Part shown: in pieces, positions 1 to 44,736 of the stretch
Numbering within the stretch: the first letter of the stretch is position 1
Layout: every line of letters starts with the position of its first letter
Source of the DNA: a virus
Reading direction: 5' to 3' (one strand)
Length of the DNA: 44,736 nucleotides
IMG/VR virus record: IMGVR_UViG_3300031537_000002
Location: 1 to 44,736 of that record
Notes under the pieces: model-generated
Told to the model about the DNA's origin: nothing
Seen by the model: only the letters and a program-made list of their open reading frames with translations
The model's database searches: none
Position numbers and translations under genes: made by a program

Positions 1-753
1 ATTATTTCCTTGCCCAAAAAAATAATTATTTGCAAAAGAATCATCCCATACTTTCCCTGAAATATTGAATATTCTTTTGTTTGCCTCTGTGTAATCAGTT
101 CCTAGAGGCCCTGATCTGATATTTATAATGTTTGTTGCGTCTGTGTCCATGTTCCAGGAAGGAATAGATACAACGTAAAAATAAATATTATTTATATCAG
201 ATATAGATGTAATAGGTATTGCGGAATTCCCTTTGAACCCTTTAACGAAAGTAACATTATCTTGAGCGTTTAATGTTCCATTGATAATTAGATTACCATT
301 TATTTCTTGATTACCGTTTATATCACCATTTATATTCATATCAGAATTAAACGTTTGTTCTCCATTCCATTCCCTATCGCCTGTAAAAATTAAAGATTCT
401 AAAGATTCTTTATTTATTATAGTTCCTATCATGTCATAGCTTATTTGAAGAGTTTTCCCAGCATTAGATGAATGAACTCTGACTTGTCCGTTTGATAATT
501 CGTCATAATTTATATTAAACTGATTAACTGACGGTATAGTTGTTTTGCTTCTTTCTATTAGCGTCTGCCCGGTTTCTTTAATTTTTGCAGTAACTGTAGA
601 GGGAACATTTCTAACAGGACTATGATATAATTGTACAATATATGGAGCTGAAGATGGTATTATGTGTTCTTCTTCAGATATTCTATTATCAGAATATTCA
701 CCGGTGAATGAATTATATGATAAATTTTTAACATCATCCCATATTAAAGACAT
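1..753 (-). CDS. Tail fibre / receptor-binding protein, N-terminal part (open at window edge)
   Basis: The frame starts at an ATG (751-753) behind a strong AGGAGG site and runs without a stop through base 1, giving 251 residues. It lies directly downstream of the baseplate gene, where siphoviruses carry fibre or upper-baseplate genes. A stretch rich in NGN/ING repeats (such as NINGDINGNQEING) is typical of beta-rich fibre shafts. No enzymatic motif is visible. The frame is in phase with the fragment at 44590-44736, so on a circular map both are one protein of about 299 aa. Function is inferred from position and composition only. Confidence 0.6.
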   Translation of the reverse strand, partial: MSLIWDDVKNLSYNSFTGEYSDNRISEEEHIIPSSAPYIVQLYHSPVRNVPSTVTAKIKETGQTLIERSKTTIPSVNQFNINYDELSNGQVRVHSSNAGKTLQISYDMIGTIINKESLESLIFTGDREWNGEQTFNSDMNINGDINGNQEINGNLIINGTLNAQDNVTFVKGFKGNSAIPITSISDINNIYFYVVSIPSWNMDTDATNIINIRSGPLGTDYTEANKRIFNISGKVWDDSFANNYFFGQGNN

Positions 754-761
754 TTTTCCTC

Positions 762-2468
762 CTATTTCTCAAATAATCCTAAAATATTTTTATTTTCATT
801 TTCAACTTTTTTCAAATCATCTATTATCGTTTCTATATTTTCTCCAAAAGAACCATTAAATTTAATCCCTGTTCTATATAGTTCATAATTAGCCTTGTCA
901 AGTGTTAATTCACGGGTAAAATAAGATTTTGAAATAACTTCTATTCTGTCAAGGTTAATTATGAAAGCGTCATTTGATATAATAAAATAAGCAATTTTTT
1001 TTATATTTGATATTGCAGAAATATCAAATTCAAATAAAAACCAGTCTTCTGTTATTTTTATATCAATACCAAACTGGTCCGTGTCTTCTTGAACTATAAA
1101 ATCATTATCTTCTGTCAACAAAAATCCACCATCTTCTGTTAGAATGTTATAAAACATTTCTGGGCCTGCGTTTATTTCATTATTATCTTCATCATATACA
1201 GTCATGTTAATTAAAGTTCCTGCAGAATTTTGTTTAAAATACGCTATTAAAGTAGTAGGATACATTATAGTTTCGTTTAATTCAAAATTTATTGTGTTTC
1301 CTGCTGCGTTTCCAGGAGATTCCCATTTAAAAGAATTTTTACCAGATATAAAATTATCACTATCAATTTGTATTACAGATGGGAAAACATCTAAATTCCA
1401 TAATGACAAATCCTCACAATCATTTATGAGTTTTTTGTATTCTTTTATTTTGCTTGAAATTTTGTAAAATCCTATTTCAAAAATATTGTCAATTTCTAAA
1501 TCTTTTATATCAATTTGAGTAAAAGGGTCTTTAAACCTATTTAATTTTGCATTTGCAATTTTTAAAACTGTATCATTGTCAATGTATTCATTAACTGTTA
1601 ATTTTGATTTTCTCAACCCATATCTTGATTGACTTTCACTATCAGAAACAGAGCTAACAAATTCTAACTCATCTGATTGATTTTCTTTTGCTCGATATAT
1701 ATTTAATTCGTTAATTATTTTAGAATCATCTTGTTTTACTTTTGGTTTTTGAAATTGATAACCCTCAAAAAAGCCGTCTTTTATTTCTGTTTCTATTTGC
1801 GAAAAATAAAAAAACATATCTTTGTCAATTCCGTATGTGTATTGTTTTATGTTATAATCTTTATTTGCTATTTCTAAAATTTCATTAAATATTTTATTTA
1901 CAGATTTGTCGGAAAATTCCATTTTTGTTATTGTTATATCAGGAGGATTTATTTTATCTGAATCATATTCTATAGGTGTATTTGGAGAAATATTTGTTTC
2001 AATTTGATCAATTATAATTTCTTTTAGCGTTTTATTTTCATATGTAACTGTTATATTATCAATATCATCAAGATACTTTACATATCCTCTTCCAGAAAAA
2101 GATTTTATTGACGAATCATCATCTTGTTGATCACTTAATAATAATTCTCCGGTATAAGAATGTATACTATTAATGAAAAATTTTATTTTCATTAAATTAA
2201 AAAATGAAAAATTTGGTAATACATCAATTTCAAATTGAAACCCTTTTAACCCTCCTATTTTATTTTCAGTTAATTTTAATTTCAAATAATTAGAGCTATC
2301 ATTATCAAGCCTGATATCACCTAGAAAAGAATCAGATATAGAAAAAAATTGTAATTCTGCACTAAAATTTTTTAAAAATTCTACCTCGCCTACATATGTT
2401 TTAACACCGTTTAAAACAGTAGACCCAAATATAAAACTAGAATTTAAAATAGGTTTTAATAATGCCAT
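762..2468 (-). CDS. Tail-tip / baseplate protein (Tal-like position)
   Basis: A 568-aa protein between the distal tail protein and the first fibre gene, the usual place of the tail-associated (Tal/hub) protein. The first ~350 residues are polar beta-type sequence like a hub. From about residue 350 the pattern (INDCEDLSLWNL, then SGKNSFKW) resembles a jelly-roll carbohydrate-binding module inserted in phage tail proteins, so host glycan binding is plausible. No M23 or lysozyme catalytic motif is seen. The start ATG directly abuts the Dit stop. The module reading is an inference. Confidence 0.6.
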   Translation of the reverse strand: MALLKPILNSSFIFGSTVLNGVKTYVGEVEFLKNFSAELQFFSISDSFLGDIRLDNDSSNYLKLKLTENKIGGLKGFQFEIDVLPNFSFFNLMKIKFFINSIHSYTGELLLSDQQDDDSSIKSFSGRGYVKYLDDIDNITVTYENKTLKEIIIDQIETNISPNTPIEYDSDKINPPDITITKMEFSDKSVNKIFNEILEIANKDYNIKQYTYGIDKDMFFYFSQIETEIKDGFFEGYQFQKPKVKQDDSKIINELNIYRAKENQSDELEFVSSVSDSESQSRYGLRKSKLTVNEYIDNDTVLKIANAKLNRFKDPFTQIDIKDLEIDNIFEIGFYKISSKIKEYKKLINDCEDLSLWNLDVFPSVIQIDSDNFISGKNSFKWESPGNAAGNTINFELNETIMYPTTLIAYFKQNSAGTLINMTVYDEDNNEINAGPEMFYNILTEDGGFLLTEDNDFIVQEDTDQFGIDIKITEDWFLFEFDISAISNIKKIAYFIISNDAFIINLDRIEVISKSYFTRELTLDKANYELYRTGIKFNGSFGENIETIIDDLKKVENENKNILGLFEK

Positions 2469-3235
2469 TACAAATAATACCTCTGTTTATATTCAACTTC
2501 TATTCCAAGATTTCCGTTATAAAGAAATTCAAGAGTATTTTTCCCTACTTGAAAATTGAAGAATCCAGTTCCATTTTTTATTTTATTATTCCTATTTATA
2601 CCTGACAACGAAACAATACCGGTTTCATTGTCAATTATATATATATTAAGCCCATTTAATCCGAATTCCAAATCCTCAACCAATATCCCATATCCTGTCT
2701 CAACTACTCTTAATGAAAATTTTGTAGTTGGCTCAATAGCTGTTAATGTTATAATGCCAGGGGTTTCTATATATCCATTATTTTGCACTGTAATATAATT
2801 AGAACCAGAACCTGACTCGGTGACAACGGTTTCATTAACATCACGCCAAAAAGGCTTAAGCTGCCTGAAAGTTATAGTATTACCAGTTGTCCCAAGATTG
2901 AAACCACCATCATCATAATTTATTTCGTTACCCTCAAGTATTATGTCAGTTTCAATATTATTAACATTATCACGAATAAGAACAACGTTATTAAGCCAAT
3001 ATAAAAGATTATTCATATAATCTCGAAAACTTTTTTCTAAAGGATAATTTTGTTGAAATTGAAAATCAAGCGTAGTACTTTGTTGTCTCGGTATACCTAT
3101 TAGATTTGCACCAGGACGGAAACTTCTTTCTATTATATCCAGATCAATAGAAAAAGACCTTGAAAGAATTCTCATTGTTTTGTCAGGTATATTATATTCT
3201 TCCCCTGATTGAGTAATTAGTGTGTATCTATCCAA
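2468..3235 (-). CDS. Distal tail protein (Dit-like)
   Basis: A 255-aa protein just after the tape measure, the conserved position of Dit, which forms the hexameric ring linking tail tube and tip. The N-terminal half looks like the Sipho_tail fold (beta-rich, with a FRPGANLIG-type segment and a central FRQLKPFW strand). The C-terminal half resembles a galectin-like beta domain. The start is a TTG at 3233-3235 placed behind AGGAGG and overlapping the tape-measure end by 8 bases, which suggests coupled translation. Confidence 0.7.
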   Translation of the reverse strand: MDRYTLITQSGEEYNIPDKTMRILSRSFSIDLDIIERSFRPGANLIGIPRQQSTTLDFQFQQNYPLEKSFRDYMNNLLYWLNNVVLIRDNVNNIETDIILEGNEINYDDGGFNLGTTGNTITFRQLKPFWRDVNETVVTESGSGSNYITVQNNGYIETPGIITLTAIEPTTKFSLRVVETGYGILVEDLEFGLNGLNIYIIDNETGIVSLSGINRNNKIKNGTGFFNFQVGKNTLEFLYNGNLGIEVEYKQRYYL

Positions 3236-5558
3236 AAGCTTTCCTCCTGGTCATTTCTGTAATAATTTGATCAACCATTGTCTTTACATCCATTTTATTA
3301 TTTAATTTTGGATTATTAACATTGATTGTTATGTTTTTTTCACCACCACCAGTATTATTAGCTATTTGGCGAGAAATATCGTTCGGAATTACCTGGGAAC
3401 CATCCGGGAGGGTTATTATTTCTCCTCCAGCCTCATTAACTCTTGTCACACCAGAGGCCATACCACCCATTTGACGTTCAGGAATGAAATTTTGCTGTGA
3501 AATGATTGCAGTTTGTGCTATTGCAACTCCGGTCAATACTCCTGTCATAATTCCAGCAAGAACAGCCCCAGCTATAGGTCCAAGCTGAGCGATCGATTGC
3601 GCCCATAATCCAACCAGGCCAATTGCATATTGAATCCAGATATTAGCAATTTGATTTGCTTTTTGAGCTTCAAAGGCTTTTTTCTTTGCTGTGTTTTCTT
3701 TTTTTCTATTTTCATCTTTTTGTTTTGCTATTTTAGAATCCATTTGAGCTTGTATTTCAGTTTCTTTATCAGCTTTTTGTTGATCGAGTAAGTTTTTTTG
3801 TTCGTTATATTCCTCTTCAGAAATAAGCGAATTTTCATAATCTGCTAATAATTGTTCCTGGCGAGTTGTGAAAAAATCCTCATTTTGAGTTAATCTTTCT
3901 TCTTTTTCTGATTCTAATTTTGAAAGTTTTTCTTGTCCTTTTGCCTCTATTATTTTCACTTCATTATCAAGATAATCCTGGACAACACCGGATATTGAGT
4001 TATAAGCGTCAGCGATTTGTCCAGCTACAAAGCTTACATTATCAAGAATTTCTTTTCCATTTTCTTCAAATGCTTTGGCTGCTTTTGCGTTTGCAGACTT
4101 TACATTTTCAACCCATGATTGAAGTTTTGTTTTAGATGAACTTGCAATTTGATCATTTAATTTATCTTCACCGGCTGCCATTTCTTGTTTATTTTTCAAA
4201 AATTTCTTTTTAGCCTCTTCACTTGCTTTTTCAAAAATATCAGTATACGATTTAGCAGGGTCTTTTAGGTCTTCTGGGAAAGTTGTCCATTCTTCTTTTA
4301 CTGTATTTATAACATCGGCGGTATTTTCGATCAAATTTTTTCCAAAATCTTTGAAAGCATCTGCGCTGTCTTTTAATTGTTTTTGAAATTGTTTCCATTT
4401 TGTTGGATTTGCAAGAGCCGCGAAAAAATCTTTTATCAATAACCCGACTTCTTTTAGGATATTATAATAATCGATGAAACCTTGAATAATTGAGGCAACT
4501 ATTTTTATTATTATTGATAATCCCATTCCAACAAGTTTTGTTACGGCTTGAAAAGCCGTTAACGCTTTTACATTTCCCTGAGATTCTTCTGTTAATTTTG
4601 AAAAACTTTCTTTAATATTATCTATTACCGGCTTAATAGATTTTGATATTACATCATACAAATCTTTAAATACTTGTTTCCCGACTTCTATTGTTCCTGA
4701 AAGTATTCCGAAAGTTATTGATATTTTGTCAATTCCGTCTGCTGAACTTAAAAAATCACGAAAACCACGGGCGCCATTCAATAACGATCCTGTAAGGTCA
4801 TTCAAAATCGGAGTGAACGTCTCGCCGATTAAAACTTGAATATCTTCTGTCACTGATGAAAGTTGGCGCTGTCTATTTGCTAATTGATCGCTTGTCCTGG
4901 CATAATCACCAATTGCATTTTTTGACTGCTGTAATGCTAATTGTAGTGTTATTTCAGCTTTTGCCTGACGCAATGCCAGCCCGGTAAGATTTTCTTTCCC
5001 CTGAGCTAATAATTCTGCTTGGATATCAGCTTCCATGATTGAAATACCAAGAGATTTTACGCTTTCTCTCTCTCCTAATAATGCTTTTGTCAATGCCTCA
5101 GATGCGCCTTTCGCTCCACCTGAATAATTAGTGAATGAAGCTAAATCAACGGCAAGTTTTTGAACCTCACCAGATAATTTTAAAGCGTCTTTTCCGGCAA
5201 ATCCAAAACCACTCAAAAGATCGCCTGTAGACGCTAACAATTCTGTAGACGCTTTTTTACTTAGCCCATAACTATCAACAAGAGATTTGCGCATATCGTT
5301 TGCGCTTTTACCAACGTCTTTGAATACGGTATTAAATTTACTGTTTTCTTCAGCAAAATCTTTGGATAAATTTATAGATTGTTTTACGGCACCGGCAGTA
5401 GTAGAAAGAACTTTTTTAAATGCGTCATAAGCTACACTGGCTTTGAAAATGCTAGCAGTCATATTATTATTAGCTTTTTGAGATTTCTTAATTTCAGCTA
5501 AAAATTGTCCTGCATCGAGAATTAAATGTCCTTGTGCGCTTCCAGCATCAAAAGCCAT
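3228..5558 (-). CDS. Tape measure protein
   Basis: The longest gene of the window, 776 aa. It is rich in Ala, Lys and Glu with long helical and coiled-coil stretches (residues ~490-640), hydrophobic patches near residues 340-370 and a long apolar segment near 640-690 (AIGLVGLWAQSIAQLGPIAG). It follows two tail-chaperone frames and precedes Dit, the standard siphovirus order. Tape-measure length sets tail length, so a tail of roughly 110-120 nm is expected. The C-terminal ends in a Gly/Asn linker and a short helix. Confidence 0.88.
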   Translation of the reverse strand: MAFDAGSAQGHLILDAGQFLAEIKKSQKANNNMTASIFKASVAYDAFKKVLSTTAGAVKQSINLSKDFAEENSKFNTVFKDVGKSANDMRKSLVDSYGLSKKASTELLASTGDLLSGFGFAGKDALKLSGEVQKLAVDLASFTNYSGGAKGASEALTKALLGERESVKSLGISIMEADIQAELLAQGKENLTGLALRQAKAEITLQLALQQSKNAIGDYARTSDQLANRQRQLSSVTEDIQVLIGETFTPILNDLTGSLLNGARGFRDFLSSADGIDKISITFGILSGTIEVGKQVFKDLYDVISKSIKPVIDNIKESFSKLTEESQGNVKALTAFQAVTKLVGMGLSIIIKIVASIIQGFIDYYNILKEVGLLIKDFFAALANPTKWKQFQKQLKDSADAFKDFGKNLIENTADVINTVKEEWTTFPEDLKDPAKSYTDIFEKASEEAKKKFLKNKQEMAAGEDKLNDQIASSSKTKLQSWVENVKSANAKAAKAFEENGKEILDNVSFVAGQIADAYNSISGVVQDYLDNEVKIIEAKGQEKLSKLESEKEERLTQNEDFFTTRQEQLLADYENSLISEEEYNEQKNLLDQQKADKETEIQAQMDSKIAKQKDENRKKENTAKKKAFEAQKANQIANIWIQYAIGLVGLWAQSIAQLGPIAGAVLAGIMTGVLTGVAIAQTAIISQQNFIPERQMGGMASGVTRVNEAGGEIITLPDGSQVIPNDISRQIANNTGGGEKNITINVNNPKLNNKMDVKTMVDQIITEMTRRKAFG

Positions 5559-5562
5559 AACA

Positions 5563-5913
5563 TCACCTTATTATTATTTTCTTTCTTTTCTGTTTGACTT
5601 CTTTTAAAGTATCCCAAACAGTTGGTTTCTGATAATCTGGGTATAATTCTTGCATCTTTTTTTCTTTCCATCTTGCAAATTGCTGCTGGTGTTCACCTGT
5701 GGTACCTTTAATTTTTGGCTGGCTACCGACATATGCGTTATTTATACATTCAGCTAGCAACAACTGGTTTTTAATGTCTTTTTTTCTGTTATTTTTTTTA
5801 ATAATATGAATAATGCTTTCTTTCTGTAAATAATCCATATTATCAATTTCTTTAACAGAAAATCCATTTTGTTTCAAAATTACAAGATCATATACCCATT
5901 TATCATCTAATTT
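5563..5913 (-). CDS. Tail assembly chaperone, downstream part reached by -1 frameshift (gpT-like)
   Basis: This frame has no convincing start of its own: the first candidate is a TTG at 5877 with no Shine-Dalgarno site. It stays open upstream to the A10 run at 5911-5920 in the -1 frame relative to the preceding chaperone gene. A -1 slip would yield a 208-aa fusion (92 residues, then 116). This is the known gpG/gpGT layout of long-tailed phages, where the fusion loads the tape measure. The sequence is basic and helical, with no enzyme motif. Confidence 0.7.
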   Translation of the reverse strand, partial: KLDDKWVYDLVILKQNGFSVKEIDNMDYLQKESIIHIIKKNNRKKDIKNQLLLAECINNAYVGSQPKIKGTTGEHQQQFARWKEKKMQELYPDYQKPTVWDTLKEVKQKRKKIIIR

Positions 5914-6188
5914 TTTTTTTCAGGATTACGAACATATTTAACAACTTCTCCCAAAAGATCGACAGAAAATTTTTTCCAATAATCAACCGTTTTTCCAAAC
6001 ATAATTATCATAATATTATGAATGTAATCAACATGTCCTTTTTCCTCTGCAATATACGCTTCTGTAATAGTTTCAATCTTTTTAATTGTAGATGACGGCA
6101 GAAACTTTGTTTCAATAATATGTTCTTTTCCATCAATGTCAAATAGCTGAATTTTTTCAGTTTTAAAATTTTCTTTAAATTGTTTCAC
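5907..6188 (-). CDS. Tail assembly chaperone, short form (gpG-like)
   Basis: A 93-aa helical protein between the major tail protein and the tape measure. By position it is the short tail-assembly chaperone that keeps the tape measure soluble during tail assembly. It ends on the A10 slippery run, so most ribosomes stop here and a fraction should continue in the -1 frame. No similarity was recognised beyond position and architecture. Confidence 0.7.
   Translation of the reverse strand: MKQFKENFKTEKIQLFDIDGKEHIIETKFLPSSTIKKIETITEAYIAEEKGHVDYIHNIMIIMFGKTVDYWKKFSVDLLGEVVKYVRNPEKKN
5911..5920 (-). other. Slippery A10 tract for programmed -1 frameshift
   Basis: The coding strand reads CCTG, then ten A, then TTAG, so the zero frame stops at TAG directly after the run while the -1 frame continues. 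The position between two small frames upstream of the tape measure matches the conserved tail-chaperone frameshift of siphoviruses. Confidence 0.7.
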
Positions 6189-6209
6189 AAATAACCCCTA
6201 AATTATTTT

Positions 6210-6752
6210 TTAAAGTCCCAAGCTTGTTTCATATCCGATATAGCCAAAACTATTTTTTGTGCTATCAAAATAGATATGAAAAGTCACCTGGATAGTTCTT
6301 TGCTGATCTGGTCCATATACAATGGGTCCAGTTATCTCTCCGTGAGCTTTATAAAAAGTCATTTTAAAGAAATTATCAGCATAAGCATCGCCTTCTGAGT
6401 CAACTCTTGACAAAACAAGTTCGCTTGTTTCTTCTGACCAAAGAGTGTATAAATTACGCCCGAAGCTAGCAGAATTACCAGCACCAGATTTTGATATCCC
6501 TGAATCAATCGCGTTAAGCAGTGCAATTGTAGGAACAGCGAACTCGCATGTAACCATATACATTACGCCGGTTCTAGTGTTATCAGCTCTTTTTGTTCCG
6601 TCTTGAGCGTAGAAAAGCTCTTTAATGTCCTGGTCTTTTTGTATTTCAATATTATTAAGAGTTTTCCCATAATCTACCCCGTTGAAACTAACACGGCATA
6701 CACCAAGAGGCCCCTCAATAAAATTATTTCCAATTGGAGGATTAGCAGCCAT
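6210..6752 (-). CDS. Major tail (tube) protein
   Basis: 180 aa, beta-rich, upstream of the tail chaperones and downstream of the tail terminator. It has the expected size and order for the tube protein that polymerises around the tape measure. The N-terminal segment (GPLGVCRVSFNGVDYGKTL) and the central TRTGVMYMVTCEFAVP pattern resemble tube proteins of Firmicutes siphophages. The start ATG lies behind GGAGG. Confidence 0.75.
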   Translation of the reverse strand: MAANPPIGNNFIEGPLGVCRVSFNGVDYGKTLNNIEIQKDQDIKELFYAQDGTKRADNTRTGVMYMVTCEFAVPTIALLNAIDSGISKSGAGNSASFGRNLYTLWSEETSELVLSRVDSEGDAYADNFFKMTFYKAHGEITGPIVYGPDQQRTIQVTFHIYFDSTKNSFGYIGYETSLGL

Positions 6753-6753
6753 T

Positions 6754-7149
6754 TTAATCCCTCCTAAAAATTATTTTATAGTTTGTAGAATATTCCGCAT
6801 TTCCATTTTCATCATAACCTATACTTTGTGGTTCCTGCTCGGCTGTTATCTGCGCGGAATGTATAGCTCCATACAGGATACCATTAACAGTAACTGCCGG
6901 TAATATTAGACCGAATTTATCATGTAATTTATTTTTAACACTGTAGCTTAACTCTCGCGCTCGTACAGCGTCAATATCTCTTGTTATAATTTGTATCATT
7001 TTTTGAGTATACCCAAACCATGGCTGAATATCGCCGCCATTTTCTTTTACAAAAACAACTCTTTCTGGAACTTGTATTTCTTTTGTATTTGTGAATATTT
7101 TTTCTGCAGGTAATTCTATTTTTAAATATTCAACAAAATTATATATCAT
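6754..7149 (-). CDS. Tail terminator / minor capsid joining protein
   Basis: 131 aa. Size, order (just before the tube protein) and pattern (PERVVFVKENGG, then a long helix with ARELSYSVKNKLHD) match the Minor_capsid/tail-terminator family that caps the tail tube at the head end. It overlaps the previous gene by 4 bases (ATGA), so it is translationally coupled. Confidence 0.65.
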   Translation of the reverse strand: MIYNFVEYLKIELPAEKIFTNTKEIQVPERVVFVKENGGDIQPWFGYTQKMIQIITRDIDAVRARELSYSVKNKLHDKFGLILPAVTVNGILYGAIHSAQITAEQEPQSIGYDENGNAEYSTNYKIIFRRD

Positions 7150-7583
7150 CCATTTTCCTTCTTGATTAACTTTGCGTACATTTTCATCAAATCAGTTTTA
7201 TCACCATCAATGTGTTTTGATATGAATTTATTTCCTACGTTCACGGCTTGCTGGCTTATCGGACCTGGGTTCCATCGTTCTTCATGCATTCTTGCTGCAT
7301 AAGGGACGTTGAAAACTATTCTAATTGTATCTTTTTTGTTTCCACTAGTACTTGATGGACCATTTGGTCCTTGTTGTACTAACTCGTTTCCAAGAAACAC
7401 GCTAGCTGATCCTCGTAATGTTCCGGTAAGGATTGGAGGTGTAACTCCTTCACTTGGTGATCCATTAACAATATAATTAAGCAATTGTAATCCTACTTTT
7501 TTTGCTGCAATATTATGTGATTTGCTTGTTTTTGTCTCATAGAGCTTTAATCCTTTATTCAAGTCAGATTTCCATTTTATCAT
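7146..7583 (-). CDS. HK97 gp10-like head-tail joining protein
   Basis: 145 aa with the pattern PPILTGTLRGSASVF followed by VPYAARMHEERWNPGP, characteristic of the gp10-like neck/tail-completion family. It lies between the head-closure protein and tail terminator in a four-gene run with overlapping starts and stops. Confidence 0.7.
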   Translation of the reverse strand: MIKWKSDLNKGLKLYETKTSKSHNIAAKKVGLQLLNYIVNGSPSEGVTPPILTGTLRGSASVFLGNELVQQGPNGPSSTSGNKKDTIRIVFNVPYAARMHEERWNPGPISQQAVNVGNKFISKHIDGDKTDLMKMYAKLIKKENG

Positions 7584-7900
7584 ACAATCACCTCAGTATG
7601 CGTTTTGGAAAACATAGCTGCTGAACTTAATTTTTGAACGATAAACTTTTTATCATAATCATAAACAACTCCGGATTTAGTTTTAATTACTATTTTACTA
7701 TTACGATTTATAGAAACATCTGAATTAAATATTATTTCCATTTCTCCAACAACTTCCTGTCCATGATCATTTTTTATCAATTTATTAAAATCTTCTACAC
7801 GACATTTAACATTTTCCTGTATAGTTTCTGTTTTAACTCCCCACTCATCCAGTGAATAATCATAAATATCACACAAATCAGTCAAATAATTACTTATCAT
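7580..7900 (-). CDS. Head-closure / stopper protein
   Basis: 106-aa beta-barrel-like protein at the head-tail connector position (SPP1 gp16-like). The call rests on size, order and beta-rich composition; no decisive motif was seen. Its start overlaps the end of the sulfotransferase gene by 11 bases, so the glycan block is read in the same operon and coupled to neck-gene translation. Confidence 0.5.
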   Translation of the reverse strand: MISNYLTDLCDIYDYSLDEWGVKTETIQENVKCRVEDFNKLIKNDHGQEVVGEMEIIFNSDVSINRNSKIVIKTKSGVVYDYDKKFIVQKLSSAAMFSKTHTEVIV

Positions 7901-8477
7901 TTAATCGTTTTTCCCCTACACCTGTATACTTCTTCTTATACAACGGCTTAATTTTACAATTAACACCAATATGTGTTAAGATATTTTTCATATTTTTTTC
8001 ATAATTTAGTATTAAGTCGTCATACTCAACACAGAGTGCCCATTCTCTATAATCACAAAAAAACTTATACTTATTATAAAATTCGTTAAGGTCTTTTTTA
8101 ATTTGTGGCAAATTTATATGTTCTCCAAATTTTTCATAATGAAGTTTGTCATGCCTTACATAAGCATCATAAGAATGTTCCGGATTTCTCAATAATACAA
8201 TACAATTTATTTGATATTTGTCTAACAAAAATAAATGCTTATCAATCGGTAACAAATGCTCTTTGAAAATTGTTTTTTTGCCAATCAAAATATCATGTAT
8301 AAATTTTTCTGACCTCTGTACCATATTGTCGTGTAATTGTTGTATTCCTGAAAAGCTAGGACAATTTTTATCATGTTCAGTCCCAGGAATTCCAAGCCTA
8401 TATTTGATACCTAGCATATCAGCTAGCGTACAGCATAATGACGTTGTCGCGCTTTTTGGTTGTCCGATCAAAAGCAT
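7890..8477 (-). CDS. PAPS-dependent sulfotransferase-like protein
   Basis: 195 aa. The N-terminus has a P-loop-like 5'-phosphosulfate-binding motif (IGQPKSATTSL, residues ~4-14). About residue 95-110 is the 3'-phosphate-binding pattern VLLRNPEHSYDAYVRH (Arg plus Ser). Both are hallmarks of the sulfotransferase family, which moves sulfate from PAPS to sugar or other hydroxyls. It is at the small end for the family. It overlaps the NanE-like gene by 10 bases and closes the glycan block, so its likely substrate is the sugar made or attached by the upstream enzymes. Substrate is inferred from context. Confidence 0.72.
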   Translation of the reverse strand: MLLIGQPKSATTSLCCTLADMLGIKYRLGIPGTEHDKNCPSFSGIQQLHDNMVQRSEKFIHDILIGKKTIFKEHLLPIDKHLFLLDKYQINCIVLLRNPEHSYDAYVRHDKLHYEKFGEHINLPQIKKDLNEFYNKYKFFCDYREWALCVEYDDLILNYEKNMKNILTHIGVNCKIKPLYKKKYTGVGEKRLNDK

Positions 8478-9070
8478 AAATATTCCTTAGAAAATCTTTT
8501 TGTGTTTTTTTCTATATCGCTAATTGCTGCCCCGATACATATATTAGAAACATTTTTATTTCTTGAATAAAAATAAACTTCATTTTCTTGAGATATTCCA
8601 CCTTCTATAATTATATTATTAGTTAACAAGCTTAATTCTTTAACAAATTTTTCATGACTATCATTATTAAAAATATTAAAAGTGGTGGAAATATAAGAAG
8701 GTTTTATTAACTTATTTTTATTAAGTATTTTTTCTAAATTATGATAATCTTCTATATTTTCAATATCAGCAATATATTTATAATTGTTAACATGGCAATG
8801 AGAAATAATTAAATCAATTTGATCATTTCCTTTTCGGCAGTCCAGTGAAACATAATCAGCCCATTTCATAACATCAGTTATAGCTGTTCTATCATTTGTC
8901 ATATAATATTTTTTTTCGTATAATTTTTTAAGGCCAATAACAGGACCCTGTATTTTGATTTCGCTATCTGTTCTTATAGCAACTGCACCACCCAAAATAG
9001 CCTTTTCAGCCAATTCCTGAGTTGTAGGCTGCGAATATCCTTGTATGCTTACTATCAATCCTTTGTTCAT
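8468..9070 (-). CDS. nanE: NanE-like N-acylmannosamine-6-phosphate 2-epimerase
   Basis: 200-aa TIM-barrel-like protein. Segments match the NanE order: N-terminal LIVSIQGYSQ, then GGAVAIRTDSEIKIQ, then PVIGLKKLYEKKYY, YIADIENIED (the MADIS motif), ISTTFN (the TTL motif), IIEGGIS (AEG-I motif) and ICIGAAISD (VGSAIT). The family interconverts GlcNAc-6-P and ManNAc-6-P. The catalytic Lys region is kept but several positions deviate, so the substrate may differ. It lies directly after neuB, which would use the product. Confidence 0.75.
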   Translation of the reverse strand: MNKGLIVSIQGYSQPTTQELAEKAILGGAVAIRTDSEIKIQGPVIGLKKLYEKKYYMTNDRTAITDVMKWADYVSLDCRKGNDQIDLIISHCHVNNYKYIADIENIEDYHNLEKILNKNKLIKPSYISTTFNIFNNDSHEKFVKELSLLTNNIIIEGGISQENEVYFYSRNKNVSNICIGAAISDIEKNTKRFSKEYLCF

Positions 9071-9892
9071 TTAAAAACCCCTGTAATATTTTCTTATTTC
9101 AAGTTCTTTTTTTGTTATTTCCCTATTTCCAGAGCCATATACAATTTCAGCTTCTTTAATTTCTTTAATTATTCGCTTCATTTCTTTATAATCACTGCTT
9201 ATTTTATGGTCAGACCCCTTAGCTTCTTTATCAAATGTATAATGTCGTTCAATATACTTGATTCCCTGGCCTACTGCATATTTAATAGCTTTTCCATGGA
9301 CCTCATGGCTTGAATAGCCATTATAAAAACTATATTTTTTCATAACACCAAGATCGCATTCGTTTAATTGCGCCGGATAAAGGCTAATGCAATGAAATAT
9401 AACATCAGCAACTTTAGGCCATGCTGAAAGAGGTATTTCGTTATCATGACACATTCCAGTGCTTACTAATATTTTAAGTCCATATTTTTGTTTATTTTTA
9501 CATAGATATTTGAATATTTCATGATCTTTATATCTCTGAGAAGGGAGTTTAATATATTTGCATTTAATTTTTTCAACTAAATCTATAACAGAATTTAATT
9601 CCTTCCCACTACAAATATAAACTAGTCCATTTTTTTCTGCTGTTTCTTTTAATTCTATATGTTGATCGATAGAAAATTCAACTGCTTTTCTATGCTCATA
9701 GAATGTATCACCTAGACTATTTTCTGGATTTCTTTTAATATTTTTAATTTTTTCTGGGAAACTATCTATGTCCCATTTTTGGAATTTAATAGCCCACAAT
9801 CCAAGCTTAGCAGCCTCACGCATCATAATTTGAGCCTTTTGCATAGACCCCTGATGATTATATCCTATTTCTGCTATTATCTTTGTATTCAT
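9071..9892 (-). CDS. neuB: NeuB-like nonulosonic (sialic) acid synthase
   Basis: 273 aa. The N-terminus IIAEIGYNHQGSMQKA is the NeuB signature. IKFQKWD, KLPSQRYKDHE, ILVSTGMC and ERHYTFDKEAKGSDH (His and metal-site region) follow in family order. The family condenses a ManNAc-type sugar with PEP. Typical NeuB proteins are ~340 aa with a C-terminal SAF/antifreeze-like lid; this one stops where that domain would begin. It overlaps the NeuA-HAD gene by 4 bases. With NanE and a HAD phosphatase beside it, a 9-phosphate route (ManNAc-6-P to Neu5Ac-9-P) is possible but not proven. Confidence 0.85.
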   Translation of the reverse strand: MNTKIIAEIGYNHQGSMQKAQIMMREAAKLGLWAIKFQKWDIDSFPEKIKNIKRNPENSLGDTFYEHRKAVEFSIDQHIELKETAEKNGLVYICSGKELNSVIDLVEKIKCKYIKLPSQRYKDHEIFKYLCKNKQKYGLKILVSTGMCHDNEIPLSAWPKVADVIFHCISLYPAQLNECDLGVMKKYSFYNGYSSHEVHGKAIKYAVGQGIKYIERHYTFDKEAKGSDHKISSDYKEMKRIIKEIKEAEIVYGSGNREITKKELEIRKYYRGF

Positions 9893-11031
9893 ACTAACCC
9901 ACTTTCAATAATATAATCAATATACTCTCTTACGGCTCCATTACCTCCGTTATTTTTGCATACATAGATTCCTTCAATTTTTTTTACCAAATAATTAGAA
10001 TCTGCAGGGCATGCTTTGTATTTGCAATATTTTAGGGCTTCTAAATCATTAGTATCATCGCCGATATAGCAAATTTCATCATTTGATATATTAAGAATAT
10101 TTTGAATATGTTTTATTTTTTCAACTTTCCCTTCCCCATACGAAGAATCAGAAAAAAAGTTAACAGTTCCAAGTTTTTTAAACTTATCAAACCTTGATCG
10201 ATTTATTCCTCCTGTTTCTGATGTTATAAGGCCACATTCAATTCCAATCTCATGTAACAAATGAAACCCTCTCCCGTCTCTATGAGAAAATTTTTTCAAT
10301 TCTTCTCCTGACTCCGAATAATAGACACATCCGTCTGTGAGTGTCCCGTCTATATCGCTAAGAAATAATTTGATTTTTTTTTTGTGTATCTCATTGTATA
10401 ATTTTTCTGCATTTATCCAATCTTCAACTGTATCTATGTCTATTAGATAATCGTCAAAATACACAACTCTTGAATCTGTAATAATATGCTTTTTGTCTAT
10501 TGCGCTTTTTTTGAAAATATAAAAAGACCCAGTTTCTGCATAAATATTATTTCTTTTTGTACCGTTTCCGTCTCTTAACGATTGATCAAAATTTATGCAT
10601 TTACCATCTTCATTCCATATGTATTTACTGTCTAGTTTTTTAACAGAAAACCCTGACTCTTTGTTATTTTTTAAAAAATCACCAATCCATAATGAAACTA
10701 AATTAAAATTTCTTATTGGAGACGTAGCTTGTAATAGAATATAAATATCAGCTTTTACAATGCTATCAATATATTTTATTGAACCATTTACATCGTGCTT
10801 ATCTAAGCTAAACCTTTCAGGCATATCAATAATTTTTACATTGTTAAAATTATTAGAAACATAATTTTTAATATCATAAAAATCTGTCATTATATATGAA
10901 TCAAAATTTAATTTTTCCATTATTTCAGCAGTGTAGTGAATTAACGGTTTACCACAAAAACTTTTAAAATTTTTTCCAGGGATTCTTTTTGATCCTTTTC
11001 TTGCCAAGCTAATACAGCTGATATTAACCAT
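9889..11031 (-). CDS. neuA: CMP-sialic acid synthetase fused to KdsC-like HAD phosphatase
   Basis: 380 aa in two domains. Residues ~1-215 are a CMP-NulO cytidylyltransferase: ARKGSKRIPGKN (nucleotide loop), LLQATSPIRN, IYAETGSFY and IDIDTVEDW. Residues ~220-380 are a HAD phosphatase of the KdsC/NeuA-C type: LFLSDIDGTLTDG (DxD nucleophile motif), LITSETGG and YIGDDTNDLEAL. Similar fusions exist in bacterial sialic and legionaminic loci. The start was set at the ATG at 11031 because AAGGA lies 8 bases upstream; a 3-codon-longer start at 11040 is possible. It overlaps the glycosyltransferase end, so translation is coupled. Confidence 0.88.
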   Translation of the reverse strand: MVNISCISLARKGSKRIPGKNFKSFCGKPLIHYTAEIMEKLNFDSYIMTDFYDIKNYVSNNFNNVKIIDMPERFSLDKHDVNGSIKYIDSIVKADIYILLQATSPIRNFNLVSLWIGDFLKNNKESGFSVKKLDSKYIWNEDGKCINFDQSLRDGNGTKRNNIYAETGSFYIFKKSAIDKKHIITDSRVVYFDDYLIDIDTVEDWINAEKLYNEIHKKKIKLFLSDIDGTLTDGCVYYSESGEELKKFSHRDGRGFHLLHEIGIECGLITSETGGINRSRFDKFKKLGTVNFFSDSSYGEGKVEKIKHIQNILNISNDEICYIGDDTNDLEALKYCKYKACPADSNYLVKKIEGIYVCKNNGGNGAVREYIDYIIESGLV

Positions 11032-12718
11032 ATAACACATCCTTAAACAATTTATTATAAGAGTCTACCATTTTTTTTATAGAAAATTCCGAGGCTCTTT
11101 GTTTTGCTTTTTGTCCATATTCTTTTTTGAATTCATAATCTGGTAGTCTTTTGATTATCTCTTTTTCCAATAACGACAAATTATTAAAATAAAATCCTAT
11201 GTCTGATATAACTTCTTTCATTGCTGGCTGATCAACTTTGCTGTACAGAAATATAGGAAGCCCAGAAGCCATTGCCTCTAATAACCCTAAACTAAATGTC
11301 TCTTGAAATGTATTATGCATATCAACAAACATTGATAATTGATTAAGTTTTTGAACCTTTTTTTCTATTTCATTTATTTTAATAGATTTATCAACTTTTA
11401 TATTATTAGCTTCTTTAAATATTCCGTTATTATTCATAAACATTATACATTTTGATCCTGGCACGGCATTTAAGATATTGTTTGTAATATTATAAGAATG
11501 AGGATGCACTTTCCCTGGGCTATATCTTGTTATTCTTCCAAAATTTTTATTATTATAATCAGGGGTTAAATTGTATTTTCCCATATCAATTCCAGGATAA
11601 ATCATTGTTGATTCCCAACCCCTCATTTTCATAATACTTTTCCAAGCATTAGTAATAGTAACAATGGCATCGCTATAAATAGATGGGCTTGTTTTCCCTG
11701 ACGTATGAATAATACTAATAAGTTTACAATCTTTTTTAGGCTTTTTAAAATTTGTATATTTATCTGCACCATTTAAAAATGATTCTACAATATACAGATC
11801 AGCATCAGGGACATTTTCATTTATATTGCAAAATTTGTGTACACCTTCAGTTTTTTCATATATGTATCTTGATATATCACCCATTTCATTTATTGTTTTC
11901 ATGCCGCCTATCTGACATATAATAGGTTTTCTTCCCGTTATTTCAATTATAGATTTTCTTTTATCCGTTTCTACAATTGGCATATCTTTTGATTTAATAT
12001 TTTCAAAAAAATTATTTCTTCCATTTTCTGTTACATTAATTATTCTATCTTTCCATTGCAAAAACTTTTCATAATATCCGAGAGCGCCTATATATTTATT
12101 CATTTTTTGATCTGTTTTAATTTCACCTGTATATTCTCCATAGTGATAATTTTCGCTTTTAATGTAATACGGAACATCGCAGCCGATTAGATATATAGGA
12201 TTAGCGCCAGAAATTAAAGCAAGATTTAACGCTGATATTCCAGACATTGCACCATTGTATAGCCCATCTTCTATATTTAATGTCGGTACATCATTTGTTT
12301 GTTTGATTTTAAATCTAACACAATCCAAATGATTAGATAGAAAATCGGTTGTATTTTTCTGAAATATTTTCCCTTTAAATTTGTTAATATCATAAGTTGT
12401 TTTTTCAAGAAATCTATTATCAAGGAAAAAAAACCATTCAAACTTATCATAATACTCAATCATATGATTTATGCCTATAGTATGACACTTGTTTAATTTC
12501 GACAAATCAATTAACTCGGCTTCTTTTCCTGCACCTACAATATAACAAGGCTCTTCTTTCCATGCATCTTTAATCCCATCATAAGGACCAAGCGTTTTAA
12601 AATTTGGAGCTAAATTACCAATATCAACTAATCTATTCCAGTTTTTATTAACATTATTCAAATCATATTTTGCAAACCTTTGCATTCTTCTAACATCTTT
12701 TAATCTAACAATGCCCAT
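11024..12718 (-). CDS. Two-domain glycosyltransferase: DUF115/GT42-like plus GT4-like
   Basis: 564 aa. The N-terminal half has CYIVGAGKEAELIDL (nucleotide-sugar loop), then SGISALNLALISGANPIYL and IGCDVPYY, the pattern of DUF115/MptE-like proteins and GT42-type sialyltransferases. The C-terminal half has a GT-B pattern ending in ETFSLGLLEAMASGLP, the GT4 donor-site motif. Placed directly upstream of neuA-neuB-nanE, it is the natural enzyme to transfer the CMP-activated sugar, and perhaps a second sugar. Acceptor unknown; virion proteins are the obvious candidates because it follows the minor head gene by one base. Confidence 0.7.
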   Translation of the reverse strand: MGIVRLKDVRRMQRFAKYDLNNVNKNWNRLVDIGNLAPNFKTLGPYDGIKDAWKEEPCYIVGAGKEAELIDLSKLNKCHTIGINHMIEYYDKFEWFFFLDNRFLEKTTYDINKFKGKIFQKNTTDFLSNHLDCVRFKIKQTNDVPTLNIEDGLYNGAMSGISALNLALISGANPIYLIGCDVPYYIKSENYHYGEYTGEIKTDQKMNKYIGALGYYEKFLQWKDRIINVTENGRNNFFENIKSKDMPIVETDKRKSIIEITGRKPIICQIGGMKTINEMGDISRYIYEKTEGVHKFCNINENVPDADLYIVESFLNGADKYTNFKKPKKDCKLISIIHTSGKTSPSIYSDAIVTITNAWKSIMKMRGWESTMIYPGIDMGKYNLTPDYNNKNFGRITRYSPGKVHPHSYNITNNILNAVPGSKCIMFMNNNGIFKEANNIKVDKSIKINEIEKKVQKLNQLSMFVDMHNTFQETFSLGLLEAMASGLPIFLYSKVDQPAMKEVISDIGFYFNNLSLLEKEIIKRLPDYEFKKEYGQKAKQRASEFSIKKMVDSYNKLFKDVLYG

Positions 12719-13654
12719 TTAAAAACCTCTCAAGTTTTTTTGTTTGTTTAAATCTTCTTTTTTATTTTTTGGTATAGATATACCTTTTGAAGATTCTTTT
12801 ATTTTTTTCTCTAATGTACCATTAGATTCTAATCCCTCTTTGAATACAATCGTTATAACGTGCCAACATTTCGGATGAAAAGGCGGCAAAAAGTCTGCTT
12901 TTGGAAAATCTTTGTCATTACCTGACAAGCTGAATATCTTACCCTCAAACTGAGCGTCAAATGGTGTTTTTGTATTATGACTAGATACCTGGACCAGGTC
13001 CCCATCTACTCCGGCGGCCGCGTTCAGAACGGATGCTGTCTGTAAGTTTCTCATTTCAGTGCGTGCTACCATATCAGCATAATATTTAACATCATAACTT
13101 CGTTGTTTCCCATTCTTGTCAATTACAGCAACAAACTTATTATCAAGCAAGTTTTTCATTAGATCATTCTGTATTCTTTTTCTAAGATTATTTATAGATG
13201 TTGTTTGAGTTAAGCGTTTTTCTATCTTCTTATTACTTATGTTTATTTGCTGGGTAGTTCTTAATACGCGATTAAATCGTTCTTCTCCAAGAATAGTACC
13301 AATTATGAACCTCTGATTTGCATTTGTTGTAGTTCTTAATATTGATTTTTTATTAAGATTTTTTTCTTTATAAGTATTAAAATCTATTGTTTTGGTTTTA
13401 AATGTAAGGCCCTTAATCCTTTGTATCTGAGAATTAAGCTCTTCGTTATAATATCCGGATAGGTTTATTTTTGACCACTTAGAAAACGCAATTCTTGATT
13501 CTTCGTATGTATTTGATATTTTTTTTCTTAACCCTGACCAGTATTTAAGATCAGTTTTCGTAGTGGATGATATTTCAACTGCATAAGATTTTAATTTCTT
13601 TTCAATTGAATCTAATCTTTTTTTTAATTTCGATATTCTACGATCTATTGCCAC
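12719..13654 (-). CDS. Minor head protein (phage minor capsid 2 / Mu F-like)
   Basis: 311 aa with a basic coiled N-terminus. The C-terminal domain has YYADMVARTEMRNLQTASV, then VQVSSHNTKTPFDAQFEGK, then a PPFHPKCWHVIT motif. The spaced His and Cys residues are typical of the Phage_min_cap2/Mu-F family bound near the portal. In most phages this gene follows the portal directly; here it comes after capsid and connector genes, an unusual order. Confidence 0.8.
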   Translation of the reverse strand: MAIDRRISKLKKRLDSIEKKLKSYAVEISSTTKTDLKYWSGLRKKISNTYEESRIAFSKWSKINLSGYYNEELNSQIQRIKGLTFKTKTIDFNTYKEKNLNKKSILRTTTNANQRFIIGTILGEERFNRVLRTTQQINISNKKIEKRLTQTTSINNLRKRIQNDLMKNLLDNKFVAVIDKNGKQRSYDVKYYADMVARTEMRNLQTASVLNAAAGVDGDLVQVSSHNTKTPFDAQFEGKIFSLSGNDKDFPKADFLPPFHPKCWHVITIVFKEGLESNGTLEKKIKESSKGISIPKNKKEDLNKQKNLRGF

Positions 13655-14069
13655 TTAAATTCCTACTAACGGAAAAAAATACACCGCCTTTATTCTGAAT
13701 ATAATCAATTAACATATCATGGATGAATTCTGGAATATCAGCAGATTTGATAAATTTCTCTTGCCATTTCAATACCTTAAAACTTTCAACTCCCTGGGTT
13801 TGAAGCGATCGTCTTTTTTCAAACTCTTCAAAGTTGACTAATATATAATTAGCTAGCTCTATCTGGGCATCTTTTACTATTTGGGAAGTTGCTGTCAAAG
13901 GAATATTAAACTTTTGTGAATTATACAACCATTTAAAGGCTGTTATAATTGATTTTGATTTGTCTGAATCACTTGCACTTTCCCATACAGAATTATTAAA
14001 CCTATCGCTCATGTATAAATTAGCCTCAGTTAATGTGATCCAACTATTTGTACCTACTGTTATAGCCAT
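13638..14069 (-). CDS. Head-tail connector (DnaT_2-like adaptor)
   Basis: The start was set at the ATG at 14067-14069 (protein begins MAITVGTNSWITLTEAN), the usual N-terminus of the DnaT_2-like/head-adaptor family of about 145 aa. A longer frame exists to 14102 but overlaps the hairpin after the capsid gene. The helical order and ANLYMSDRF...W pattern match adaptor proteins that dock on the portal. It overlaps the minor head gene by 17 bases. Confidence 0.72.
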   Translation of the reverse strand: MAITVGTNSWITLTEANLYMSDRFNNSVWESASDSDKSKSIITAFKWLYNSQKFNIPLTATSQIVKDAQIELANYILVNFEEFEKRRSLQTQGVESFKVLKWQEKFIKSADIPEFIHDMLIDYIQNKGGVFFSVSRNLSGNRS

Positions 14070-14087
14070 TATAACCCCTATAAAAAG

Positions 14088-14108
14088 AGAGGGGATTTTC
14101 ACCCCTCT
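14088..14108 (-). terminator. Hairpin after capsid gene, intrinsic-terminator-like
   Basis: On the coding strand, AGAGGGG pairs perfectly with CCCCTCT over a 7-base loop, followed by CTTTTTA. It lies right after the capsid stop inside the late operon, so it may stabilise the capsid mRNA end or partly reduce transcription of the genes beyond. Confidence 0.65.
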
Positions 14109-14114
14109 GTATTA

Positions 14115-15104
14115 TTAACCTAATGTAATTGTTTCTGCTTGATCGTCATCACCTACAATTGCGCCATAAATCGCCCATACTGCCTGGGTTTCATTAAGGG
14201 TAAGAATGTCGGTTGGTGCATTATAAGTTTTAGGTGGCATTGGTTCTGCTCTTTGAATTTTGTTTTTTGGTAGAATAAGAATTGGTGAACCTGCAGTTAC
14301 ATTACTGTTAAATGTATACTGTACATTGATGTTATAATCAACTTGCTGTGCAATTGCTGCGTTAGCTGATGCTGCTGCCTGAGTTGTAGCTCGAAAAGCT
14401 GCGTTGATTCTTCGTTTGTCCAAAGGGTTAGCATACATCACAAGCTGTGCACTTGCCATATCGCCGAAACCTTTATCTTTACAGCGATTTGTCAAATTAA
14501 ATGCTGCCTGGTTGATTGTTTGGATATCTCTCTGCAATTGTCCGTCTGCTGCTGCTCCCTGATATGCCGTTACGTGTAATGCTGCCGCAGTTGCTAATAA
14601 CGCGTAATGATTATCAGCTTTGTTTGAATAAAATTTATTTCTAAAAGCCATTGCGAGGTCCATCATTGCTGGTATTTCTCTCCAATGTATCATTGCATGA
14701 GTCCAACCTAGAGCACCGCCGTAATATTCAACATAAGCAGTTGCTTTTGTTCCTGAAATCTTATTTACTTCTATTCTTTCGCCCTCTTCAACTTTGTTAA
14801 ATGTAATTCCATTTTCTACATTATAAATATTCCAGAAGTTTTTCCCTTTTGCCAAAGTAACAAGCCTATAAACTTGATCCCATTTCAGGTCGAAGTTATC
14901 TTCCTCTACCGTGACATTAAACGCGTCAGTTGTTAACTGATCAAAATCGCTTGTAGTACCAAACGCTTGTATTTTTTTCTGATACTGTTTAATCGGTTGG
15001 TTCATAAACGCTTGTAAAGCAATAAGGAATTTAGTAGATGCAGTTTGGTCACCTTTTCTCGCACTGTTTAAAATATCAATCAATTTATCTGGATCATGAA
15101 ACAT
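14115..15104 (-). CDS. Major capsid protein
   Basis: 329 aa from the ATG at 15102-15104, chosen because it follows AAGGGGG; an upstream start at 15146 would overlap the decoration gene. Position after protease/scaffold and decoration gene, size, and HK97-type mixed alpha/beta sequence support this. Landmarks: GALGWTHAMIHWREIPAMMD and ILPKNKIQRAEPMPP. An interior segment (residues ~187-207, GQLQRDIQTINQAA) is found again at the end of the accessory protein at 22223-22777. Confidence 0.85.
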   Translation of the reverse strand: MFHDPDKLIDILNSARKGDQTASTKFLIALQAFMNQPIKQYQKKIQAFGTTSDFDQLTTDAFNVTVEEDNFDLKWDQVYRLVTLAKGKNFWNIYNVENGITFNKVEEGERIEVNKISGTKATAYVEYYGGALGWTHAMIHWREIPAMMDLAMAFRNKFYSNKADNHYALLATAAALHVTAYQGAAADGQLQRDIQTINQAAFNLTNRCKDKGFGDMASAQLVMYANPLDKRRINAAFRATTQAAASANAAIAQQVDYNINVQYTFNSNVTAGSPILILPKNKIQRAEPMPPKTYNAPTDILTLNETQAVWAIYGAIVGDDDQAETITLG

Positions 15105-15114
15105 CTTTACCCCC

Positions 15115-15504
15115 TTAAATAGCCTCATCATATCGTGTACCGTCAAATCTGATCAAAATAGTAGAAGTTGCGGCTGCTGCCGTTTCCTTTGCGGTTCCAC
15201 AATAGTAATAATCTGTACCAGCCGTACCGACTGCGTTTGCACTGATTGTATCAGTTGCCGGGTAATAATATACCCTTTCCCCTGCCTGGATATCTTCTCC
15301 TGTTCCTACTGCCTTATCAGCGAGTACCTGTCTCATCTTATATACAGGCACTGCATAATCTGGATTACCGGTAGTTACCCAGTCCGTTAAATAGAAACAA
15401 AATGTATCATTAATTACAACCGCCTCGCCTTTAGTCACATCAGCAACTGGAACGACGTCTCTCAAATGGTTATAATCGAGTGTATCTTTTGGTTCAAAAG
15501 CCAT
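15115..15504 (-). CDS. Capsid decoration protein (DUF2190-like)
   Basis: 129 aa, beta-rich, with the pattern GEDIQAGERVYYYPATDTI and TDYYYCGTAKETAAAATS, like DUF2190 decoration proteins that stud HK97-type capsids. It lies between scaffold and major capsid genes, the usual place, with a good AGGAGG site before the ATG. Ala/Thr-rich exposed strands could carry attached glycans, but no specific site is evident. Confidence 0.7.
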   Translation of the reverse strand: MAFEPKDTLDYNHLRDVVPVADVTKGEAVVINDTFCFYLTDWVTTGNPDYAVPVYKMRQVLADKAVGTGEDIQAGERVYYYPATDTISANAVGTAGTDYYYCGTAKETAAAATSTILIRFDGTRYDEAI

Positions 15505-15514
15505 GATTTACCTC

Positions 15515-16813
15515 CTATAAATCTTCTGTTAATAATTCGTTATTTTCTGCCTTTGTGAAATCTTCGCTATCAGGATCATTTGTAGGTTGATTTTTCAGGA
15601 TATCATCTTCTATTCCTTCATGTTTCAAAACTTCTCTGCGGATAGACATTTGTTTATCAACAAATTTTGTTAATCCTTCCGTTGACAAATCTTCAAGATT
15701 TTCTTTATTCTTTTTGAATACATCTTTGATGTAAGTTAACTGTCTATCTGTCAATTTTTTTTCTTTGAAAACATTTTCAATCCTTGTGTCAATATCAGCC
15801 AATTGAGCCTTTTTGTTTAAAGTAACTATGTCAGCATCTTTTTTCTTAACATCTTCTTTTATTCGGTCTAATTCTGCTTTCATGGTATCGTATTCGGCTA
15901 ATTTCTTGCCAAAAACTCTATCATCCAGCATATCATTTTCTGAAAAAAGCTGCCATGGCCGGATTGTTCTCTCGCCGACCAATTGTTTGATCTGGTCAAA
16001 CGTAATAACCTTTTTGATTTCATCAAAGTTCATGTTGTTTCCCTCGTTCTCAAATGCTTGAACAAACCCTAGCCGTCTCGCCTCTCGAAATGCCGGTTTG
16101 CTATAATTAGAATCACCTAAGGCAATTCCTGTTAATTTTTCTATAGAATCAGCAAACAGTTGACCTGCCTGCTCTATAAAATTCCAATTCGCCTCCTGGC
16201 TAATAACATCATATTTCTTAGCCTCTTCCCTTTTCTCAGGTGGGAAATAGCCCACTATTACATGACGTAATTTTCCGTTAACTTCCTCTACTTTATCACC
16301 TACAATTTCGCCTAAAGAGTCTCTTTTATTTGTAGAGTTATCTTTATTATGATTAACAAAGAATTGCACGCCTTTTGTAATGATGTTTTTTACACTATTT
16401 ACAGCTTGTTTGGTCCAGTGTATCTTTTTATATCCATCACCTAATAATCGCGGCTTTGATATACCTTCATGCATCATTGTGTAAGCTTGAAAAAAAGGAT
16501 GTTCATCTTTCTGTTTAATTTTATCAAGAGTTTCAGAATCAATCATTGCGAGTATCTCATTCTGAGAAAACGCATCTATTCTATAATTCTGTAATACGAT
16601 ATCACTTTGAAATGATTGGACTTTTTCTTTTAATATCCATTCACCTTTTTCGTTTTTTTTATATTTTCTCTTAACTGCTGACCATGCTATTTTGCGCGCG
16701 CCTTCTTCTCCATGATCAAAAGACGCATTAAAAGCGTTCATAAATATTCTTTTTGCCCTATCTGGTAATACTTTAACATTATCAGGTAATTCTTTAGTCG
16801 ATCTATAAGGCAT
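15515..16813 (-). CDS. ChaB-domain / prohead protease / scaffold fusion
   Basis: 432 aa. Residues ~1-60 match the ChaB fold (SxxELPDNVK...LPDRAKRIFMNAFN...WSAVKRKY). Residues ~90-230 look like a prohead protease: FFVNHNKDNSTNKRDSLGE holds a His and a following Ser as in phage S78-type proteases. Residues ~260-380 are a charged coiled coil, the scaffold. This would direct procapsid assembly and then cleave itself. Whether the protease is active cannot be told from sequence. Confidence 0.7.
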   Translation of the reverse strand: MPYRSTKELPDNVKVLPDRAKRIFMNAFNASFDHGEEGARKIAWSAVKRKYKKNEKGEWILKEKVQSFQSDIVLQNYRIDAFSQNEILAMIDSETLDKIKQKDEHPFFQAYTMMHEGISKPRLLGDGYKKIHWTKQAVNSVKNIITKGVQFFVNHNKDNSTNKRDSLGEIVGDKVEEVNGKLRHVIVGYFPPEKREEAKKYDVISQEANWNFIEQAGQLFADSIEKLTGIALGDSNYSKPAFREARRLGFVQAFENEGNNMNFDEIKKVITFDQIKQLVGERTIRPWQLFSENDMLDDRVFGKKLAEYDTMKAELDRIKEDVKKKDADIVTLNKKAQLADIDTRIENVFKEKKLTDRQLTYIKDVFKKNKENLEDLSTEGLTKFVDKQMSIRREVLKHEGIEDDILKNQPTNDPDSEDFTKAENNELLTEDL

Positions 16814-16984
16814 TTATTTCCCCTGCTCTTTTCTATGTTTTTTAATCTTATTAACAACTTTTGTAATATCACGTTTTGATACCTGTCTATTGTTAGGTAT
16901 AATATTATTTGTTGTTATTACAAGTTCTTTATCCACCATTTCAACTAATGGATTCCCGAGATCACTTGATTTTACATGCCCCAT
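16814..16984 (-). CDS. Small basic protein in head operon (56 aa)
   Basis: Reads MGHVKSSDLGNPLVEM... and ends in a Lys/Arg-rich helix (KHRKEQGK). Its ATG overlaps the methyltransferase stop (TAATG), and its own stop directly abuts the ChaB/protease start, so it is translated in the chain. No family recognised. Position between portal and protease suggests a small head or DNA-binding accessory protein. Confidence 0.7.
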   Translation of the reverse strand: MGHVKSSDLGNPLVEMVDKELVITTNNIIPNNRQVSKRDITKVVNKIKKHRKEQGK

Positions 16985-17544
16985 TATTTACACCTCTTTT
17001 TATATTTAATCCAGCTAGAGTCATGAAACACAACATCTGGCTTTCCTATAATTTCATCAACTGCTTTAACAACTCCTGGAAATTGACTACAATAATCATG
17101 TCCACATACAGCATTCTTAACTCTATCTTTCCAAAGATTTAAGTCTTTTTTTACTTCCTCATAAGAATGACAACCATCAATGTATATAAAATTAAACTTG
17201 GTATCACTAGATTGTCCTGAGTCTGTCATATAATCAAAATAAGCTGCAGCCTCTTCTGAAGTCATCTTAATCTTTTTAATATTTTTTATATTTTCTGTTC
17301 TTTTATCAAATATTTTTTCAACAACATTCATATTGAATTTAGTGTTAATACCTTCAGTTGCTTTCCACGGATCAACACATACAACTAATTTAAAATGTTT
17401 TTGAAACTCTATAGCGCTAATTCCTGTCCAACTACCTATTTCTATAATAGTTTTTTGGCTTAAATTATAATTATTGTCTAATTCCATGATCATATTATGC
17501 AAACCAAGTATACTTTTTTCCGTTCTTTCTGGAATATTTCCCAT
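16984..17544 (-). CDS. Class I SAM-dependent methyltransferase (Methyltransf_24-like)
   Basis: 186 aa. IIEIGSWTGISAIEF is motif I (SAM loop). FNFIYIDGCHSYEEVKKDL and the downstream Gly-His-Asp region match the Methyltransf_24 group, often found in glycan and macrolide O-methylation loci. It sits between portal and protease in the head operon, not a usual place, and may belong functionally with the glycan block at 7.9-12.7 kb. Substrate unknown. Confidence 0.75.
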   Translation of the reverse strand: MGNIPERTEKSILGLHNMIMELDNNYNLSQKTIIEIGSWTGISAIEFQKHFKLVVCVDPWKATEGINTKFNMNVVEKIFDKRTENIKNIKKIKMTSEEAAAYFDYMTDSGQSSDTKFNFIYIDGCHSYEEVKKDLNLWKDRVKNAVCGHDYCSQFPGVVKAVDEIIGKPDVVFHDSSWIKYKKRCK

Positions 17545-17561
17545 TTTTCTAACCTCTACAA

Positions 17562-17600
17562 AAAAATATCATTGACAATTACAGCTGTTAAGATATTTTT
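17562..17600 (-). other. Stem-loop between portal and methyltransferase genes
   Basis: AAAAATATC pairs with GATATTTTT over a 21-base loop on the coding strand, followed by TTTG. It is purely A/U paired, so weak; it may be an mRNA end or attenuator. Confidence 0.35.
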
Positions 17601-17614
17601 CAAATTATATACAA

Positions 17615-19033
17615 TTATTTTTCATTTTCATTATCAGAGACTTCCTCATCTTCACTATCATCTATATTATCATCCATCATTCCTTCTTTCATCCTGTCCA
17701 TATTCTCTTGCTTTTCTTTTTCAACTAGCTTCTTTTCTTCTGACGGGTTAATCTCAGGCAGTTTGTTTCTCAGTGTACTCATACTGATTACTCCAAGGTC
17801 CATAAGAGGTATCCAAATATCAGCTATCATTTTGAGATTGGCTAATGATATTAATGGTAGTTTTACCTGAAAATCGCCTCTGATGCTGTTATCCTCAAAC
17901 CCATTGTCTATAGCAAGTACCATTGATTTCCTAACAACCTCTTTGATTCCCTCTTCCCATAACAATCGTCTTTTCTTTGTTGTTGCATTCACAACCTCTA
18001 ATAAGTTTTCAGCGGTCGCGCGGTTACTCATCAGCTCAGGCCACCCAAGCCAGTGTATCGGGATACCTGTGGTAGCTGCTATATTTTTTAATGCCAGTTC
18101 CATTTCACCTTTTAGCGCTTCAAGCGCGCCAGTGCCGGGACCAACTAAGCTAAAATCAGCAGTCCCAGCGTATCCTTGCCCTATTTCCCACTCACCTGAA
18201 ACTATAGAATTATTAATTGAATTGGCCCCTTCTTGGTTTTCAGTTTTAAAAAAAGGTGTAAGCTTTGCAAATAGATGATTATTCTTCCTAAGGTCATATT
18301 TCGCTCTTGAAAAGTTTTCCATATCTGTTAGAACACAATGCATATCGGTGCTAGTGTGATCAATGTCATAATCGGTCCCGCCAAGCCTCACATAAACAGC
18401 CGCGTCAGTTCTTATATATCTTTCCTGTTCTTCATCTTTCCGTTTATATACAATGCTTTTGATATCATCTGTATCTAACCCATTACATATTACCTTGTAT
18501 TGATTTGTATACCACGAGAAGCTCCTCGCTTTCATTATCTCGTTTTTTACATCTTTTTCAAGGCAAATCAAATTCTTACCCTCTAGCTCCCCTATCTCTA
18601 ACATCTTAATCAGCCGTGACCCATTAAGCTTATTATATTCAAGAAATTTGCCTATATACTTTTGGGTAGTTTTCTTTTCAGCAAATATACTAAGACCCTC
18701 ACCGCCTGTGAATGCAACCTTAGTTTGAACAACACCGCGCAAAATCTCAGACCCGTAATCAATATCTCCAGAGTAAGCATCATAGCAAAACTTAACCTGC
18801 TCATGATATTTCCTATAATTATTCTTATCCACAACCTCGTTAACAGTTTGAGTATTTGTAATATAAGTAGTGGTTACGTCTCTTTCAGCCTCAGTCATTG
18901 CGTGAATTTTTTTCTTCAGCCTATTTTTCTCAGGAATATTTCTGATAGAATCAATAAATCCTTTTTGATTATTCATAGCTTGTAATCTCATGCTATATAT
19001 TTTTTTTGCTTTGTTAATTTCTTTAATATCCAT
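17615..19033 (-). CDS. Portal protein
   Basis: 472 aa directly after terL and a 32-aa gene. The central part (YGSEILRGVVQTKVAF, TTGIPIHWLGWPELMSNRATAE, then KKRRLLWEEGI) fits the portal fold with its long crown/stem helix, and the C-terminus is highly acidic (DDNIDDSEDEE). Forms the dodecameric DNA-entry ring. Confidence 0.82.
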   Translation of the reverse strand: MDIKEINKAKKIYSMRLQAMNNQKGFIDSIRNIPEKNRLKKKIHAMTEAERDVTTTYITNTQTVNEVVDKNNYRKYHEQVKFCYDAYSGDIDYGSEILRGVVQTKVAFTGGEGLSIFAEKKTTQKYIGKFLEYNKLNGSRLIKMLEIGELEGKNLICLEKDVKNEIMKARSFSWYTNQYKVICNGLDTDDIKSIVYKRKDEEQERYIRTDAAVYVRLGGTDYDIDHTSTDMHCVLTDMENFSRAKYDLRKNNHLFAKLTPFFKTENQEGANSINNSIVSGEWEIGQGYAGTADFSLVGPGTGALEALKGEMELALKNIAATTGIPIHWLGWPELMSNRATAENLLEVVNATTKKRRLLWEEGIKEVVRKSMVLAIDNGFEDNSIRGDFQVKLPLISLANLKMIADIWIPLMDLGVISMSTLRNKLPEINPSEEKKLVEKEKQENMDRMKEGMMDDNIDDSEDEEVSDNENEK

Positions 19034-19131
19034 TAAAATAACCTCACAGAAATAGATTTTATACCGCCACCGTAATTAGTATTACTATTATAACTAATTC
19101 CCTGTGTTTTTTGATAATAAAATTTAAACAT
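19033..19131 (-). CDS. 32-aa protein between terL and portal
   Basis: Begins MFKFYYQKTQGISY and ends SISVRLF. AAGGA lies about 8 bases upstream. Its ATG overlaps the terL stop (TGATG) and its TAA overlaps the portal ATG (TAATG), so it is tightly coupled on both sides. Gly/Asn/Tyr-rich, no family recognised; it may mainly serve coupling. Confidence 0.6.
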   Translation of the reverse strand: MFKFYYQKTQGISYNSNTNYGGGIKSISVRLF

Positions 19132-20417
19132 CACATCATCCTTTTAAAAAATACTGGCTTATCACTACATGAGCTATTATAAAAACATAACAATAAAGCG
19201 TCTGCAAAATCAGGGCTTTTAAACCCTCTTTTCTTGTAATCAGCTTTACTTTCAACACATCGTTTTTGCCTGATGTCCATCTTCCATTCCCTACTAGAAA
19301 GCTCTGTTTTCAACCGTGAAATATCAGGAATTGAAACAATATCAATCATTTCCTTAAACTCAAACCACATTTCACTTATAACATTATTATACTTATCCTG
19401 ATTTTTTGGGCTTCCACCAAAGTTGATTCCAACCGCATTATATCCAAATTTCTTAAGATAATCAGTAACACCCCCACCGACCCCCGTATCATCAATAAGT
19501 ATAAGGTCCTTGGCGTTACCAACAAAATCAATTAACAGGTCAGCAGTGTCAGTTACACTTTTGTGATGATACTCTCTGTAATCAATTACCTTAAGTCCTT
19601 TTCTCTTGAAAAACACTATACTATCATTACCAAATCTAGCAATATCAGCTCCTACAACAATACCTCCGTCTGATTCTATATCCCGATTAACAGCTTGCAT
19701 TACTTTGCTATAAGGGATAATACATTGGTCCCCGAACTGTACAGGTTCGCCAAGCCATACGTGAGGGTAGTCCTCGTTGATACCATCTTCATATTGTTTT
19801 TTACTTCTTAATGCCTGGTCTAACAACTCGGCAGTAACATATTCATTATCATAATAATTAGAATTTATATTTATTTTCTTATCATCCGGGATAGCGTTAT
19901 TGAACACAAACACCGGATCATCATGAAGTAGTCTATTATAAGAAAACCATACTTCGGACCCTTTTCGCCTTATAGTGGGGTCAAGTATATTAAGACTGCT
20001 AGTACTAACCGTCTGAGCCTCTTCAACCCAGCAAATGTCAATATCATCAATTGACTTAATTGTTTGCTTTTTATCTTGCTGCCAAAGACCTTTGAAAATG
20101 AACTCACTTCCATTTTTTCTATGAAAAATAGAATTATCAGTAACAACATAATCACTATACTGTAATTCTTCTATCAATCTTTTCAAAAGAGCATGTACAG
20201 AGTCTTTAATGCTGTTTTGTATTTCTCTTGTACACAGTATCTTTTTTTTTGTCTTATTTGACCTATACAATAATATCTTAGCAAAAGACTCACTCTTGCC
20301 GGACCCACGTCCACCGCTTGCAAACTTATATCTTTTATCTTCCCAAAGAGGCAATAACTTTTTTGGTATCCTAGTACGGTTTTCAATAATCAATAATTTT
20401 AAAAGCTCAATATCATT
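19131..20417 (-). CDS. terL: Terminase large subunit
   Basis: 428 aa from the ATG at 20417 (MNDIELLK). ASGGRGSGKSES is Walker A and IDICWVEEAQ is Walker B with its catalytic Glu. The C-terminal nuclease has GADIARFGNDS and LILIDDTGVGGGV (metal-binding Asp residues) and a late PDFADALLL motif. It resembles the SPP1-type Terminase_3/6 group. The frame is open further upstream (to 20498), but that part is U-rich and neither start has a clear ribosome site. Confidence 0.93.
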   Translation of the reverse strand, partial: NDIELLKLLIIENRTRIPKKLLPLWEDKRYKFASGGRGSGKSESFAKILLYRSNKTKKKILCTREIQNSIKDSVHALLKRLIEELQYSDYVVTDNSIFHRKNGSEFIFKGLWQQDKKQTIKSIDDIDICWVEEAQTVSTSSLNILDPTIRRKGSEVWFSYNRLLHDDPVFVFNNAIPDDKKININSNYYDNEYVTAELLDQALRSKKQYEDGINEDYPHVWLGEPVQFGDQCIIPYSKVMQAVNRDIESDGGIVVGADIARFGNDSIVFFKRKGLKVIDYREYHHKSVTDTADLLIDFVGNAKDLILIDDTGVGGGVTDYLKKFGYNAVGINFGGSPKNQDKYNNVISEMWFEFKEMIDIVSIPDISRLKTELSSREWKMDIRQKRCVESKADYKKRGFKSPDFADALLLCFYNSSCSDKPVFFKRMM

Positions 20418-20517
20418 CATAAACAAAAAAAATAAAACATATAAAATATTTTTAAAATACATAATAAAACGTATAAAACTGATAACGAAATAAAACAAAT
20501 AAACAATATTTCATACT

Positions 20518-20970
20518 TCACCTGTCTCTCTCCCTAAGCTCTAACAATTTGTCTATCTCTTCTTTGACCTGGTCACTATTAAGTCTTTGTTCTATACCGC
20601 CTGAGTGTTCTATTTCTTGCTTATCAGAATAACCATAGTTTTTCATAACAAATATAACAGGTCCGTTATTAACATCATCATTTATAGCTGCGCTTTCTAT
20701 CTCAGCAAGTATATAATCTCTCGCTCTTTTTATAATGTCGAAATACTCTTGATTCTTTTCGTAGTTATATACCGTTTGCCTATCTACACCTATAGCATAA
20801 GCTAGTCCGGCAATAGTAGGAACTTTCGGGCTTATAACATCAAGTATACCATCTTTTGTTATAATTGTTTTTTTATTTAACTTACATTCATCAAAGTAAT
20901 TATCAATTGCATTTTCTAAATCTTCTCGTGTATTATATTTCATCGGCCTTCCTCCTGGGTGCTTAGCCAT
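20518..20970 (-). CDS. terS: Terminase small subunit
   Basis: 150 aa from the ATG at 20968-20970 (MAKHPGGRPMKY). The N-terminal PGGRP followed by a helix-turn-helix (VPTIAGLAYAIGVDRQTVYNYE) is typical of DNA-recognising small terminases, and the C-terminal helices serve oligomerisation. It is the first large gene after the late promoter and overlaps a 21-codon leader ORF. Confidence 0.85.
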   Translation of the reverse strand: MAKHPGGRPMKYNTREDLENAIDNYFDECKLNKKTIITKDGILDVISPKVPTIAGLAYAIGVDRQTVYNYEKNQEYFDIIKRARDYILAEIESAAINDDVNNGPVIFVMKNYGYSDKQEIEHSGGIEQRLNSDQVKEEIDKLLELRERDR

Positions 20971-21028
20971 AAAAGTGACCATCAAATCCAGTCAAGTCAA
21001 CAATCACAATAAATCTTTTTATAATCAT
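20963..21028 (-). CDS. 21-aa leader peptide ahead of terS
   Basis: Begins at an ATG behind AAAGGA and ends in a TAA lying inside the second and third codons of terS (ATGGCTAAG). It is the first frame of the late transcript. The overlap suggests that translating it delivers ribosomes to the terS start, which itself lacks a clear site. Confidence 0.5.
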   Translation of the reverse strand: MIIKRFIVIVDLTGFDGHFYG

Positions 21029-21050
21029 ATTATATCCTTTGTTTTTTCAT

Positions 21051-21079
21051 ATTTTAGAATAAGTTTTAATATAAGTCAA
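21051..21079 (-). promoter_or_regulatory. Late-operon sigma-70 promoter
   Basis: TTGACT (21074-21079), 17-base spacer, TAAAAT (21051-21056), reading into the leader peptide and terS. It lies directly after an intrinsic terminator, so the late operon is transcriptionally separated from the accessory region upstream. Confidence 0.75.
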
Positions 21080-21149
21080 GAAAAAAAACCAGGTTTTTAC
21101 ACCTGGTTTAAAATTAAAAGGAGCTTTGAAAGGATAATACTTTTTAGTA
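21079..21149 (-). ncRNA. Candidate ~70-nt small RNA with anti-Shine-Dalgarno seed
   Basis: A short unit with its own promoter (21156-21184) and intrinsic terminator. From the predicted start it has a small hairpin (ATACT-AAAA-AGTAT), then an unpaired stretch with ATCCTTTC and AAAGCTCCTTTTAATT, then a perfect 7-bp GC-rich terminator (AACCAGG/CCTGGTT, about 21082-21109) and eight T. The centre is complementary to the RBS motif TTAAAAGGAGCTTT shared by many genes here: 13 bases at the gene starting at 22089, 12 at 22777, 11 at 22966 and 25955. The layout matches seed-type regulatory RNAs; function is inferred. Confidence 0.6.
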
Positions 21150-21155
21150 TGCTTT

Positions 21156-21184
21156 ATAGTATTATTTTAAAGTTTATATGTCAA
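21156..21184 (-). promoter_or_regulatory. Promoter of the candidate anti-SD RNA
   Basis: TTGACA (21179-21184), 17-base spacer, TACTAT (21156-21161). Start predicted near 21149, about 40 bases before the terminator hairpin. Confidence 0.7.
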
Positions 21185-21187
21185 GAA

Positions 21188-21247
21188 TTATTTTTTTAAT
21201 TTTTCAATAAGTTGTTGTTTAAACTCTTCTATCTTTTTGTCTATCAT
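21188..21247 (-). CDS. Possible 19-aa peptide
   Basis: Frame MIDKKIEEFKQQLIEKLKK, a short charged helix. It has no Shine-Dalgarno site, but a GNRA-type hairpin identical to that before the 23622 gene lies just upstream. Low certainty; may be chance. Confidence 0.25.
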   Translation of the reverse strand: MIDKKIEEFKQQLIEKLKK

Positions 21248-21252
21248 TTTAT

Positions 21253-21278
21253 TTATTATTCTTTTACAAGAATACCTT
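21253..21278 (-). repeat. Direct repeat with GUAA-loop hairpin, copy 1
   Basis: On the minus strand, TATTCTT pairs with AAGAATA around a GTAA tetraloop (21257-21274), inside about 30 bases identical to 23642-23667. Copy 2 sits in the leader of the 61-aa gene right after a TATAAT box, so this is probably a shared 5'-UTR hairpin. Confidence 0.55.
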
Positions 21279-21366
21279 ATATAAATATACGACTTTATTT
21301 ACTAAAATAAACATTTATTTATAAATTATTAAATTTTTCCATTTCTTATCTATAATATTTTCCACT

Positions 21367-22089
21367 TTATACCTCAACCCTTTTCCCTATTTTGTTTAAC
21401 CATTCTCCATAAGTAACAGGAACTCTACAATTTTTATATAAATCATTATTTACTTTATCCTGTTCTTTTAATAATTCAGAAAATTGAATATTTTCTTTAT
21501 TTGGTATCCAATCACCACAGGTTTCTTTTTTTAAACAATCGGCTGTAAAATATGTAGAATTCATTGCAATATTTATAACATCTTTAAAAGCATTTTCATT
21601 ATATAATCCATATTTTGGCTCTTTTTCTTCTGGTTTCTTTTCAAATCTTAGTAATTGTTCGTATGTTAACCGTCTTGTGTTTTCTTTATTAGGGAAATTC
21701 CATGGGCCACAAATATCATTATATTGTATACAGCGTATCAAATCACCTTCTTTAGCGCGTATTTCTAATGTACCTATTCTAAAATCGTTATTAAAATCCT
21801 TTTCAATTCCATGACTGAAACAAATTTCTTGGGATTTTCTTGATTGTTCTTCACTTTCAATCTCTACATAAAACGGAGCGAGTTCTTTTAAATCTGTGAT
21901 TTTTTTACATAACATATAATTAGCGTGATAATATGGATAATTTGGTAATTTAGACTCATTATTAATTACTATTATATAATCATCTATTTTTTTTATTTCT
22001 AATATACCTTTACTTGCATGCATTACAAAATCACCTACTTGAACATCGTGTTTTTTAATCCATTTTTTTTGTTGTTTTTTATATCCCAT
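21367..22089 (-). CDS. Hypothetical accessory protein, paralogue A
   Basis: 240 aa. The N-terminus MGYKKQQKKWIKKHDVQVGD and upstream AAAAGGAGC are the same as in the gene ending at 22223, and the middle (DLKELAPFYVEIES, FSHGIEKD, RRLTYEQLLRFEK) is also shared, so the two are tandem duplicates. The VQVGDFV segment near the N-terminus suggests a small SH3-like/KOW-type beta domain. No family recognised. The C-terminal ~85 residues are unique to this copy. Confidence 0.65.
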   Translation of the reverse strand: MGYKKQQKKWIKKHDVQVGDFVMHASKGILEIKKIDDYIIVINNESKLPNYPYYHANYMLCKKITDLKELAPFYVEIESEEQSRKSQEICFSHGIEKDFNNDFRIGTLEIRAKEGDLIRCIQYNDICGPWNFPNKENTRRLTYEQLLRFEKKPEEKEPKYGLYNENAFKDVINIAMNSTYFTADCLKKETCGDWIPNKENIQFSELLKEQDKVNNDLYKNCRVPVTYGEWLNKIGKRVEV

Positions 22090-22119
22090 TATTTAGCTCC
22101 TTTTAATAAGTAAAATAAT

Positions 22120-22203
22120 TCATAGTATTGAAATAGCAACAAATATAAAACTTAATACTATTACAACTATCATGCCTAAAAAAAATATTCCAAATTCGTC
22201 CAT
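22120..22203 (-). CDS. 27-aa membrane peptide
   Basis: Frame MDEFGIFFLGMIVVIV... is almost entirely one hydrophobic segment. It lies between the duplicated genes with only a weak ribosome site. Could be a real small membrane protein; no family. Confidence 0.35.
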   Translation of the reverse strand: MDEFGIFFLGMIVVIVLSFIFVAISIL

Positions 22204-22222
22204 TTTTAAAACTCATTTTAAA

Positions 22223-22777
22223 TTATTTATTTTTTTTTAATTTTTCACATCTATTTATAATTTCTAATGCAACCTGATTGATTGTTTGAATATCTCGCTG
22301 TAATTGCCCATATACATTTTTTTCAAATCTTAATATTTGATCGTAGGTTAGCTGCCTTGATTCTTCTCTTTCCTGGAAATTATAATATGGGCCACTAAAC
22401 TGTAAACAATATATCTTACAATTTCTATTTCTTATAAAAAGTGTTCCTGATTGAAATTCATCTTTTTCAATTCCATGACTAAAACATATTTCCTGTGCTA
22501 TCATTGATTGTTTTTCACTTTCAATCTCTACATAAAACGGTGCAATTTCTTTTAAGTCTGTGATTTTTTTAATTTCTTTTCTTGAATAACCAAATCCGTT
22601 TCCAAGTATAATAAGCATATTTGTTTTGTCAAAACTTGTAACATTAAATATTTTACCAATAGAATTTTTCTGGTCTTCTATCAAATCATCTTCTGACTGT
22701 TTAATAACCTTAACAAAATCACCTACTTGAACATCGTGTTTTTTAATCCATTTTTTTTGTTGTTTTTTATATCCCAT
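22223..22777 (-). CDS. Hypothetical accessory protein, paralogue B, with capsid-derived C-terminus
   Basis: 184 aa. Residues ~1-155 are the paralogue of the 21367-22089 protein, with identical first ~20 residues and RBS. Right after the shared LRFEK motif the sequence switches to VYGQLQRDIQTINQVALEII, which matches the interior of the major capsid protein (GQLQRDIQTINQAAFNLTNR). DNA at 22247-22311 aligns without gaps to capsid gene DNA at 14481-14545 and is clearly similar by eye. The original C-terminus has therefore been replaced by a piece of the capsid gene. Function unknown. Confidence 0.7.
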   Translation of the reverse strand: MGYKKQQKKWIKKHDVQVGDFVKVIKQSEDDLIEDQKNSIGKIFNVTSFDKTNMLIILGNGFGYSRKEIKKITDLKEIAPFYVEIESEKQSMIAQEICFSHGIEKDEFQSGTLFIRNRNCKIYCLQFSGPYYNFQEREESRQLTYDQILRFEKNVYGQLQRDIQTINQVALEIINRCEKLKKNK

Positions 22778-22822
22778 TATTTAGCTCCTTTTAAATATAC
22801 TTAATTTTTAAATTATTTATAA

Positions 22823-22966
22823 TCATCTATTACTTATCATTATGTTATTAGCCCATAAAATAACAAATAGTATAATCAATAATTTCCAATCATACCACTT
22901 TATTATTAACGCTATTCCTATAATATTTAATATTGTTTCAAAAATTATGGTTATTATTTTTCTCAT
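22823..22966 (-). CDS. 47-aa two-helix membrane protein
   Basis: Start set at the ATG at 22964-22966 because AAAGGAGC precedes it. Reads MRKIITIIFETILNIIG... with two hydrophobic stretches and a short WYDW link, ending in a polar tail. No family recognised. It is the first gene after the RNA cluster. Confidence 0.55.
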   Translation of the reverse strand: MRKIITIIFETILNIIGIALIIKWYDWKLLIILFVILWANNIMISNR

Positions 22967-22996
22967 TTTTAAAGCTCCTTTAAAATAATAAAATAA

Positions 22997-23064
22997 ATAG
23001 TTGCTATAAGACATCTTTAACTATCTGCAAGTGATGCCCTCACAGTTTCTAGTATAGCAACTAT
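22997..23064 (-). ncRNA. Structured RNA element 1 of the GTTGCTAT family (68 nt)
   Basis: The ends form a perfect 12-bp helix (ATAGTTGCTATA / TATAGCAACTAT). Inside are a hairpin built on GTGA-GGGCA-TCAC and a T-arm-like hairpin AGATA-8-base loop-TGTCT, giving a three-way junction like a tRNA without D arm. It directly follows the duplicated 58-base element. Function unknown. Confidence 0.6.
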
Positions 23065-23070
23065 AAATAA

Positions 23071-23128
23071 AGGCATAGATACAACTGACAGCCTAACTGA
23101 ATTCTTGCATCCTAAAGTTAATACGCCT
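23071..23128 (-). repeat. Duplicated 58-base structured element, copy 1
   Basis: Near-identical to 23734-23791 with only two visible base changes over 58 bases. Ends pair (AGGCGTA/TATGCCT with one G-U), and TTAACT can pair with AGTTAG inside. It lies in the RNA cluster between elements 2 and 1. Conservation in a non-coding tract suggests a functional RNA. Confidence 0.5.
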
Positions 23129-23148
23129 TTTTAAAAATATTATAAAAA

Positions 23149-23262
23149 ATAGTTGCTATGGTAAGCCTAATGTTCCCTTCACACGGCGAAGCCGTACTTA
23201 TCCTGTGTCCAAGATTTTCCCTCACCACTTCATGTCATTGACATTTGTCAAATAGCAACTAT
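23149..23262 (-). ncRNA. Structured RNA element 2 of the GTTGCTAT family (114 nt)
   Basis: Closed by an 11-bp helix (ATAGTTGCTAT/ATAGCAACTAT) and containing a stable ACGGC-TTC-GCCGT hairpin and a GG(A)TAAG/CTTACC pairing next to the closing helix. The 3' arm is followed by six T, so its end may act as a terminator. It is six bases downstream of element 3, in tandem. Confidence 0.55.
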
Positions 23263-23268
23263 TATATT

Positions 23269-23389
23269 TAGTTGCTATGGTAAGGCTTGATACTTACACG
23301 ATACTTACTCTGATGCCAGAACCCTACCTCATCGATCATTAGAGTGTTCTCTGGTTTGGCGTCTACCTATTCCTGCCACATAGCAACTA
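23269..23389 (-). ncRNA. Structured RNA element 3 of the GTTGCTAT family, tRNA-Leu-like (121 nt)
   Basis: Closed by TAGTTGCTATG/CATAGCAACTA (11 bp). The 5' part, TGGCAGGAATAGGTAGACGC, closely resembles a bacterial tRNA-Leu D arm. The 3' part, GTAAG-TATCAAGC-CTTAC, resembles a T arm with one extra loop base. The middle is longer than any tRNA, and the closing helix exceeds 7 bp, so it is not a normal tRNA. Confidence 0.6.
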
Positions 23390-23436
23390 TTTTAAAAAAT
23401 CAGCAACTCAAACAATATTCTTAATTTGCTATATTG

Positions 23437-23622
23437 TTATTCTTTGTCGCTTGTATAATTTAACTTTTCTTTTAGAATTTTAATTTCAGATTTAATTCTT
23501 TTTTTATCATGATCTGTTAACTGGACTGTTCCGGATTTTGTAGACTTTTTGTTTAACACTAACTGGCTTTCAAGCCTGTTTAATGCGTTCGTTCTTCTTC
23601 TCTGTAATTTAATATTATTCAT
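23437..23622 (-). CDS. Small basic protein (61 aa)
   Basis: Lys/Arg-rich helical protein (KLQRRRTNALNRLES at the start). TTTGGAG precedes the ATG, and the leader carries the GUAA hairpin (23646-23663) just after a TATAAT box near 23675. No family recognised; nucleic-acid binding is plausible from charge. Confidence 0.55.
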   Translation of the reverse strand: MNNIKLQRRRTNALNRLESQLVLNKKSTKSGTVQLTDHDKKRIKSEIKILKEKLNYTSDKE

Positions 23623-23641
23623 AATTACTCCAAAGTTTTAT

Positions 23642-23667
23642 TTATTATTCTTTTACAAGAATACCTT
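23642..23667 (-). repeat. Direct repeat with GUAA-loop hairpin, copy 2
   Basis: Same ~30-base sequence as 21253-21278, here at the predicted 5' end of the mRNA for the 61-aa protein. Probably an mRNA-leader hairpin. Confidence 0.55.
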
Positions 23668-23733
23668 TACTATTATATTTTATTTTTAACTTTTTTAATT
23701 GTTTTTTATTTAATTTTACTTTATATAAATAAA

Positions 23734-23791
23734 AGGCATAGATACAACTGACATCCTAACTGAATTCTTGCATTCTAAAGTTAATACGCCT
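23734..23791 (-). repeat. Duplicated 58-base structured element, copy 2
   Basis: Second copy of the element at 23071-23128. It is transcribed from the strong promoter at 23818-23845, about 20 bases after the predicted start, so it is near the 5' end of that RNA. Confidence 0.5.
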
Positions 23792-23817
23792 TTTTAAAAA
23801 TATTAACAACTATATAA

Positions 23818-23845
23818 ATTATAATAAATAAATTTATTTTGTCAA
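23818..23845 (-). promoter_or_regulatory. Strong sigma-70 promoter
   Basis: TTGACA (23840-23845), 16-base spacer, TATAAT (23818-23823), then TTATATAGTTGTTA. The -10 region and start closely match the promoter before the plus-strand RNA at 37731, including ATTTATTTATTATAATTTAT. It overlaps the end of the HNH-like gene. Confidence 0.75.
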
Positions 23846-23852
23846 TAGTTTT

Positions 23853-24701
23853 TTATAAAAATTTCCATTCATATCCCTTATATCGTTTTATATAACCATT
23901 ACAAGCTTTATTAATATTACTCTGACGAAATTCTTTTAATGTTCTACTGGCTTCAGCTCCAGATTTCCATATTTTTATTATTTTACCATCTTTTATTTGC
24001 GCTATATTTTTAGATTTTTTTTCAACATTATATTTTTTTGCAAGGTCATTCCTGAAAATTAGTTTTAAATTTTCAAGTTTATATGGCTTTGTAGTATCTT
24101 TTCTTGAAACACAAATATTATAAGCAGATTTTTTATTATTTTCTAAAAAAATATTATAATAACTTTTAAAATCATTACTTTCAATCCATTTTTTAAATTC
24201 ATCAAAATTAAAATTTAAATTAATTCCAAATTTTTTTAAATTTATATTTTTCATATCTATATATCTACGTCTAATAAGATTATTATATTTTAAAGATATT
24301 TTTTTATTTGCATTTTTTCTGCATGAACTACACTGATATGTAGTATTTAATTTCTGTCTACATTTAGATTTATAAAATTTTAAATAAAATTTAATTTTTT
24401 TACACACAGGACATTTTTTAAAAAAATGAATATTATAATTTATTTGTTTTTTATTTATTTGTTTCCGATAAAAATTTATAAAATATTTAACTTTTTCTAA
24501 TTCTTTATTAGCCCAAAAAGTATTTAATTTTTTATAATTAACTAATATTTGTTTTTCTTTTATGATATATAATGTTTTTTTGTTTAATATTTTTATATAA
24601 AAACTACAATCACTACACTGAAATAAATATTCTTTTGGATTATTAAATAAAAATCTTTTTAATTGTTTTTCACATATAGGGCATTTCATAAAACGCTCCA
24701 T
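23853..24701 (-). CDS. HNH/NUMOD-type homing-endonuclease-like protein
   Basis: 282 aa, very Lys/Asn-rich. Two Cys-pair zinc ribbons (CPICEK/CSDC near residues 8-32 and CPVCKK/CSSC near 96-125) precede a degenerate phage HNH pattern (CVSRKDTTKPYKLENLKLI). The C-terminal IKIWKSGAEASRTL and later YEWKFL match NUMOD1-type DNA-binding modules. No intron was seen, so it looks free-standing. The catalytic His is not clear, so nuclease activity is uncertain. Confidence 0.6.
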   Translation of the reverse strand: MERFMKCPICEKQLKRFLFNNPKEYLFQCSDCSFYIKILNKKTLYIIKEKQILVNYKKLNTFWANKELEKVKYFINFYRKQINKKQINYNIHFFKKCPVCKKIKFYLKFYKSKCRQKLNTTYQCSSCRKNANKKISLKYNNLIRRRYIDMKNINLKKFGINLNFNFDEFKKWIESNDFKSYYNIFLENNKKSAYNICVSRKDTTKPYKLENLKLIFRNDLAKKYNVEKKSKNIAQIKDGKIIKIWKSGAEASRTLKEFRQSNINKACNGYIKRYKGYEWKFL

Positions 24702-24748
24702 TTTTTAAAATATTTTAACAAAACGTAAATTTTACCAAATTGATAATT

Positions 24749-25462
24749 TTAAAATTTAATATCATTTTGTTCGTCTGACGCAGATTCTCTAAGCTGGTCA
24801 AGATAGTTGTTTTCAGGTGCTGGTTGAGATATGATTATTTTTTCCTCTTCTGGTATTTCTTTTACCTTAGCTGCATCAACTACCCAGCGTAATATAGTTA
24901 GATAATCTGACTTTGTTTTATATCCTTTTTCTTTTTTGTAATCAGATAGATATTGTATAAGGCGGTTTGTCTGAATGTCACCATATTTGTCTAATAATTT
25001 TTTGTATTCTTTTTCAGTCATTTTCACATTATCCGCATATGCTTTTTTTTGCTTTTTATCTATACTAACCTTATCTATACTAACCTTATCTGAGTCAACA
25101 TTTTGTATACATGTTTGTATACGGTCTGTATACGATCCATTTTCTTTAATAAAAAGACTATTTTTTTCTTTAGTGTAAACAGTTTCTTTGTATCTATCTA
25201 TTGCTATATAGTTATGTATCTTCCAATGTTTTATAACTATTATTCCATTATCAAAACCAAGAATAAACCTTTTTGAAAATAATATTTTCATATCATCAAT
25301 TGAACAATTAACTATTTTTATTATTTTTTTTGGATTACTTATAAACCCATCGTCATCAGCTCGCATGCATAAATGAAAATATAAATTTTGTGTTGATGTA
25401 GGCATTTCTAAAAATGCATCAGTATCAACTATTTGTAAACTAAACATTCTTTTTTGAGCCAT
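24749..25462 (-). CDS. Replisome organiser / DnaD-like replication protein
   Basis: 237 aa. The N-terminal MAQKRMFSLQIVDTDAFLEM followed by TQNLYFHLCMRADDDGF is the typical start of the phage replisome-organiser winged-helix domain. The Lys-rich centre holds a tandem VSIDK repeat, and the C-terminal region (KYGDIQTNRLIQYLSDYK) is DnaD-like. It would bind the origin and load the DnaB helicase encoded at 34574. It is on the opposite strand to the other replication genes. Confidence 0.75.
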   Translation of the reverse strand: MAQKRMFSLQIVDTDAFLEMPTSTQNLYFHLCMRADDDGFISNPKKIIKIVNCSIDDMKILFSKRFILGFDNGIIVIKHWKIHNYIAIDRYKETVYTKEKNSLFIKENGSYTDRIQTCIQNVDSDKVSIDKVSIDKKQKKAYADNVKMTEKEYKKLLDKYGDIQTNRLIQYLSDYKKEKGYKTKSDYLTILRWVVDAAKVKEIPEEEKIIISQPAPENNYLDQLRESASDEQNDIKF

Positions 25463-25955
25463 TTTGTTTCCTTTTTTGTCTTAATTCTTTTAATTTTTGT
25501 TTTTTTATTTCTTTTATTTCTTCAATTTCTTTTAATATCTCTTTATTTCTTATTTCTATAGGTGATTTATCAATTCTTTCTTCCATATCAAACATTTTAT
25601 TTGTCACATTTATTGCTCTGGCAAAACTAATAAGTCTTGAGTTGTTATTATATACTTTTCTTAATCTGTTTATTTTTTTTGTTTCTTCATATACATGGAA
25701 TCTTGATTCTCTGGCTCTTTTTTGTTTTTGTTTTTTCATTTCAGCTTGTTTTTTTTCATTTTCATGTAATTTATCAAGATGTTCTTCATAAGCTATTTTT
25801 CCAGCGTAATAATCATTTTCAACGTCTTCTAAATCATCATCAGGTCCCCATCTTGTGCATGGTGGCTCAATTGGATTTCCTCCATAACATTTCATACCTG
25901 TACATTCTCCATCTAAAAAACAATCTTCACATCCGTTCATTTCATGTACTTTCAT
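25440..25955 (-). CDS. Cys-rich, charged hypothetical protein
   Basis: 171 aa from the ATG at 25955 behind AAAAGGAGC. The N-terminus has a compact Cys cluster (CEDCFLDGECTGMKC, then CTRW), probably one zinc or metal site; the rest is a long Lys/Glu-rich helix. It overlaps the replisome-organiser start by 23 bases, so the two are coupled. No family recognised. Confidence 0.6.
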   Translation of the reverse strand: MKVHEMNGCEDCFLDGECTGMKCYGGNPIEPPCTRWGPDDDLEDVENDYYAGKIAYEEHLDKLHENEKKQAEMKKQKQKRARESRFHVYEETKKINRLRKVYNNNSRLISFARAINVTNKMFDMEERIDKSPIEIRNKEILKEIEEIKEIKKQKLKELRQKRKQNGSKKNV

Positions 25956-26205
25956 ATAAGCTCCTTTTGATATCATAATTTTCTAAGAAAATATCAATTT
26001 TTTCAGGTGATTCTAATCCATAATCTTTTATCTCTTTATAATAATCAACTTTTAATTCTGTTTCTTTTTGATGATATTTGATCATTTCTGATATAGTTTT
26101 AAATGATGAAAACGATAAACATAATTTTACATCGTTTACAGTTTCAACTCGATATCCGCCAAAACCATTTTCATTCCACCAGTCAATTAAATTTTTTTCG
26201 TACAT
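25942..26205 (-). CDS. Hypothetical protein (87 aa)
   Basis: Begins MYEKNLIDWWNENGFGGYRV behind GAAAGGA and overlaps the next start by 14 bases. First gene after the terminator at 26224-26281. No family recognised; mixed alpha/beta and acidic. Confidence 0.55.
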   Translation of the reverse strand: MYEKNLIDWWNENGFGGYRVETVNDVKLCLSFSSFKTISEMIKYHQKETELKVDYYKEIKDYGLESPEKIDIFLENYDIKRSLYEST

Positions 26206-26223
26206 AATAAAATCCTTTCAAAA

Positions 26224-26281
26224 TAAAAAAGCCCTTACTGACGGGCACTCGCTAGAGTGACGCACCCCGTCAGCAAAGGCT
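26224..26281 (-). terminator. Strong intrinsic terminator
   Basis: AGCCTTTG-CTGACGGG pairs with CCCGTCAG-TAAGGGCT with an inner CACTC/GAGTG stem, then TTTTTTATTT. It ends the small RNA that starts near 26394. Confidence 0.85.
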
Positions 26282-26394
26282 CTCAATAGTATTTGTTTAA
26301 GTGCGTATCAAACAAAAATAATTGCTATGATATAACATTTGTTATAATTCTTAAGCTAAACCCTTGCGCATTGGTGCTGACACATAGCAATTAT
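26282..26394 (-). ncRNA. Free-standing small RNA with GTTGCTAT-family element (variant ATTGCTAT)
   Basis: The element (26318-26394, 77 nt) is closed by a perfect 12-bp helix ATAATTGCTATG/CATAGCAATTAT. Compared with its relatives, G-C is replaced by A-T on both arms, a compensating change. The predicted start from the promoter at 26399-26427 falls at the helix edge. A second hairpin (TTTGTTT/AAACAAA) and the terminator follow, giving an RNA of about 170 nt that contains no ORF. Confidence 0.65.
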
Positions 26395-26398
26395 AAAA

Positions 26399-26427
26399 AG
26401 TATAATAAAAAAATAATTATTTGTCAA
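26399..26427 (-). promoter_or_regulatory. Promoter of the small RNA
   Basis: TTGACA (26422-26427), 17-base spacer, TATACT (26399-26404). Lies directly behind the KilA-N gene. Confidence 0.78.
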
Positions 26428-26428
26428 A

Positions 26429-27061
26429 TTATTTATGTTCAGCTTCCCCCATTATTTCATTTTTTGCTTTTTTAATAGCAACTTCAATTAAATTATTTTT
26501 CTCTCTTATTATATCAGATAACAAAGAAATGTATTCATGTATTTTGTCTCTTAATTTTAATTGATTTTCATTTGCTGTTTGCCAGTCTGTTACATTGCAT
26601 TCTAATTTTATTTTGTTTGCAATATCAATTATATCTTTTTGAAAATTTGATTTGTTTGATAATGAAATATATAAAGCTCCTGTCATTTTTTTATAACTGT
26701 CTCCTGAATGATTTCTATATTTAATTAGATTATCATATATCCATTCATAAACAGTTAATTTTAAATTTGGATTTATTGAAAGCGCCATATCGATAAATAA
26801 ATATGGGTGTACCCATGTGTGCTTACCTCTTCCTTTGCCTGATTTAATAACCTCTCCATATTCATCTGATAATGATTTTACAAATTCTTTTGTTCCTTTT
26901 TGCCTTAACCACTCAGACATATTAAATTGATTTAATCCGTTAATAACTCTCCATTTATTTCCAGCTCTAACAAGGTCTGTCGCTGAAAAAAAAGAATTAT
27001 CAGATTGTTGGGATATCTCACAATCAAATAATTCACGCTTCATTATTACTCTAGTAATCAT
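26429..27061 (-). CDS. KilA-N domain protein
   Basis: 210 aa. FFSATDLVRAGNKWR and GKGRGKHTWVHPYLFIDMA are the KilA-N DNA-binding signature, with a downstream VYEWIYDNL...HSGDSYKKM typical of phage KilA-N proteins, then a helical tail. KilA-N proteins are usually regulators or host-takeover factors. AAGGA precedes the ATG; a possible promoter (TTGTAA-17-TATAAC) lies in the 100-base gap upstream. Confidence 0.85.
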   Translation of the reverse strand: MITRVIMKRELFDCEISQQSDNSFFSATDLVRAGNKWRVINGLNQFNMSEWLRQKGTKEFVKSLSDEYGEVIKSGKGRGKHTWVHPYLFIDMALSINPNLKLTVYEWIYDNLIKYRNHSGDSYKKMTGALYISLSNKSNFQKDIIDIANKIKLECNVTDWQTANENQLKLRDKIHEYISLLSDIIREKNNLIEVAIKKAKNEIMGEAEHK

Positions 27062-27163
27062 AATTAATCCTTAGTGTATTTTTTTTATTATTATAATACA
27101 TGTTATATAAAATATAAATAATATTTACAAAAAAACTACATGTTTTATTTATTATAAACATAA

Positions 27164-27388
27164 TTATTTGTCAATAATTTTTGGGGTTTTATAACAGTAA
27201 ACTTTCATTATTTTTTCTATTGCCCCGGAAATAATATCTCTTGTCATATTATGTTTTGAAGCATTATAACATGGTGTTCCAAACAAATAGATAATATGTC
27301 CTTTTTTTGTGAATTCTAAAAATGGATATTTTTTCAAATATTCTTTTTCTACAAACCCTATATGCTCATAATTATTTATATTACTCAT
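27164..27388 (-). CDS. Hypothetical protein (74 aa)
   Basis: Begins MSNINNYEHIGFVEKEYLKK; contains FLEFTKKGHIIYLFGTPCY and a basic C-terminus. Part of a chain of five small genes after the hammerhead. No family recognised. Confidence 0.5.
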   Translation of the reverse strand: MSNINNYEHIGFVEKEYLKKYPFLEFTKKGHIIYLFGTPCYNASKHNMTRDIISGAIEKIMKVYCYKTPKIIDK

Positions 27389-27399
27389 AACAATTCCTT

Positions 27400-27600
27400 T
27401 TATTTGTGTTCATGTTCCCAGATTTCAGTGAATTTTTTAGCGTTTTTAGCAATCCATTCTAAAAAATAATCTTCATTTGAAAGTTTGTATCCGGGAAGTT
27501 TTGAGTCTTTTTCCAGGTCTATGATCATTTGTCTAGCCTGGTCCTTCATAAGTTCATGAAATCTTTTTTTTCTTTCTTCTACACTCATATTAAGCCTCAC
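27400..27600 (-). CDS. Hypothetical protein (66 aa)
   Basis: Helical, charged (MSVEERKKRFHELMKDQARQ). An internal ATG four codons in is an alternative start. No family recognised. Confidence 0.5.
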   Translation of the reverse strand: MRLNMSVEERKKRFHELMKDQARQMIIDLEKDSKLPGYKLSNEDYFLEWIAKNAKKFTEIWEHEHK

Positions 27601-27615
27601 AAGCTTTTTAAAAAA

Positions 27616-27846
27616 TTAAGATTTTTTTTTAAAATATAATAAAAAATTAAGATATCTTTTTGATAATAACTTTATATAATTTCCTTCAAATAATATCTCT
27701 TTGTCTTTTTTATTTTCATATTTATCAAGCATTTTATTTGTTATAATTATTTCTAAATAAAAAGGAATACACATTTTAATGGTGTTATTGTCATTTTTTT
27801 TATTAAAAACAATTTGTTTTATGTCATTAATATTAGTAATTTGCAT
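27616..27846 (-). CDS. Hypothetical protein (76 aa)
   Basis: Begins MQITNINDIKQIVFNKK. A GTG three codons earlier directly abuts the previous stop, so the start is uncertain. Lys/Asn-rich, no family. Confidence 0.45.
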   Translation of the reverse strand: MQITNINDIKQIVFNKKNDNNTIKMCIPFYLEIIITNKMLDKYENKKDKEILFEGNYIKLLSKRYLNFLLYFKKKS

Positions 27847-27855
27847 ATTAACCAC

Positions 27856-28053
27856 TTATTTCAGTAAAAATCTTTTTGCGCCATTAACTATCATAACACA
27901 ATTAGATGATGACATGTAAACATCTTCGTGTTTTTCAACAAGAGATTTAACAATATCAGCGCCTTTATTTGAAATAACTAAGACATCATTGTTATTTCTT
28001 TCAATTGTTGCATAAGCATCAATATCTTTAATAATCTTTTTAATATTTGACAT
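27856..28053 (-). CDS. Hypothetical protein (65 aa)
   Basis: Begins MSNIKKIIKDIDAYATIERN behind AAGGAGC. This is the first gene on the 3' product of the hammerhead ribozyme, whose cleavage site lies 27 bases upstream of the ATG. No family recognised. Confidence 0.55.
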   Translation of the reverse strand: MSNIKKIIKDIDAYATIERNNNDVLVISNKGADIVKSLVEKHEDVYMSSSNCVMIVNGAKRFLLK

Positions 28054-28075
28054 ATAAGCTCCTTATTGTAATTAT

Positions 28076-28126
28076 AACCGACGCCCGAAGGCGTTTCGTC
28101 GTAATTTTCAAAGACTCATCAGGGTT
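28076..28126 (-). ncRNA. Hammerhead ribozyme (type I)
   Basis: All core parts are present in order on the minus strand: stem I AACC, core CTGATGA, stem II GTC...GAC with a 12-base loop, core GAAA, stem III CGCC-TTCG-GGCG, triplet GTC, then GGTT closing stem I. Cleavage is expected between 28080 and 28079. It begins two bases after the stop of the 22-aa ORF and lies before the gene at 27856-28053, so it would cut that transcript between the two cistrons. Confidence 0.93.
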
Positions 28127-28128
28127 GT

Positions 28129-28197
28129 TTATTTTCGTTTAATAATTTCATGAGCAAACTCTAACGCTTCTTTATAGTTATTAAAATATCTAGTCAT
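28129..28197 (-). CDS. 22-aa ORF between twister and hammerhead
   Basis: MTRYFNNYKEALEFAHEIIK... preceded by TTGGGAG. It lies wholly between two self-cleaving ribozymes, so a ~185-nt RNA carrying just this ORF would be released. No family recognised; an amphipathic helix is likely. Confidence 0.5.
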   Translation of the reverse strand: MTRYFNNYKEALEFAHEIIKRK

Positions 28198-28216
28198 ATT
28201 TTTACTCCCAAGTTAA

Positions 28217-28270
28217 ATTACGCTCTGCATTATACGAGGGCTTGCGACACTCCGTTGGCTGCATTACTCA
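28217..28270 (-). ncRNA. Twister ribozyme, copy 1
   Basis: Minus-strand core: TAATGCAGCC, then a P4 loop with GTCGCAAGCCC, then ATAATGCAGAG and GCG. TGCA/TGCA forms P2. The loop CGC pairs with the 3' GCG (pseudoknot T1), where the other two copies have CAC with GTG, a compensating change. Cleavage expected between 28266 and 28265 (T^AA). P1 is weak or absent, as tolerated in known twisters. It follows the stop of the 137-aa gene and a GC hairpin. Confidence 0.88.
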
Positions 28271-28310
28271 CCCAGGTAGCCTAGGACTCGAAAGTCATAG
28301 GCAACCTGGG
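28271..28310 (-). other. GC hairpin protecting the 3' end upstream of twister copy 1
   Basis: CCCAGGT pairs with ACCTGGG, then GCCTA/TAGGC and GACT-TTCG-AGTC, with two mismatches. It begins seven bases after the stop codon and ends five bases before the cleavage site, so it becomes the 3' end of the released mRNA. Confidence 0.8.
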
Positions 28311-28317
28311 AGGGTTA

Positions 28318-28731
28318 TTATTCTTCTGTATCTTCTCTATAATAAGGTGATAATGATCCAGACATGTTTGATTGGGTTACTTTTATTTTTTCACCATTTT
28401 CTAATGCTATTTCATAATTGAAATAATATGCTGGTGAAGGATGTGATAATGAAATTACTTCACCTTCTACTATTTCAAGTTCACATCTGTCATAAAAATC
28501 ATGTTGAAAATTATTACCATCACAATATGAAACAATAATATAATCTCCAAGATATTCATCATATTCGGATTCCAGCAAATCGCCATTTTCGTCAAGGTAT
28601 TCACTCAATGATGATCCGTAAATATCGTCCAATGACCAATCAGCATCAATTGCATCTTCAACGGTCGCTTGTCTTGTATCGTCAGTTGATACATATGTAG
28701 TATAATGTCCTTCAATCTTATAAAATTTCAT
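28318..28731 (-). CDS. Cassette 1 protein (137 aa, acidic)
   Basis: Acidic, Tyr-rich protein (MKFYKIEGHYTTYVSTDDT...). ATG behind TTGGGAG. It is the coding part of the first promoter-hairpin-ORF-hairpin-twister cassette. No family recognised; it looks like a small soluble anti-host or regulatory protein, but that is a guess. Confidence 0.65.
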   Translation of the reverse strand: MKFYKIEGHYTTYVSTDDTRQATVEDAIDADWSLDDIYGSSLSEYLDENGDLLESEYDEYLGDYIIVSYCDGNNFQHDFYDRCELEIVEGEVISLSHPSPAYYFNYEIALENGEKIKVTQSNMSGSLSPYYREDTEE

Positions 28732-28754
28732 ATTATATCTCCCAAGTTTTTGTT

Positions 28755-28808
28755 AAGGCATTAAATACCTTACATTAATAATTATAGTGCATTTTCAAAA
28801 AAAAACAA
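28755..28808 (-). promoter_or_regulatory. Cassette 1 promoter and 5' hairpin
   Basis: TTGTTT (28803-28808), 16-base spacer, TATAAT (28781-28786), then an AAGGTA-TTTAA-TGCCTT hairpin (28755-28771) at the predicted mRNA start. Nearly identical to the plus-strand copies at 38671 and 40448; one hairpin pair changes A-T to G-T, keeping the pairing. Confidence 0.8.
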
Positions 28809-28829
28809 TATTAAAATAAAAAAAAAGTA

Positions 28830-28869
28830 TTGATTTTTTGAAAATAATATTATATACTCAAGTATACTT
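28830..28869 (+). promoter_or_regulatory. Rightward early promoter with palindrome at the start site
   Basis: TTGATT (28830-28835), 17-base spacer, TATACT (28853-28858). A perfect 10-bp palindrome AAGTATACTT (28860-28869) covers the predicted start and could be an operator. It is divergent from the cassette 1 promoter 22 bases away, the main divergence point of the genome. Confidence 0.7.
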
Positions 28870-28880
28870 AATATTTTATT

Positions 28881-28946
28881 AGACGGTATTGGAAATTGCT
28901 ACAAGTAATACTTGTGTGTAGCCAGGTTCAAGTCCTGGAACAGTCT
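28881..28946 (+). ncRNA. tRNA-like element without D arm
   Basis: The T arm is canonical (CCAGG-TTCAAGT-CCTGG). An anticodon-arm-like helix TACAA/TTGTG encloses a 7-base loop GTAATAC with T in position 33 (nominal anticodon AAT), and a 5-base variable loop follows. AGACGGT pairs with ACAGTCT with one mismatch. Only ~12 bases replace the D arm. It starts ~16 bases after the predicted transcript start and leads into the first early gene. More likely a tRNA-derived leader than a working tRNA. Confidence 0.5.
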
Positions 28947-28963
28947 TTTTGAAGGATAATATT

Positions 28964-29386
28964 ATGAAAAAACAAAGAAAAGCACATTTGGTTGAGGTTA
29001 AAAATAATAATTATAAAAAATGGGAAAAAAGAATTGCTGTTGATTTAGAATGTAATCCAGTTTTATGTGTAGACATTTATTATGAAGAAAAATATTTAAA
29101 TTTTGAATATTATGATGTAGAGCGGTGGGAACAATGGCGCGAAATAAAAGAACCAGAATACATTACTTATGAAACAATGAAAACATTAGATATTTTTGAA
29201 TATAATAAAAAAGATAAAACAAAAGTAAATTTTGATGAAATTATGTATTCAAATGGTACATGGGATGATTGTAATTTAGACTTTGATATAAATCTTGTTG
29301 TTAAATTAAATTATAAAAGTATTGATTATAATTATTTTTTATATCAAAATGATTTAGAACATGTTATTTTAAGAAATAAAAAATGA
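28964..29386 (+). CDS. Hypothetical early protein (140 aa)
   Basis: Start set at ATG 28964 behind AAGGA; a TTG five codons earlier is less likely. Acidic, Tyr/Asn-rich, mixed alpha/beta. First gene of the rightward operon. No family recognised. Confidence 0.6.
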   Translation: MKKQRKAHLVEVKNNNYKKWEKRIAVDLECNPVLCVDIYYEEKYLNFEYYDVERWEQWREIKEPEYITYETMKTLDIFEYNKKDKTKVNFDEIMYSNGTWDDCNLDFDINLVVKLNYKSIDYNYFLYQNDLEHVILRNKK

Positions 29387-29526
29387 ACGTGCTAATTATA
29401 ACAGGTGAAATCTGGGAAAACATGATTTTGGATGGAAATGATCAAGATGTAGTTTTCTTTGATTATTTTGACGAAGATAAATATATCAAAACAGGTATGT
29501 TAGATGATGAAGATTTACCTGAATGA
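29383..29526 (+). CDS. Hypothetical protein (47 aa)
   Basis: Overlaps the previous stop (ATGA), so translation is coupled. Very acidic C-terminus (MLDDEDLPE). No family. Confidence 0.5.
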   Translation: MNVLIITGEIWENMILDGNDQDVVFFDYFDEDKYIKTGMLDDEDLPE

Positions 29527-29585
29527 GTATTATAGATGATGGAAGATGATTGTGTTTCAGAAAAATGTAAATGGGAGTTAAAACA

Positions 29586-29759
29586 ATGACAGTAAAATGT
29601 AAATGTGGAAATGATGTTAAAATAACAAAAGAAATTAAAGAACATTATTATAATTGGAAATGTAATGAATGCGGTGGTATTGTAACCTGGAATAACGTAA
29701 TAAGTGTTTGGAAGTGTTCAACACCTACAGTTACCAGAAATAGTCAAAATAGATATTAG
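29586..29759 (+). CDS. Zinc-ribbon protein (57 aa)
   Basis: ATG at 29586 behind GGGAG. CKCG near the start and WKCNECGG in the middle form a CxC...CxxC zinc ribbon. Probably a small nucleic-acid or protein-binding factor. Confidence 0.55.
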   Translation: MTVKCKCGNDVKITKEIKEHYYNWKCNECGGIVTWNNVISVWKCSTPTVTRNSQNRY

Positions 29760-29768
29760 GAGTTTTAA

Positions 29769-29918
29769 ATGATATTAAGTATGCATGATGATAATGGTAA
29801 TTTTGGTGTAAAATGTCCTAACGGAGTTAAGGTATCAAAAGTATTACCAGCAACTGTTTATGTTGGAAGTCAAAACTGTTTGAATTGTTATTATTTTGGC
29901 AGATTTGAATCAAATTGA
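29769..29918 (+). CDS. Hypothetical protein (49 aa)
   Basis: AGGAG precedes the ATG. Contains FGVKCPNG and CLNCYYFGR, a pair of Cys clusters. No family. Confidence 0.5.
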   Translation: MILSMHDDNGNFGVKCPNGVKVSKVLPATVYVGSQNCLNCYYFGRFESN

Positions 29919-29985
29919 ATTTTTTGTAAATATCAAAAAAAAAAATAATAAAAAATGATAAAAAATACAAATATGAAAAAATTTT

Positions 29986-30033
29986 TAGTTATAAAAACAA
30001 AACAAAATATAACAATGATGTTGTTTTTATAAC
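29986..30033 (+). other. Long perfect inverted repeat
   Basis: AGTTATAAAAACAA pairs with TTGTTTTTATAACT (14 bp, no mismatch) around a 20-base loop, followed by GATAATTTTT. It lies in the 144-base gap between two small genes; it could be a weak terminator or a 5' stabiliser of the next mRNA. Confidence 0.5.
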
Positions 30034-30062
30034 TGATAATTTTTAAACAAAGGATAATAATT

Positions 30063-30227
30063 ATGAGAAAAATAATCTATTATTGTGATAGATGTGGAAA
30101 AGAAACTAAAAATGATGATAAAGAAAGAGTTTGGATTATATACCCCGCAAACACAAACGGTTGTTTGTGTAAAAAATGTTATAATGATTTTTTAAAATTT
30201 ATGAAAAATAATAGGAATATATTGTGA
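30063..30227 (+). CDS. Zinc-ribbon protein (54 aa)
   Basis: CDRCGK and CLCKKCY form a four-Cys zinc ribbon. AAAGGA precedes the ATG. Frequent type of small phage early protein; role unknown. Confidence 0.6.
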   Translation: MRKIIYYCDRCGKETKNDDKERVWIIYPANTNGCLCKKCYNDFLKFMKNNRNIL

Positions 30228-30403
30228 TCAAAAAACTTTTTTTTGAATTAAAATGTATTTCTGGCAGATTAAACAGCAGTGGTAAAGTGTATAATGGAGA
30301 TACTCAGAAATCACATTATATATATTATAATCCGCGAACTAAAGAATTAGAAGAAAAAGTAAGAAGAAATATTTTGGTTCGAAGAGGAAAAACATTTTTT
30401 TGA
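30224..30403 (+). CDS. Hypothetical basic protein (59 aa)
   Basis: GTG start overlapping the previous stop (GTGA), with AGGA upstream. Basic C-terminus (KVRRNILVRRGKTF). No family. Confidence 0.5.
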   Translation: MIKKLFFELKCISGRLNSSGKVYNGDTQKSHYIYYNPRTKELEEKVRRNILVRRGKTFF

Positions 30404-30439
30404 ATATAATTTATTAATATTATAAAATGGAGGTAAAAA

Positions 30440-30859
30440 TTGATTTGTAAAATTTTTCTTGAAAAAAGCGCTTTAATGCCTAAAAAAAACAATAAATCTG
30501 ATAATTGTTATGATGTATTTTCAAATAACGATTATCATGTTAACAACCTTTCTACGTGTGTTGTAGGTACAGGAATACATATTGAACCTGAAAAAGGCTG
30601 GGGCATGTTGATAAGGCCAAGATCAGGAAAATCATTAAAAGGGATAATACTCGGAGGTGGTGAAGTTGATAATGGATATAGAGGGGAAATTGGGGTAATA
30701 ATCCATAATATGACTGGTAGTTCTATCAATATCAACAAAGGTGAAAAGATCGCACAAATTAGACCTGTCCGGATCGAAGATATAGATTTTATTCAGGTCC
30801 AGGAATTATCAAAATCAGATAGAGGATCGAAAGGGTTTGGCGCAAGCGGTGATTACTAA
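30440..30859 (+). CDS. dut: dUTPase
   Basis: 139 aa with the trimeric dUTPase motifs in order: SDNCYDVFS (I), RPRSG (II), GEVDNGYRGEIGV (III, catalytic Asp-Tyr), GEKIAQI (IV) and DRGSKGFGASG (V, Gly-rich P-loop-like). TTG start behind GGAGG. Converts dUTP to dUMP, keeping uracil out of phage DNA. Confidence 0.93.
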   Translation: MICKIFLEKSALMPKKNNKSDNCYDVFSNNDYHVNNLSTCVVGTGIHIEPEKGWGMLIRPRSGKSLKGIILGGGEVDNGYRGEIGVIIHNMTGSSININKGEKIAQIRPVRIEDIDFIQVQELSKSDRGSKGFGASGDY

Positions 30860-30915
30860 TATTATATTTTATATGATTTTTTGGATTTTCTTAATTCTAT
30901 TGAAAAGGAATAAAT

Positions 30916-31149
30916 ATGATAATATATGAATCAGAAAAATTTTGGATGGAAATGTATAATTATGATATATACATTATAATAAACATTCATATAAAAGAAA
31001 CAGGAGAAATAAAACAGTTTTCTAATTATATTGAATATAAATATAAAAACAAAGATTACCCTGGAAAATATAAAAAATTAAATGATTTGTATGCCATGCA
31101 AAGGGCAATTAAAAAAGCAATAGAATTAGAAAAGAATGGAGTATTTTAA
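30916..31149 (+). CDS. Hypothetical protein (77 aa)
   Basis: AAAGGA before the ATG. Begins MIIYESEKFWMEMYNYDIY, Tyr/Ile-rich beta-type N-terminus and a helical end. No family. Confidence 0.5.
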   Translation: MIIYESEKFWMEMYNYDIYIIINIHIKETGEIKQFSNYIEYKYKNKDYPGKYKKLNDLYAMQRAIKKAIELEKNGVF

Positions 31150-31171
31150 ATAATTAAACAAAGGAGCTTAT

Positions 31172-31393
31172 ATGAAAAATATACAAACATGTTCAAATTG
31201 TATACATTCATACAAAAACAGACAGGTTACATGCTTTACTTGTATTCCTGTAAAAAAAGACAATATGAGTAATTTTAAATTGCTTAAAGAAAAAAGGAAA
31301 AATGTACATTTAAATTCATGGGTTGAAAAATCAGATTATTTCAATTTTTTGGATAAGATATTGTTTTTTCTTACAGGGAGGTATTTTAAATGA
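31172..31393 (+). CDS. Cys-cluster hypothetical protein (73 aa)
   Basis: Behind AAAGGAGC, complementary to the candidate anti-SD RNA. CSNCIHSY...TCFTCIP is a four-Cys cluster. Overlaps the next start. Confidence 0.55.
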   Translation: MKNIQTCSNCIHSYKNRQVTCFTCIPVKKDNMSNFKLLKEKRKNVHLNSWVEKSDYFNFLDKILFFLTGRYFK

Positions 31394-31605
31394 TGAATTT
31401 ATTATTAGTTTATTTAATCGGTTGTGTTTCTATTTTTATTATTTTAATATTAAATTTATTAATAAGAAAAATAATAAAAAAATATTTTTTCCCAATGGTT
31501 ATAACTTTTTTAATTTTGTCATTTATTCCGATTATAAACATACTTGTATTAGTTGGATGTTTGATTTCTAGCTGGCAAAAATTGTACAGGGATTCAAAAA
31601 AATGA
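31390..31605 (+). CDS. Small membrane protein (71 aa)
   Basis: Two hydrophobic segments (LLLVYLIGCVSIFIILILNL and PIINILVLVGCLI) with a basic link. Overlaps both neighbours. No family. Confidence 0.55.
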   Translation: MMNLLLVYLIGCVSIFIILILNLLIRKIIKKYFFPMVITFLILSFIPIINILVLVGCLISSWQKLYRDSKK

Positions 31606-32330
31606 GTAGATACGTGATAAATGAAATTAAATATCCTTCTCCAACTATAATACTTGGCGAGCTTGCAAAGGGTGAAAATTTCTATACCTGGATTGGAAGA
31701 GAGGCCTTAAAAACTGGGAAAGAAGATGGATATAAAATCAGCAGAGATAAATCAGCTTCTATAGGGTCTGAGCTTCATAACTTAATTGAGTGTTTTGTTA
31801 AAATAAAGATAGAAGAAAGGCCCGAAAACATAAAACATTTTCTGAAAGATTATGATAGTCAGATAAAATCAATGTTCATGAAATTTTTCAATTGGCAAAA
31901 AGAAAATGTTAAGAAGTTTCTTGAAAGTGAAAAACCTGTAGTTCATGAAAAAGACTGCTGCGCTGGAACTTTTGATTTTTCTTATATTGATTATTCAGAT
32001 AGAAAAATTATAGTTGACCTAAAAACATCTGGGGATATATACGATACTTATATAATGCAAGTTAACTTCTATAAGCATGCAAGGGAATCAATGTCAGGGA
32101 AATACAAAGTTGAGTTCAACCAGGATAATGCGCACTGGACAAAAAGCTTTGAATATGATATAATCAAATATGATGATTGTGCAATTTTAAGAATTTCCCG
32201 TGAATCAGAGCTTGAATATAGAATTGTCACAGATCAAAATAAGTTACAAGCTTTTTTATTAGTGTTATCTTATTATTACACGGTTAAAAAAAGACGATTA
32301 AATAATAATCGTGCAAAAAATAGAAAATAA
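31602..32330 (+). CDS. PD-(D/E)XK nuclease (Cas4/RecB-type exonuclease-like)
   Basis: 242 aa. IGSELHNLIE is the N-terminal His helix. GTFDFSYID and KIIVDLKTS give the Asp, Asp and Lys of the PD-(D/E)XK core, with a QVNFYKHA helix after it, as in phage RecB/Cas4-like exonucleases. With the annealase and SSB downstream it likely forms the recombination set. Confidence 0.82.
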   Translation: MSRYVINEIKYPSPTIILGELAKGENFYTWIGREALKTGKEDGYKISRDKSASIGSELHNLIECFVKIKIEERPENIKHFLKDYDSQIKSMFMKFFNWQKENVKKFLESEKPVVHEKDCCAGTFDFSYIDYSDRKIIVDLKTSGDIYDTYIMQVNFYKHARESMSGKYKVEFNQDNAHWTKSFEYDIIKYDDCAILRISRESELEYRIVTDQNKLQAFLLVLSYYYTVKKRRLNNNRAKNRK

Positions 32331-32341
32331 AGGATTAAATA

Positions 32342-32524
32342 ATGGAAATAAACTATGAATGGTATAAAGGATGGTGTATAACTTCTTGTCCAAATAAAGA
32401 AGAGGAGCATTTAAAAGTAGGAAATATATATTGTCATAAGTGTTTTTATTTTGTAGATGATGATAAAGAAAAAAAGAAAGTTACATGTTTTTATAAAAAA
32501 AGAGAGGTAAAAAATAAATCTTAA
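32342..32524 (+). CDS. Cys/His-cluster hypothetical protein (60 aa)
   Basis: CITSCPN, CHKC and TCFYKK give a zinc-site pattern. AAAGGA precedes the ATG. No family. Confidence 0.5.
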   Translation: MEINYEWYKGWCITSCPNKEEEHLKVGNIYCHKCFYFVDDDKEKKKVTCFYKKREVKNKS

Positions 32525-32574
32525 AAAATATAAAATTACTTATAATATATTAAAACAATAAAAGGAGTAAAATA

Positions 32575-32817
32575 ATGTTTAGAATTATAGACAAAACAGA
32601 AGATAAAGATATTATAAAAATGTCTAATATGCCTAAAAATGCGGTAGCAAAAGTTATAGATAATGATGATTATAATGGACATTATGTATTTAAGATATAT
32701 AATAAATTTTATTTTGATTTAACTGATGGTTCTTATTGGAGTGATGGAAGCGAAACTTTAGTCAAACTTCTTCCTCAAGGTGAAAAAGTAACTGTAGAAT
32801 TTTTTAATGAGGAGTAA
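32575..32817 (+). CDS. Hypothetical acidic protein (80 aa)
   Basis: AAAGGAG before ATG. Beta-type, with SYWSDGSETLVKLL near the end. No family. Confidence 0.5.
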   Translation: MFRIIDKTEDKDIIKMSNMPKNAVAKVIDNDDYNGHYVFKIYNKFYFDLTDGSYWSDGSETLVKLLPQGEKVTVEFFNEE

Positions 32818-32821
32818 AAAA

Positions 32822-33184
32822 TTGGAAACAATAGATATTAAAGGTAAATCTTATATCACTGTAAATGAAAGAATAAAGCATTTTAGATCAAAGTTTCCTA
32901 ATTGGTCTATTATTACATCTATAGAACAAATTCATAAAGAAGGCGTAATTTTTAAAGCGTGTATTTTTGATGAAAACAATAAAATAAGAGCAACTGGACA
33001 CGCAATGGAAAAAAGCGGCGATAGTTTTATTAATAAAACAAGCCATATAGAAAATTGTGAAACTTCTGCTATTGGCAGGGCATTAGGGTCAATGGGAATA
33101 GGAATTGATTCTAGTTTTGCTAGTGCTGACGAGATTTTAAATTCAATTAAAAATCAAAAAATAAACGGAGGAAATAATGTCTAA
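32822..33184 (+). CDS. ERF/Rad52-like ssDNA annealing protein
   Basis: 120 aa from a TTG at 32822 behind GAGGAG. The C-terminal HIENCETSAIGRALGSMGIG matches the conserved (A/C)ETSAxGRALG block of phage ERF-type annealases, with a following ASADEI. Shorter than most ERF proteins. Sits between exonuclease and SSB. Confidence 0.65.
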   Translation: METIDIKGKSYITVNERIKHFRSKFPNWSIITSIEQIHKEGVIFKACIFDENNKIRATGHAMEKSGDSFINKTSHIENCETSAIGRALGSMGIGIDSSFASADEILNSIKNQKINGGNNV

Positions 33185-33665
33185 TGATTTAAATAATGTT
33201 GTACTTATTGGAAGGTTAACAAAAGACGCTGAAATTAAGTACACTTCAACCGGGAAGCCTGTAACAAAATTCTCTATAGCAAATAATTCAATTTCTAATA
33301 AAACAGAATACGTTAATTATTTTGATGTAAATGTATGGGGAGTTCAGGCTGTTAATTGTGAAAAATATTTAAAAAAAGGTAGCAAAATTGTTGTTACTGG
33401 TAGTTTGAGACAAAACAGATGGCAGGATCAGTCTACTGGACAAGTGAAATCAAAAGTTGAAATTAACGCTTTTAATGTTCAGTTTTTAGGATCGAAACAA
33501 AACGGACAGCAACAAAACACACAATATCCACAAAACACGCAACAACCAGGAAATTACCAACAACCACAAAATAGTATTCCTCAGCAGAATACTAGTAATA
33601 TTAACAATCAGTTTTCCGGACAACAAATGGATAACAAGCCGTTAAGCGATGATATCCCGTTTTAG
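33177..33665 (+). CDS. ssb: Single-strand DNA-binding protein
   Basis: 162 aa. The OB-fold start NVVLIGRLTKDAEIKYTSTG, central WGVQAVNCEKYLKKG and KIVVTGSLRQNRW are typical; a Gln/Asn-rich linker leads to the acidic tip DDIPF that binds partner proteins. Confidence 0.95.
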   Translation: MSNDLNNVVLIGRLTKDAEIKYTSTGKPVTKFSIANNSISNKTEYVNYFDVNVWGVQAVNCEKYLKKGSKIVVTGSLRQNRWQDQSTGQVKSKVEINAFNVQFLGSKQNGQQQNTQYPQNTQQPGNYQQPQNSIPQQNTSNINNQFSGQQMDNKPLSDDIPF

Positions 33666-33673
33666 GATTATAT

Positions 33674-34171
33674 ATGCCAAAAAAAATAGTTTTTTTGAAA
33701 ATGACAATTAAAGAAGCTGTGGAGCAAGGGGCCGTAAACGTAGCGGTCCCTATGGTTTCAAGTGATGTTGAGCAATTCAATAAGCTTGGGTCTCCGTTTC
33801 GAGCTACTATCACAAAATCAAGAAATCTAATGCATCATAGAAAGTTTTTTGCAATATGCAATATGATGGTTGATAATGGAATACTTGATATTATTCCAGT
33901 TGAAAAAAATGTTATTGACAAACTTATTGAAAGATTCAAAAATGAGTCTTATGTTTTGGTGTATGTTATGAAATTTGCCTTTCTTCCATTAGAACAAAAA
34001 ATATTACCAAACGGGACGGTGATTGAAGATGTTTCTAGTATTTCATTTGATGAAATGGATCAGGACGATTTCAAAAAATTCTATGATGATTGTATTCAGT
34101 ATTTTTGTGATAATATGCAAATAACAAAAGAGCAGATTGAAAGGAATATGGATTATGAGAAGAGAGATTAA
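33674..34171 (+). CDS. DUF1367-like protein
   Basis: 165 aa with SRNLMHHRKFFAICNMMVDN, the DUF1367 hallmark (RN..HRKFFAL), and an acidic C-terminal helix. These proteins accompany recombination genes in many phages; function unknown. Confidence 0.6.
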   Translation: MPKKIVFLKMTIKEAVEQGAVNVAVPMVSSDVEQFNKLGSPFRATITKSRNLMHHRKFFAICNMMVDNGILDIIPVEKNVIDKLIERFKNESYVLVYVMKFAFLPLEQKILPNGTVIEDVSSISFDEMDQDDFKKFYDDCIQYFCDNMQITKEQIERNMDYEKRD

Positions 34172-34577
34172 ATTTAGAATTTGGTTTCCAAATATTAAAA
34201 TATTTATGCCTTATGATGAAAAAGTATTTAATTTGATGGATGTAACTAATGGTAAGTTGGTTTATAATTGTGATGACTGGCTGGAATCAAATGATGATTT
34301 AGAGTATTATGATGATGAAGGATATGAATTAAATCAATACTCAGGATTAAAGGATAAAAATGGTAAAGAAATTTATGAAGGTGATTATAGTATTGATGAA
34401 AATACTTTATATTTAATAACGTTTAAAAATGGTTCGTTTGGTTATAATGTTTATGATAGAAATGATGATGGTTCATGGTCTTTAATTGAATTTGAAACAA
34501 TGGAAAGTTATTATTATGACAAAATGGACTTTTCAAAAAATATTTATGAGAATCCAGAATTGTTGGAATCAGAATGA
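34155..34577 (+). CDS. YopX-family protein
   Basis: 140 aa from ATG 34155. MRREIKFRIWFPN, then YSGLKDKNGKEIYEGDYS is the YopX signature. Role unknown in the family; common in Firmicutes phages. Confidence 0.82.
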   Translation: MRREIKFRIWFPNIKIFMPYDEKVFNLMDVTNGKLVYNCDDWLESNDDLEYYDDEGYELNQYSGLKDKNGKEIYEGDYSIDENTLYLITFKNGSFGYNVYDRNDDGSWSLIEFETMESYYYDKMDFSKNIYENPELLESE

Positions 34578-35779
34578 AAGACATTGAAAATATTATATTT
34601 GGATGCTGCCTAATAAGCAATGAATGTTTTCTTAAGCTAAACGAGTTTGGTAATATTTTCTTTAAGTATCAAAAATACTACGATTCGTTAATTGAGGTAC
34701 ATGATAATGATATTTCAGATGTATATATGATATCAGATATTTTCCAAAAAAACAAACTTGATTATTCTTTTGTAATGAAAATTATTAACGAAATTGAATA
34801 CGAATATAACAGCTTTGATATGTATTTGCAAAAATATATATCTTATTATTCTCAAGAAAATACAAAAATTCAATTTGACAGATACAAGAGAAACGAAATA
34901 ACATTAGAAGAGCTTCAAAACAATGTTGAAAAAAACGTTTTGATCAAAAATGTTAAGTCAAAAAAATGCAATGCTATTGATATTATCAGAGAAAAATCAT
35001 TTGAAGATAAAGACGAGTATATAGATATTGGCATTCCTTTCTTTCAAAATGGATTCGGAAAAGAAGAGTTAATTGTTATTGCTGCGCGCCCGGGGGTCGG
35101 GAAAACTACGCTCATGAGAAACTGGAACATAAAATCAGGAATAAAAAAGATACCTGTTTGTATATATGAATTGGAAGTGCCAAAAAAAAAATACGTTAAG
35201 CAACTTGTATGTCTTATAGCTCAGGTTAATTATGAAATGTATTCTATGGGACTTCTTAATGAAAATGAGAAAAAAAGAATCGAAGATGCAAAATATTTTT
35301 TCGAAAAAAGATTAGTCATTGTAAAAGACATGACAGACGGCATAGGTGATATTGATGCCATGAAATTAGACATGAAAAATATGATCAAAAAATATGGTAT
35401 TCAAATGTTTTTTGTAGACTATCTTCAGCTTGTAAGATGCAGGCATGGTCAAAAACGTAATGAACAGGTAGGGTATATAAGCAGAACGTTAAAGTCTGTA
35501 TCTGCAACTAATCTTACTCCTGTAATAGCCCTTGCGCAATTGAATAGAGAAATAGAAAATCGGGCTAATCCTGATCCAAGATTGTCAGATTTGAAAGACT
35601 CTGGGGATATTGAACAGGATGCAGATACAATAATGTTTTTGAATAATGTTGAAATACCTGGGAAATATACCAGCCGGATAAAGCATTCGATTGTGAAAAG
35701 AAGGAATGGTAACCCTGGTAATTATTTCTCTAATTTTGAAAAAAATACTGGATTTATGAGTGAAATAGAGGTAAAATAA
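34574..35779 (+). CDS. dnaB: DnaB-type replicative helicase
   Basis: 401 aa. N-terminal helical domain to ~150; AARPGVGKTT is Walker A; MFFVDYLQLVR is Walker B; ALAQLNREIENRANPDPRLS is the RecA-fold DNA-binding loop region, followed by DLKDSGDIEQDADTIMFL. Shorter than host DnaB but complete for phage helicases. Probably loaded by the replisome organiser at 24749. Confidence 0.93.
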   Translation: MKDIENIIFGCCLISNECFLKLNEFGNIFFKYQKYYDSLIEVHDNDISDVYMISDIFQKNKLDYSFVMKIINEIEYEYNSFDMYLQKYISYYSQENTKIQFDRYKRNEITLEELQNNVEKNVLIKNVKSKKCNAIDIIREKSFEDKDEYIDIGIPFFQNGFGKEELIVIAARPGVGKTTLMRNWNIKSGIKKIPVCIYELEVPKKKYVKQLVCLIAQVNYEMYSMGLLNENEKKRIEDAKYFFEKRLVIVKDMTDGIGDIDAMKLDMKNMIKKYGIQMFFVDYLQLVRCRHGQKRNEQVGYISRTLKSVSATNLTPVIALAQLNREIENRANPDPRLSDLKDSGDIEQDADTIMFLNNVEIPGKYTSRIKHSIVKRRNGNPGNYFSNFEKNTGFMSEIEVK

Positions 35780-36051
35780 TGAGGTTAATAAATAAAAAAG
35801 ACAGCAGTAATTTTATTAAAATGTCGGTTACAAAGAAGCCAGATTTTAACGCTGGTAATTCTAAAATAAAAATGATTTCAAAAATATGTATTGACTTTGA
35901 TGTTTGTCCGGTATATACTAACTCAAAAGGAACATACATGATTGTTAACATCAAAAATAAATGGTATAGGTGTCTTGTTTGTAATGTCTCAAAGATAGAT
36001 ATAAATACTAATTATACAATGAAACAGGAGCGCGGCTATTATAAAAGATGA
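35779..36051 (+). CDS. Hypothetical protein with CxxC (90 aa)
   Basis: Overlaps the helicase stop. Central KICIDFDVCPVY and WYRCLVCNV give two Cys pairs, like a small zinc-finger primase-type fold, but no catalytic part is present. Confidence 0.45.
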   Translation: MRLINKKDSSNFIKMSVTKKPDFNAGNSKIKMISKICIDFDVCPVYTNSKGTYMIVNIKNKWYRCLVCNVSKIDINTNYTMKQERGYYKR

Positions 36052-36187
36052 AGACAAATGGATCGTTGATCTTCTGTATGGTACAGACCTGAAAAAACTT
36101 GGTATATTTTTGCCTGAATGGGAGAAAAAATTATCAGAGTTAAGGCAACGGCCGGACATAAAAAAAATGCTTAAGGATTTAAAATGA
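36038..36187 (+). CDS. Small protein (49 aa) with possible ATT start
   Basis: Open frame with helical content (DKWIVDLLYGTDLKKLG). No ATG, GTG or TTG lies near its beginning, but an ATT sits about 8 bases behind AGGAG and its stop overlaps the next ATG. A non-standard start or a later TTG is needed. Confidence 0.4.
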   Translation: MIKDEDKWIVDLLYGTDLKKLGIFLPEWEKKLSELRQRPDIKKMLKDLK

Positions 36188-36345
36188 AACGTATTATTAA
36201 CTTTTTATGCAGATTGTTTAATCATATTATTATTCCTACTCCTGAATATTATGTTAATAAACACAAAAGAAATTATGAAAATTTCAGGTGTATTCTATGT
36301 GGAAAAACATGGAGATATTATAAATCATGGAGGAAAAATGACTGA
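36184..36345 (+). CDS. Small basic protein with CxxC (53 aa)
   Basis: Starts in the stop of the previous frame (ATGA). Basic, with RCILCGKTWRYYKSWRK at the end. Overlaps the RecU-like start. Confidence 0.5.
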   Translation: MKRIINFLCRLFNHIIIPTPEYYVNKHKRNYENFRCILCGKTWRYYKSWRKND

Positions 36346-36790
36346 AGGTAAAAAGTTCGAAGATGATTTCAAAAATAGTGTTCCAGATGAGTTTTTCATA
36401 TTTCGTATAAATGATAATCAGGGGTATAATGAAACAAACGAAAGGTTCACGCTATACAATCCATTTGACTTCATCTTTTATAACGGAATCAAACTCTATT
36501 GTTTAGAATTGAAATCTACGCTTGGGAAGAGCCTTTCATTTCACAGGATTAGGCCACATCAGGAAAAAGGGTTAATGAAACAGGTGTACAAAAAAGATGT
36601 AATATCAGGGATTATAATTAATTATCGAGAACTTGAGTTGACAGTATATATCCATATTGAAAATTATCTTGAATATAAAGCTAGTTCAAACAGAAAATCG
36701 CTGCCGGTTGAAGATGCAAAAAAGATCGGCGTTATTATTCCACAGGAACTAAAAAGAACTAGATACAAATATGATTTAAGTATATTTTAA
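36338..36790 (+). CDS. recU: RecU-like Holliday junction resolvase
   Basis: 150 aa from ATG 36338 behind GGAGG (a longer frame to 36251 overlaps another gene). GKKFEDDFKNS, NPFDFIFYNGIKLYCLELKS (Asp, Glu, Lys active-site set) and SLSFHRIRPHQ match the RecU/PBP-related factor A family, which resolves branched DNA before packaging. Confidence 0.82.
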   Translation: MTEGKKFEDDFKNSVPDEFFIFRINDNQGYNETNERFTLYNPFDFIFYNGIKLYCLELKSTLGKSLSFHRIRPHQEKGLMKQVYKKDVISGIIINYRELELTVYIHIENYLEYKASSNRKSLPVEDAKKIGVIIPQELKRTRYKYDLSIF

Positions 36791-36801
36791 GGTGGCAAAT
36801 A

Positions 36802-37371
36802 ATGAAAAAAATTTTAGTTGCTTGTGAAGAATCTCAAGCAGTAACAATTGAAATGAGAAAACTTGGAATAGAGGCCTATTCATGCGACATATTACCATGT
36901 AGTGGAGGGCGTCCAGAATGGCATATCCAACAAGATGTGATTAAATTATTAAAAGAAAAATGGGATATGGTTATTGCCTTTCCTCCGTGTACTGATCTAG
37001 CAGTTTCAGGAGCTAGATGGTTTAGGGAAAAAAGAGCAGACGGAAGGCAACAAAAATCAATTGATTTTTTTCTCAAATTTACAAACCTTACGTGTCAATG
37101 GGCTATAGAAAATCCAATAGGTATAATGTCTAATAATTATAGAAAACCAGATCAAATAATCCAACCTTGGCAGTTTGGGCATGGAGAAACAAAAGCTACG
37201 TGCTTGTGGCTCAACGGATTGCCATTATTACACCAAACAAAAATAGTATCTGGAAGAGATCAGCGTATTTGGAAAATGCCTCCAGGAAAAGACAGATCAA
37301 AATTAAGATCAAAAACATATCACGGTATTGCGGAAGCAATGGCAATTCAATGGGGAAAAAAAATTAAATAA
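36802..37371 (+). CDS. C5-cytosine methylase-like phage protein
   Basis: 189 aa. LVACEESQAVTIEMRKLG is the SAM-site start and IAFPPCTDLAVSGARWF holds the Pro-Cys of C5 methylases. Typical C5 enzymes are longer with a target-recognition domain; this is the short phage form, so activity is uncertain. Confidence 0.65.
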   Translation: MKKILVACEESQAVTIEMRKLGIEAYSCDILPCSGGRPEWHIQQDVIKLLKEKWDMVIAFPPCTDLAVSGARWFREKRADGRQQKSIDFFLKFTNLTCQWAIENPIGIMSNNYRKPDQIIQPWQFGHGETKATCLWLNGLPLLHQTKIVSGRDQRIWKMPPGKDRSKLRSKTYHGIAEAMAIQWGKKIK

Positions 37372-37382
37372 AAGGTGGTATT

Positions 37383-37700
37383 TTGACAGAAAAAAACAAA
37401 GAAATAAAAGAATATATCAGGTCCCGAGATAATGGTATTTGCCAGTGCTGCGGTAAATACTGCTGGAACAATGGGAATGTAGCACATAGAATAGCGCAAA
37501 CAAAAACTAATATAAAAATATATGGGAAAAAAGTAATTGATCATACTTATAATAAGGTATGGACATGTTTTTCTTTTAACTGTAATGATTCTTTTAACGT
37601 CGGGAATAATCCAGGTAAATGTAATACGCTTGTACACTTAATTAACAAGCAAATAGATGTTGAAACAAAAAAAATAACAAAAATATTAAATAACTATTGA
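37383..37700 (+). CDS. HNH-type nuclease-like protein
   Basis: 105 aa, TTG start behind AAAGGTGG. CQCCGKY, then NVAHRIAQ, DHTYNKVWTC and CNDSFNVGN...CNTLV suggest a zinc-bound HNH fold. May be a small packaging or homing nuclease. Confidence 0.6.
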   Translation: MTEKNKEIKEYIRSRDNGICQCCGKYCWNNGNVAHRIAQTKTNIKIYGKKVIDHTYNKVWTCFSFNCNDSFNVGNNPGKCNTLVHLINKQIDVETKKITKILNNY

Positions 37701-37724
37701 CTTTTTAATTTTATTTATTATAAT
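37697..37724 (+). promoter_or_regulatory. Promoter of the plus-strand structured RNA
   Basis: TTGACT (37697-37702), 16-base spacer, TATAAT (37719-37724). The seventh base downstream, 37731, is the first base of the closing helix. Confidence 0.78.
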
Positions 37725-37730
37725 TTATAT

Positions 37731-37930
37731 AGTTGCTATGTGGCGGAATAGAGACGCTTTTATTGGTCTAGGCAGGCGTTGCCTTACTTAAATGAAAAGC
37801 CGATAATGGCACATCAACAATAAAAATGTGAAGTACAAACAATGTAAGAATCGAATCTTACCATAGTAACTGTTTTAATTCTATTGTCTCCTTGAGCTGG
37901 CCTCGTGTATCGGGGCCAATTTTATTTATC
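37731..37930 (+). ncRNA. Free-standing RNA with tRNA-Leu-like GTTGCTAT element
   Basis: The 141-nt element (37731-37871) starts at the predicted +1 and is closed by AGTTGCTATG/CATAGTAACT, one pair being G-T. Inside, TGGCGGAATAGAGACGC resembles a tRNA-Leu D arm and GTAAG-AATCGAAT-CTTAC a T arm with one extra base; further small hairpins (AGGCA/TGCCT, CACAT/ATGTG) fill the middle. A terminator (GGCCTCG-TGTAT-CGGGGCC, 37899-37917, then ATTTTATTT) ends the unit. No ORF. Probably a tRNA-derived phage ncRNA. Confidence 0.65.
37899..37927 (+). terminator. Intrinsic terminator of the plus-strand RNA
   Basis: 7-bp GC stem with TGTAT loop followed by a T-rich tract; separates the RNA from the next promoter at 37933. 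Confidence 0.8.
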
Positions 37931-37932
37931 TA

Positions 37933-38022
37933 TTGACAAATAAGGTTTTATTTATTATACTTAGTAAGTAATTTCATTAAAATATATATAAAGTCTTTCT
38001 GTGTATCAGTTAGGCTTTATAT
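37933..38022 (+). promoter_or_regulatory. Promoter and leader stem-loop of the 38041 gene
   Basis: TTGACA (37933-37938), 17-base spacer, TATACT (37956-37961). The leader folds into an 11-bp stem ATATAAAGTCT/AGGCTTTATAT (37986-37996 with 38012-38022) around CTGTGTATCAG. Confidence 0.75.
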
Positions 38023-38040
38023 TATAATTAAGGAGCTATG

Positions 38041-38640
38041 ATGCAAATAATTGTAACTGATAAAGATTTTTACAAGTCGGCAAGTAATTTAACAAGACAA
38101 AATTTGCAATCTCAAATATTTGAAGCCATCCATGTATTAGCATGCAATTTAGGCGTTGAGGATAAACTTATAAATCCTATTGCTGGAAAACGTTCAAAGT
38201 CAATCAAAAATCATCCTGTTAGCAAGCTATGGAAAGGTTTAAATTTAACATTATATGGATATATTTTAATTCATATTCAAGAATGGAAATTTAACAGAAA
38301 ATATTATTGTGATACTTCAGAAAGAAATTATAATATTCTTTTTAAAGGATTAAAAGATTGTGGATATTTTTCTGATAAACCGCATATGGTAGAAGATAAA
38401 TCATTCATAACAGACGATTTCATCCAGATGCATAGATCAAACTTAATTAGAAAAGAGATTGAAAGAGAAAATAAATTAAAAAAAGATGCATTGACAATTT
38501 CATGTATGTATTTAAACGGTAATTTTAATAGAGATATTTATGAAAAAAAATGCAATGATCTAACTAAAAAACTTTCTTTTCACTACCGTGATCTATGGCC
38601 TGATTGTCCAGTTGATATCCCAATGAGATATGATTTCTAA
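38041..38640 (+). CDS. Pyrimidine-dimer DNA glycosylase-like (MSMEG_6728-type)
   Basis: 199 aa; the second of two adjacent ATGs is better spaced to AAGGAGC. SASNLTRQNLQSQIFEAIHVL and HPVSKLWKGLNLTLYGYI, then EWKFNRKY match the small phage/bacterial family related to T4 endonuclease V. Likely DNA repair; the catalytic residue was not assigned. Confidence 0.65.
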   Translation: MQIIVTDKDFYKSASNLTRQNLQSQIFEAIHVLACNLGVEDKLINPIAGKRSKSIKNHPVSKLWKGLNLTLYGYILIHIQEWKFNRKYYCDTSERNYNILFKGLKDCGYFSDKPHMVEDKSFITDDFIQMHRSNLIRKEIERENKLKKDALTISCMYLNGNFNRDIYEKKCNDLTKKLSFHYRDLWPDCPVDIPMRYDF

Positions 38641-38670
38641 AAAAAAAAATAAAAAATTTAAAGAAAAATA

Positions 38671-38724
38671 TTGTTTTTTTTGAAACATGCACTATAATTA
38701 TTAATGTAAGGTAGTTAATACCTT
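38671..38724 (+). promoter_or_regulatory. Cassette 2 promoter and 5' hairpin
   Basis: TTGTTT (38671-38676), 16-base spacer, TATAAT (38693-38698), then AAGGTA-GTTAA-TACCTT (38708-38724). Almost identical to cassettes 1 and 3 up to the RBS (CTTGGGAGGC). Confidence 0.82.
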
Positions 38725-38750
38725 AACATCAAAAGCTTGGGAGGCTTAAT

Positions 38751-38939
38751 ATGACAAAAATAACAAGAAAATTAACAAATGAAGTAATCGATTGGATTAG
38801 ACATTCAAAAGCAGTAAGTAATAATGATAAATCTTTTATGTTACTTGTTGAAAAAGCATATGAATTAAGAGAAGAATTCCAGACAATTCGCGAATGGAAA
38901 GATGCTTTATATTATAATTATAATTTAAAAAACAAATAA
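38751..38939 (+). CDS. Cassette 2 protein (62 aa, helical)
   Basis: Begins MTKITRKLTNEVIDWIRHSK. Helical and charged, unrelated to the proteins of cassettes 1 and 3 although all flanks are the same. No family. Confidence 0.6.
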   Translation: MTKITRKLTNEVIDWIRHSKAVSNNDKSFMLLVEKAYELREEFQTIREWKDALYYNYNLKNK

Positions 38940-38945
38940 AACCAT

Positions 38946-38984
38946 CCCATGTTGCTAGTACCTTCGGGCCCCGGGCTATCTGGG
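38946..38984 (+). other. GC hairpin upstream of twister copy 2
   Basis: CCCA...TGGG ends pair around a CC-TTCG-GG tip. Less perfect than copies 1 and 3. Starts 7 bases after the stop, ends 5 bases before the cleavage site. Confidence 0.7.
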
Positions 38985-39036
38985 TGAGTAATGCAGCCAA
39001 CGGCTGTCACAAGCCCGCGTGTAATGCAGAGTGATT
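38985..39036 (+). ncRNA. Twister ribozyme, copy 2
   Basis: Core TAATGCAGCC, then TGTCACAAGCCC, then GTAATGCAGAG and GTGA. P2 is TGCA/TGCA; T1 is TCAC with GTGA. Cleavage expected between 38989 and 38990. The downstream product keeps the ribozyme as its 5' end, immediately before GAGGAG and the ATG at 39050. Confidence 0.9.
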
Positions 39037-39049
39037 GAGGAGTTTTGAA

Positions 39050-39295
39050 ATGACAACAACTAACTATTATGATGACAATAACGACGTTACATGTACTGAG
39101 GTATTCGATAATGATCGTATAGTAAAAAGAATTACTGGTGATTTCACAGAAGAATATATCAGGGATGAAAGCGGAATGATCATAGAATACAAATCAAGTG
39201 ATGGCTATTCAAATAAATTAAACAAGACTTCATTTGATGAAGTTATAGATGAATTCGAAAATAATAAAGCTGTATTGCAGGTGACAAAAAGATGA
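39050..39295 (+). CDS. Hypothetical acidic protein (81 aa)
   Basis: ATG 39050 behind GAGGAG, only 13 bases after the twister. Beta-type, acidic (TNYYDDNNDVTCTEVFDND). First cistron of the ribozyme's 3' product. No family. Confidence 0.6.
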   Translation: MTTTNYYDDNNDVTCTEVFDNDRIVKRITGDFTEEYIRDESGMIIEYKSSDGYSNKLNKTSFDEVIDEFENNKAVLQVTKR

Positions 39296-39630
39296 GTAGT
39301 TCAAATATTGAAGATATAATATATCAAGAAATAGAATCTTATTTAGATAACATCGAAATGGTTATTGATAAAGATTGGCCGAGTGTAGAAAACACAGAAA
39401 GTTATTTATCCGGTCAAATATCAGGTCAGAAATATACATTCTTATTTATCGCTAGTTTAATGGTTTTTAATGAATCAGATATCAGGGAAATTATCAATGA
39501 TAATTACGGGCTATATTTTGATGAAAAAATCAATACTTATTTCTATTTTGATCCAATAGAGATTGAAAGAAATATTTACTTTGAAAGAGACGGAAACGAT
39601 TTAAATATTTATATAGAAATTTTTATTTAA
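39292..39630 (+). CDS. Hypothetical acidic protein (112 aa)
   Basis: Overlaps the previous stop (ATGA). Acidic, Tyr/Ile-rich; contains SYLSGQISGQKYTFLFIASL. No family. Confidence 0.55.
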   Translation: MSSSNIEDIIYQEIESYLDNIEMVIDKDWPSVENTESYLSGQISGQKYTFLFIASLMVFNESDIREIINDNYGLYFDEKINTYFYFDPIEIERNIYFERDGNDLNIYIEIFI

Positions 39631-39639
39631 GGAGCTTTT

Positions 39640-40416
39640 ATGAAACAAATAACTTTAAAATGGTTAAAAGACAATAACGCCTGTTATTCAGGAATTAAAT
39701 TCTATGAAAAAACAAAAATAACAGACCCGTTAAAATTGTTTAAAATTGCAATGGAAAATAAAAGATACGATGATGTAAACTGGGGAATATCAAAATATCT
39801 TAATAAAAAACAAAAAGTTATGTATGCTGTATTTGCTGCAGAACACGTAGTTGAGTTATATGAAAAAAAATATCCAACCGATAACAGACCAAGAAATGCT
39901 ATTGAGGCAGCAAAAAAATATATACAAAAACAAACAAAGAAAAATAAAATTTATGCTGCTGCTGCTGCTGCTGATGCTTATGCTGCTGCTGATGCTGCTG
40001 CTGATGCTGATGATGCTTATGCTGCTTATGCTGCTGATGCTGCTGCTAATGCTGCTGATGCTGATGCTGCTGCTGCTGCTGCTAATGCTGCTGATGCTGC
40101 TGCTGCTGATGCTGATGCTGCTGATGCTAAAGAAAAAATGAAAATAAAAATATTAAATTATGGGTTTAGTTTAATAAAGGAGCTATCAATGAGTGATTTT
40201 AATTACGATTATAACAAAGAAATTGAAGAGTTAAAAAACATGATTATGTATCTGGATGATCAAAAAAACGTTCATGATTTACTTTCTCTTCAGTCTGAAG
40301 TTAACAAACAGTTTGCAAATTTAATCCAAATGAAAATAAGCCATGATTATGAGTTGATCCAGGAAAAAGTTGACGATATTACAAACGGTTTGTTTTCTGA
40401 ACATTTTAGTGAATAA
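39640..40416 (+). CDS. Ala-rich repeat protein fused to a second module
   Basis: 258 aa behind AAGGAGC. Residues ~1-103 end in RPRNAIEAAKKYIQK, the start of a phage family with Ala-rich helical tails. Residues ~104-163 are Ala/Asp/Tyr/Asn only, coded by GCT/GAT triplets. After a short basic link an in-frame AAAGGAGC and ATG (40189) begin a 75-aa acidic coiled module (MSDFNYDYNKEIEEL). Both other frames have stops (TAG, TAATAA) just before that site, so two genes may have been joined by an indel. Confidence 0.6.
   Translation: MKQITLKWLKDNNACYSGIKFYEKTKITDPLKLFKIAMENKRYDDVNWGISKYLNKKQKVMYAVFAAEHVVELYEKKYPTDNRPRNAIEAAKKYIQKQTKKNKIYAAAAAADAYAAADAAADADDAYAAYAADAAANAADADAAAAAANAADAAAADADAADAKEKMKIKILNYGFSLIKELSMSDFNYDYNKEIEELKNMIMYLDDQKNVHDLLSLQSEVNKQFANLIQMKISHDYELIQEKVDDITNGLFSEHFSE
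39951..40128 (+). repeat. GCT/GAT trinucleotide tract
   Basis: About 178 bases of almost pure GCT, GAT and TAT-type triplets coding Ala/Asp/Tyr. Prone to slippage; length changes in threes keep the frame, others would not. Confidence 0.85.
40189..40416 (+). CDS. Internal ORF with its own RBS (75 aa)
   Basis: In frame with the Ala-rich gene. AAAGGAGC lies 6 bases before the ATG at 40189, as good as any site in the genome, so this module is probably also made separately. Confidence 0.5.
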   Translation: MSDFNYDYNKEIEELKNMIMYLDDQKNVHDLLSLQSEVNKQFANLIQMKISHDYELIQEKVDDITNGLFSEHFSE

Positions 40417-40447
40417 TTAAAAAAAATAAAAAAAAATAAAAAAAATA

Positions 40448-40502
40448 TTGTTTTTTTTTTGAAAATGCACTATAATTATTAATGTAAGGTAGTTAATACC
40501 TT
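40448..40502 (+). promoter_or_regulatory. Cassette 3 promoter and 5' hairpin
   Basis: TTGTTT (40448-40453), 17-base spacer, TATAAT (40471-40476), hairpin AAGGTA-GTTAA-TACCTT (40486-40502). From here to the start codon it is identical to cassette 2. Confidence 0.82.
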
Positions 40503-40528
40503 AACATCAAAAGCTTGGGAGGCTTAAT

Positions 40529-40759
40529 ATGAGTATAGTAACAAAAAAAGAACTTATAAGAATAGTAAGAGACGTAATGTCTGGTAGATCAAGTCATAAT
40601 ATCGGTAACTTCAGAAGAATCAAAAGAGGAAAATGGGAAGTTGAAACAACAATAGGTAATCAATATCCTTTTGATTCTAATTCTTCAAACTGGGCTAATT
40701 TTAGATATGATAGAAACGAAATGACATTAAAAGAAGCGAAAGAATATATAGATGCATAA
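40529..40759 (+). CDS. Cassette 3 protein (76 aa, basic)
   Basis: Begins MSIVTKKELIRIVRDVMSGR; basic middle (GNFRRIKRGKWEVETTIG). Unrelated to the other cassette proteins. Could bind nucleic acid by charge; no family. Confidence 0.6.
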   Translation: MSIVTKKELIRIVRDVMSGRSSHNIGNFRRIKRGKWEVETTIGNQYPFDSNSSNWANFRYDRNEMTLKEAKEYIDA

Positions 40760-40767
40760 TAAACCCT

Positions 40768-40807
40768 CCCAGGTTGCCTAGGACTTTCGGGCCCCGGACT
40801 ATCTGGG
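40768..40807 (+). other. GC hairpin upstream of twister copy 3
   Basis: CCCAGGT pairs with ATCTGGG, with a GC-rich TTCG-tipped upper part. Same spacing to stop codon and cleavage site as copy 1. Confidence 0.78.
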
Positions 40808-40859
40808 TGAGTAATGCAGCCAGCGGCGGTCACAAGCCCGCGTGTAATGCAGAGTGATT
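40808..40859 (+). ncRNA. Twister ribozyme, copy 3
   Basis: Core TAATGCAGCC, then CGGTCACAAGCCCG, then GTAATGCAGAG and GTGA, nearly identical to copy 2. Cleavage expected between 40812 and 40813. GAGGAG follows but without an ATG at the right distance, so this copy has lost or never had a directly following gene. Confidence 0.9.
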
Positions 40860-40925
40860 GAGGAGTTAATAGCCTGTGTATCAGGTTAAAATAATAAACG
40901 GTTTTAAGCAGACTACAACAACACG

Positions 40926-40944
40926 GCCTCTTTAATTAGAGGCT
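40926..40944 (+). other. Hairpin in the leader of the 40967 gene
   Basis: GCCTCT/AGAGGC over TTAATT, followed by TGTTATTT. An alternative outer pairing TAATAGCC/GGCTGTTA (40867-40874 with 40941-40948) competes with it. A second hairpin, CCTG-TGTAT-CAGG, lies at 40873-40885. Could be an attenuator or leader structure. Confidence 0.4.
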
Positions 40945-40966
40945 GTTATTTAATTAAGGAATTGAA

Positions 40967-41185
40967 ATGAATATTGATACAGGAAAACTATTTGAGTCTT
41001 TTAAAGAAAATAAAGAATTTTATTCTGATTTAGTGTCATTTTGTAAAGGTGATATGACAGAAAAACAAAAAAAAACAATGCGAGTTAGCTTACACGATAA
41101 CAGAAGTAAGCTAGGAAAATTACGTATTTCAGAAAAAACTAAAAGAAATAGAGCCAAAAGATTAAGAAAGAAAAATTTGAAGTAG
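40967..41185 (+). CDS. Small basic protein (72 aa)
   Basis: AAGGAAT before ATG. Very basic C-terminal half (RNRAKRLRKKNLK), helical. DNA/RNA binding plausible. No family. Confidence 0.55.
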   Translation: MNIDTGKLFESFKENKEFYSDLVSFCKGDMTEKQKKTMRVSLHDNRSKLGKLRISEKTKRNRAKRLRKKNLK

Positions 41186-41242
41186 AAAATAATATAAAAA
41201 AGCAAAAAGATTTTTATCACAACTTGGAATAAAGGAAAAATA

Positions 41243-42109
41243 ATGAAAACAGAAACAAAAAAACACATGTTAATGCTTTATATTATAATTTCAGGATTAA
41301 CTCTTCAGTTAATTATCACTAATATATGTTTAGTTCCAAACATATTAAAGCTTGAAAAAGAAAACAAAGAATTTAAAGCAGAAAACGAAAAGCTATTAAG
41401 AGATATAACAAGCTTTGAAATTGATCAAAAGTTAAAAATAAATCTTATTCAAAGGCGTGTTACTTGGATGCATAGATTTTTGAAATCGATGTATCCCGGG
41501 TATGATTATCAACAAAAATTTGACACTGCCGTTGATTCTATGGACAAAGAAGATTTTAATAAAAAATTAAAAGAAATGCCTGTAGATTTGTTGTCAGCAT
41601 ATATTGATAATTATTTGATCAAAGATCACGGAATAAATAATTATAAACTTATTTCACCAGAGCTTGTATATCCAATTGAACCTGATAAAGGATATGTAAC
41701 ACATAAAAACTATGAATTTGGAATGTGGCATCCTCTGGAAGGAATTCATACAGGGACAGACATAAATAATAAAGAAAAATCGCAGGTTTATGCCATCCAT
41801 GATGGGATTATATGGAAAAGCTATTATGATAAATACGGTGGGAACACAATTGAATTAAAATTTGAAATAAAAAATGAAAACGGAAAAGAATATTATTTTG
41901 CGAGATATAGACACGTTACAAATATATACGTTAAAAAAGGACAGTTTGTATCTCAAAAAGATATAATAGCTAGTATAGGGAATACTGGTCAATGGTCATT
42001 TGGTAGCCATTTGCATTTCGAGTTATGGAAATATGAAAATGGAAAATGGATAAACATTAACCCGTTTATGAACGGGACTTATGGAAACAAGTGGAAAGAA
42101 AGAAATTAA
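41243..42109 (+). CDS. Membrane-anchored M23 endopeptidase (lysin-like)
   Basis: 288 aa. Hydrophobic anchor at residues ~10-35, then a coiled coil (~35-75). The C-terminal LytM/M23 domain has HTGTDINN (zinc His and Asp), YFARYRHV and GSHLHFELW (HxH). Cuts peptide cross-links in the cell wall. It is on the early strand, away from the holin, and lacks a separate wall-binding domain, so superinfection or lysis roles are both possible. Confidence 0.85.
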   Translation: MKTETKKHMLMLYIIISGLTLQLIITNICLVPNILKLEKENKEFKAENEKLLRDITSFEIDQKLKINLIQRRVTWMHRFLKSMYPGYDYQQKFDTAVDSMDKEDFNKKLKEMPVDLLSAYIDNYLIKDHGINNYKLISPELVYPIEPDKGYVTHKNYEFGMWHPLEGIHTGTDINNKEKSQVYAIHDGIIWKSYYDKYGGNTIELKFEIKNENGKEYYFARYRHVTNIYVKKGQFVSQKDIIASIGNTGQWSFGSHLHFELWKYENGKWININPFMNGTYGNKWKERN

Positions 42110-42121
42110 ATTAAAATTATT

Positions 42122-42195
42122 AACAAGGCTTATTAACAAATCATTGAACTTGGGGAGTCATGATTTTTTGCTTAATAAGTCTTGGTTATTTTTTT
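42122..42195 (+). terminator. Long stem-loop with T tract after the lysin gene
   Basis: AAGGCTTATTAA pairs with TTAATAAGTCTT (12 bp, one G-T) and an inner AAATCAT/ATGATTT stem (7 bp), followed by ATTTTTTT. Works as an intrinsic terminator or leader structure for the next gene. Confidence 0.6.
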
Positions 42196-42211
42196 GAAAG
42201 GAGTAAAATAA

Positions 42212-43189
42212 ATGAAAGCTTATAAGGTTTTTGATTATGAATGGAAATGCAGGGGATTCCAATATGAAGTTGGCAAAGAATATAAACATGATGGTGATAT
42301 AATGCTTTGTAAATCTGGGTTTCATGCATGTTTAAAGTTGTCTGATTGTTTTTCTTATTATAATTTTGATCCTGAAAACAAAGTTGCAGAAGTTGAAATT
42401 ATCGGGAAAAGACTTTTAAATGATAATGATTCTAAAATTGTAACTGATCAAATTAAAATAATTAAAGAATTAACATGGAGTGAAGTTTTGTCGCTGTGTA
42501 ATACAGGAATAGAAAACACTGGATTTAAAAATTCAGGCGATTACAATTTAGGTCATCACAATTCAGGTCATTGCAATTCAGGTCGTTACAATTCAGGTTA
42601 TTACAATTCAGGCGATTACAATTCAGGTAGTTACAATTCAGGCGATCACAATTCAGCTCATTACAATTCAGGTCATCACAATTCAGGCGATCACAATTCA
42701 GGTAGTTACAATTCAGGCTATTACAATTCAGGTCATCACAATTCAGATCATCACAATTCAGGCGATCACAATTCAGGTCGTTACAATTCAGGTTATTACA
42801 ATTCAGGCGATCACAATTCAGGTAGTTACAATTCAGGTTATTACAATTCAGGCGATCACAATTCAGGTAGTTACAATTCAGGCGATTACAATTCAGGTGT
42901 TTTTAATTATTTTAATCCAGAAAAAATATACTGTTTTGATAAATTATTGTCTTTTGATGAGTTCGAAAAAATTATTAAAAGTGAAGGATACGAAATAATA
43001 AAAAGAAAATTTAAATTAGTAAAATTTAGATCGAAAAGCATTAAAAGTGGATCATTTAAATATTTTTCTTATAAATCATGTTGGAAAATATTTTGGAATA
43101 ATTTAAAAGCAAATGAAAAACTTAAAATAAAAAAAATACCATTTATGGAAAAAGATGTATTTTTTGATATAACTGGTATAAAATTATAA
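42212..43189 (+). CDS. Pentapeptide-type YNSG repeat protein
   Basis: 325 aa behind AAAGGAG. The N-terminal CRGFQYEVGKEYKHDGDI and CKSGFHACLKL match a phage family of short globular heads. Residues ~105-230 are about 24 five-residue repeats of the form x(Y/H)NSG, like Pentapeptide_2 (NxG) repeats. A basic C-terminal ~95 residues follow. Such repeats form regular beta solenoids. Role unknown. It is the last gene before the converging operons. Confidence 0.7.
   Translation: MKAYKVFDYEWKCRGFQYEVGKEYKHDGDIMLCKSGFHACLKLSDCFSYYNFDPENKVAEVEIIGKRLLNDNDSKIVTDQIKIIKELTWSEVLSLCNTGIENTGFKNSGDYNLGHHNSGHCNSGRYNSGYYNSGDYNSGSYNSGDHNSAHYNSGHHNSGDHNSGSYNSGYYNSGHHNSDHHNSGDHNSGRYNSGYYNSGDHNSGSYNSGYYNSGDHNSGSYNSGDYNSGVFNYFNPEKIYCFDKLLSFDEFEKIIKSEGYEIIKRKFKLVKFRSKSIKSGSFKYFSYKSCWKIFWNNLKANEKLKIKKIPFMEKDVFFDITGIKL
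42535..42900 (+). repeat. 15-base tandem repeat array within the YNSG gene
   Basis: About 24 copies of a 15-base unit (CACAATTCAGGTCAT-type). Only the bases coding the first two residues vary (TA/CA, GA/CA/AG). Copy number could change by recombination without frameshift. Confidence 0.88.
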
Positions 43190-43215
43190 ATTAGAAAGGG
43201 AATTTATACAGCACT

Positions 43216-43255
43216 AAAAAACAGGTCATAAACTATATGACCTGTTTTATTTTTT
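43216..43255 (+). terminator. Bidirectional intrinsic terminator
   Basis: AACAGGTCAT/ATGACCTGTT, 10-bp perfect stem with T-rich tracts on both strands. Separates the rightward early genes from the leftward late genes that converge here. Confidence 0.9.
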
Positions 43256-43267
43256 AGGAGTTATTTT

Positions 43268-43284
43268 ATACGACATTGTCGTAT
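43268..43284. other. 17-base palindrome after the holin gene
   Basis: ATACGACA-T-TGTCGTAT, perfect dyad, ending on the holin stop codon. Could be an operator or part of the mRNA end. Confidence 0.4.
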
Positions 43285-43550
43285 TATTTTACAGGTAAAT
43301 TTAAAATAAAACTTATTACTCCAATTAAAGTGCCTATTATTCCGCTTATCGCTGCAGGAATTTTCCATATTCCTTTTAATTTTTCATCCTGGTTTTTTAT
43401 CTGCTCATCATGGCGTGTCACTATTATATCTATCTTTGATCTATGCTCTCTATCTTCTTTTTTATATTCTTTCCAATCTTTTTTATATTCGCGAAATTCA
43501 TTGAACATTATTTCTATTTTTTGACTATCTGTTAATTTTTCCATATCCAT
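43284..43550 (-). CDS. XhlA-like holin / haemolysin
   Basis: 88 aa. Charged coiled coil (residues ~5-60) followed by one C-terminal membrane segment (IWKIPAAISGIIGTLIGVIS), the layout of XhlA-type proteins. Last gene of the late operon; would open the membrane for the lysin. Confidence 0.72.
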   Translation of the reverse strand: MDMEKLTDSQKIEIMFNEFREYKKDWKEYKKEDREHRSKIDIIVTRHDEQIKNQDEKLKGIWKIPAAISGIIGTLIGVISFILNLPVK

Positions 43551-43591
43551 TCCTTATCATCAATTTTTATATATGTCATTATTTTTCTCAT

Positions 43592-44587
43592 TTAAAATTT
43601 AATCGTTACATTATAATACCAATCTTCGTTATTAATAAAAATTGCGGAAGAAGAGCTATCAAAATAAAGAATTCCATTTGCAGATATTTTATATTGAAAA
43701 CTATCATTATCTATTCCAAATAGATTATAACCAGATGTTGTAACTGACGAGTTAGTGTTTTTCATTTCAATAATTCCTGATTCCGATGCGTCAGTAGAAA
43801 TATAAAAATTGTCTATTATTATTGTTTTACTAACTCCGAATCCATGATATAAATTGTAGTTAACGTTTTTTGATGTTCCTGATCCTTCATTAACCTCTGC
43901 TGTATCTGAATTTGCAGCTGTTAATATTGCTCCGTCTGTAAAAACTCCTGTTCCACCATGAATATTATAAAAATATAACTCTCCAGATGAACTAGTTCCG
44001 CCAGAATCATAAGCTATAGTTGCTGTGTTTAGTCCATCTGAAAAAGTCATCCCTGTCCAATCAACAGATGCTGATTTGTTACTATATGTAACTCCGTTTC
44101 CAGGATTAACATTAGTCCAATTGTCTCTGTTTATGTATCCTGATTGCATTATTGTATTTCCATTGAGATACCATGCAGAGCCATCACTGTATAATTCAAA
44201 CGAATCACCAGGACTATATAATAATATGTAACTTAATTGATTATTTTTATACATTATTTTGTCAGAACCTGAATCATTGACTCGTATTTTTATAAGTCCC
44301 TCATTACTCCCATGTACAATCCTGTATTTAGAAACGGTTGATATTGAAGATAGTAATGGCAATTCACAATTAAGCGTTCCTTTTTGACTAGCCGTATTTG
44401 GATTTGAAATAAATATTCCAAAATCATTTGAAGTTAATGAATAATCAGATGTTTTTGATGTTATCCCAATGATAAGATCATTTGAGTTAATATATTTGTT
44501 TGAAGTCCCATCAACAACGGGTATTTTATAATTTCCCTTTGCAACTAAAGCTTGTGAAAATTCACTTATTTTTTTATTTTCTGCCAT
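43592..44587 (-). CDS. Tail fibre / host-binding protein
   Basis: 331 aa, beta-rich, Ser/Thr/Asn/Gly-rich. Begins MAENKKISEFSQALVAKGNY, a typical phage fibre start (KISEFxxA). Position between fibre genes and holin. No catalytic motif. Probably the receptor-binding fibre. Confidence 0.65.
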   Translation of the reverse strand: MAENKKISEFSQALVAKGNYKIPVVDGTSNKYINSNDLIIGITSKTSDYSLTSNDFGIFISNPNTASQKGTLNCELPLLSSISTVSKYRIVHGSNEGLIKIRVNDSGSDKIMYKNNQLSYILLYSPGDSFELYSDGSAWYLNGNTIMQSGYINRDNWTNVNPGNGVTYSNKSASVDWTGMTFSDGLNTATIAYDSGGTSSSGELYFYNIHGGTGVFTDGAILTAANSDTAEVNEGSGTSKNVNYNLYHGFGVSKTIIIDNFYISTDASESGIIEMKNTNSSVTTSGYNLFGIDNDSFQYKISANGILYFDSSSSAIFINNEDWYYNVTIKF

Positions 44588-44589
44588 AA

Positions 44590-44736
44590 TTACCCCTTAA
44601 TATACCATACGATTAAATATCCCCTTACTATCCCTGCGTCATTAAAATCAGAGGAGTCAAATATTGACCCTGATCTTCTTTTTAATTCTGCCCGGATAAA
44701 ACTACTAGCGATATCTGAATCTAAGTAAGTTTTTGA
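44590..44736 (-). CDS. C-terminal part of tail fibre protein (open at window edge)
   Basis: 48 residues to a TAA just upstream of the next start. The frame at 44736 continues exactly from base 1, so with the 1-753 frame it makes one protein. Sequence SGSIFDSSDFNDAGIVRGY ends in IVWYIKG, a beta-type fibre end. Confidence 0.6.
   Translation of the reverse strand, partial: SKTYLDSDIASSFIRAELKRRSGSIFDSSDFNDAGIVRGYLIVWYIKG

Follow-up and report, generated by a model that had tools for sequence, protein, structure and literature searches.

Does the short stretch of DNA in front of the late genes of this phage encode a regulatory RNA directed against ribosome binding sites (RBSs)? The initial annotation had placed a promoter and a terminator around about 70 bases, without giving a strand, and had proposed an anti-Shine-Dalgarno (anti-SD) RNA which blocks early-gene RBSs while late genes start. 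Here, the structure of this cassette, its conservation, and the pairing of its predicted transcript with the RBSs of the phage genes were analyzed. The term window refers to the whole stretch of 44,736 nucleotides.

Structure and genomic setting of the cassette

Cassettes were searched as sigma-70-like promoters with at least 10/12 consensus matches and a strong terminator within 110 nt. This combination is present once in the window and once in the sister phage described below, and 30 dinucleotide-shuffled versions of the window contained none. The annotated promoter and terminator were thereby recovered, and all parts of the cassette could be assigned to the minus strand:

21156-21184, minus strand: small-RNA promoter TTGACA-17 nt-TACTAT, 10/12 consensus match (-35 TTGACA at 21184-21179, -10 TACTAT at 21161-21156)
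21081-21150, minus strand: predicted small RNA of ~70 nt, based on its fold, its conservation in the sister and its being the sole such cassette
21137-21150, minus strand: 5′ hairpin AUACU-AAAA-AGUAU of the small RNA, from folding
21127-21138, minus strand: first anti-RBS box (UAUUAUCCUUUC), with complementarity to RBSs of the GAAAGGAUAAUA type
21113-21126, minus strand: second anti-RBS box (AAAGCUCCUUUUAA), with complementarity to RBSs of the UUAAAAGGAGCUUU type
21081-21109, minus strand: intrinsic terminator with a 9-bp stem and a U run, from terminator search and folding

From its predicted start at ~21150 the small RNA reads AUACUAAAAAGUAUUAUCCUUUCAAAGCUCCUUUUAAUUUUAAACCAGGUGUAAAAACCUGGUUUUUUUU; it contains no ATG, and its U run, which follows the terminator stem-loop AAACCAGGU-GUAAAA-ACCUGGUUU, ends at 21081. 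Folding of 21150-21078 yielded a minimum free energy (MFE) of −14.3 (z −3.5) and a structure in which 27 unpaired nt separate the 5′ hairpin from the terminator hairpin. The unpaired centre described initially is thus the pyrimidine-rich linker between the two hairpins, which is open in the predicted fold. A gene on the opposite strand of the locus was also considered and rejected, as a conserved reading frame is absent in comparison with the sister.

On the minus strand, the cassette is followed by the second promoter-like site, a leader ORF and terS/terL, in agreement with the annotated position just before a late promoter:

21051-21079, minus strand: second promoter-like site and candidate late promoter, TTGACT-17-TAAAAT, from promoter search and identical in the sister
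20972-21028, minus strand: 18-aa leader ORF with RBS AAAGGAU, overlapping the terS start, read from the sequence and nearly identical in the sister
20518-20970, minus strand: terS, terminase small subunit, opening the late block (PHROG 606, E 4.8e-29)

The TTGACT of the second promoter-like site begins one base past the U run of the small RNA. The start of terL is most likely at 20420; about 100 extra bases (20421-20517, minus strand), which are missing in the sister, separate it from terS. To the right of the cassette, accessory and early genes are located, transcribed leftward from 21367-28731 and rightward from 28949-43189. The RBS of the leader ORF is a weak possible target of the small RNA (−8.3 kcal/mol), and in the predicted minimum-energy fold of the read-through RNA the first box is not paired with this RBS.

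Conservation in a sister phage

Relatives were sought in viral contigs by TerS, TerL, portal, a TerL profile and three DNA patterns, in genome contigs by TerL and DnaB, and by blastn against phages and plasmids. The sole relative carrying the element was the IMG/VR contig 3300031276_000004 (44,180 bases, ~93% identical, aligned blocks mostly 80-97% identical), here called the sister; outside this contig the element was not found in the viral contigs, genome contigs, phages and plasmids searched. Also, inspection by eye of TerL relatives with 42-48% identity (L040-L043, L049) revealed no comparable upstream element.

In the sister, the small-RNA promoter reads TTGACA-17-TATTAT, with an unchanged -35 region and one change from TACTAT in the -10 region, while 4/17 bases of the spacer are changed. 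Only 1/70 transcribed bases differs (spacer vs transcript, Fisher p 0.005), namely an A-U pair of the terminator which became G-U with pairing kept, and the linker is wholly unchanged. The 40 bases past the small RNA, including the second promoter-like site, are identical. Homology between window and sister restarts immediately upstream of the small-RNA promoter, the adjoining accessory region being different, so that the element moves together with the late module. At most one change in 70 bases has a probability of 0.04 at 7% divergence and of 0.22 at 4%, and conservation is weak evidence here because just two close relatives were compared.

These data bear on the main rival to a trans-acting RNA, a terminated late-operon leader comparable to lambda PR′-tR′, in which a constitutive promoter is read through with the help of a phage factor and the short RNA is a by-product. 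The cassette lies directly before terS/terL on the same strand and is conserved in one block with the late module, as expected for such a leader. However, read-through is not needed, since the second promoter-like site past the terminator is equally conserved, and an antiterminator gene of known type was not recognised among the proteins scanned. We regard this explanation as rather unlikely.

The locus might also be a boundary terminator only, stopping leftward accessory transcription, with promoter and linker being chance or remains of inverted RBSs. The upstream accessory genes are on the same strand, and promoter-like sites are many in this AT-rich genome; however, the -35 region was unchanged and the match of the -10 region kept despite the changes in the spacer, and the opposite strand has no conserved reading frame. 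We consider this explanation improbable.

Pairing with ribosome binding sites

Duplex energies were calculated between the linker and the RBS region of each gene, and values of −13 kcal/mol or better were considered strong. With gene starts taken from a simple script and a few of them corrected manually, which leaves room for errors at individual genes, strong duplexes were obtained in the window for 12-13 early/accessory genes and 0 late genes (Fisher p 0.003 for the strong tail). The sister has 15 such early/accessory genes and 0 late ones (Fisher p 0.00025), and 5/15 lack a homologue in the window. Mean energies of early vs late genes in the window showed a weak shift that is not significant (p 0.06-0.10). 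A match to many early and accessory RBSs, as noted initially, is present in both phages.

The boxes of the linker match two early RBS classes, UUAAAAGGAGCU and GAAAGGAUAAUA. The GAAAGGAUAAUA class is matched by the first box and the (UUA)AAAAGGAGCU class by the second box. One of the two boxes, UUAUCCUUUC, was absent from the initial annotation; it is located within 15 contiguous bases complementary to the RBS of an early gene of the sister (gene at 29046). Predicted targets in the window include the following:

22085-22110, minus strand: RBS of gene 21367-22089, UUAUUAAAAGGAGCUAAAUAAUG; duplex −17.8, cofold gain −17.3 kcal/mol
22773-22798, minus strand: RBS of gene 22223-22777; duplex −17.0, cofold gain −19.6
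25951-25975, minus strand: RBS of gene 25440-25955; duplex −15.7, cofold gain −17.8
31152-31174, plus strand: RBS of gene 31172-31393; duplex −14.6, cofold gain −14.1
39030-39052, plus strand: RBS of gene 39050-39295; duplex −19.8 (sister −19.2), cofold gain −13.4
28944-28966, plus strand: RBS of gene 28964-29386, predicted first-box target; duplex −12.3

The complementarity of up to 13 bases reported before occurs at gene 21367-22089, and the sister homologue of gene 28964-29386 reaches a duplex energy of −18.8 with 15 contiguous pairs. Several core replication genes pair poorly (DnaB −5.0, SSB −7.6, exonuclease −6.4, NinB −6.9, and DnaD-like −7.4 kcal/mol), and the predicted target set is thus a part of the early region.

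The RBSs of late genes are mostly of the AGGUG, AGGGG or GAGGU type. They are not weaker for the ribosome, as mean 16S pairing is −7.4 for late vs −7.0 for early genes. A C directly after GGAG is present in 8/22 early and 0/4 late cases; this base makes no contribution to pairing with the standard 16S anti-SD.

Specificity of the pairing

Random linkers keeping CUCCUUU and random linkers with the 16S core ACCUCCUUU matched neither the observed mean early energy nor the strong-target count (0/400 each). Pairing energies no better than those of random anti-SD sequences had been named initially as a reason to abandon the proposal; the linker performed better than 400/400 random linkers. When both boxes were kept and the remainder was shuffled, the observed mean was equalled in 182/400 cases, which locates the specificity in the two boxes. 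Among random 28-mers of the genome, 2/700 attained the observed mean and 0/700 the strong-target count. This fit beyond random controls is left unexplained by a late-operon leader.

Antisense copies of single early RBSs had at most 11 strong targets vs 12 for the linker, so that an inverted RBS could be the origin of the linker. That such copies pair almost as widely is a further point in favor of a mere boundary terminator; the best of them also hit 1-4 late genes, whereas the linker hits 0.

Two other roles appear highly improbable, i.e. that the small RNA acts mainly on host mRNAs, or that its transcription interferes with the adjoining late promoter. Host RBSs are within reach of any anti-SD RNA, and TTGACT begins at 21079, adjoining the terminator. 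On the other hand, the linker fits the early RBSs of the phage better than do random flanks around the same core, which argues against host mRNAs as main targets.

Taken together, the controls, the results for the partly different genes of the sister, and the conservation of linker and terminator support the prediction of an anti-SD RNA favoring early/accessory over late RBSs.

Proposed function

We consider it somewhat probable (roughly 0.55) that the locus encodes a trans-acting RNA of ~70 nt blocking translation initiation of a set of early and accessory genes. The two anti-RBS boxes of the exposed linker match the two RBS types of many of these genes. By covering the Shine-Dalgarno sequence and the flanking bases in a duplex, the linker would block binding of the 30S subunit and thereby lower translation of the set, and late genes would escape due to their mostly different RBS types.

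Transcription of the predicted small RNA, repression and time of action are inferred here from the DNA. From its location heading the late module a link to late expression is suggested, but constant synthesis, with the RNA serving as a brake on early genes, would be equally compatible. The promoter corresponds to an ordinary sigma-70 consensus, looks constitutive, and could fire early or throughout. A translational early-to-late switch, with one RNA shutting down dispersed early/accessory targets via a shared RBS code and late genes being immune owing to their other RBS types, is conceivable and put forward tentatively. If true, gene timing or dosage would be controlled here by a post-transcriptional device, the usual explanation of phage gene timing being transcription, and there would be a reason for different early vs late RBS types within one phage.

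Other elements in the accessory and early regions

Further structured sequences were observed in the accessory and early regions. An array of small elements with long paired ends, bounded by ATAGTTGCTATG ... CATAGCAACTAT, is located at 22995-23400 and 26300-26390 of the window and at 3500-4000 of contig L002; some of these have tRNA-like arms, e.g. GTAAGGTGCAAATCCTTAC in L002. ARAGORN predicted 0 tRNAs in the window and one tRNA-Ile(TAT) in the array of the sister, and Rfam found no tRNA in the arrays. A tRNA-like stretch AGACGGT...CCAGGTTCAAGTCCTGG...ACAGTCTT (28880-28945, plus strand), called by neither ARAGORN nor Rfam, lies directly upstream of the early gene 28964-29386. An element of ~60 bases with paired ends, AAAGGCATAGATACAACTGAC...AATACGCCTTTTTAAAAATATTA, occurs twice in the accessory region (23080-23140 and 23735-23800). 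A sequence of ~100 bases, TAATACCTTAACATCAAAAGCTTGGGAGGCTTAATATG, is present at 28724-28812, 38650-38758 and 40429-40532 upstream of several early genes; it was found on both strands and in both phages and is perhaps a spread module of early promoter and RBS.

Comparison with known regulatory RNAs

Rfam 15 covariance models gave 0 matches at the gathering level in the window; the best match below threshold was rseX (26 bits vs 50), and the C4-like model scored 9.6 bits vs a gathering level of 46.7. In the literature searched, which excluded most subscription papers, neither a phage anti-SD RNA nor an early-to-late switch by a small RNA was found.

The streptococcal csRNAs are CiaRH-dependent RNAs of 51-202 nt with a 5′ stem-loop, an unpaired anti-SD linker and a terminator stem-loop, which are proposed to prevent the initiation of translation on several mRNAs; almost all of them carry the nonamer [A/C]UCCUAAA[A/C] after the first stem-loop (PMC3091779). 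The predicted phage RNA likewise comprises two stem-loops, of which the second is a terminator, and the anti-SD stretch separating them is unpaired. In contrast, it has UAUCCUUUC in place of the nonamer and was therefore not classed as a csRNA. Its linker also has two distinct anti-RBS boxes and no anti-AUG (CAU), and it is phage-encoded from a promoter with no visible link to CiaR.

StxS and lambda 6S are short PR′-to-tR′ transcripts; StxS, an Hfq-binding RNA which undergoes RNase E processing and for which few targets are known, is reported to silence a target by binding to its RBS (PMC7873438). The cassette resembles these loci in that its promoter and terminator directly precede the late operon on the same strand. 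It differs from StxS in the second promoter-like site after the terminator and in being predicted to act on many of the phage's own early genes. Other phage RNAs controlling phage genes are sar (P22), C4 (P1/P7) and OOP (lambda) with 68-77 nt, of which sar hinders translation initiation of ant; the phage RNAs covered by a 2025 review have one or few targets each (PMC12197685). The predicted RNA is similar to sar, C4 and OOP in being phage-encoded and in its length, but these have one main target each, whereas a dispersed set of RBSs is the predicted target here.

Follow-up and report, generated by a model that had tools for sequence, protein, structure and literature searches.

Unrelated small genes exchanged between shared promoter-leader and hairpin-twister flanks in a tailed phage

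Why would a phage place the same promoter, leader and self-cleaving RNA around small genes that are unrelated to one another? The question is raised by a tailed phage record of 29.6% GC from a viral contig collection, which we analysed over its whole length of 44,736 nucleotides (44.7 kb; hereafter the window). Three cassettes in it have a TATAAT -10 box, a leader, an SD, a 3' hairpin and a twister ribozyme in common, arranged around unrelated ORFs. An initial sequence-only reading had proposed that they form a reusable device for stable, separately controlled small mRNAs, with genes swapped between conserved flanks. Its statements about the sequence were right and the swapping can be seen directly in related phages, while its interpretation as a whole is partly supported.

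Anatomy of the cassettes and their twister ribozymes

The cassettes lie at 28.2-28.8 kb on the minus strand (c28) and at 38.67-39.04 kb (c38) and 40.45-40.87 kb (c40) on the plus strand. In transcript order, each comprises the -10 box, a 5' leader hairpin, the SD CUUGGGAG, a small ORF, a UUCG hairpin and the twister. By direct reading, the -10 box (28781..28786 in c28, 38693..38698 in c38 and 40471..40476 in c40) is identical in all three and in the related phage G001. From this box to the ATG, identity is 99% between c38 and c40 and 87-88% between c28 and either of these, in agreement with the near-identity of promoter, leader and ribosome-binding site that had been read from the window copies. 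What had been called a fixed promoter is fixed in its -10 region and leader, but its -35 half is genome-specific across relatives. The leader hairpin predicted by folding is of type A in c28 (UAAGGUA UUUAA UGCCUUA; 28754..28772) and of type B in c38 (38704..38729; -8.4 kcal/mol) and c40 (40482..40507); it is conserved, yet an alignment of the copies gave no covariation support for it. SD and start codon occupy 28729..28746 in c28 (CTTGGGAG...ATG), 38736..38753 in c38 and 40514..40531 in c40.

The exchangeable genes are ORF137 in c28 (137 aa; 28318..28731, minus strand), ORF62 in c38 (62 aa; 38751..38939, plus strand) and ORF76 in c40 (76 aa; 40529..40759, plus strand). They are indeed unrelated, their nucleotide identity being no higher than that of shuffled AT-rich sequence (57% for ORF62 and ORF76, and 57% for the shuffles). 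None of the three has a significant match to a Pfam or PHROGs family, and a scan of the viral contig collection found no relatives of ORF137 beyond G001. The structure model of ORF137 was too poor to use (pLDDT 50), and that of ORF76 (pLDDT 70) had no significant PDB match.

The 3' hairpin has a UUCG loop and a predicted fold of -27.1 kcal/mol in c28 (28271..28310, minus strand) and folds with -15.6 kcal/mol in c40 (40768..40807, plus strand), with compensatory changes among copies in both cases; in c38 (38946..38984, plus strand) it is weakened, at -10.3 kcal/mol. Where near-identity had been claimed for hairpin and twister, the twister cores show 85-96% identity among the three cassettes and the hairpin segments 76-85%, with the c38 hairpin degraded. 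The twister does come after the ORF, but it does not start just behind the stop codon: the predicted U|A cut is 50-55 nt further on, with the hairpin filling the gap.

An Rfam search of the window at the gathering threshold returned zero matches, so a permissive Rfam search and a model of our own were needed. In the former, c40 and c38 scored 40.2 and 33.3 bits against the type P1 twister RF03160, below its gathering score of 67.2 bits; twisters of this phage group go undetected at the gathering thresholds of Rfam. Our covariance model, R1, was built from 60 other phage twisters, none of them from the window's phage group, and finds just the three cassette ends in the window, as the earlier reading had them: 28215..28272 on the minus strand (core 28223-28266; 39.9 bits, E 9e-10), 38983..39039 on the plus strand (core 38989-39031; 50.5 bits, E 3e-13) and 40806..40862 on the plus strand (core 40812-40854; 56.5 bits, E 3e-15). 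In the 150,770 bases of the window, G001 and a second relative, G002, it has six matches, all at cassette ends. The cuts are predicted between U28266 and A28265, between U38989 and A38990, and between U40812 and A40813.

More than a hundred other phage contigs were gathered by twister core pattern, giving 137 non-redundant copies; in 131 of these, both bases of the two-base T1 pseudoknot are paired, with many different dinucleotides in use. In the 60 aligned phage twisters, 86.7% of structure cells are paired, compared with 65% in shuffles, T1 is 98% paired, and the covariation score is 0.547, compared with 0.141 for shuffled alignments (0 of 500 shuffles as high). Within the cassette family, T1 changes on both sides between CA/UG and CG/CG, and P4 between GCG/CGC and GAG/CUC, both compensatory; c28 has CG/CG and GAG/CUC, and c38 has one mismatch in P4. 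The U|AA cleavage motif, P2, and the CAAGCC and GAG residues are present in all six copies from the window, G001 and G002, and the core letters of the T2 pseudoknot region, compared as letters alone, are conserved. An alternative P2 sequence was found in one contig only, so the phage group appears nearly fixed for TGCA. A 49-nt twister query against named phages matched two unannotated faecal records only.

By sequence and predicted fold, the c28, c38 and c40 elements are genuine twister ribozymes. They share with RF03160 the UAA cleavage motif, P2, P4, the T1 pseudoknot and the CAAGCC and GAG core, and differ from it in their sub-threshold scores, in a P1 stem with few or no pairs in each of the six copies, and in the tight UUCG hairpin that stops 4 nt before the cleavage-site U. 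P1 is phylogenetically conserved according to a review, yet a twister without P1 cleaves at a near wild-type rate in vitro (PMC5408937). By analogy, the cassette twister may be a natural P1-less mini-twister. Some copies may be slow or dead, given the absence of P1 in all six and the weak hairpin and P4 mismatch of c38. Were decay general, the cores would no longer cut and the elements would act as structured 3' UTRs; the unpaired P1 and the damage to c38 would fit, but none of the six copies has lost T1 or a conserved core letter and P1 is dispensable in vitro, and we regard general decay as quite improbable.

Exchange of genes and of whole cassettes among relatives

The sequence-only reading depended on related phages having the same flanks around other ORFs, and such flanks are present in both relatives compared, G001 (61.9 kb) and G002 (44.2 kb; colinear with the window and mostly >90% identical where aligned). 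In G001, similarity is crossed. An ORF 94% identical in nucleotides to ORF76 sits in the type A leader and twister that surround ORF137 in the window (97% and 100% identical to c28, respectively), and an ORF 91% identical to ORF137 sits between flanks of the other type, type B (94% and 93% identical to c40). At the G002 site orthologous to c38, the leader, hairpin, twister and downstream genes (95%) are kept, and the ORF is an unrelated one of 75 aa. The first gene behind c38 (39050..39295, plus strand), with its own SD GAGGAG right behind the ribozyme, has a 95% identical ortholog in G002.

Whole cassettes are also gained or lost. The c40 unit, from promoter to just beyond the ribozyme, measures 456 nt (40416..40871, plus strand; ends ambiguous by AATA), and its borders match those of the c38/c40 repeat; G002 has a clean empty site here, its sequence continuous with AATA at the joint. 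Phage morons are small genes with their own promoter that are gained or lost between genes conserved in relatives. The c40 cassette, which has its own promoter and is present in the window and absent from G002, behaves likewise, but its 3' end would be made by a ribozyme with read-through expected, whereas morons use a terminator. The 28-kb site of G002 consists of promoter-leader, a 50-aa ORF and a hammerhead, without hairpin and twister. G001 and G002 have one promoter-leader copy each that lacks hairpin and twister, so the ribozyme is not obligatory.

Exchange of ORFs and gain or loss of entire cassettes are thus observed, and we infer recombination in the flanks as their route. The upstream halves of the promoters tend to resemble each other more in one genome than across genomes, so that ORFs appear to move into resident flanks, and the window phage encodes an exonuclease, SSB, a NinB/Orf mediator and a Holliday junction resolvase. 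It is possible that the flanks are kept mainly as anchors for gene shuffling, with the ribozyme a passenger or a tolerated 3' end. The ORF swaps, the empty c40 site, promoters that look homogenised within each genome, the recombination genes and the promoter-leader copies without ribozyme are all consistent with this. An anchor would have no need, however, of a T1 and a P4 kept by compensatory changes, and many other contigs, whose flanks are unrelated, have the same hairpin-twister layout; we consider this explanation unlikely, if still worth keeping in view.

Its model would be the PeSL cassettes of T4-type phages, in which, as far as the account in PMC4503421 extends (citing Arbiol 2010; Comeau 2014), flanks of promoter and stem-loop mediate the shuffling of small genes. 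By comparison with that account, conserved promoter and stem-loop flanks and the shuffling of small genes among related phages are found here as well. The window phage is an unrelated and smaller one, its unit closes with a hairpin and a ribozyme of the self-cleaving kind, the hairpin lacks a terminator U-tract and is not the intrinsic terminator of a PeSL, and what is swapped is the ORF that lies between leader and hairpin. Among the genes scanned in the window, no T4-like features were seen; in place of T4-like early promoters there is a sigma70-like -10, and there is a DnaB-like helicase. A phage sigma factor that might explain the promoter is present in G001, and none of the same kind was found in the window or G002. 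BLAST of the cassette region against named phages gave no match. The sole bacterial-contig match to a family flank (L144, Marinomonas) falls within an ORF of the chromosome and was rejected as chance.

The hairpin-twister layout in other phages and its possible role

Is the combination of hairpin and twister peculiar to the cassettes? In counts of one locus per contig by a strict hairpin test, with the window's cassette family excluded, a strong hairpin ends <=6 nt from P1 in 71 of 107 other phage contigs, compared with 35 of 307 far-upstream windows (11%; p 7e-27), and is followed by a U-rich tail in 6 of the 107 contigs only. As an intergenic control, any such hairpin was found in 85% of twister regions and, among comparable intergenic regions lacking a twister, in 48%; since nearly half of the latter have a post-stop hairpin, it is the placing of the hairpin, more than its occurrence, that is enriched. 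Between a stop codon (median 27 nt before) and the SD and start of the next gene (median 31 nt after) lie 101 of the 137 twisters. The twister with its abutting 3' hairpin, which had been read from the cassettes, is thus real, and the order of stop codon, strong hairpin, twister and next gene's SD is general in phages.

No intrinsic terminator was found between the cassette ORF and the downstream gene at c28 and c38, and on the strand of each cassette, its hairpin gave no terminator-like match. Read-through is thus expected, and the cassette ORF and the genes behind it probably share a transcript that is cut afterwards. The separate control that had been proposed is to that extent only partly right.

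We favour, with slightly more belief than doubt, the reading of each cassette as a mobile gene slot, made up of promoter and leader, SD, swappable ORF, hairpin and a P1-less twister standing in for a terminator. Transcription would start just before the leader hairpin, cross the cassette and continue downstream. Judging from fold and conservation, the twister would then cut at U|A about 5 nt past the hairpin, leaving upstream a small mRNA that bears hairpins at its 5' and 3' ends and a 2',3'-cyclic phosphate, and downstream an mRNA that begins with 5'-OH-A and the ribozyme body, followed by the SD. The pair of hairpin and ribozyme would replace a terminator or an RNase III site, so that any ORF could be plugged in with its own mRNA half-life and without silencing its neighbours. 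Decay should be slowed by a stable hairpin at the 3' end and by base pairing at the 5' end, the latter end having an effect on RNase E (PMC3997798). A 5'-OH end can also attract RNase J in hosts that have it (PMC3997798), so the identity of the host matters for stability. Roles in stability and control are therefore best described as plausible.

The logic of such a device is supported by the frequency of the abutting hairpin, the scarcity of U-rich tails and the position of most twisters between stop codon and SD. Further support comes from a second class of ribozyme, the hammerhead, which also lies between genes of the 28-kb operon, behind the short ORF located downstream of the c28 twister (28076..28126, minus strand). 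It has the CUGAUGA and GAAA core, stems I, II and III (4, 3 and 6 pairs) and the NUH site of a type I hammerhead, and shares with this type and with RAGATH-1 the core, the stems and a GUC/GUA cleavage triplet. The G001 copy differs in the sequence of stem III with pairing kept, and scores 36.4 bits (E 0.022) against the Rfam RAGATH-1 hammerhead RF03152, below the gathering score of 56.3. A strict hammerhead motif scan gave one match per genome in the window, G001 and G002, always in this neighbourhood.

Alternatively, the ribozyme could mainly serve the downstream gene, by trimming its 5' end, freeing its SD and leaving a 5'-OH closed to pyrophosphate-dependent decay, with the upstream hairpin merely insulating. 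The short median distance from twister to next start is compatible with this, as is the SD behind c38, which begins about 10 nt or less from the twister core; in some other phages, the 3' strand of P1 contains AGGAGG, so that P1 would mask the SD until cleavage. In the cassette family P1 is lost and could not mask an SD, however, c40 is followed by about 110 nt without any gene, and a strong hairpin abuts the upstream side frequently across phages. A principal role downstream is in our view distinctly unlikely.

The 5' arm of the 3' hairpin (CCUCCCAGG) is complementary to the cassette's own SD (CUUGGGAGG) over about 9 pairs, and the predicted pairing could lower rather than protect expression. 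The arm might fold back as a hok-like brake on translation, set or released by cleavage or hairpin formation, or the complementarity could be an accident of an anti-SD-like arm. Of 129 other leaders in the three phages, 97-100% pair with the arm less well than the cassette's own leader does, and the predicted SD:arm probability is 0.9-1.0 in c38, c40 and the G002 copy (three of six cassettes). In c28 and both G001 copies, however, the value is 0.17-0.59, the position of the arm upstream of the cut means that cleavage need not switch the pairing, and six related copies amount to about one observation. Control by fold-back thus seems very improbable to us.

Relation to known systems

The component parts of the cassettes belong to known classes. 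In the literature searched, with the original twister and PeSL papers outside that search, we found no description of an exchangeable gene slot bounded by a ribozyme or of the hairpin-abutting layout. The roles of twister and hammerhead ribozymes are largely speculative (PMC5408937), and why they are associated with phage genes has yet to be explained (PMC10085705). The gene-swapped cassettes, together with the layout in about 100 other phage contigs, point to a splitting of operons with hairpin-capped 3' ends, and suggest how phages may separate neighbouring genes on one message via self-cutting RNAs. That phages widely split operons by hairpin and ribozyme into stabilised mRNAs, with the cassettes as a plug-in slot in which the hairpin replaces P1, is a tentative generalisation, of which we are somewhat less than half persuaded.

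In T7, RNase III cleaves the long early transcript at sites between the genes, and the resulting mRNAs end in a stable hairpin. The predicted cassette products would resemble these, as parts of a single long transcript split between genes and given hairpin 3' ends, but the cut would be encoded in cis and need no host enzyme, and would leave 5'-OH and cyclic phosphate ends. In synthetic insulators of the RiboJ type, a self-cleaving ribozyme and a hairpin make expression independent of neighbouring sequence. The cassettes, predicted to pair the same two elements, suggest a natural counterpart, with the difference that their hairpin lies 5' of the cut and would end the upstream mRNA.

Three loci in other contigs that resemble prophages of isolate genomes yielded no named relative, and hence no cultured phage for tests. 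A second phage (L019) has four repeated twister-plus-leader copies before different ORFs. In two further contigs (L084 and L054), the flanking genes appear Mu-like by reading, in line with a published link between twisters and Mu-like phages (PMC10085705).

Repeated ribozyme flanks and twister variation in other phages

Ribozyme flanks are repeated in a second phage as well: in L019, a twister-bearing contig from a phage unrelated to the window, the hairpin-twister-leader unit occurs four times, each copy before a different ORF. Identity among these copies, measured after the core, is 78–95%. Across the viral contig collection, the P2 stem of phage twisters is apparently almost fixed as TGCA, which was found in at least 119 stretches; an alternative P2 was found in one contig. 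In L054, L084, and other phage contigs, the 3′ strand of P1 overlaps an AGGAGG. By virtue of this overlap, P1 would keep the SD of the next gene masked until cleavage.

A sigma factor and an RNA element in G001

The related contig G001 encodes a phage sigma-70-like factor with regions 2, 3, and 4 (L137:3935–4849), for which no counterpart was found in the window or in the colinear contig G002. Two G001 cassettes lie directly downstream of this gene, and the −35 half of their promoters is a different one. G001 also carries a DUF3800-VIII RNA (Rfam; L137:63–126; 57.3 bits, above threshold).

Surroundings of c40 and other features of the window

A 258-aa ORF near cassette c40 contains an Ala/Asp-rich GCT/GAT repeat (39954–40136). 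In G002, the N-terminal part of this ORF is missing and the C-terminal part alone (MSDFNYDYNKEIEE) is present as a gene. Downstream of c40, a terminator-like hairpin (40923–40946) is conserved in G002.

The tRNA-like stretch at 28880–28950, which has a good T-arm (CCAGGTTCAAGTCCTGG) and receives no tRNA call from ARAGORN, is possibly a degenerate tRNA. A 325-aa ORF with 23 copies of a 15-nt-period repeat (42425–42964) looks collagen-like or fibre-like. Near-duplicate blocks at 21796–22794 (spacing 664–688 nt, identity 88–100%) are a putative recent gene duplication.
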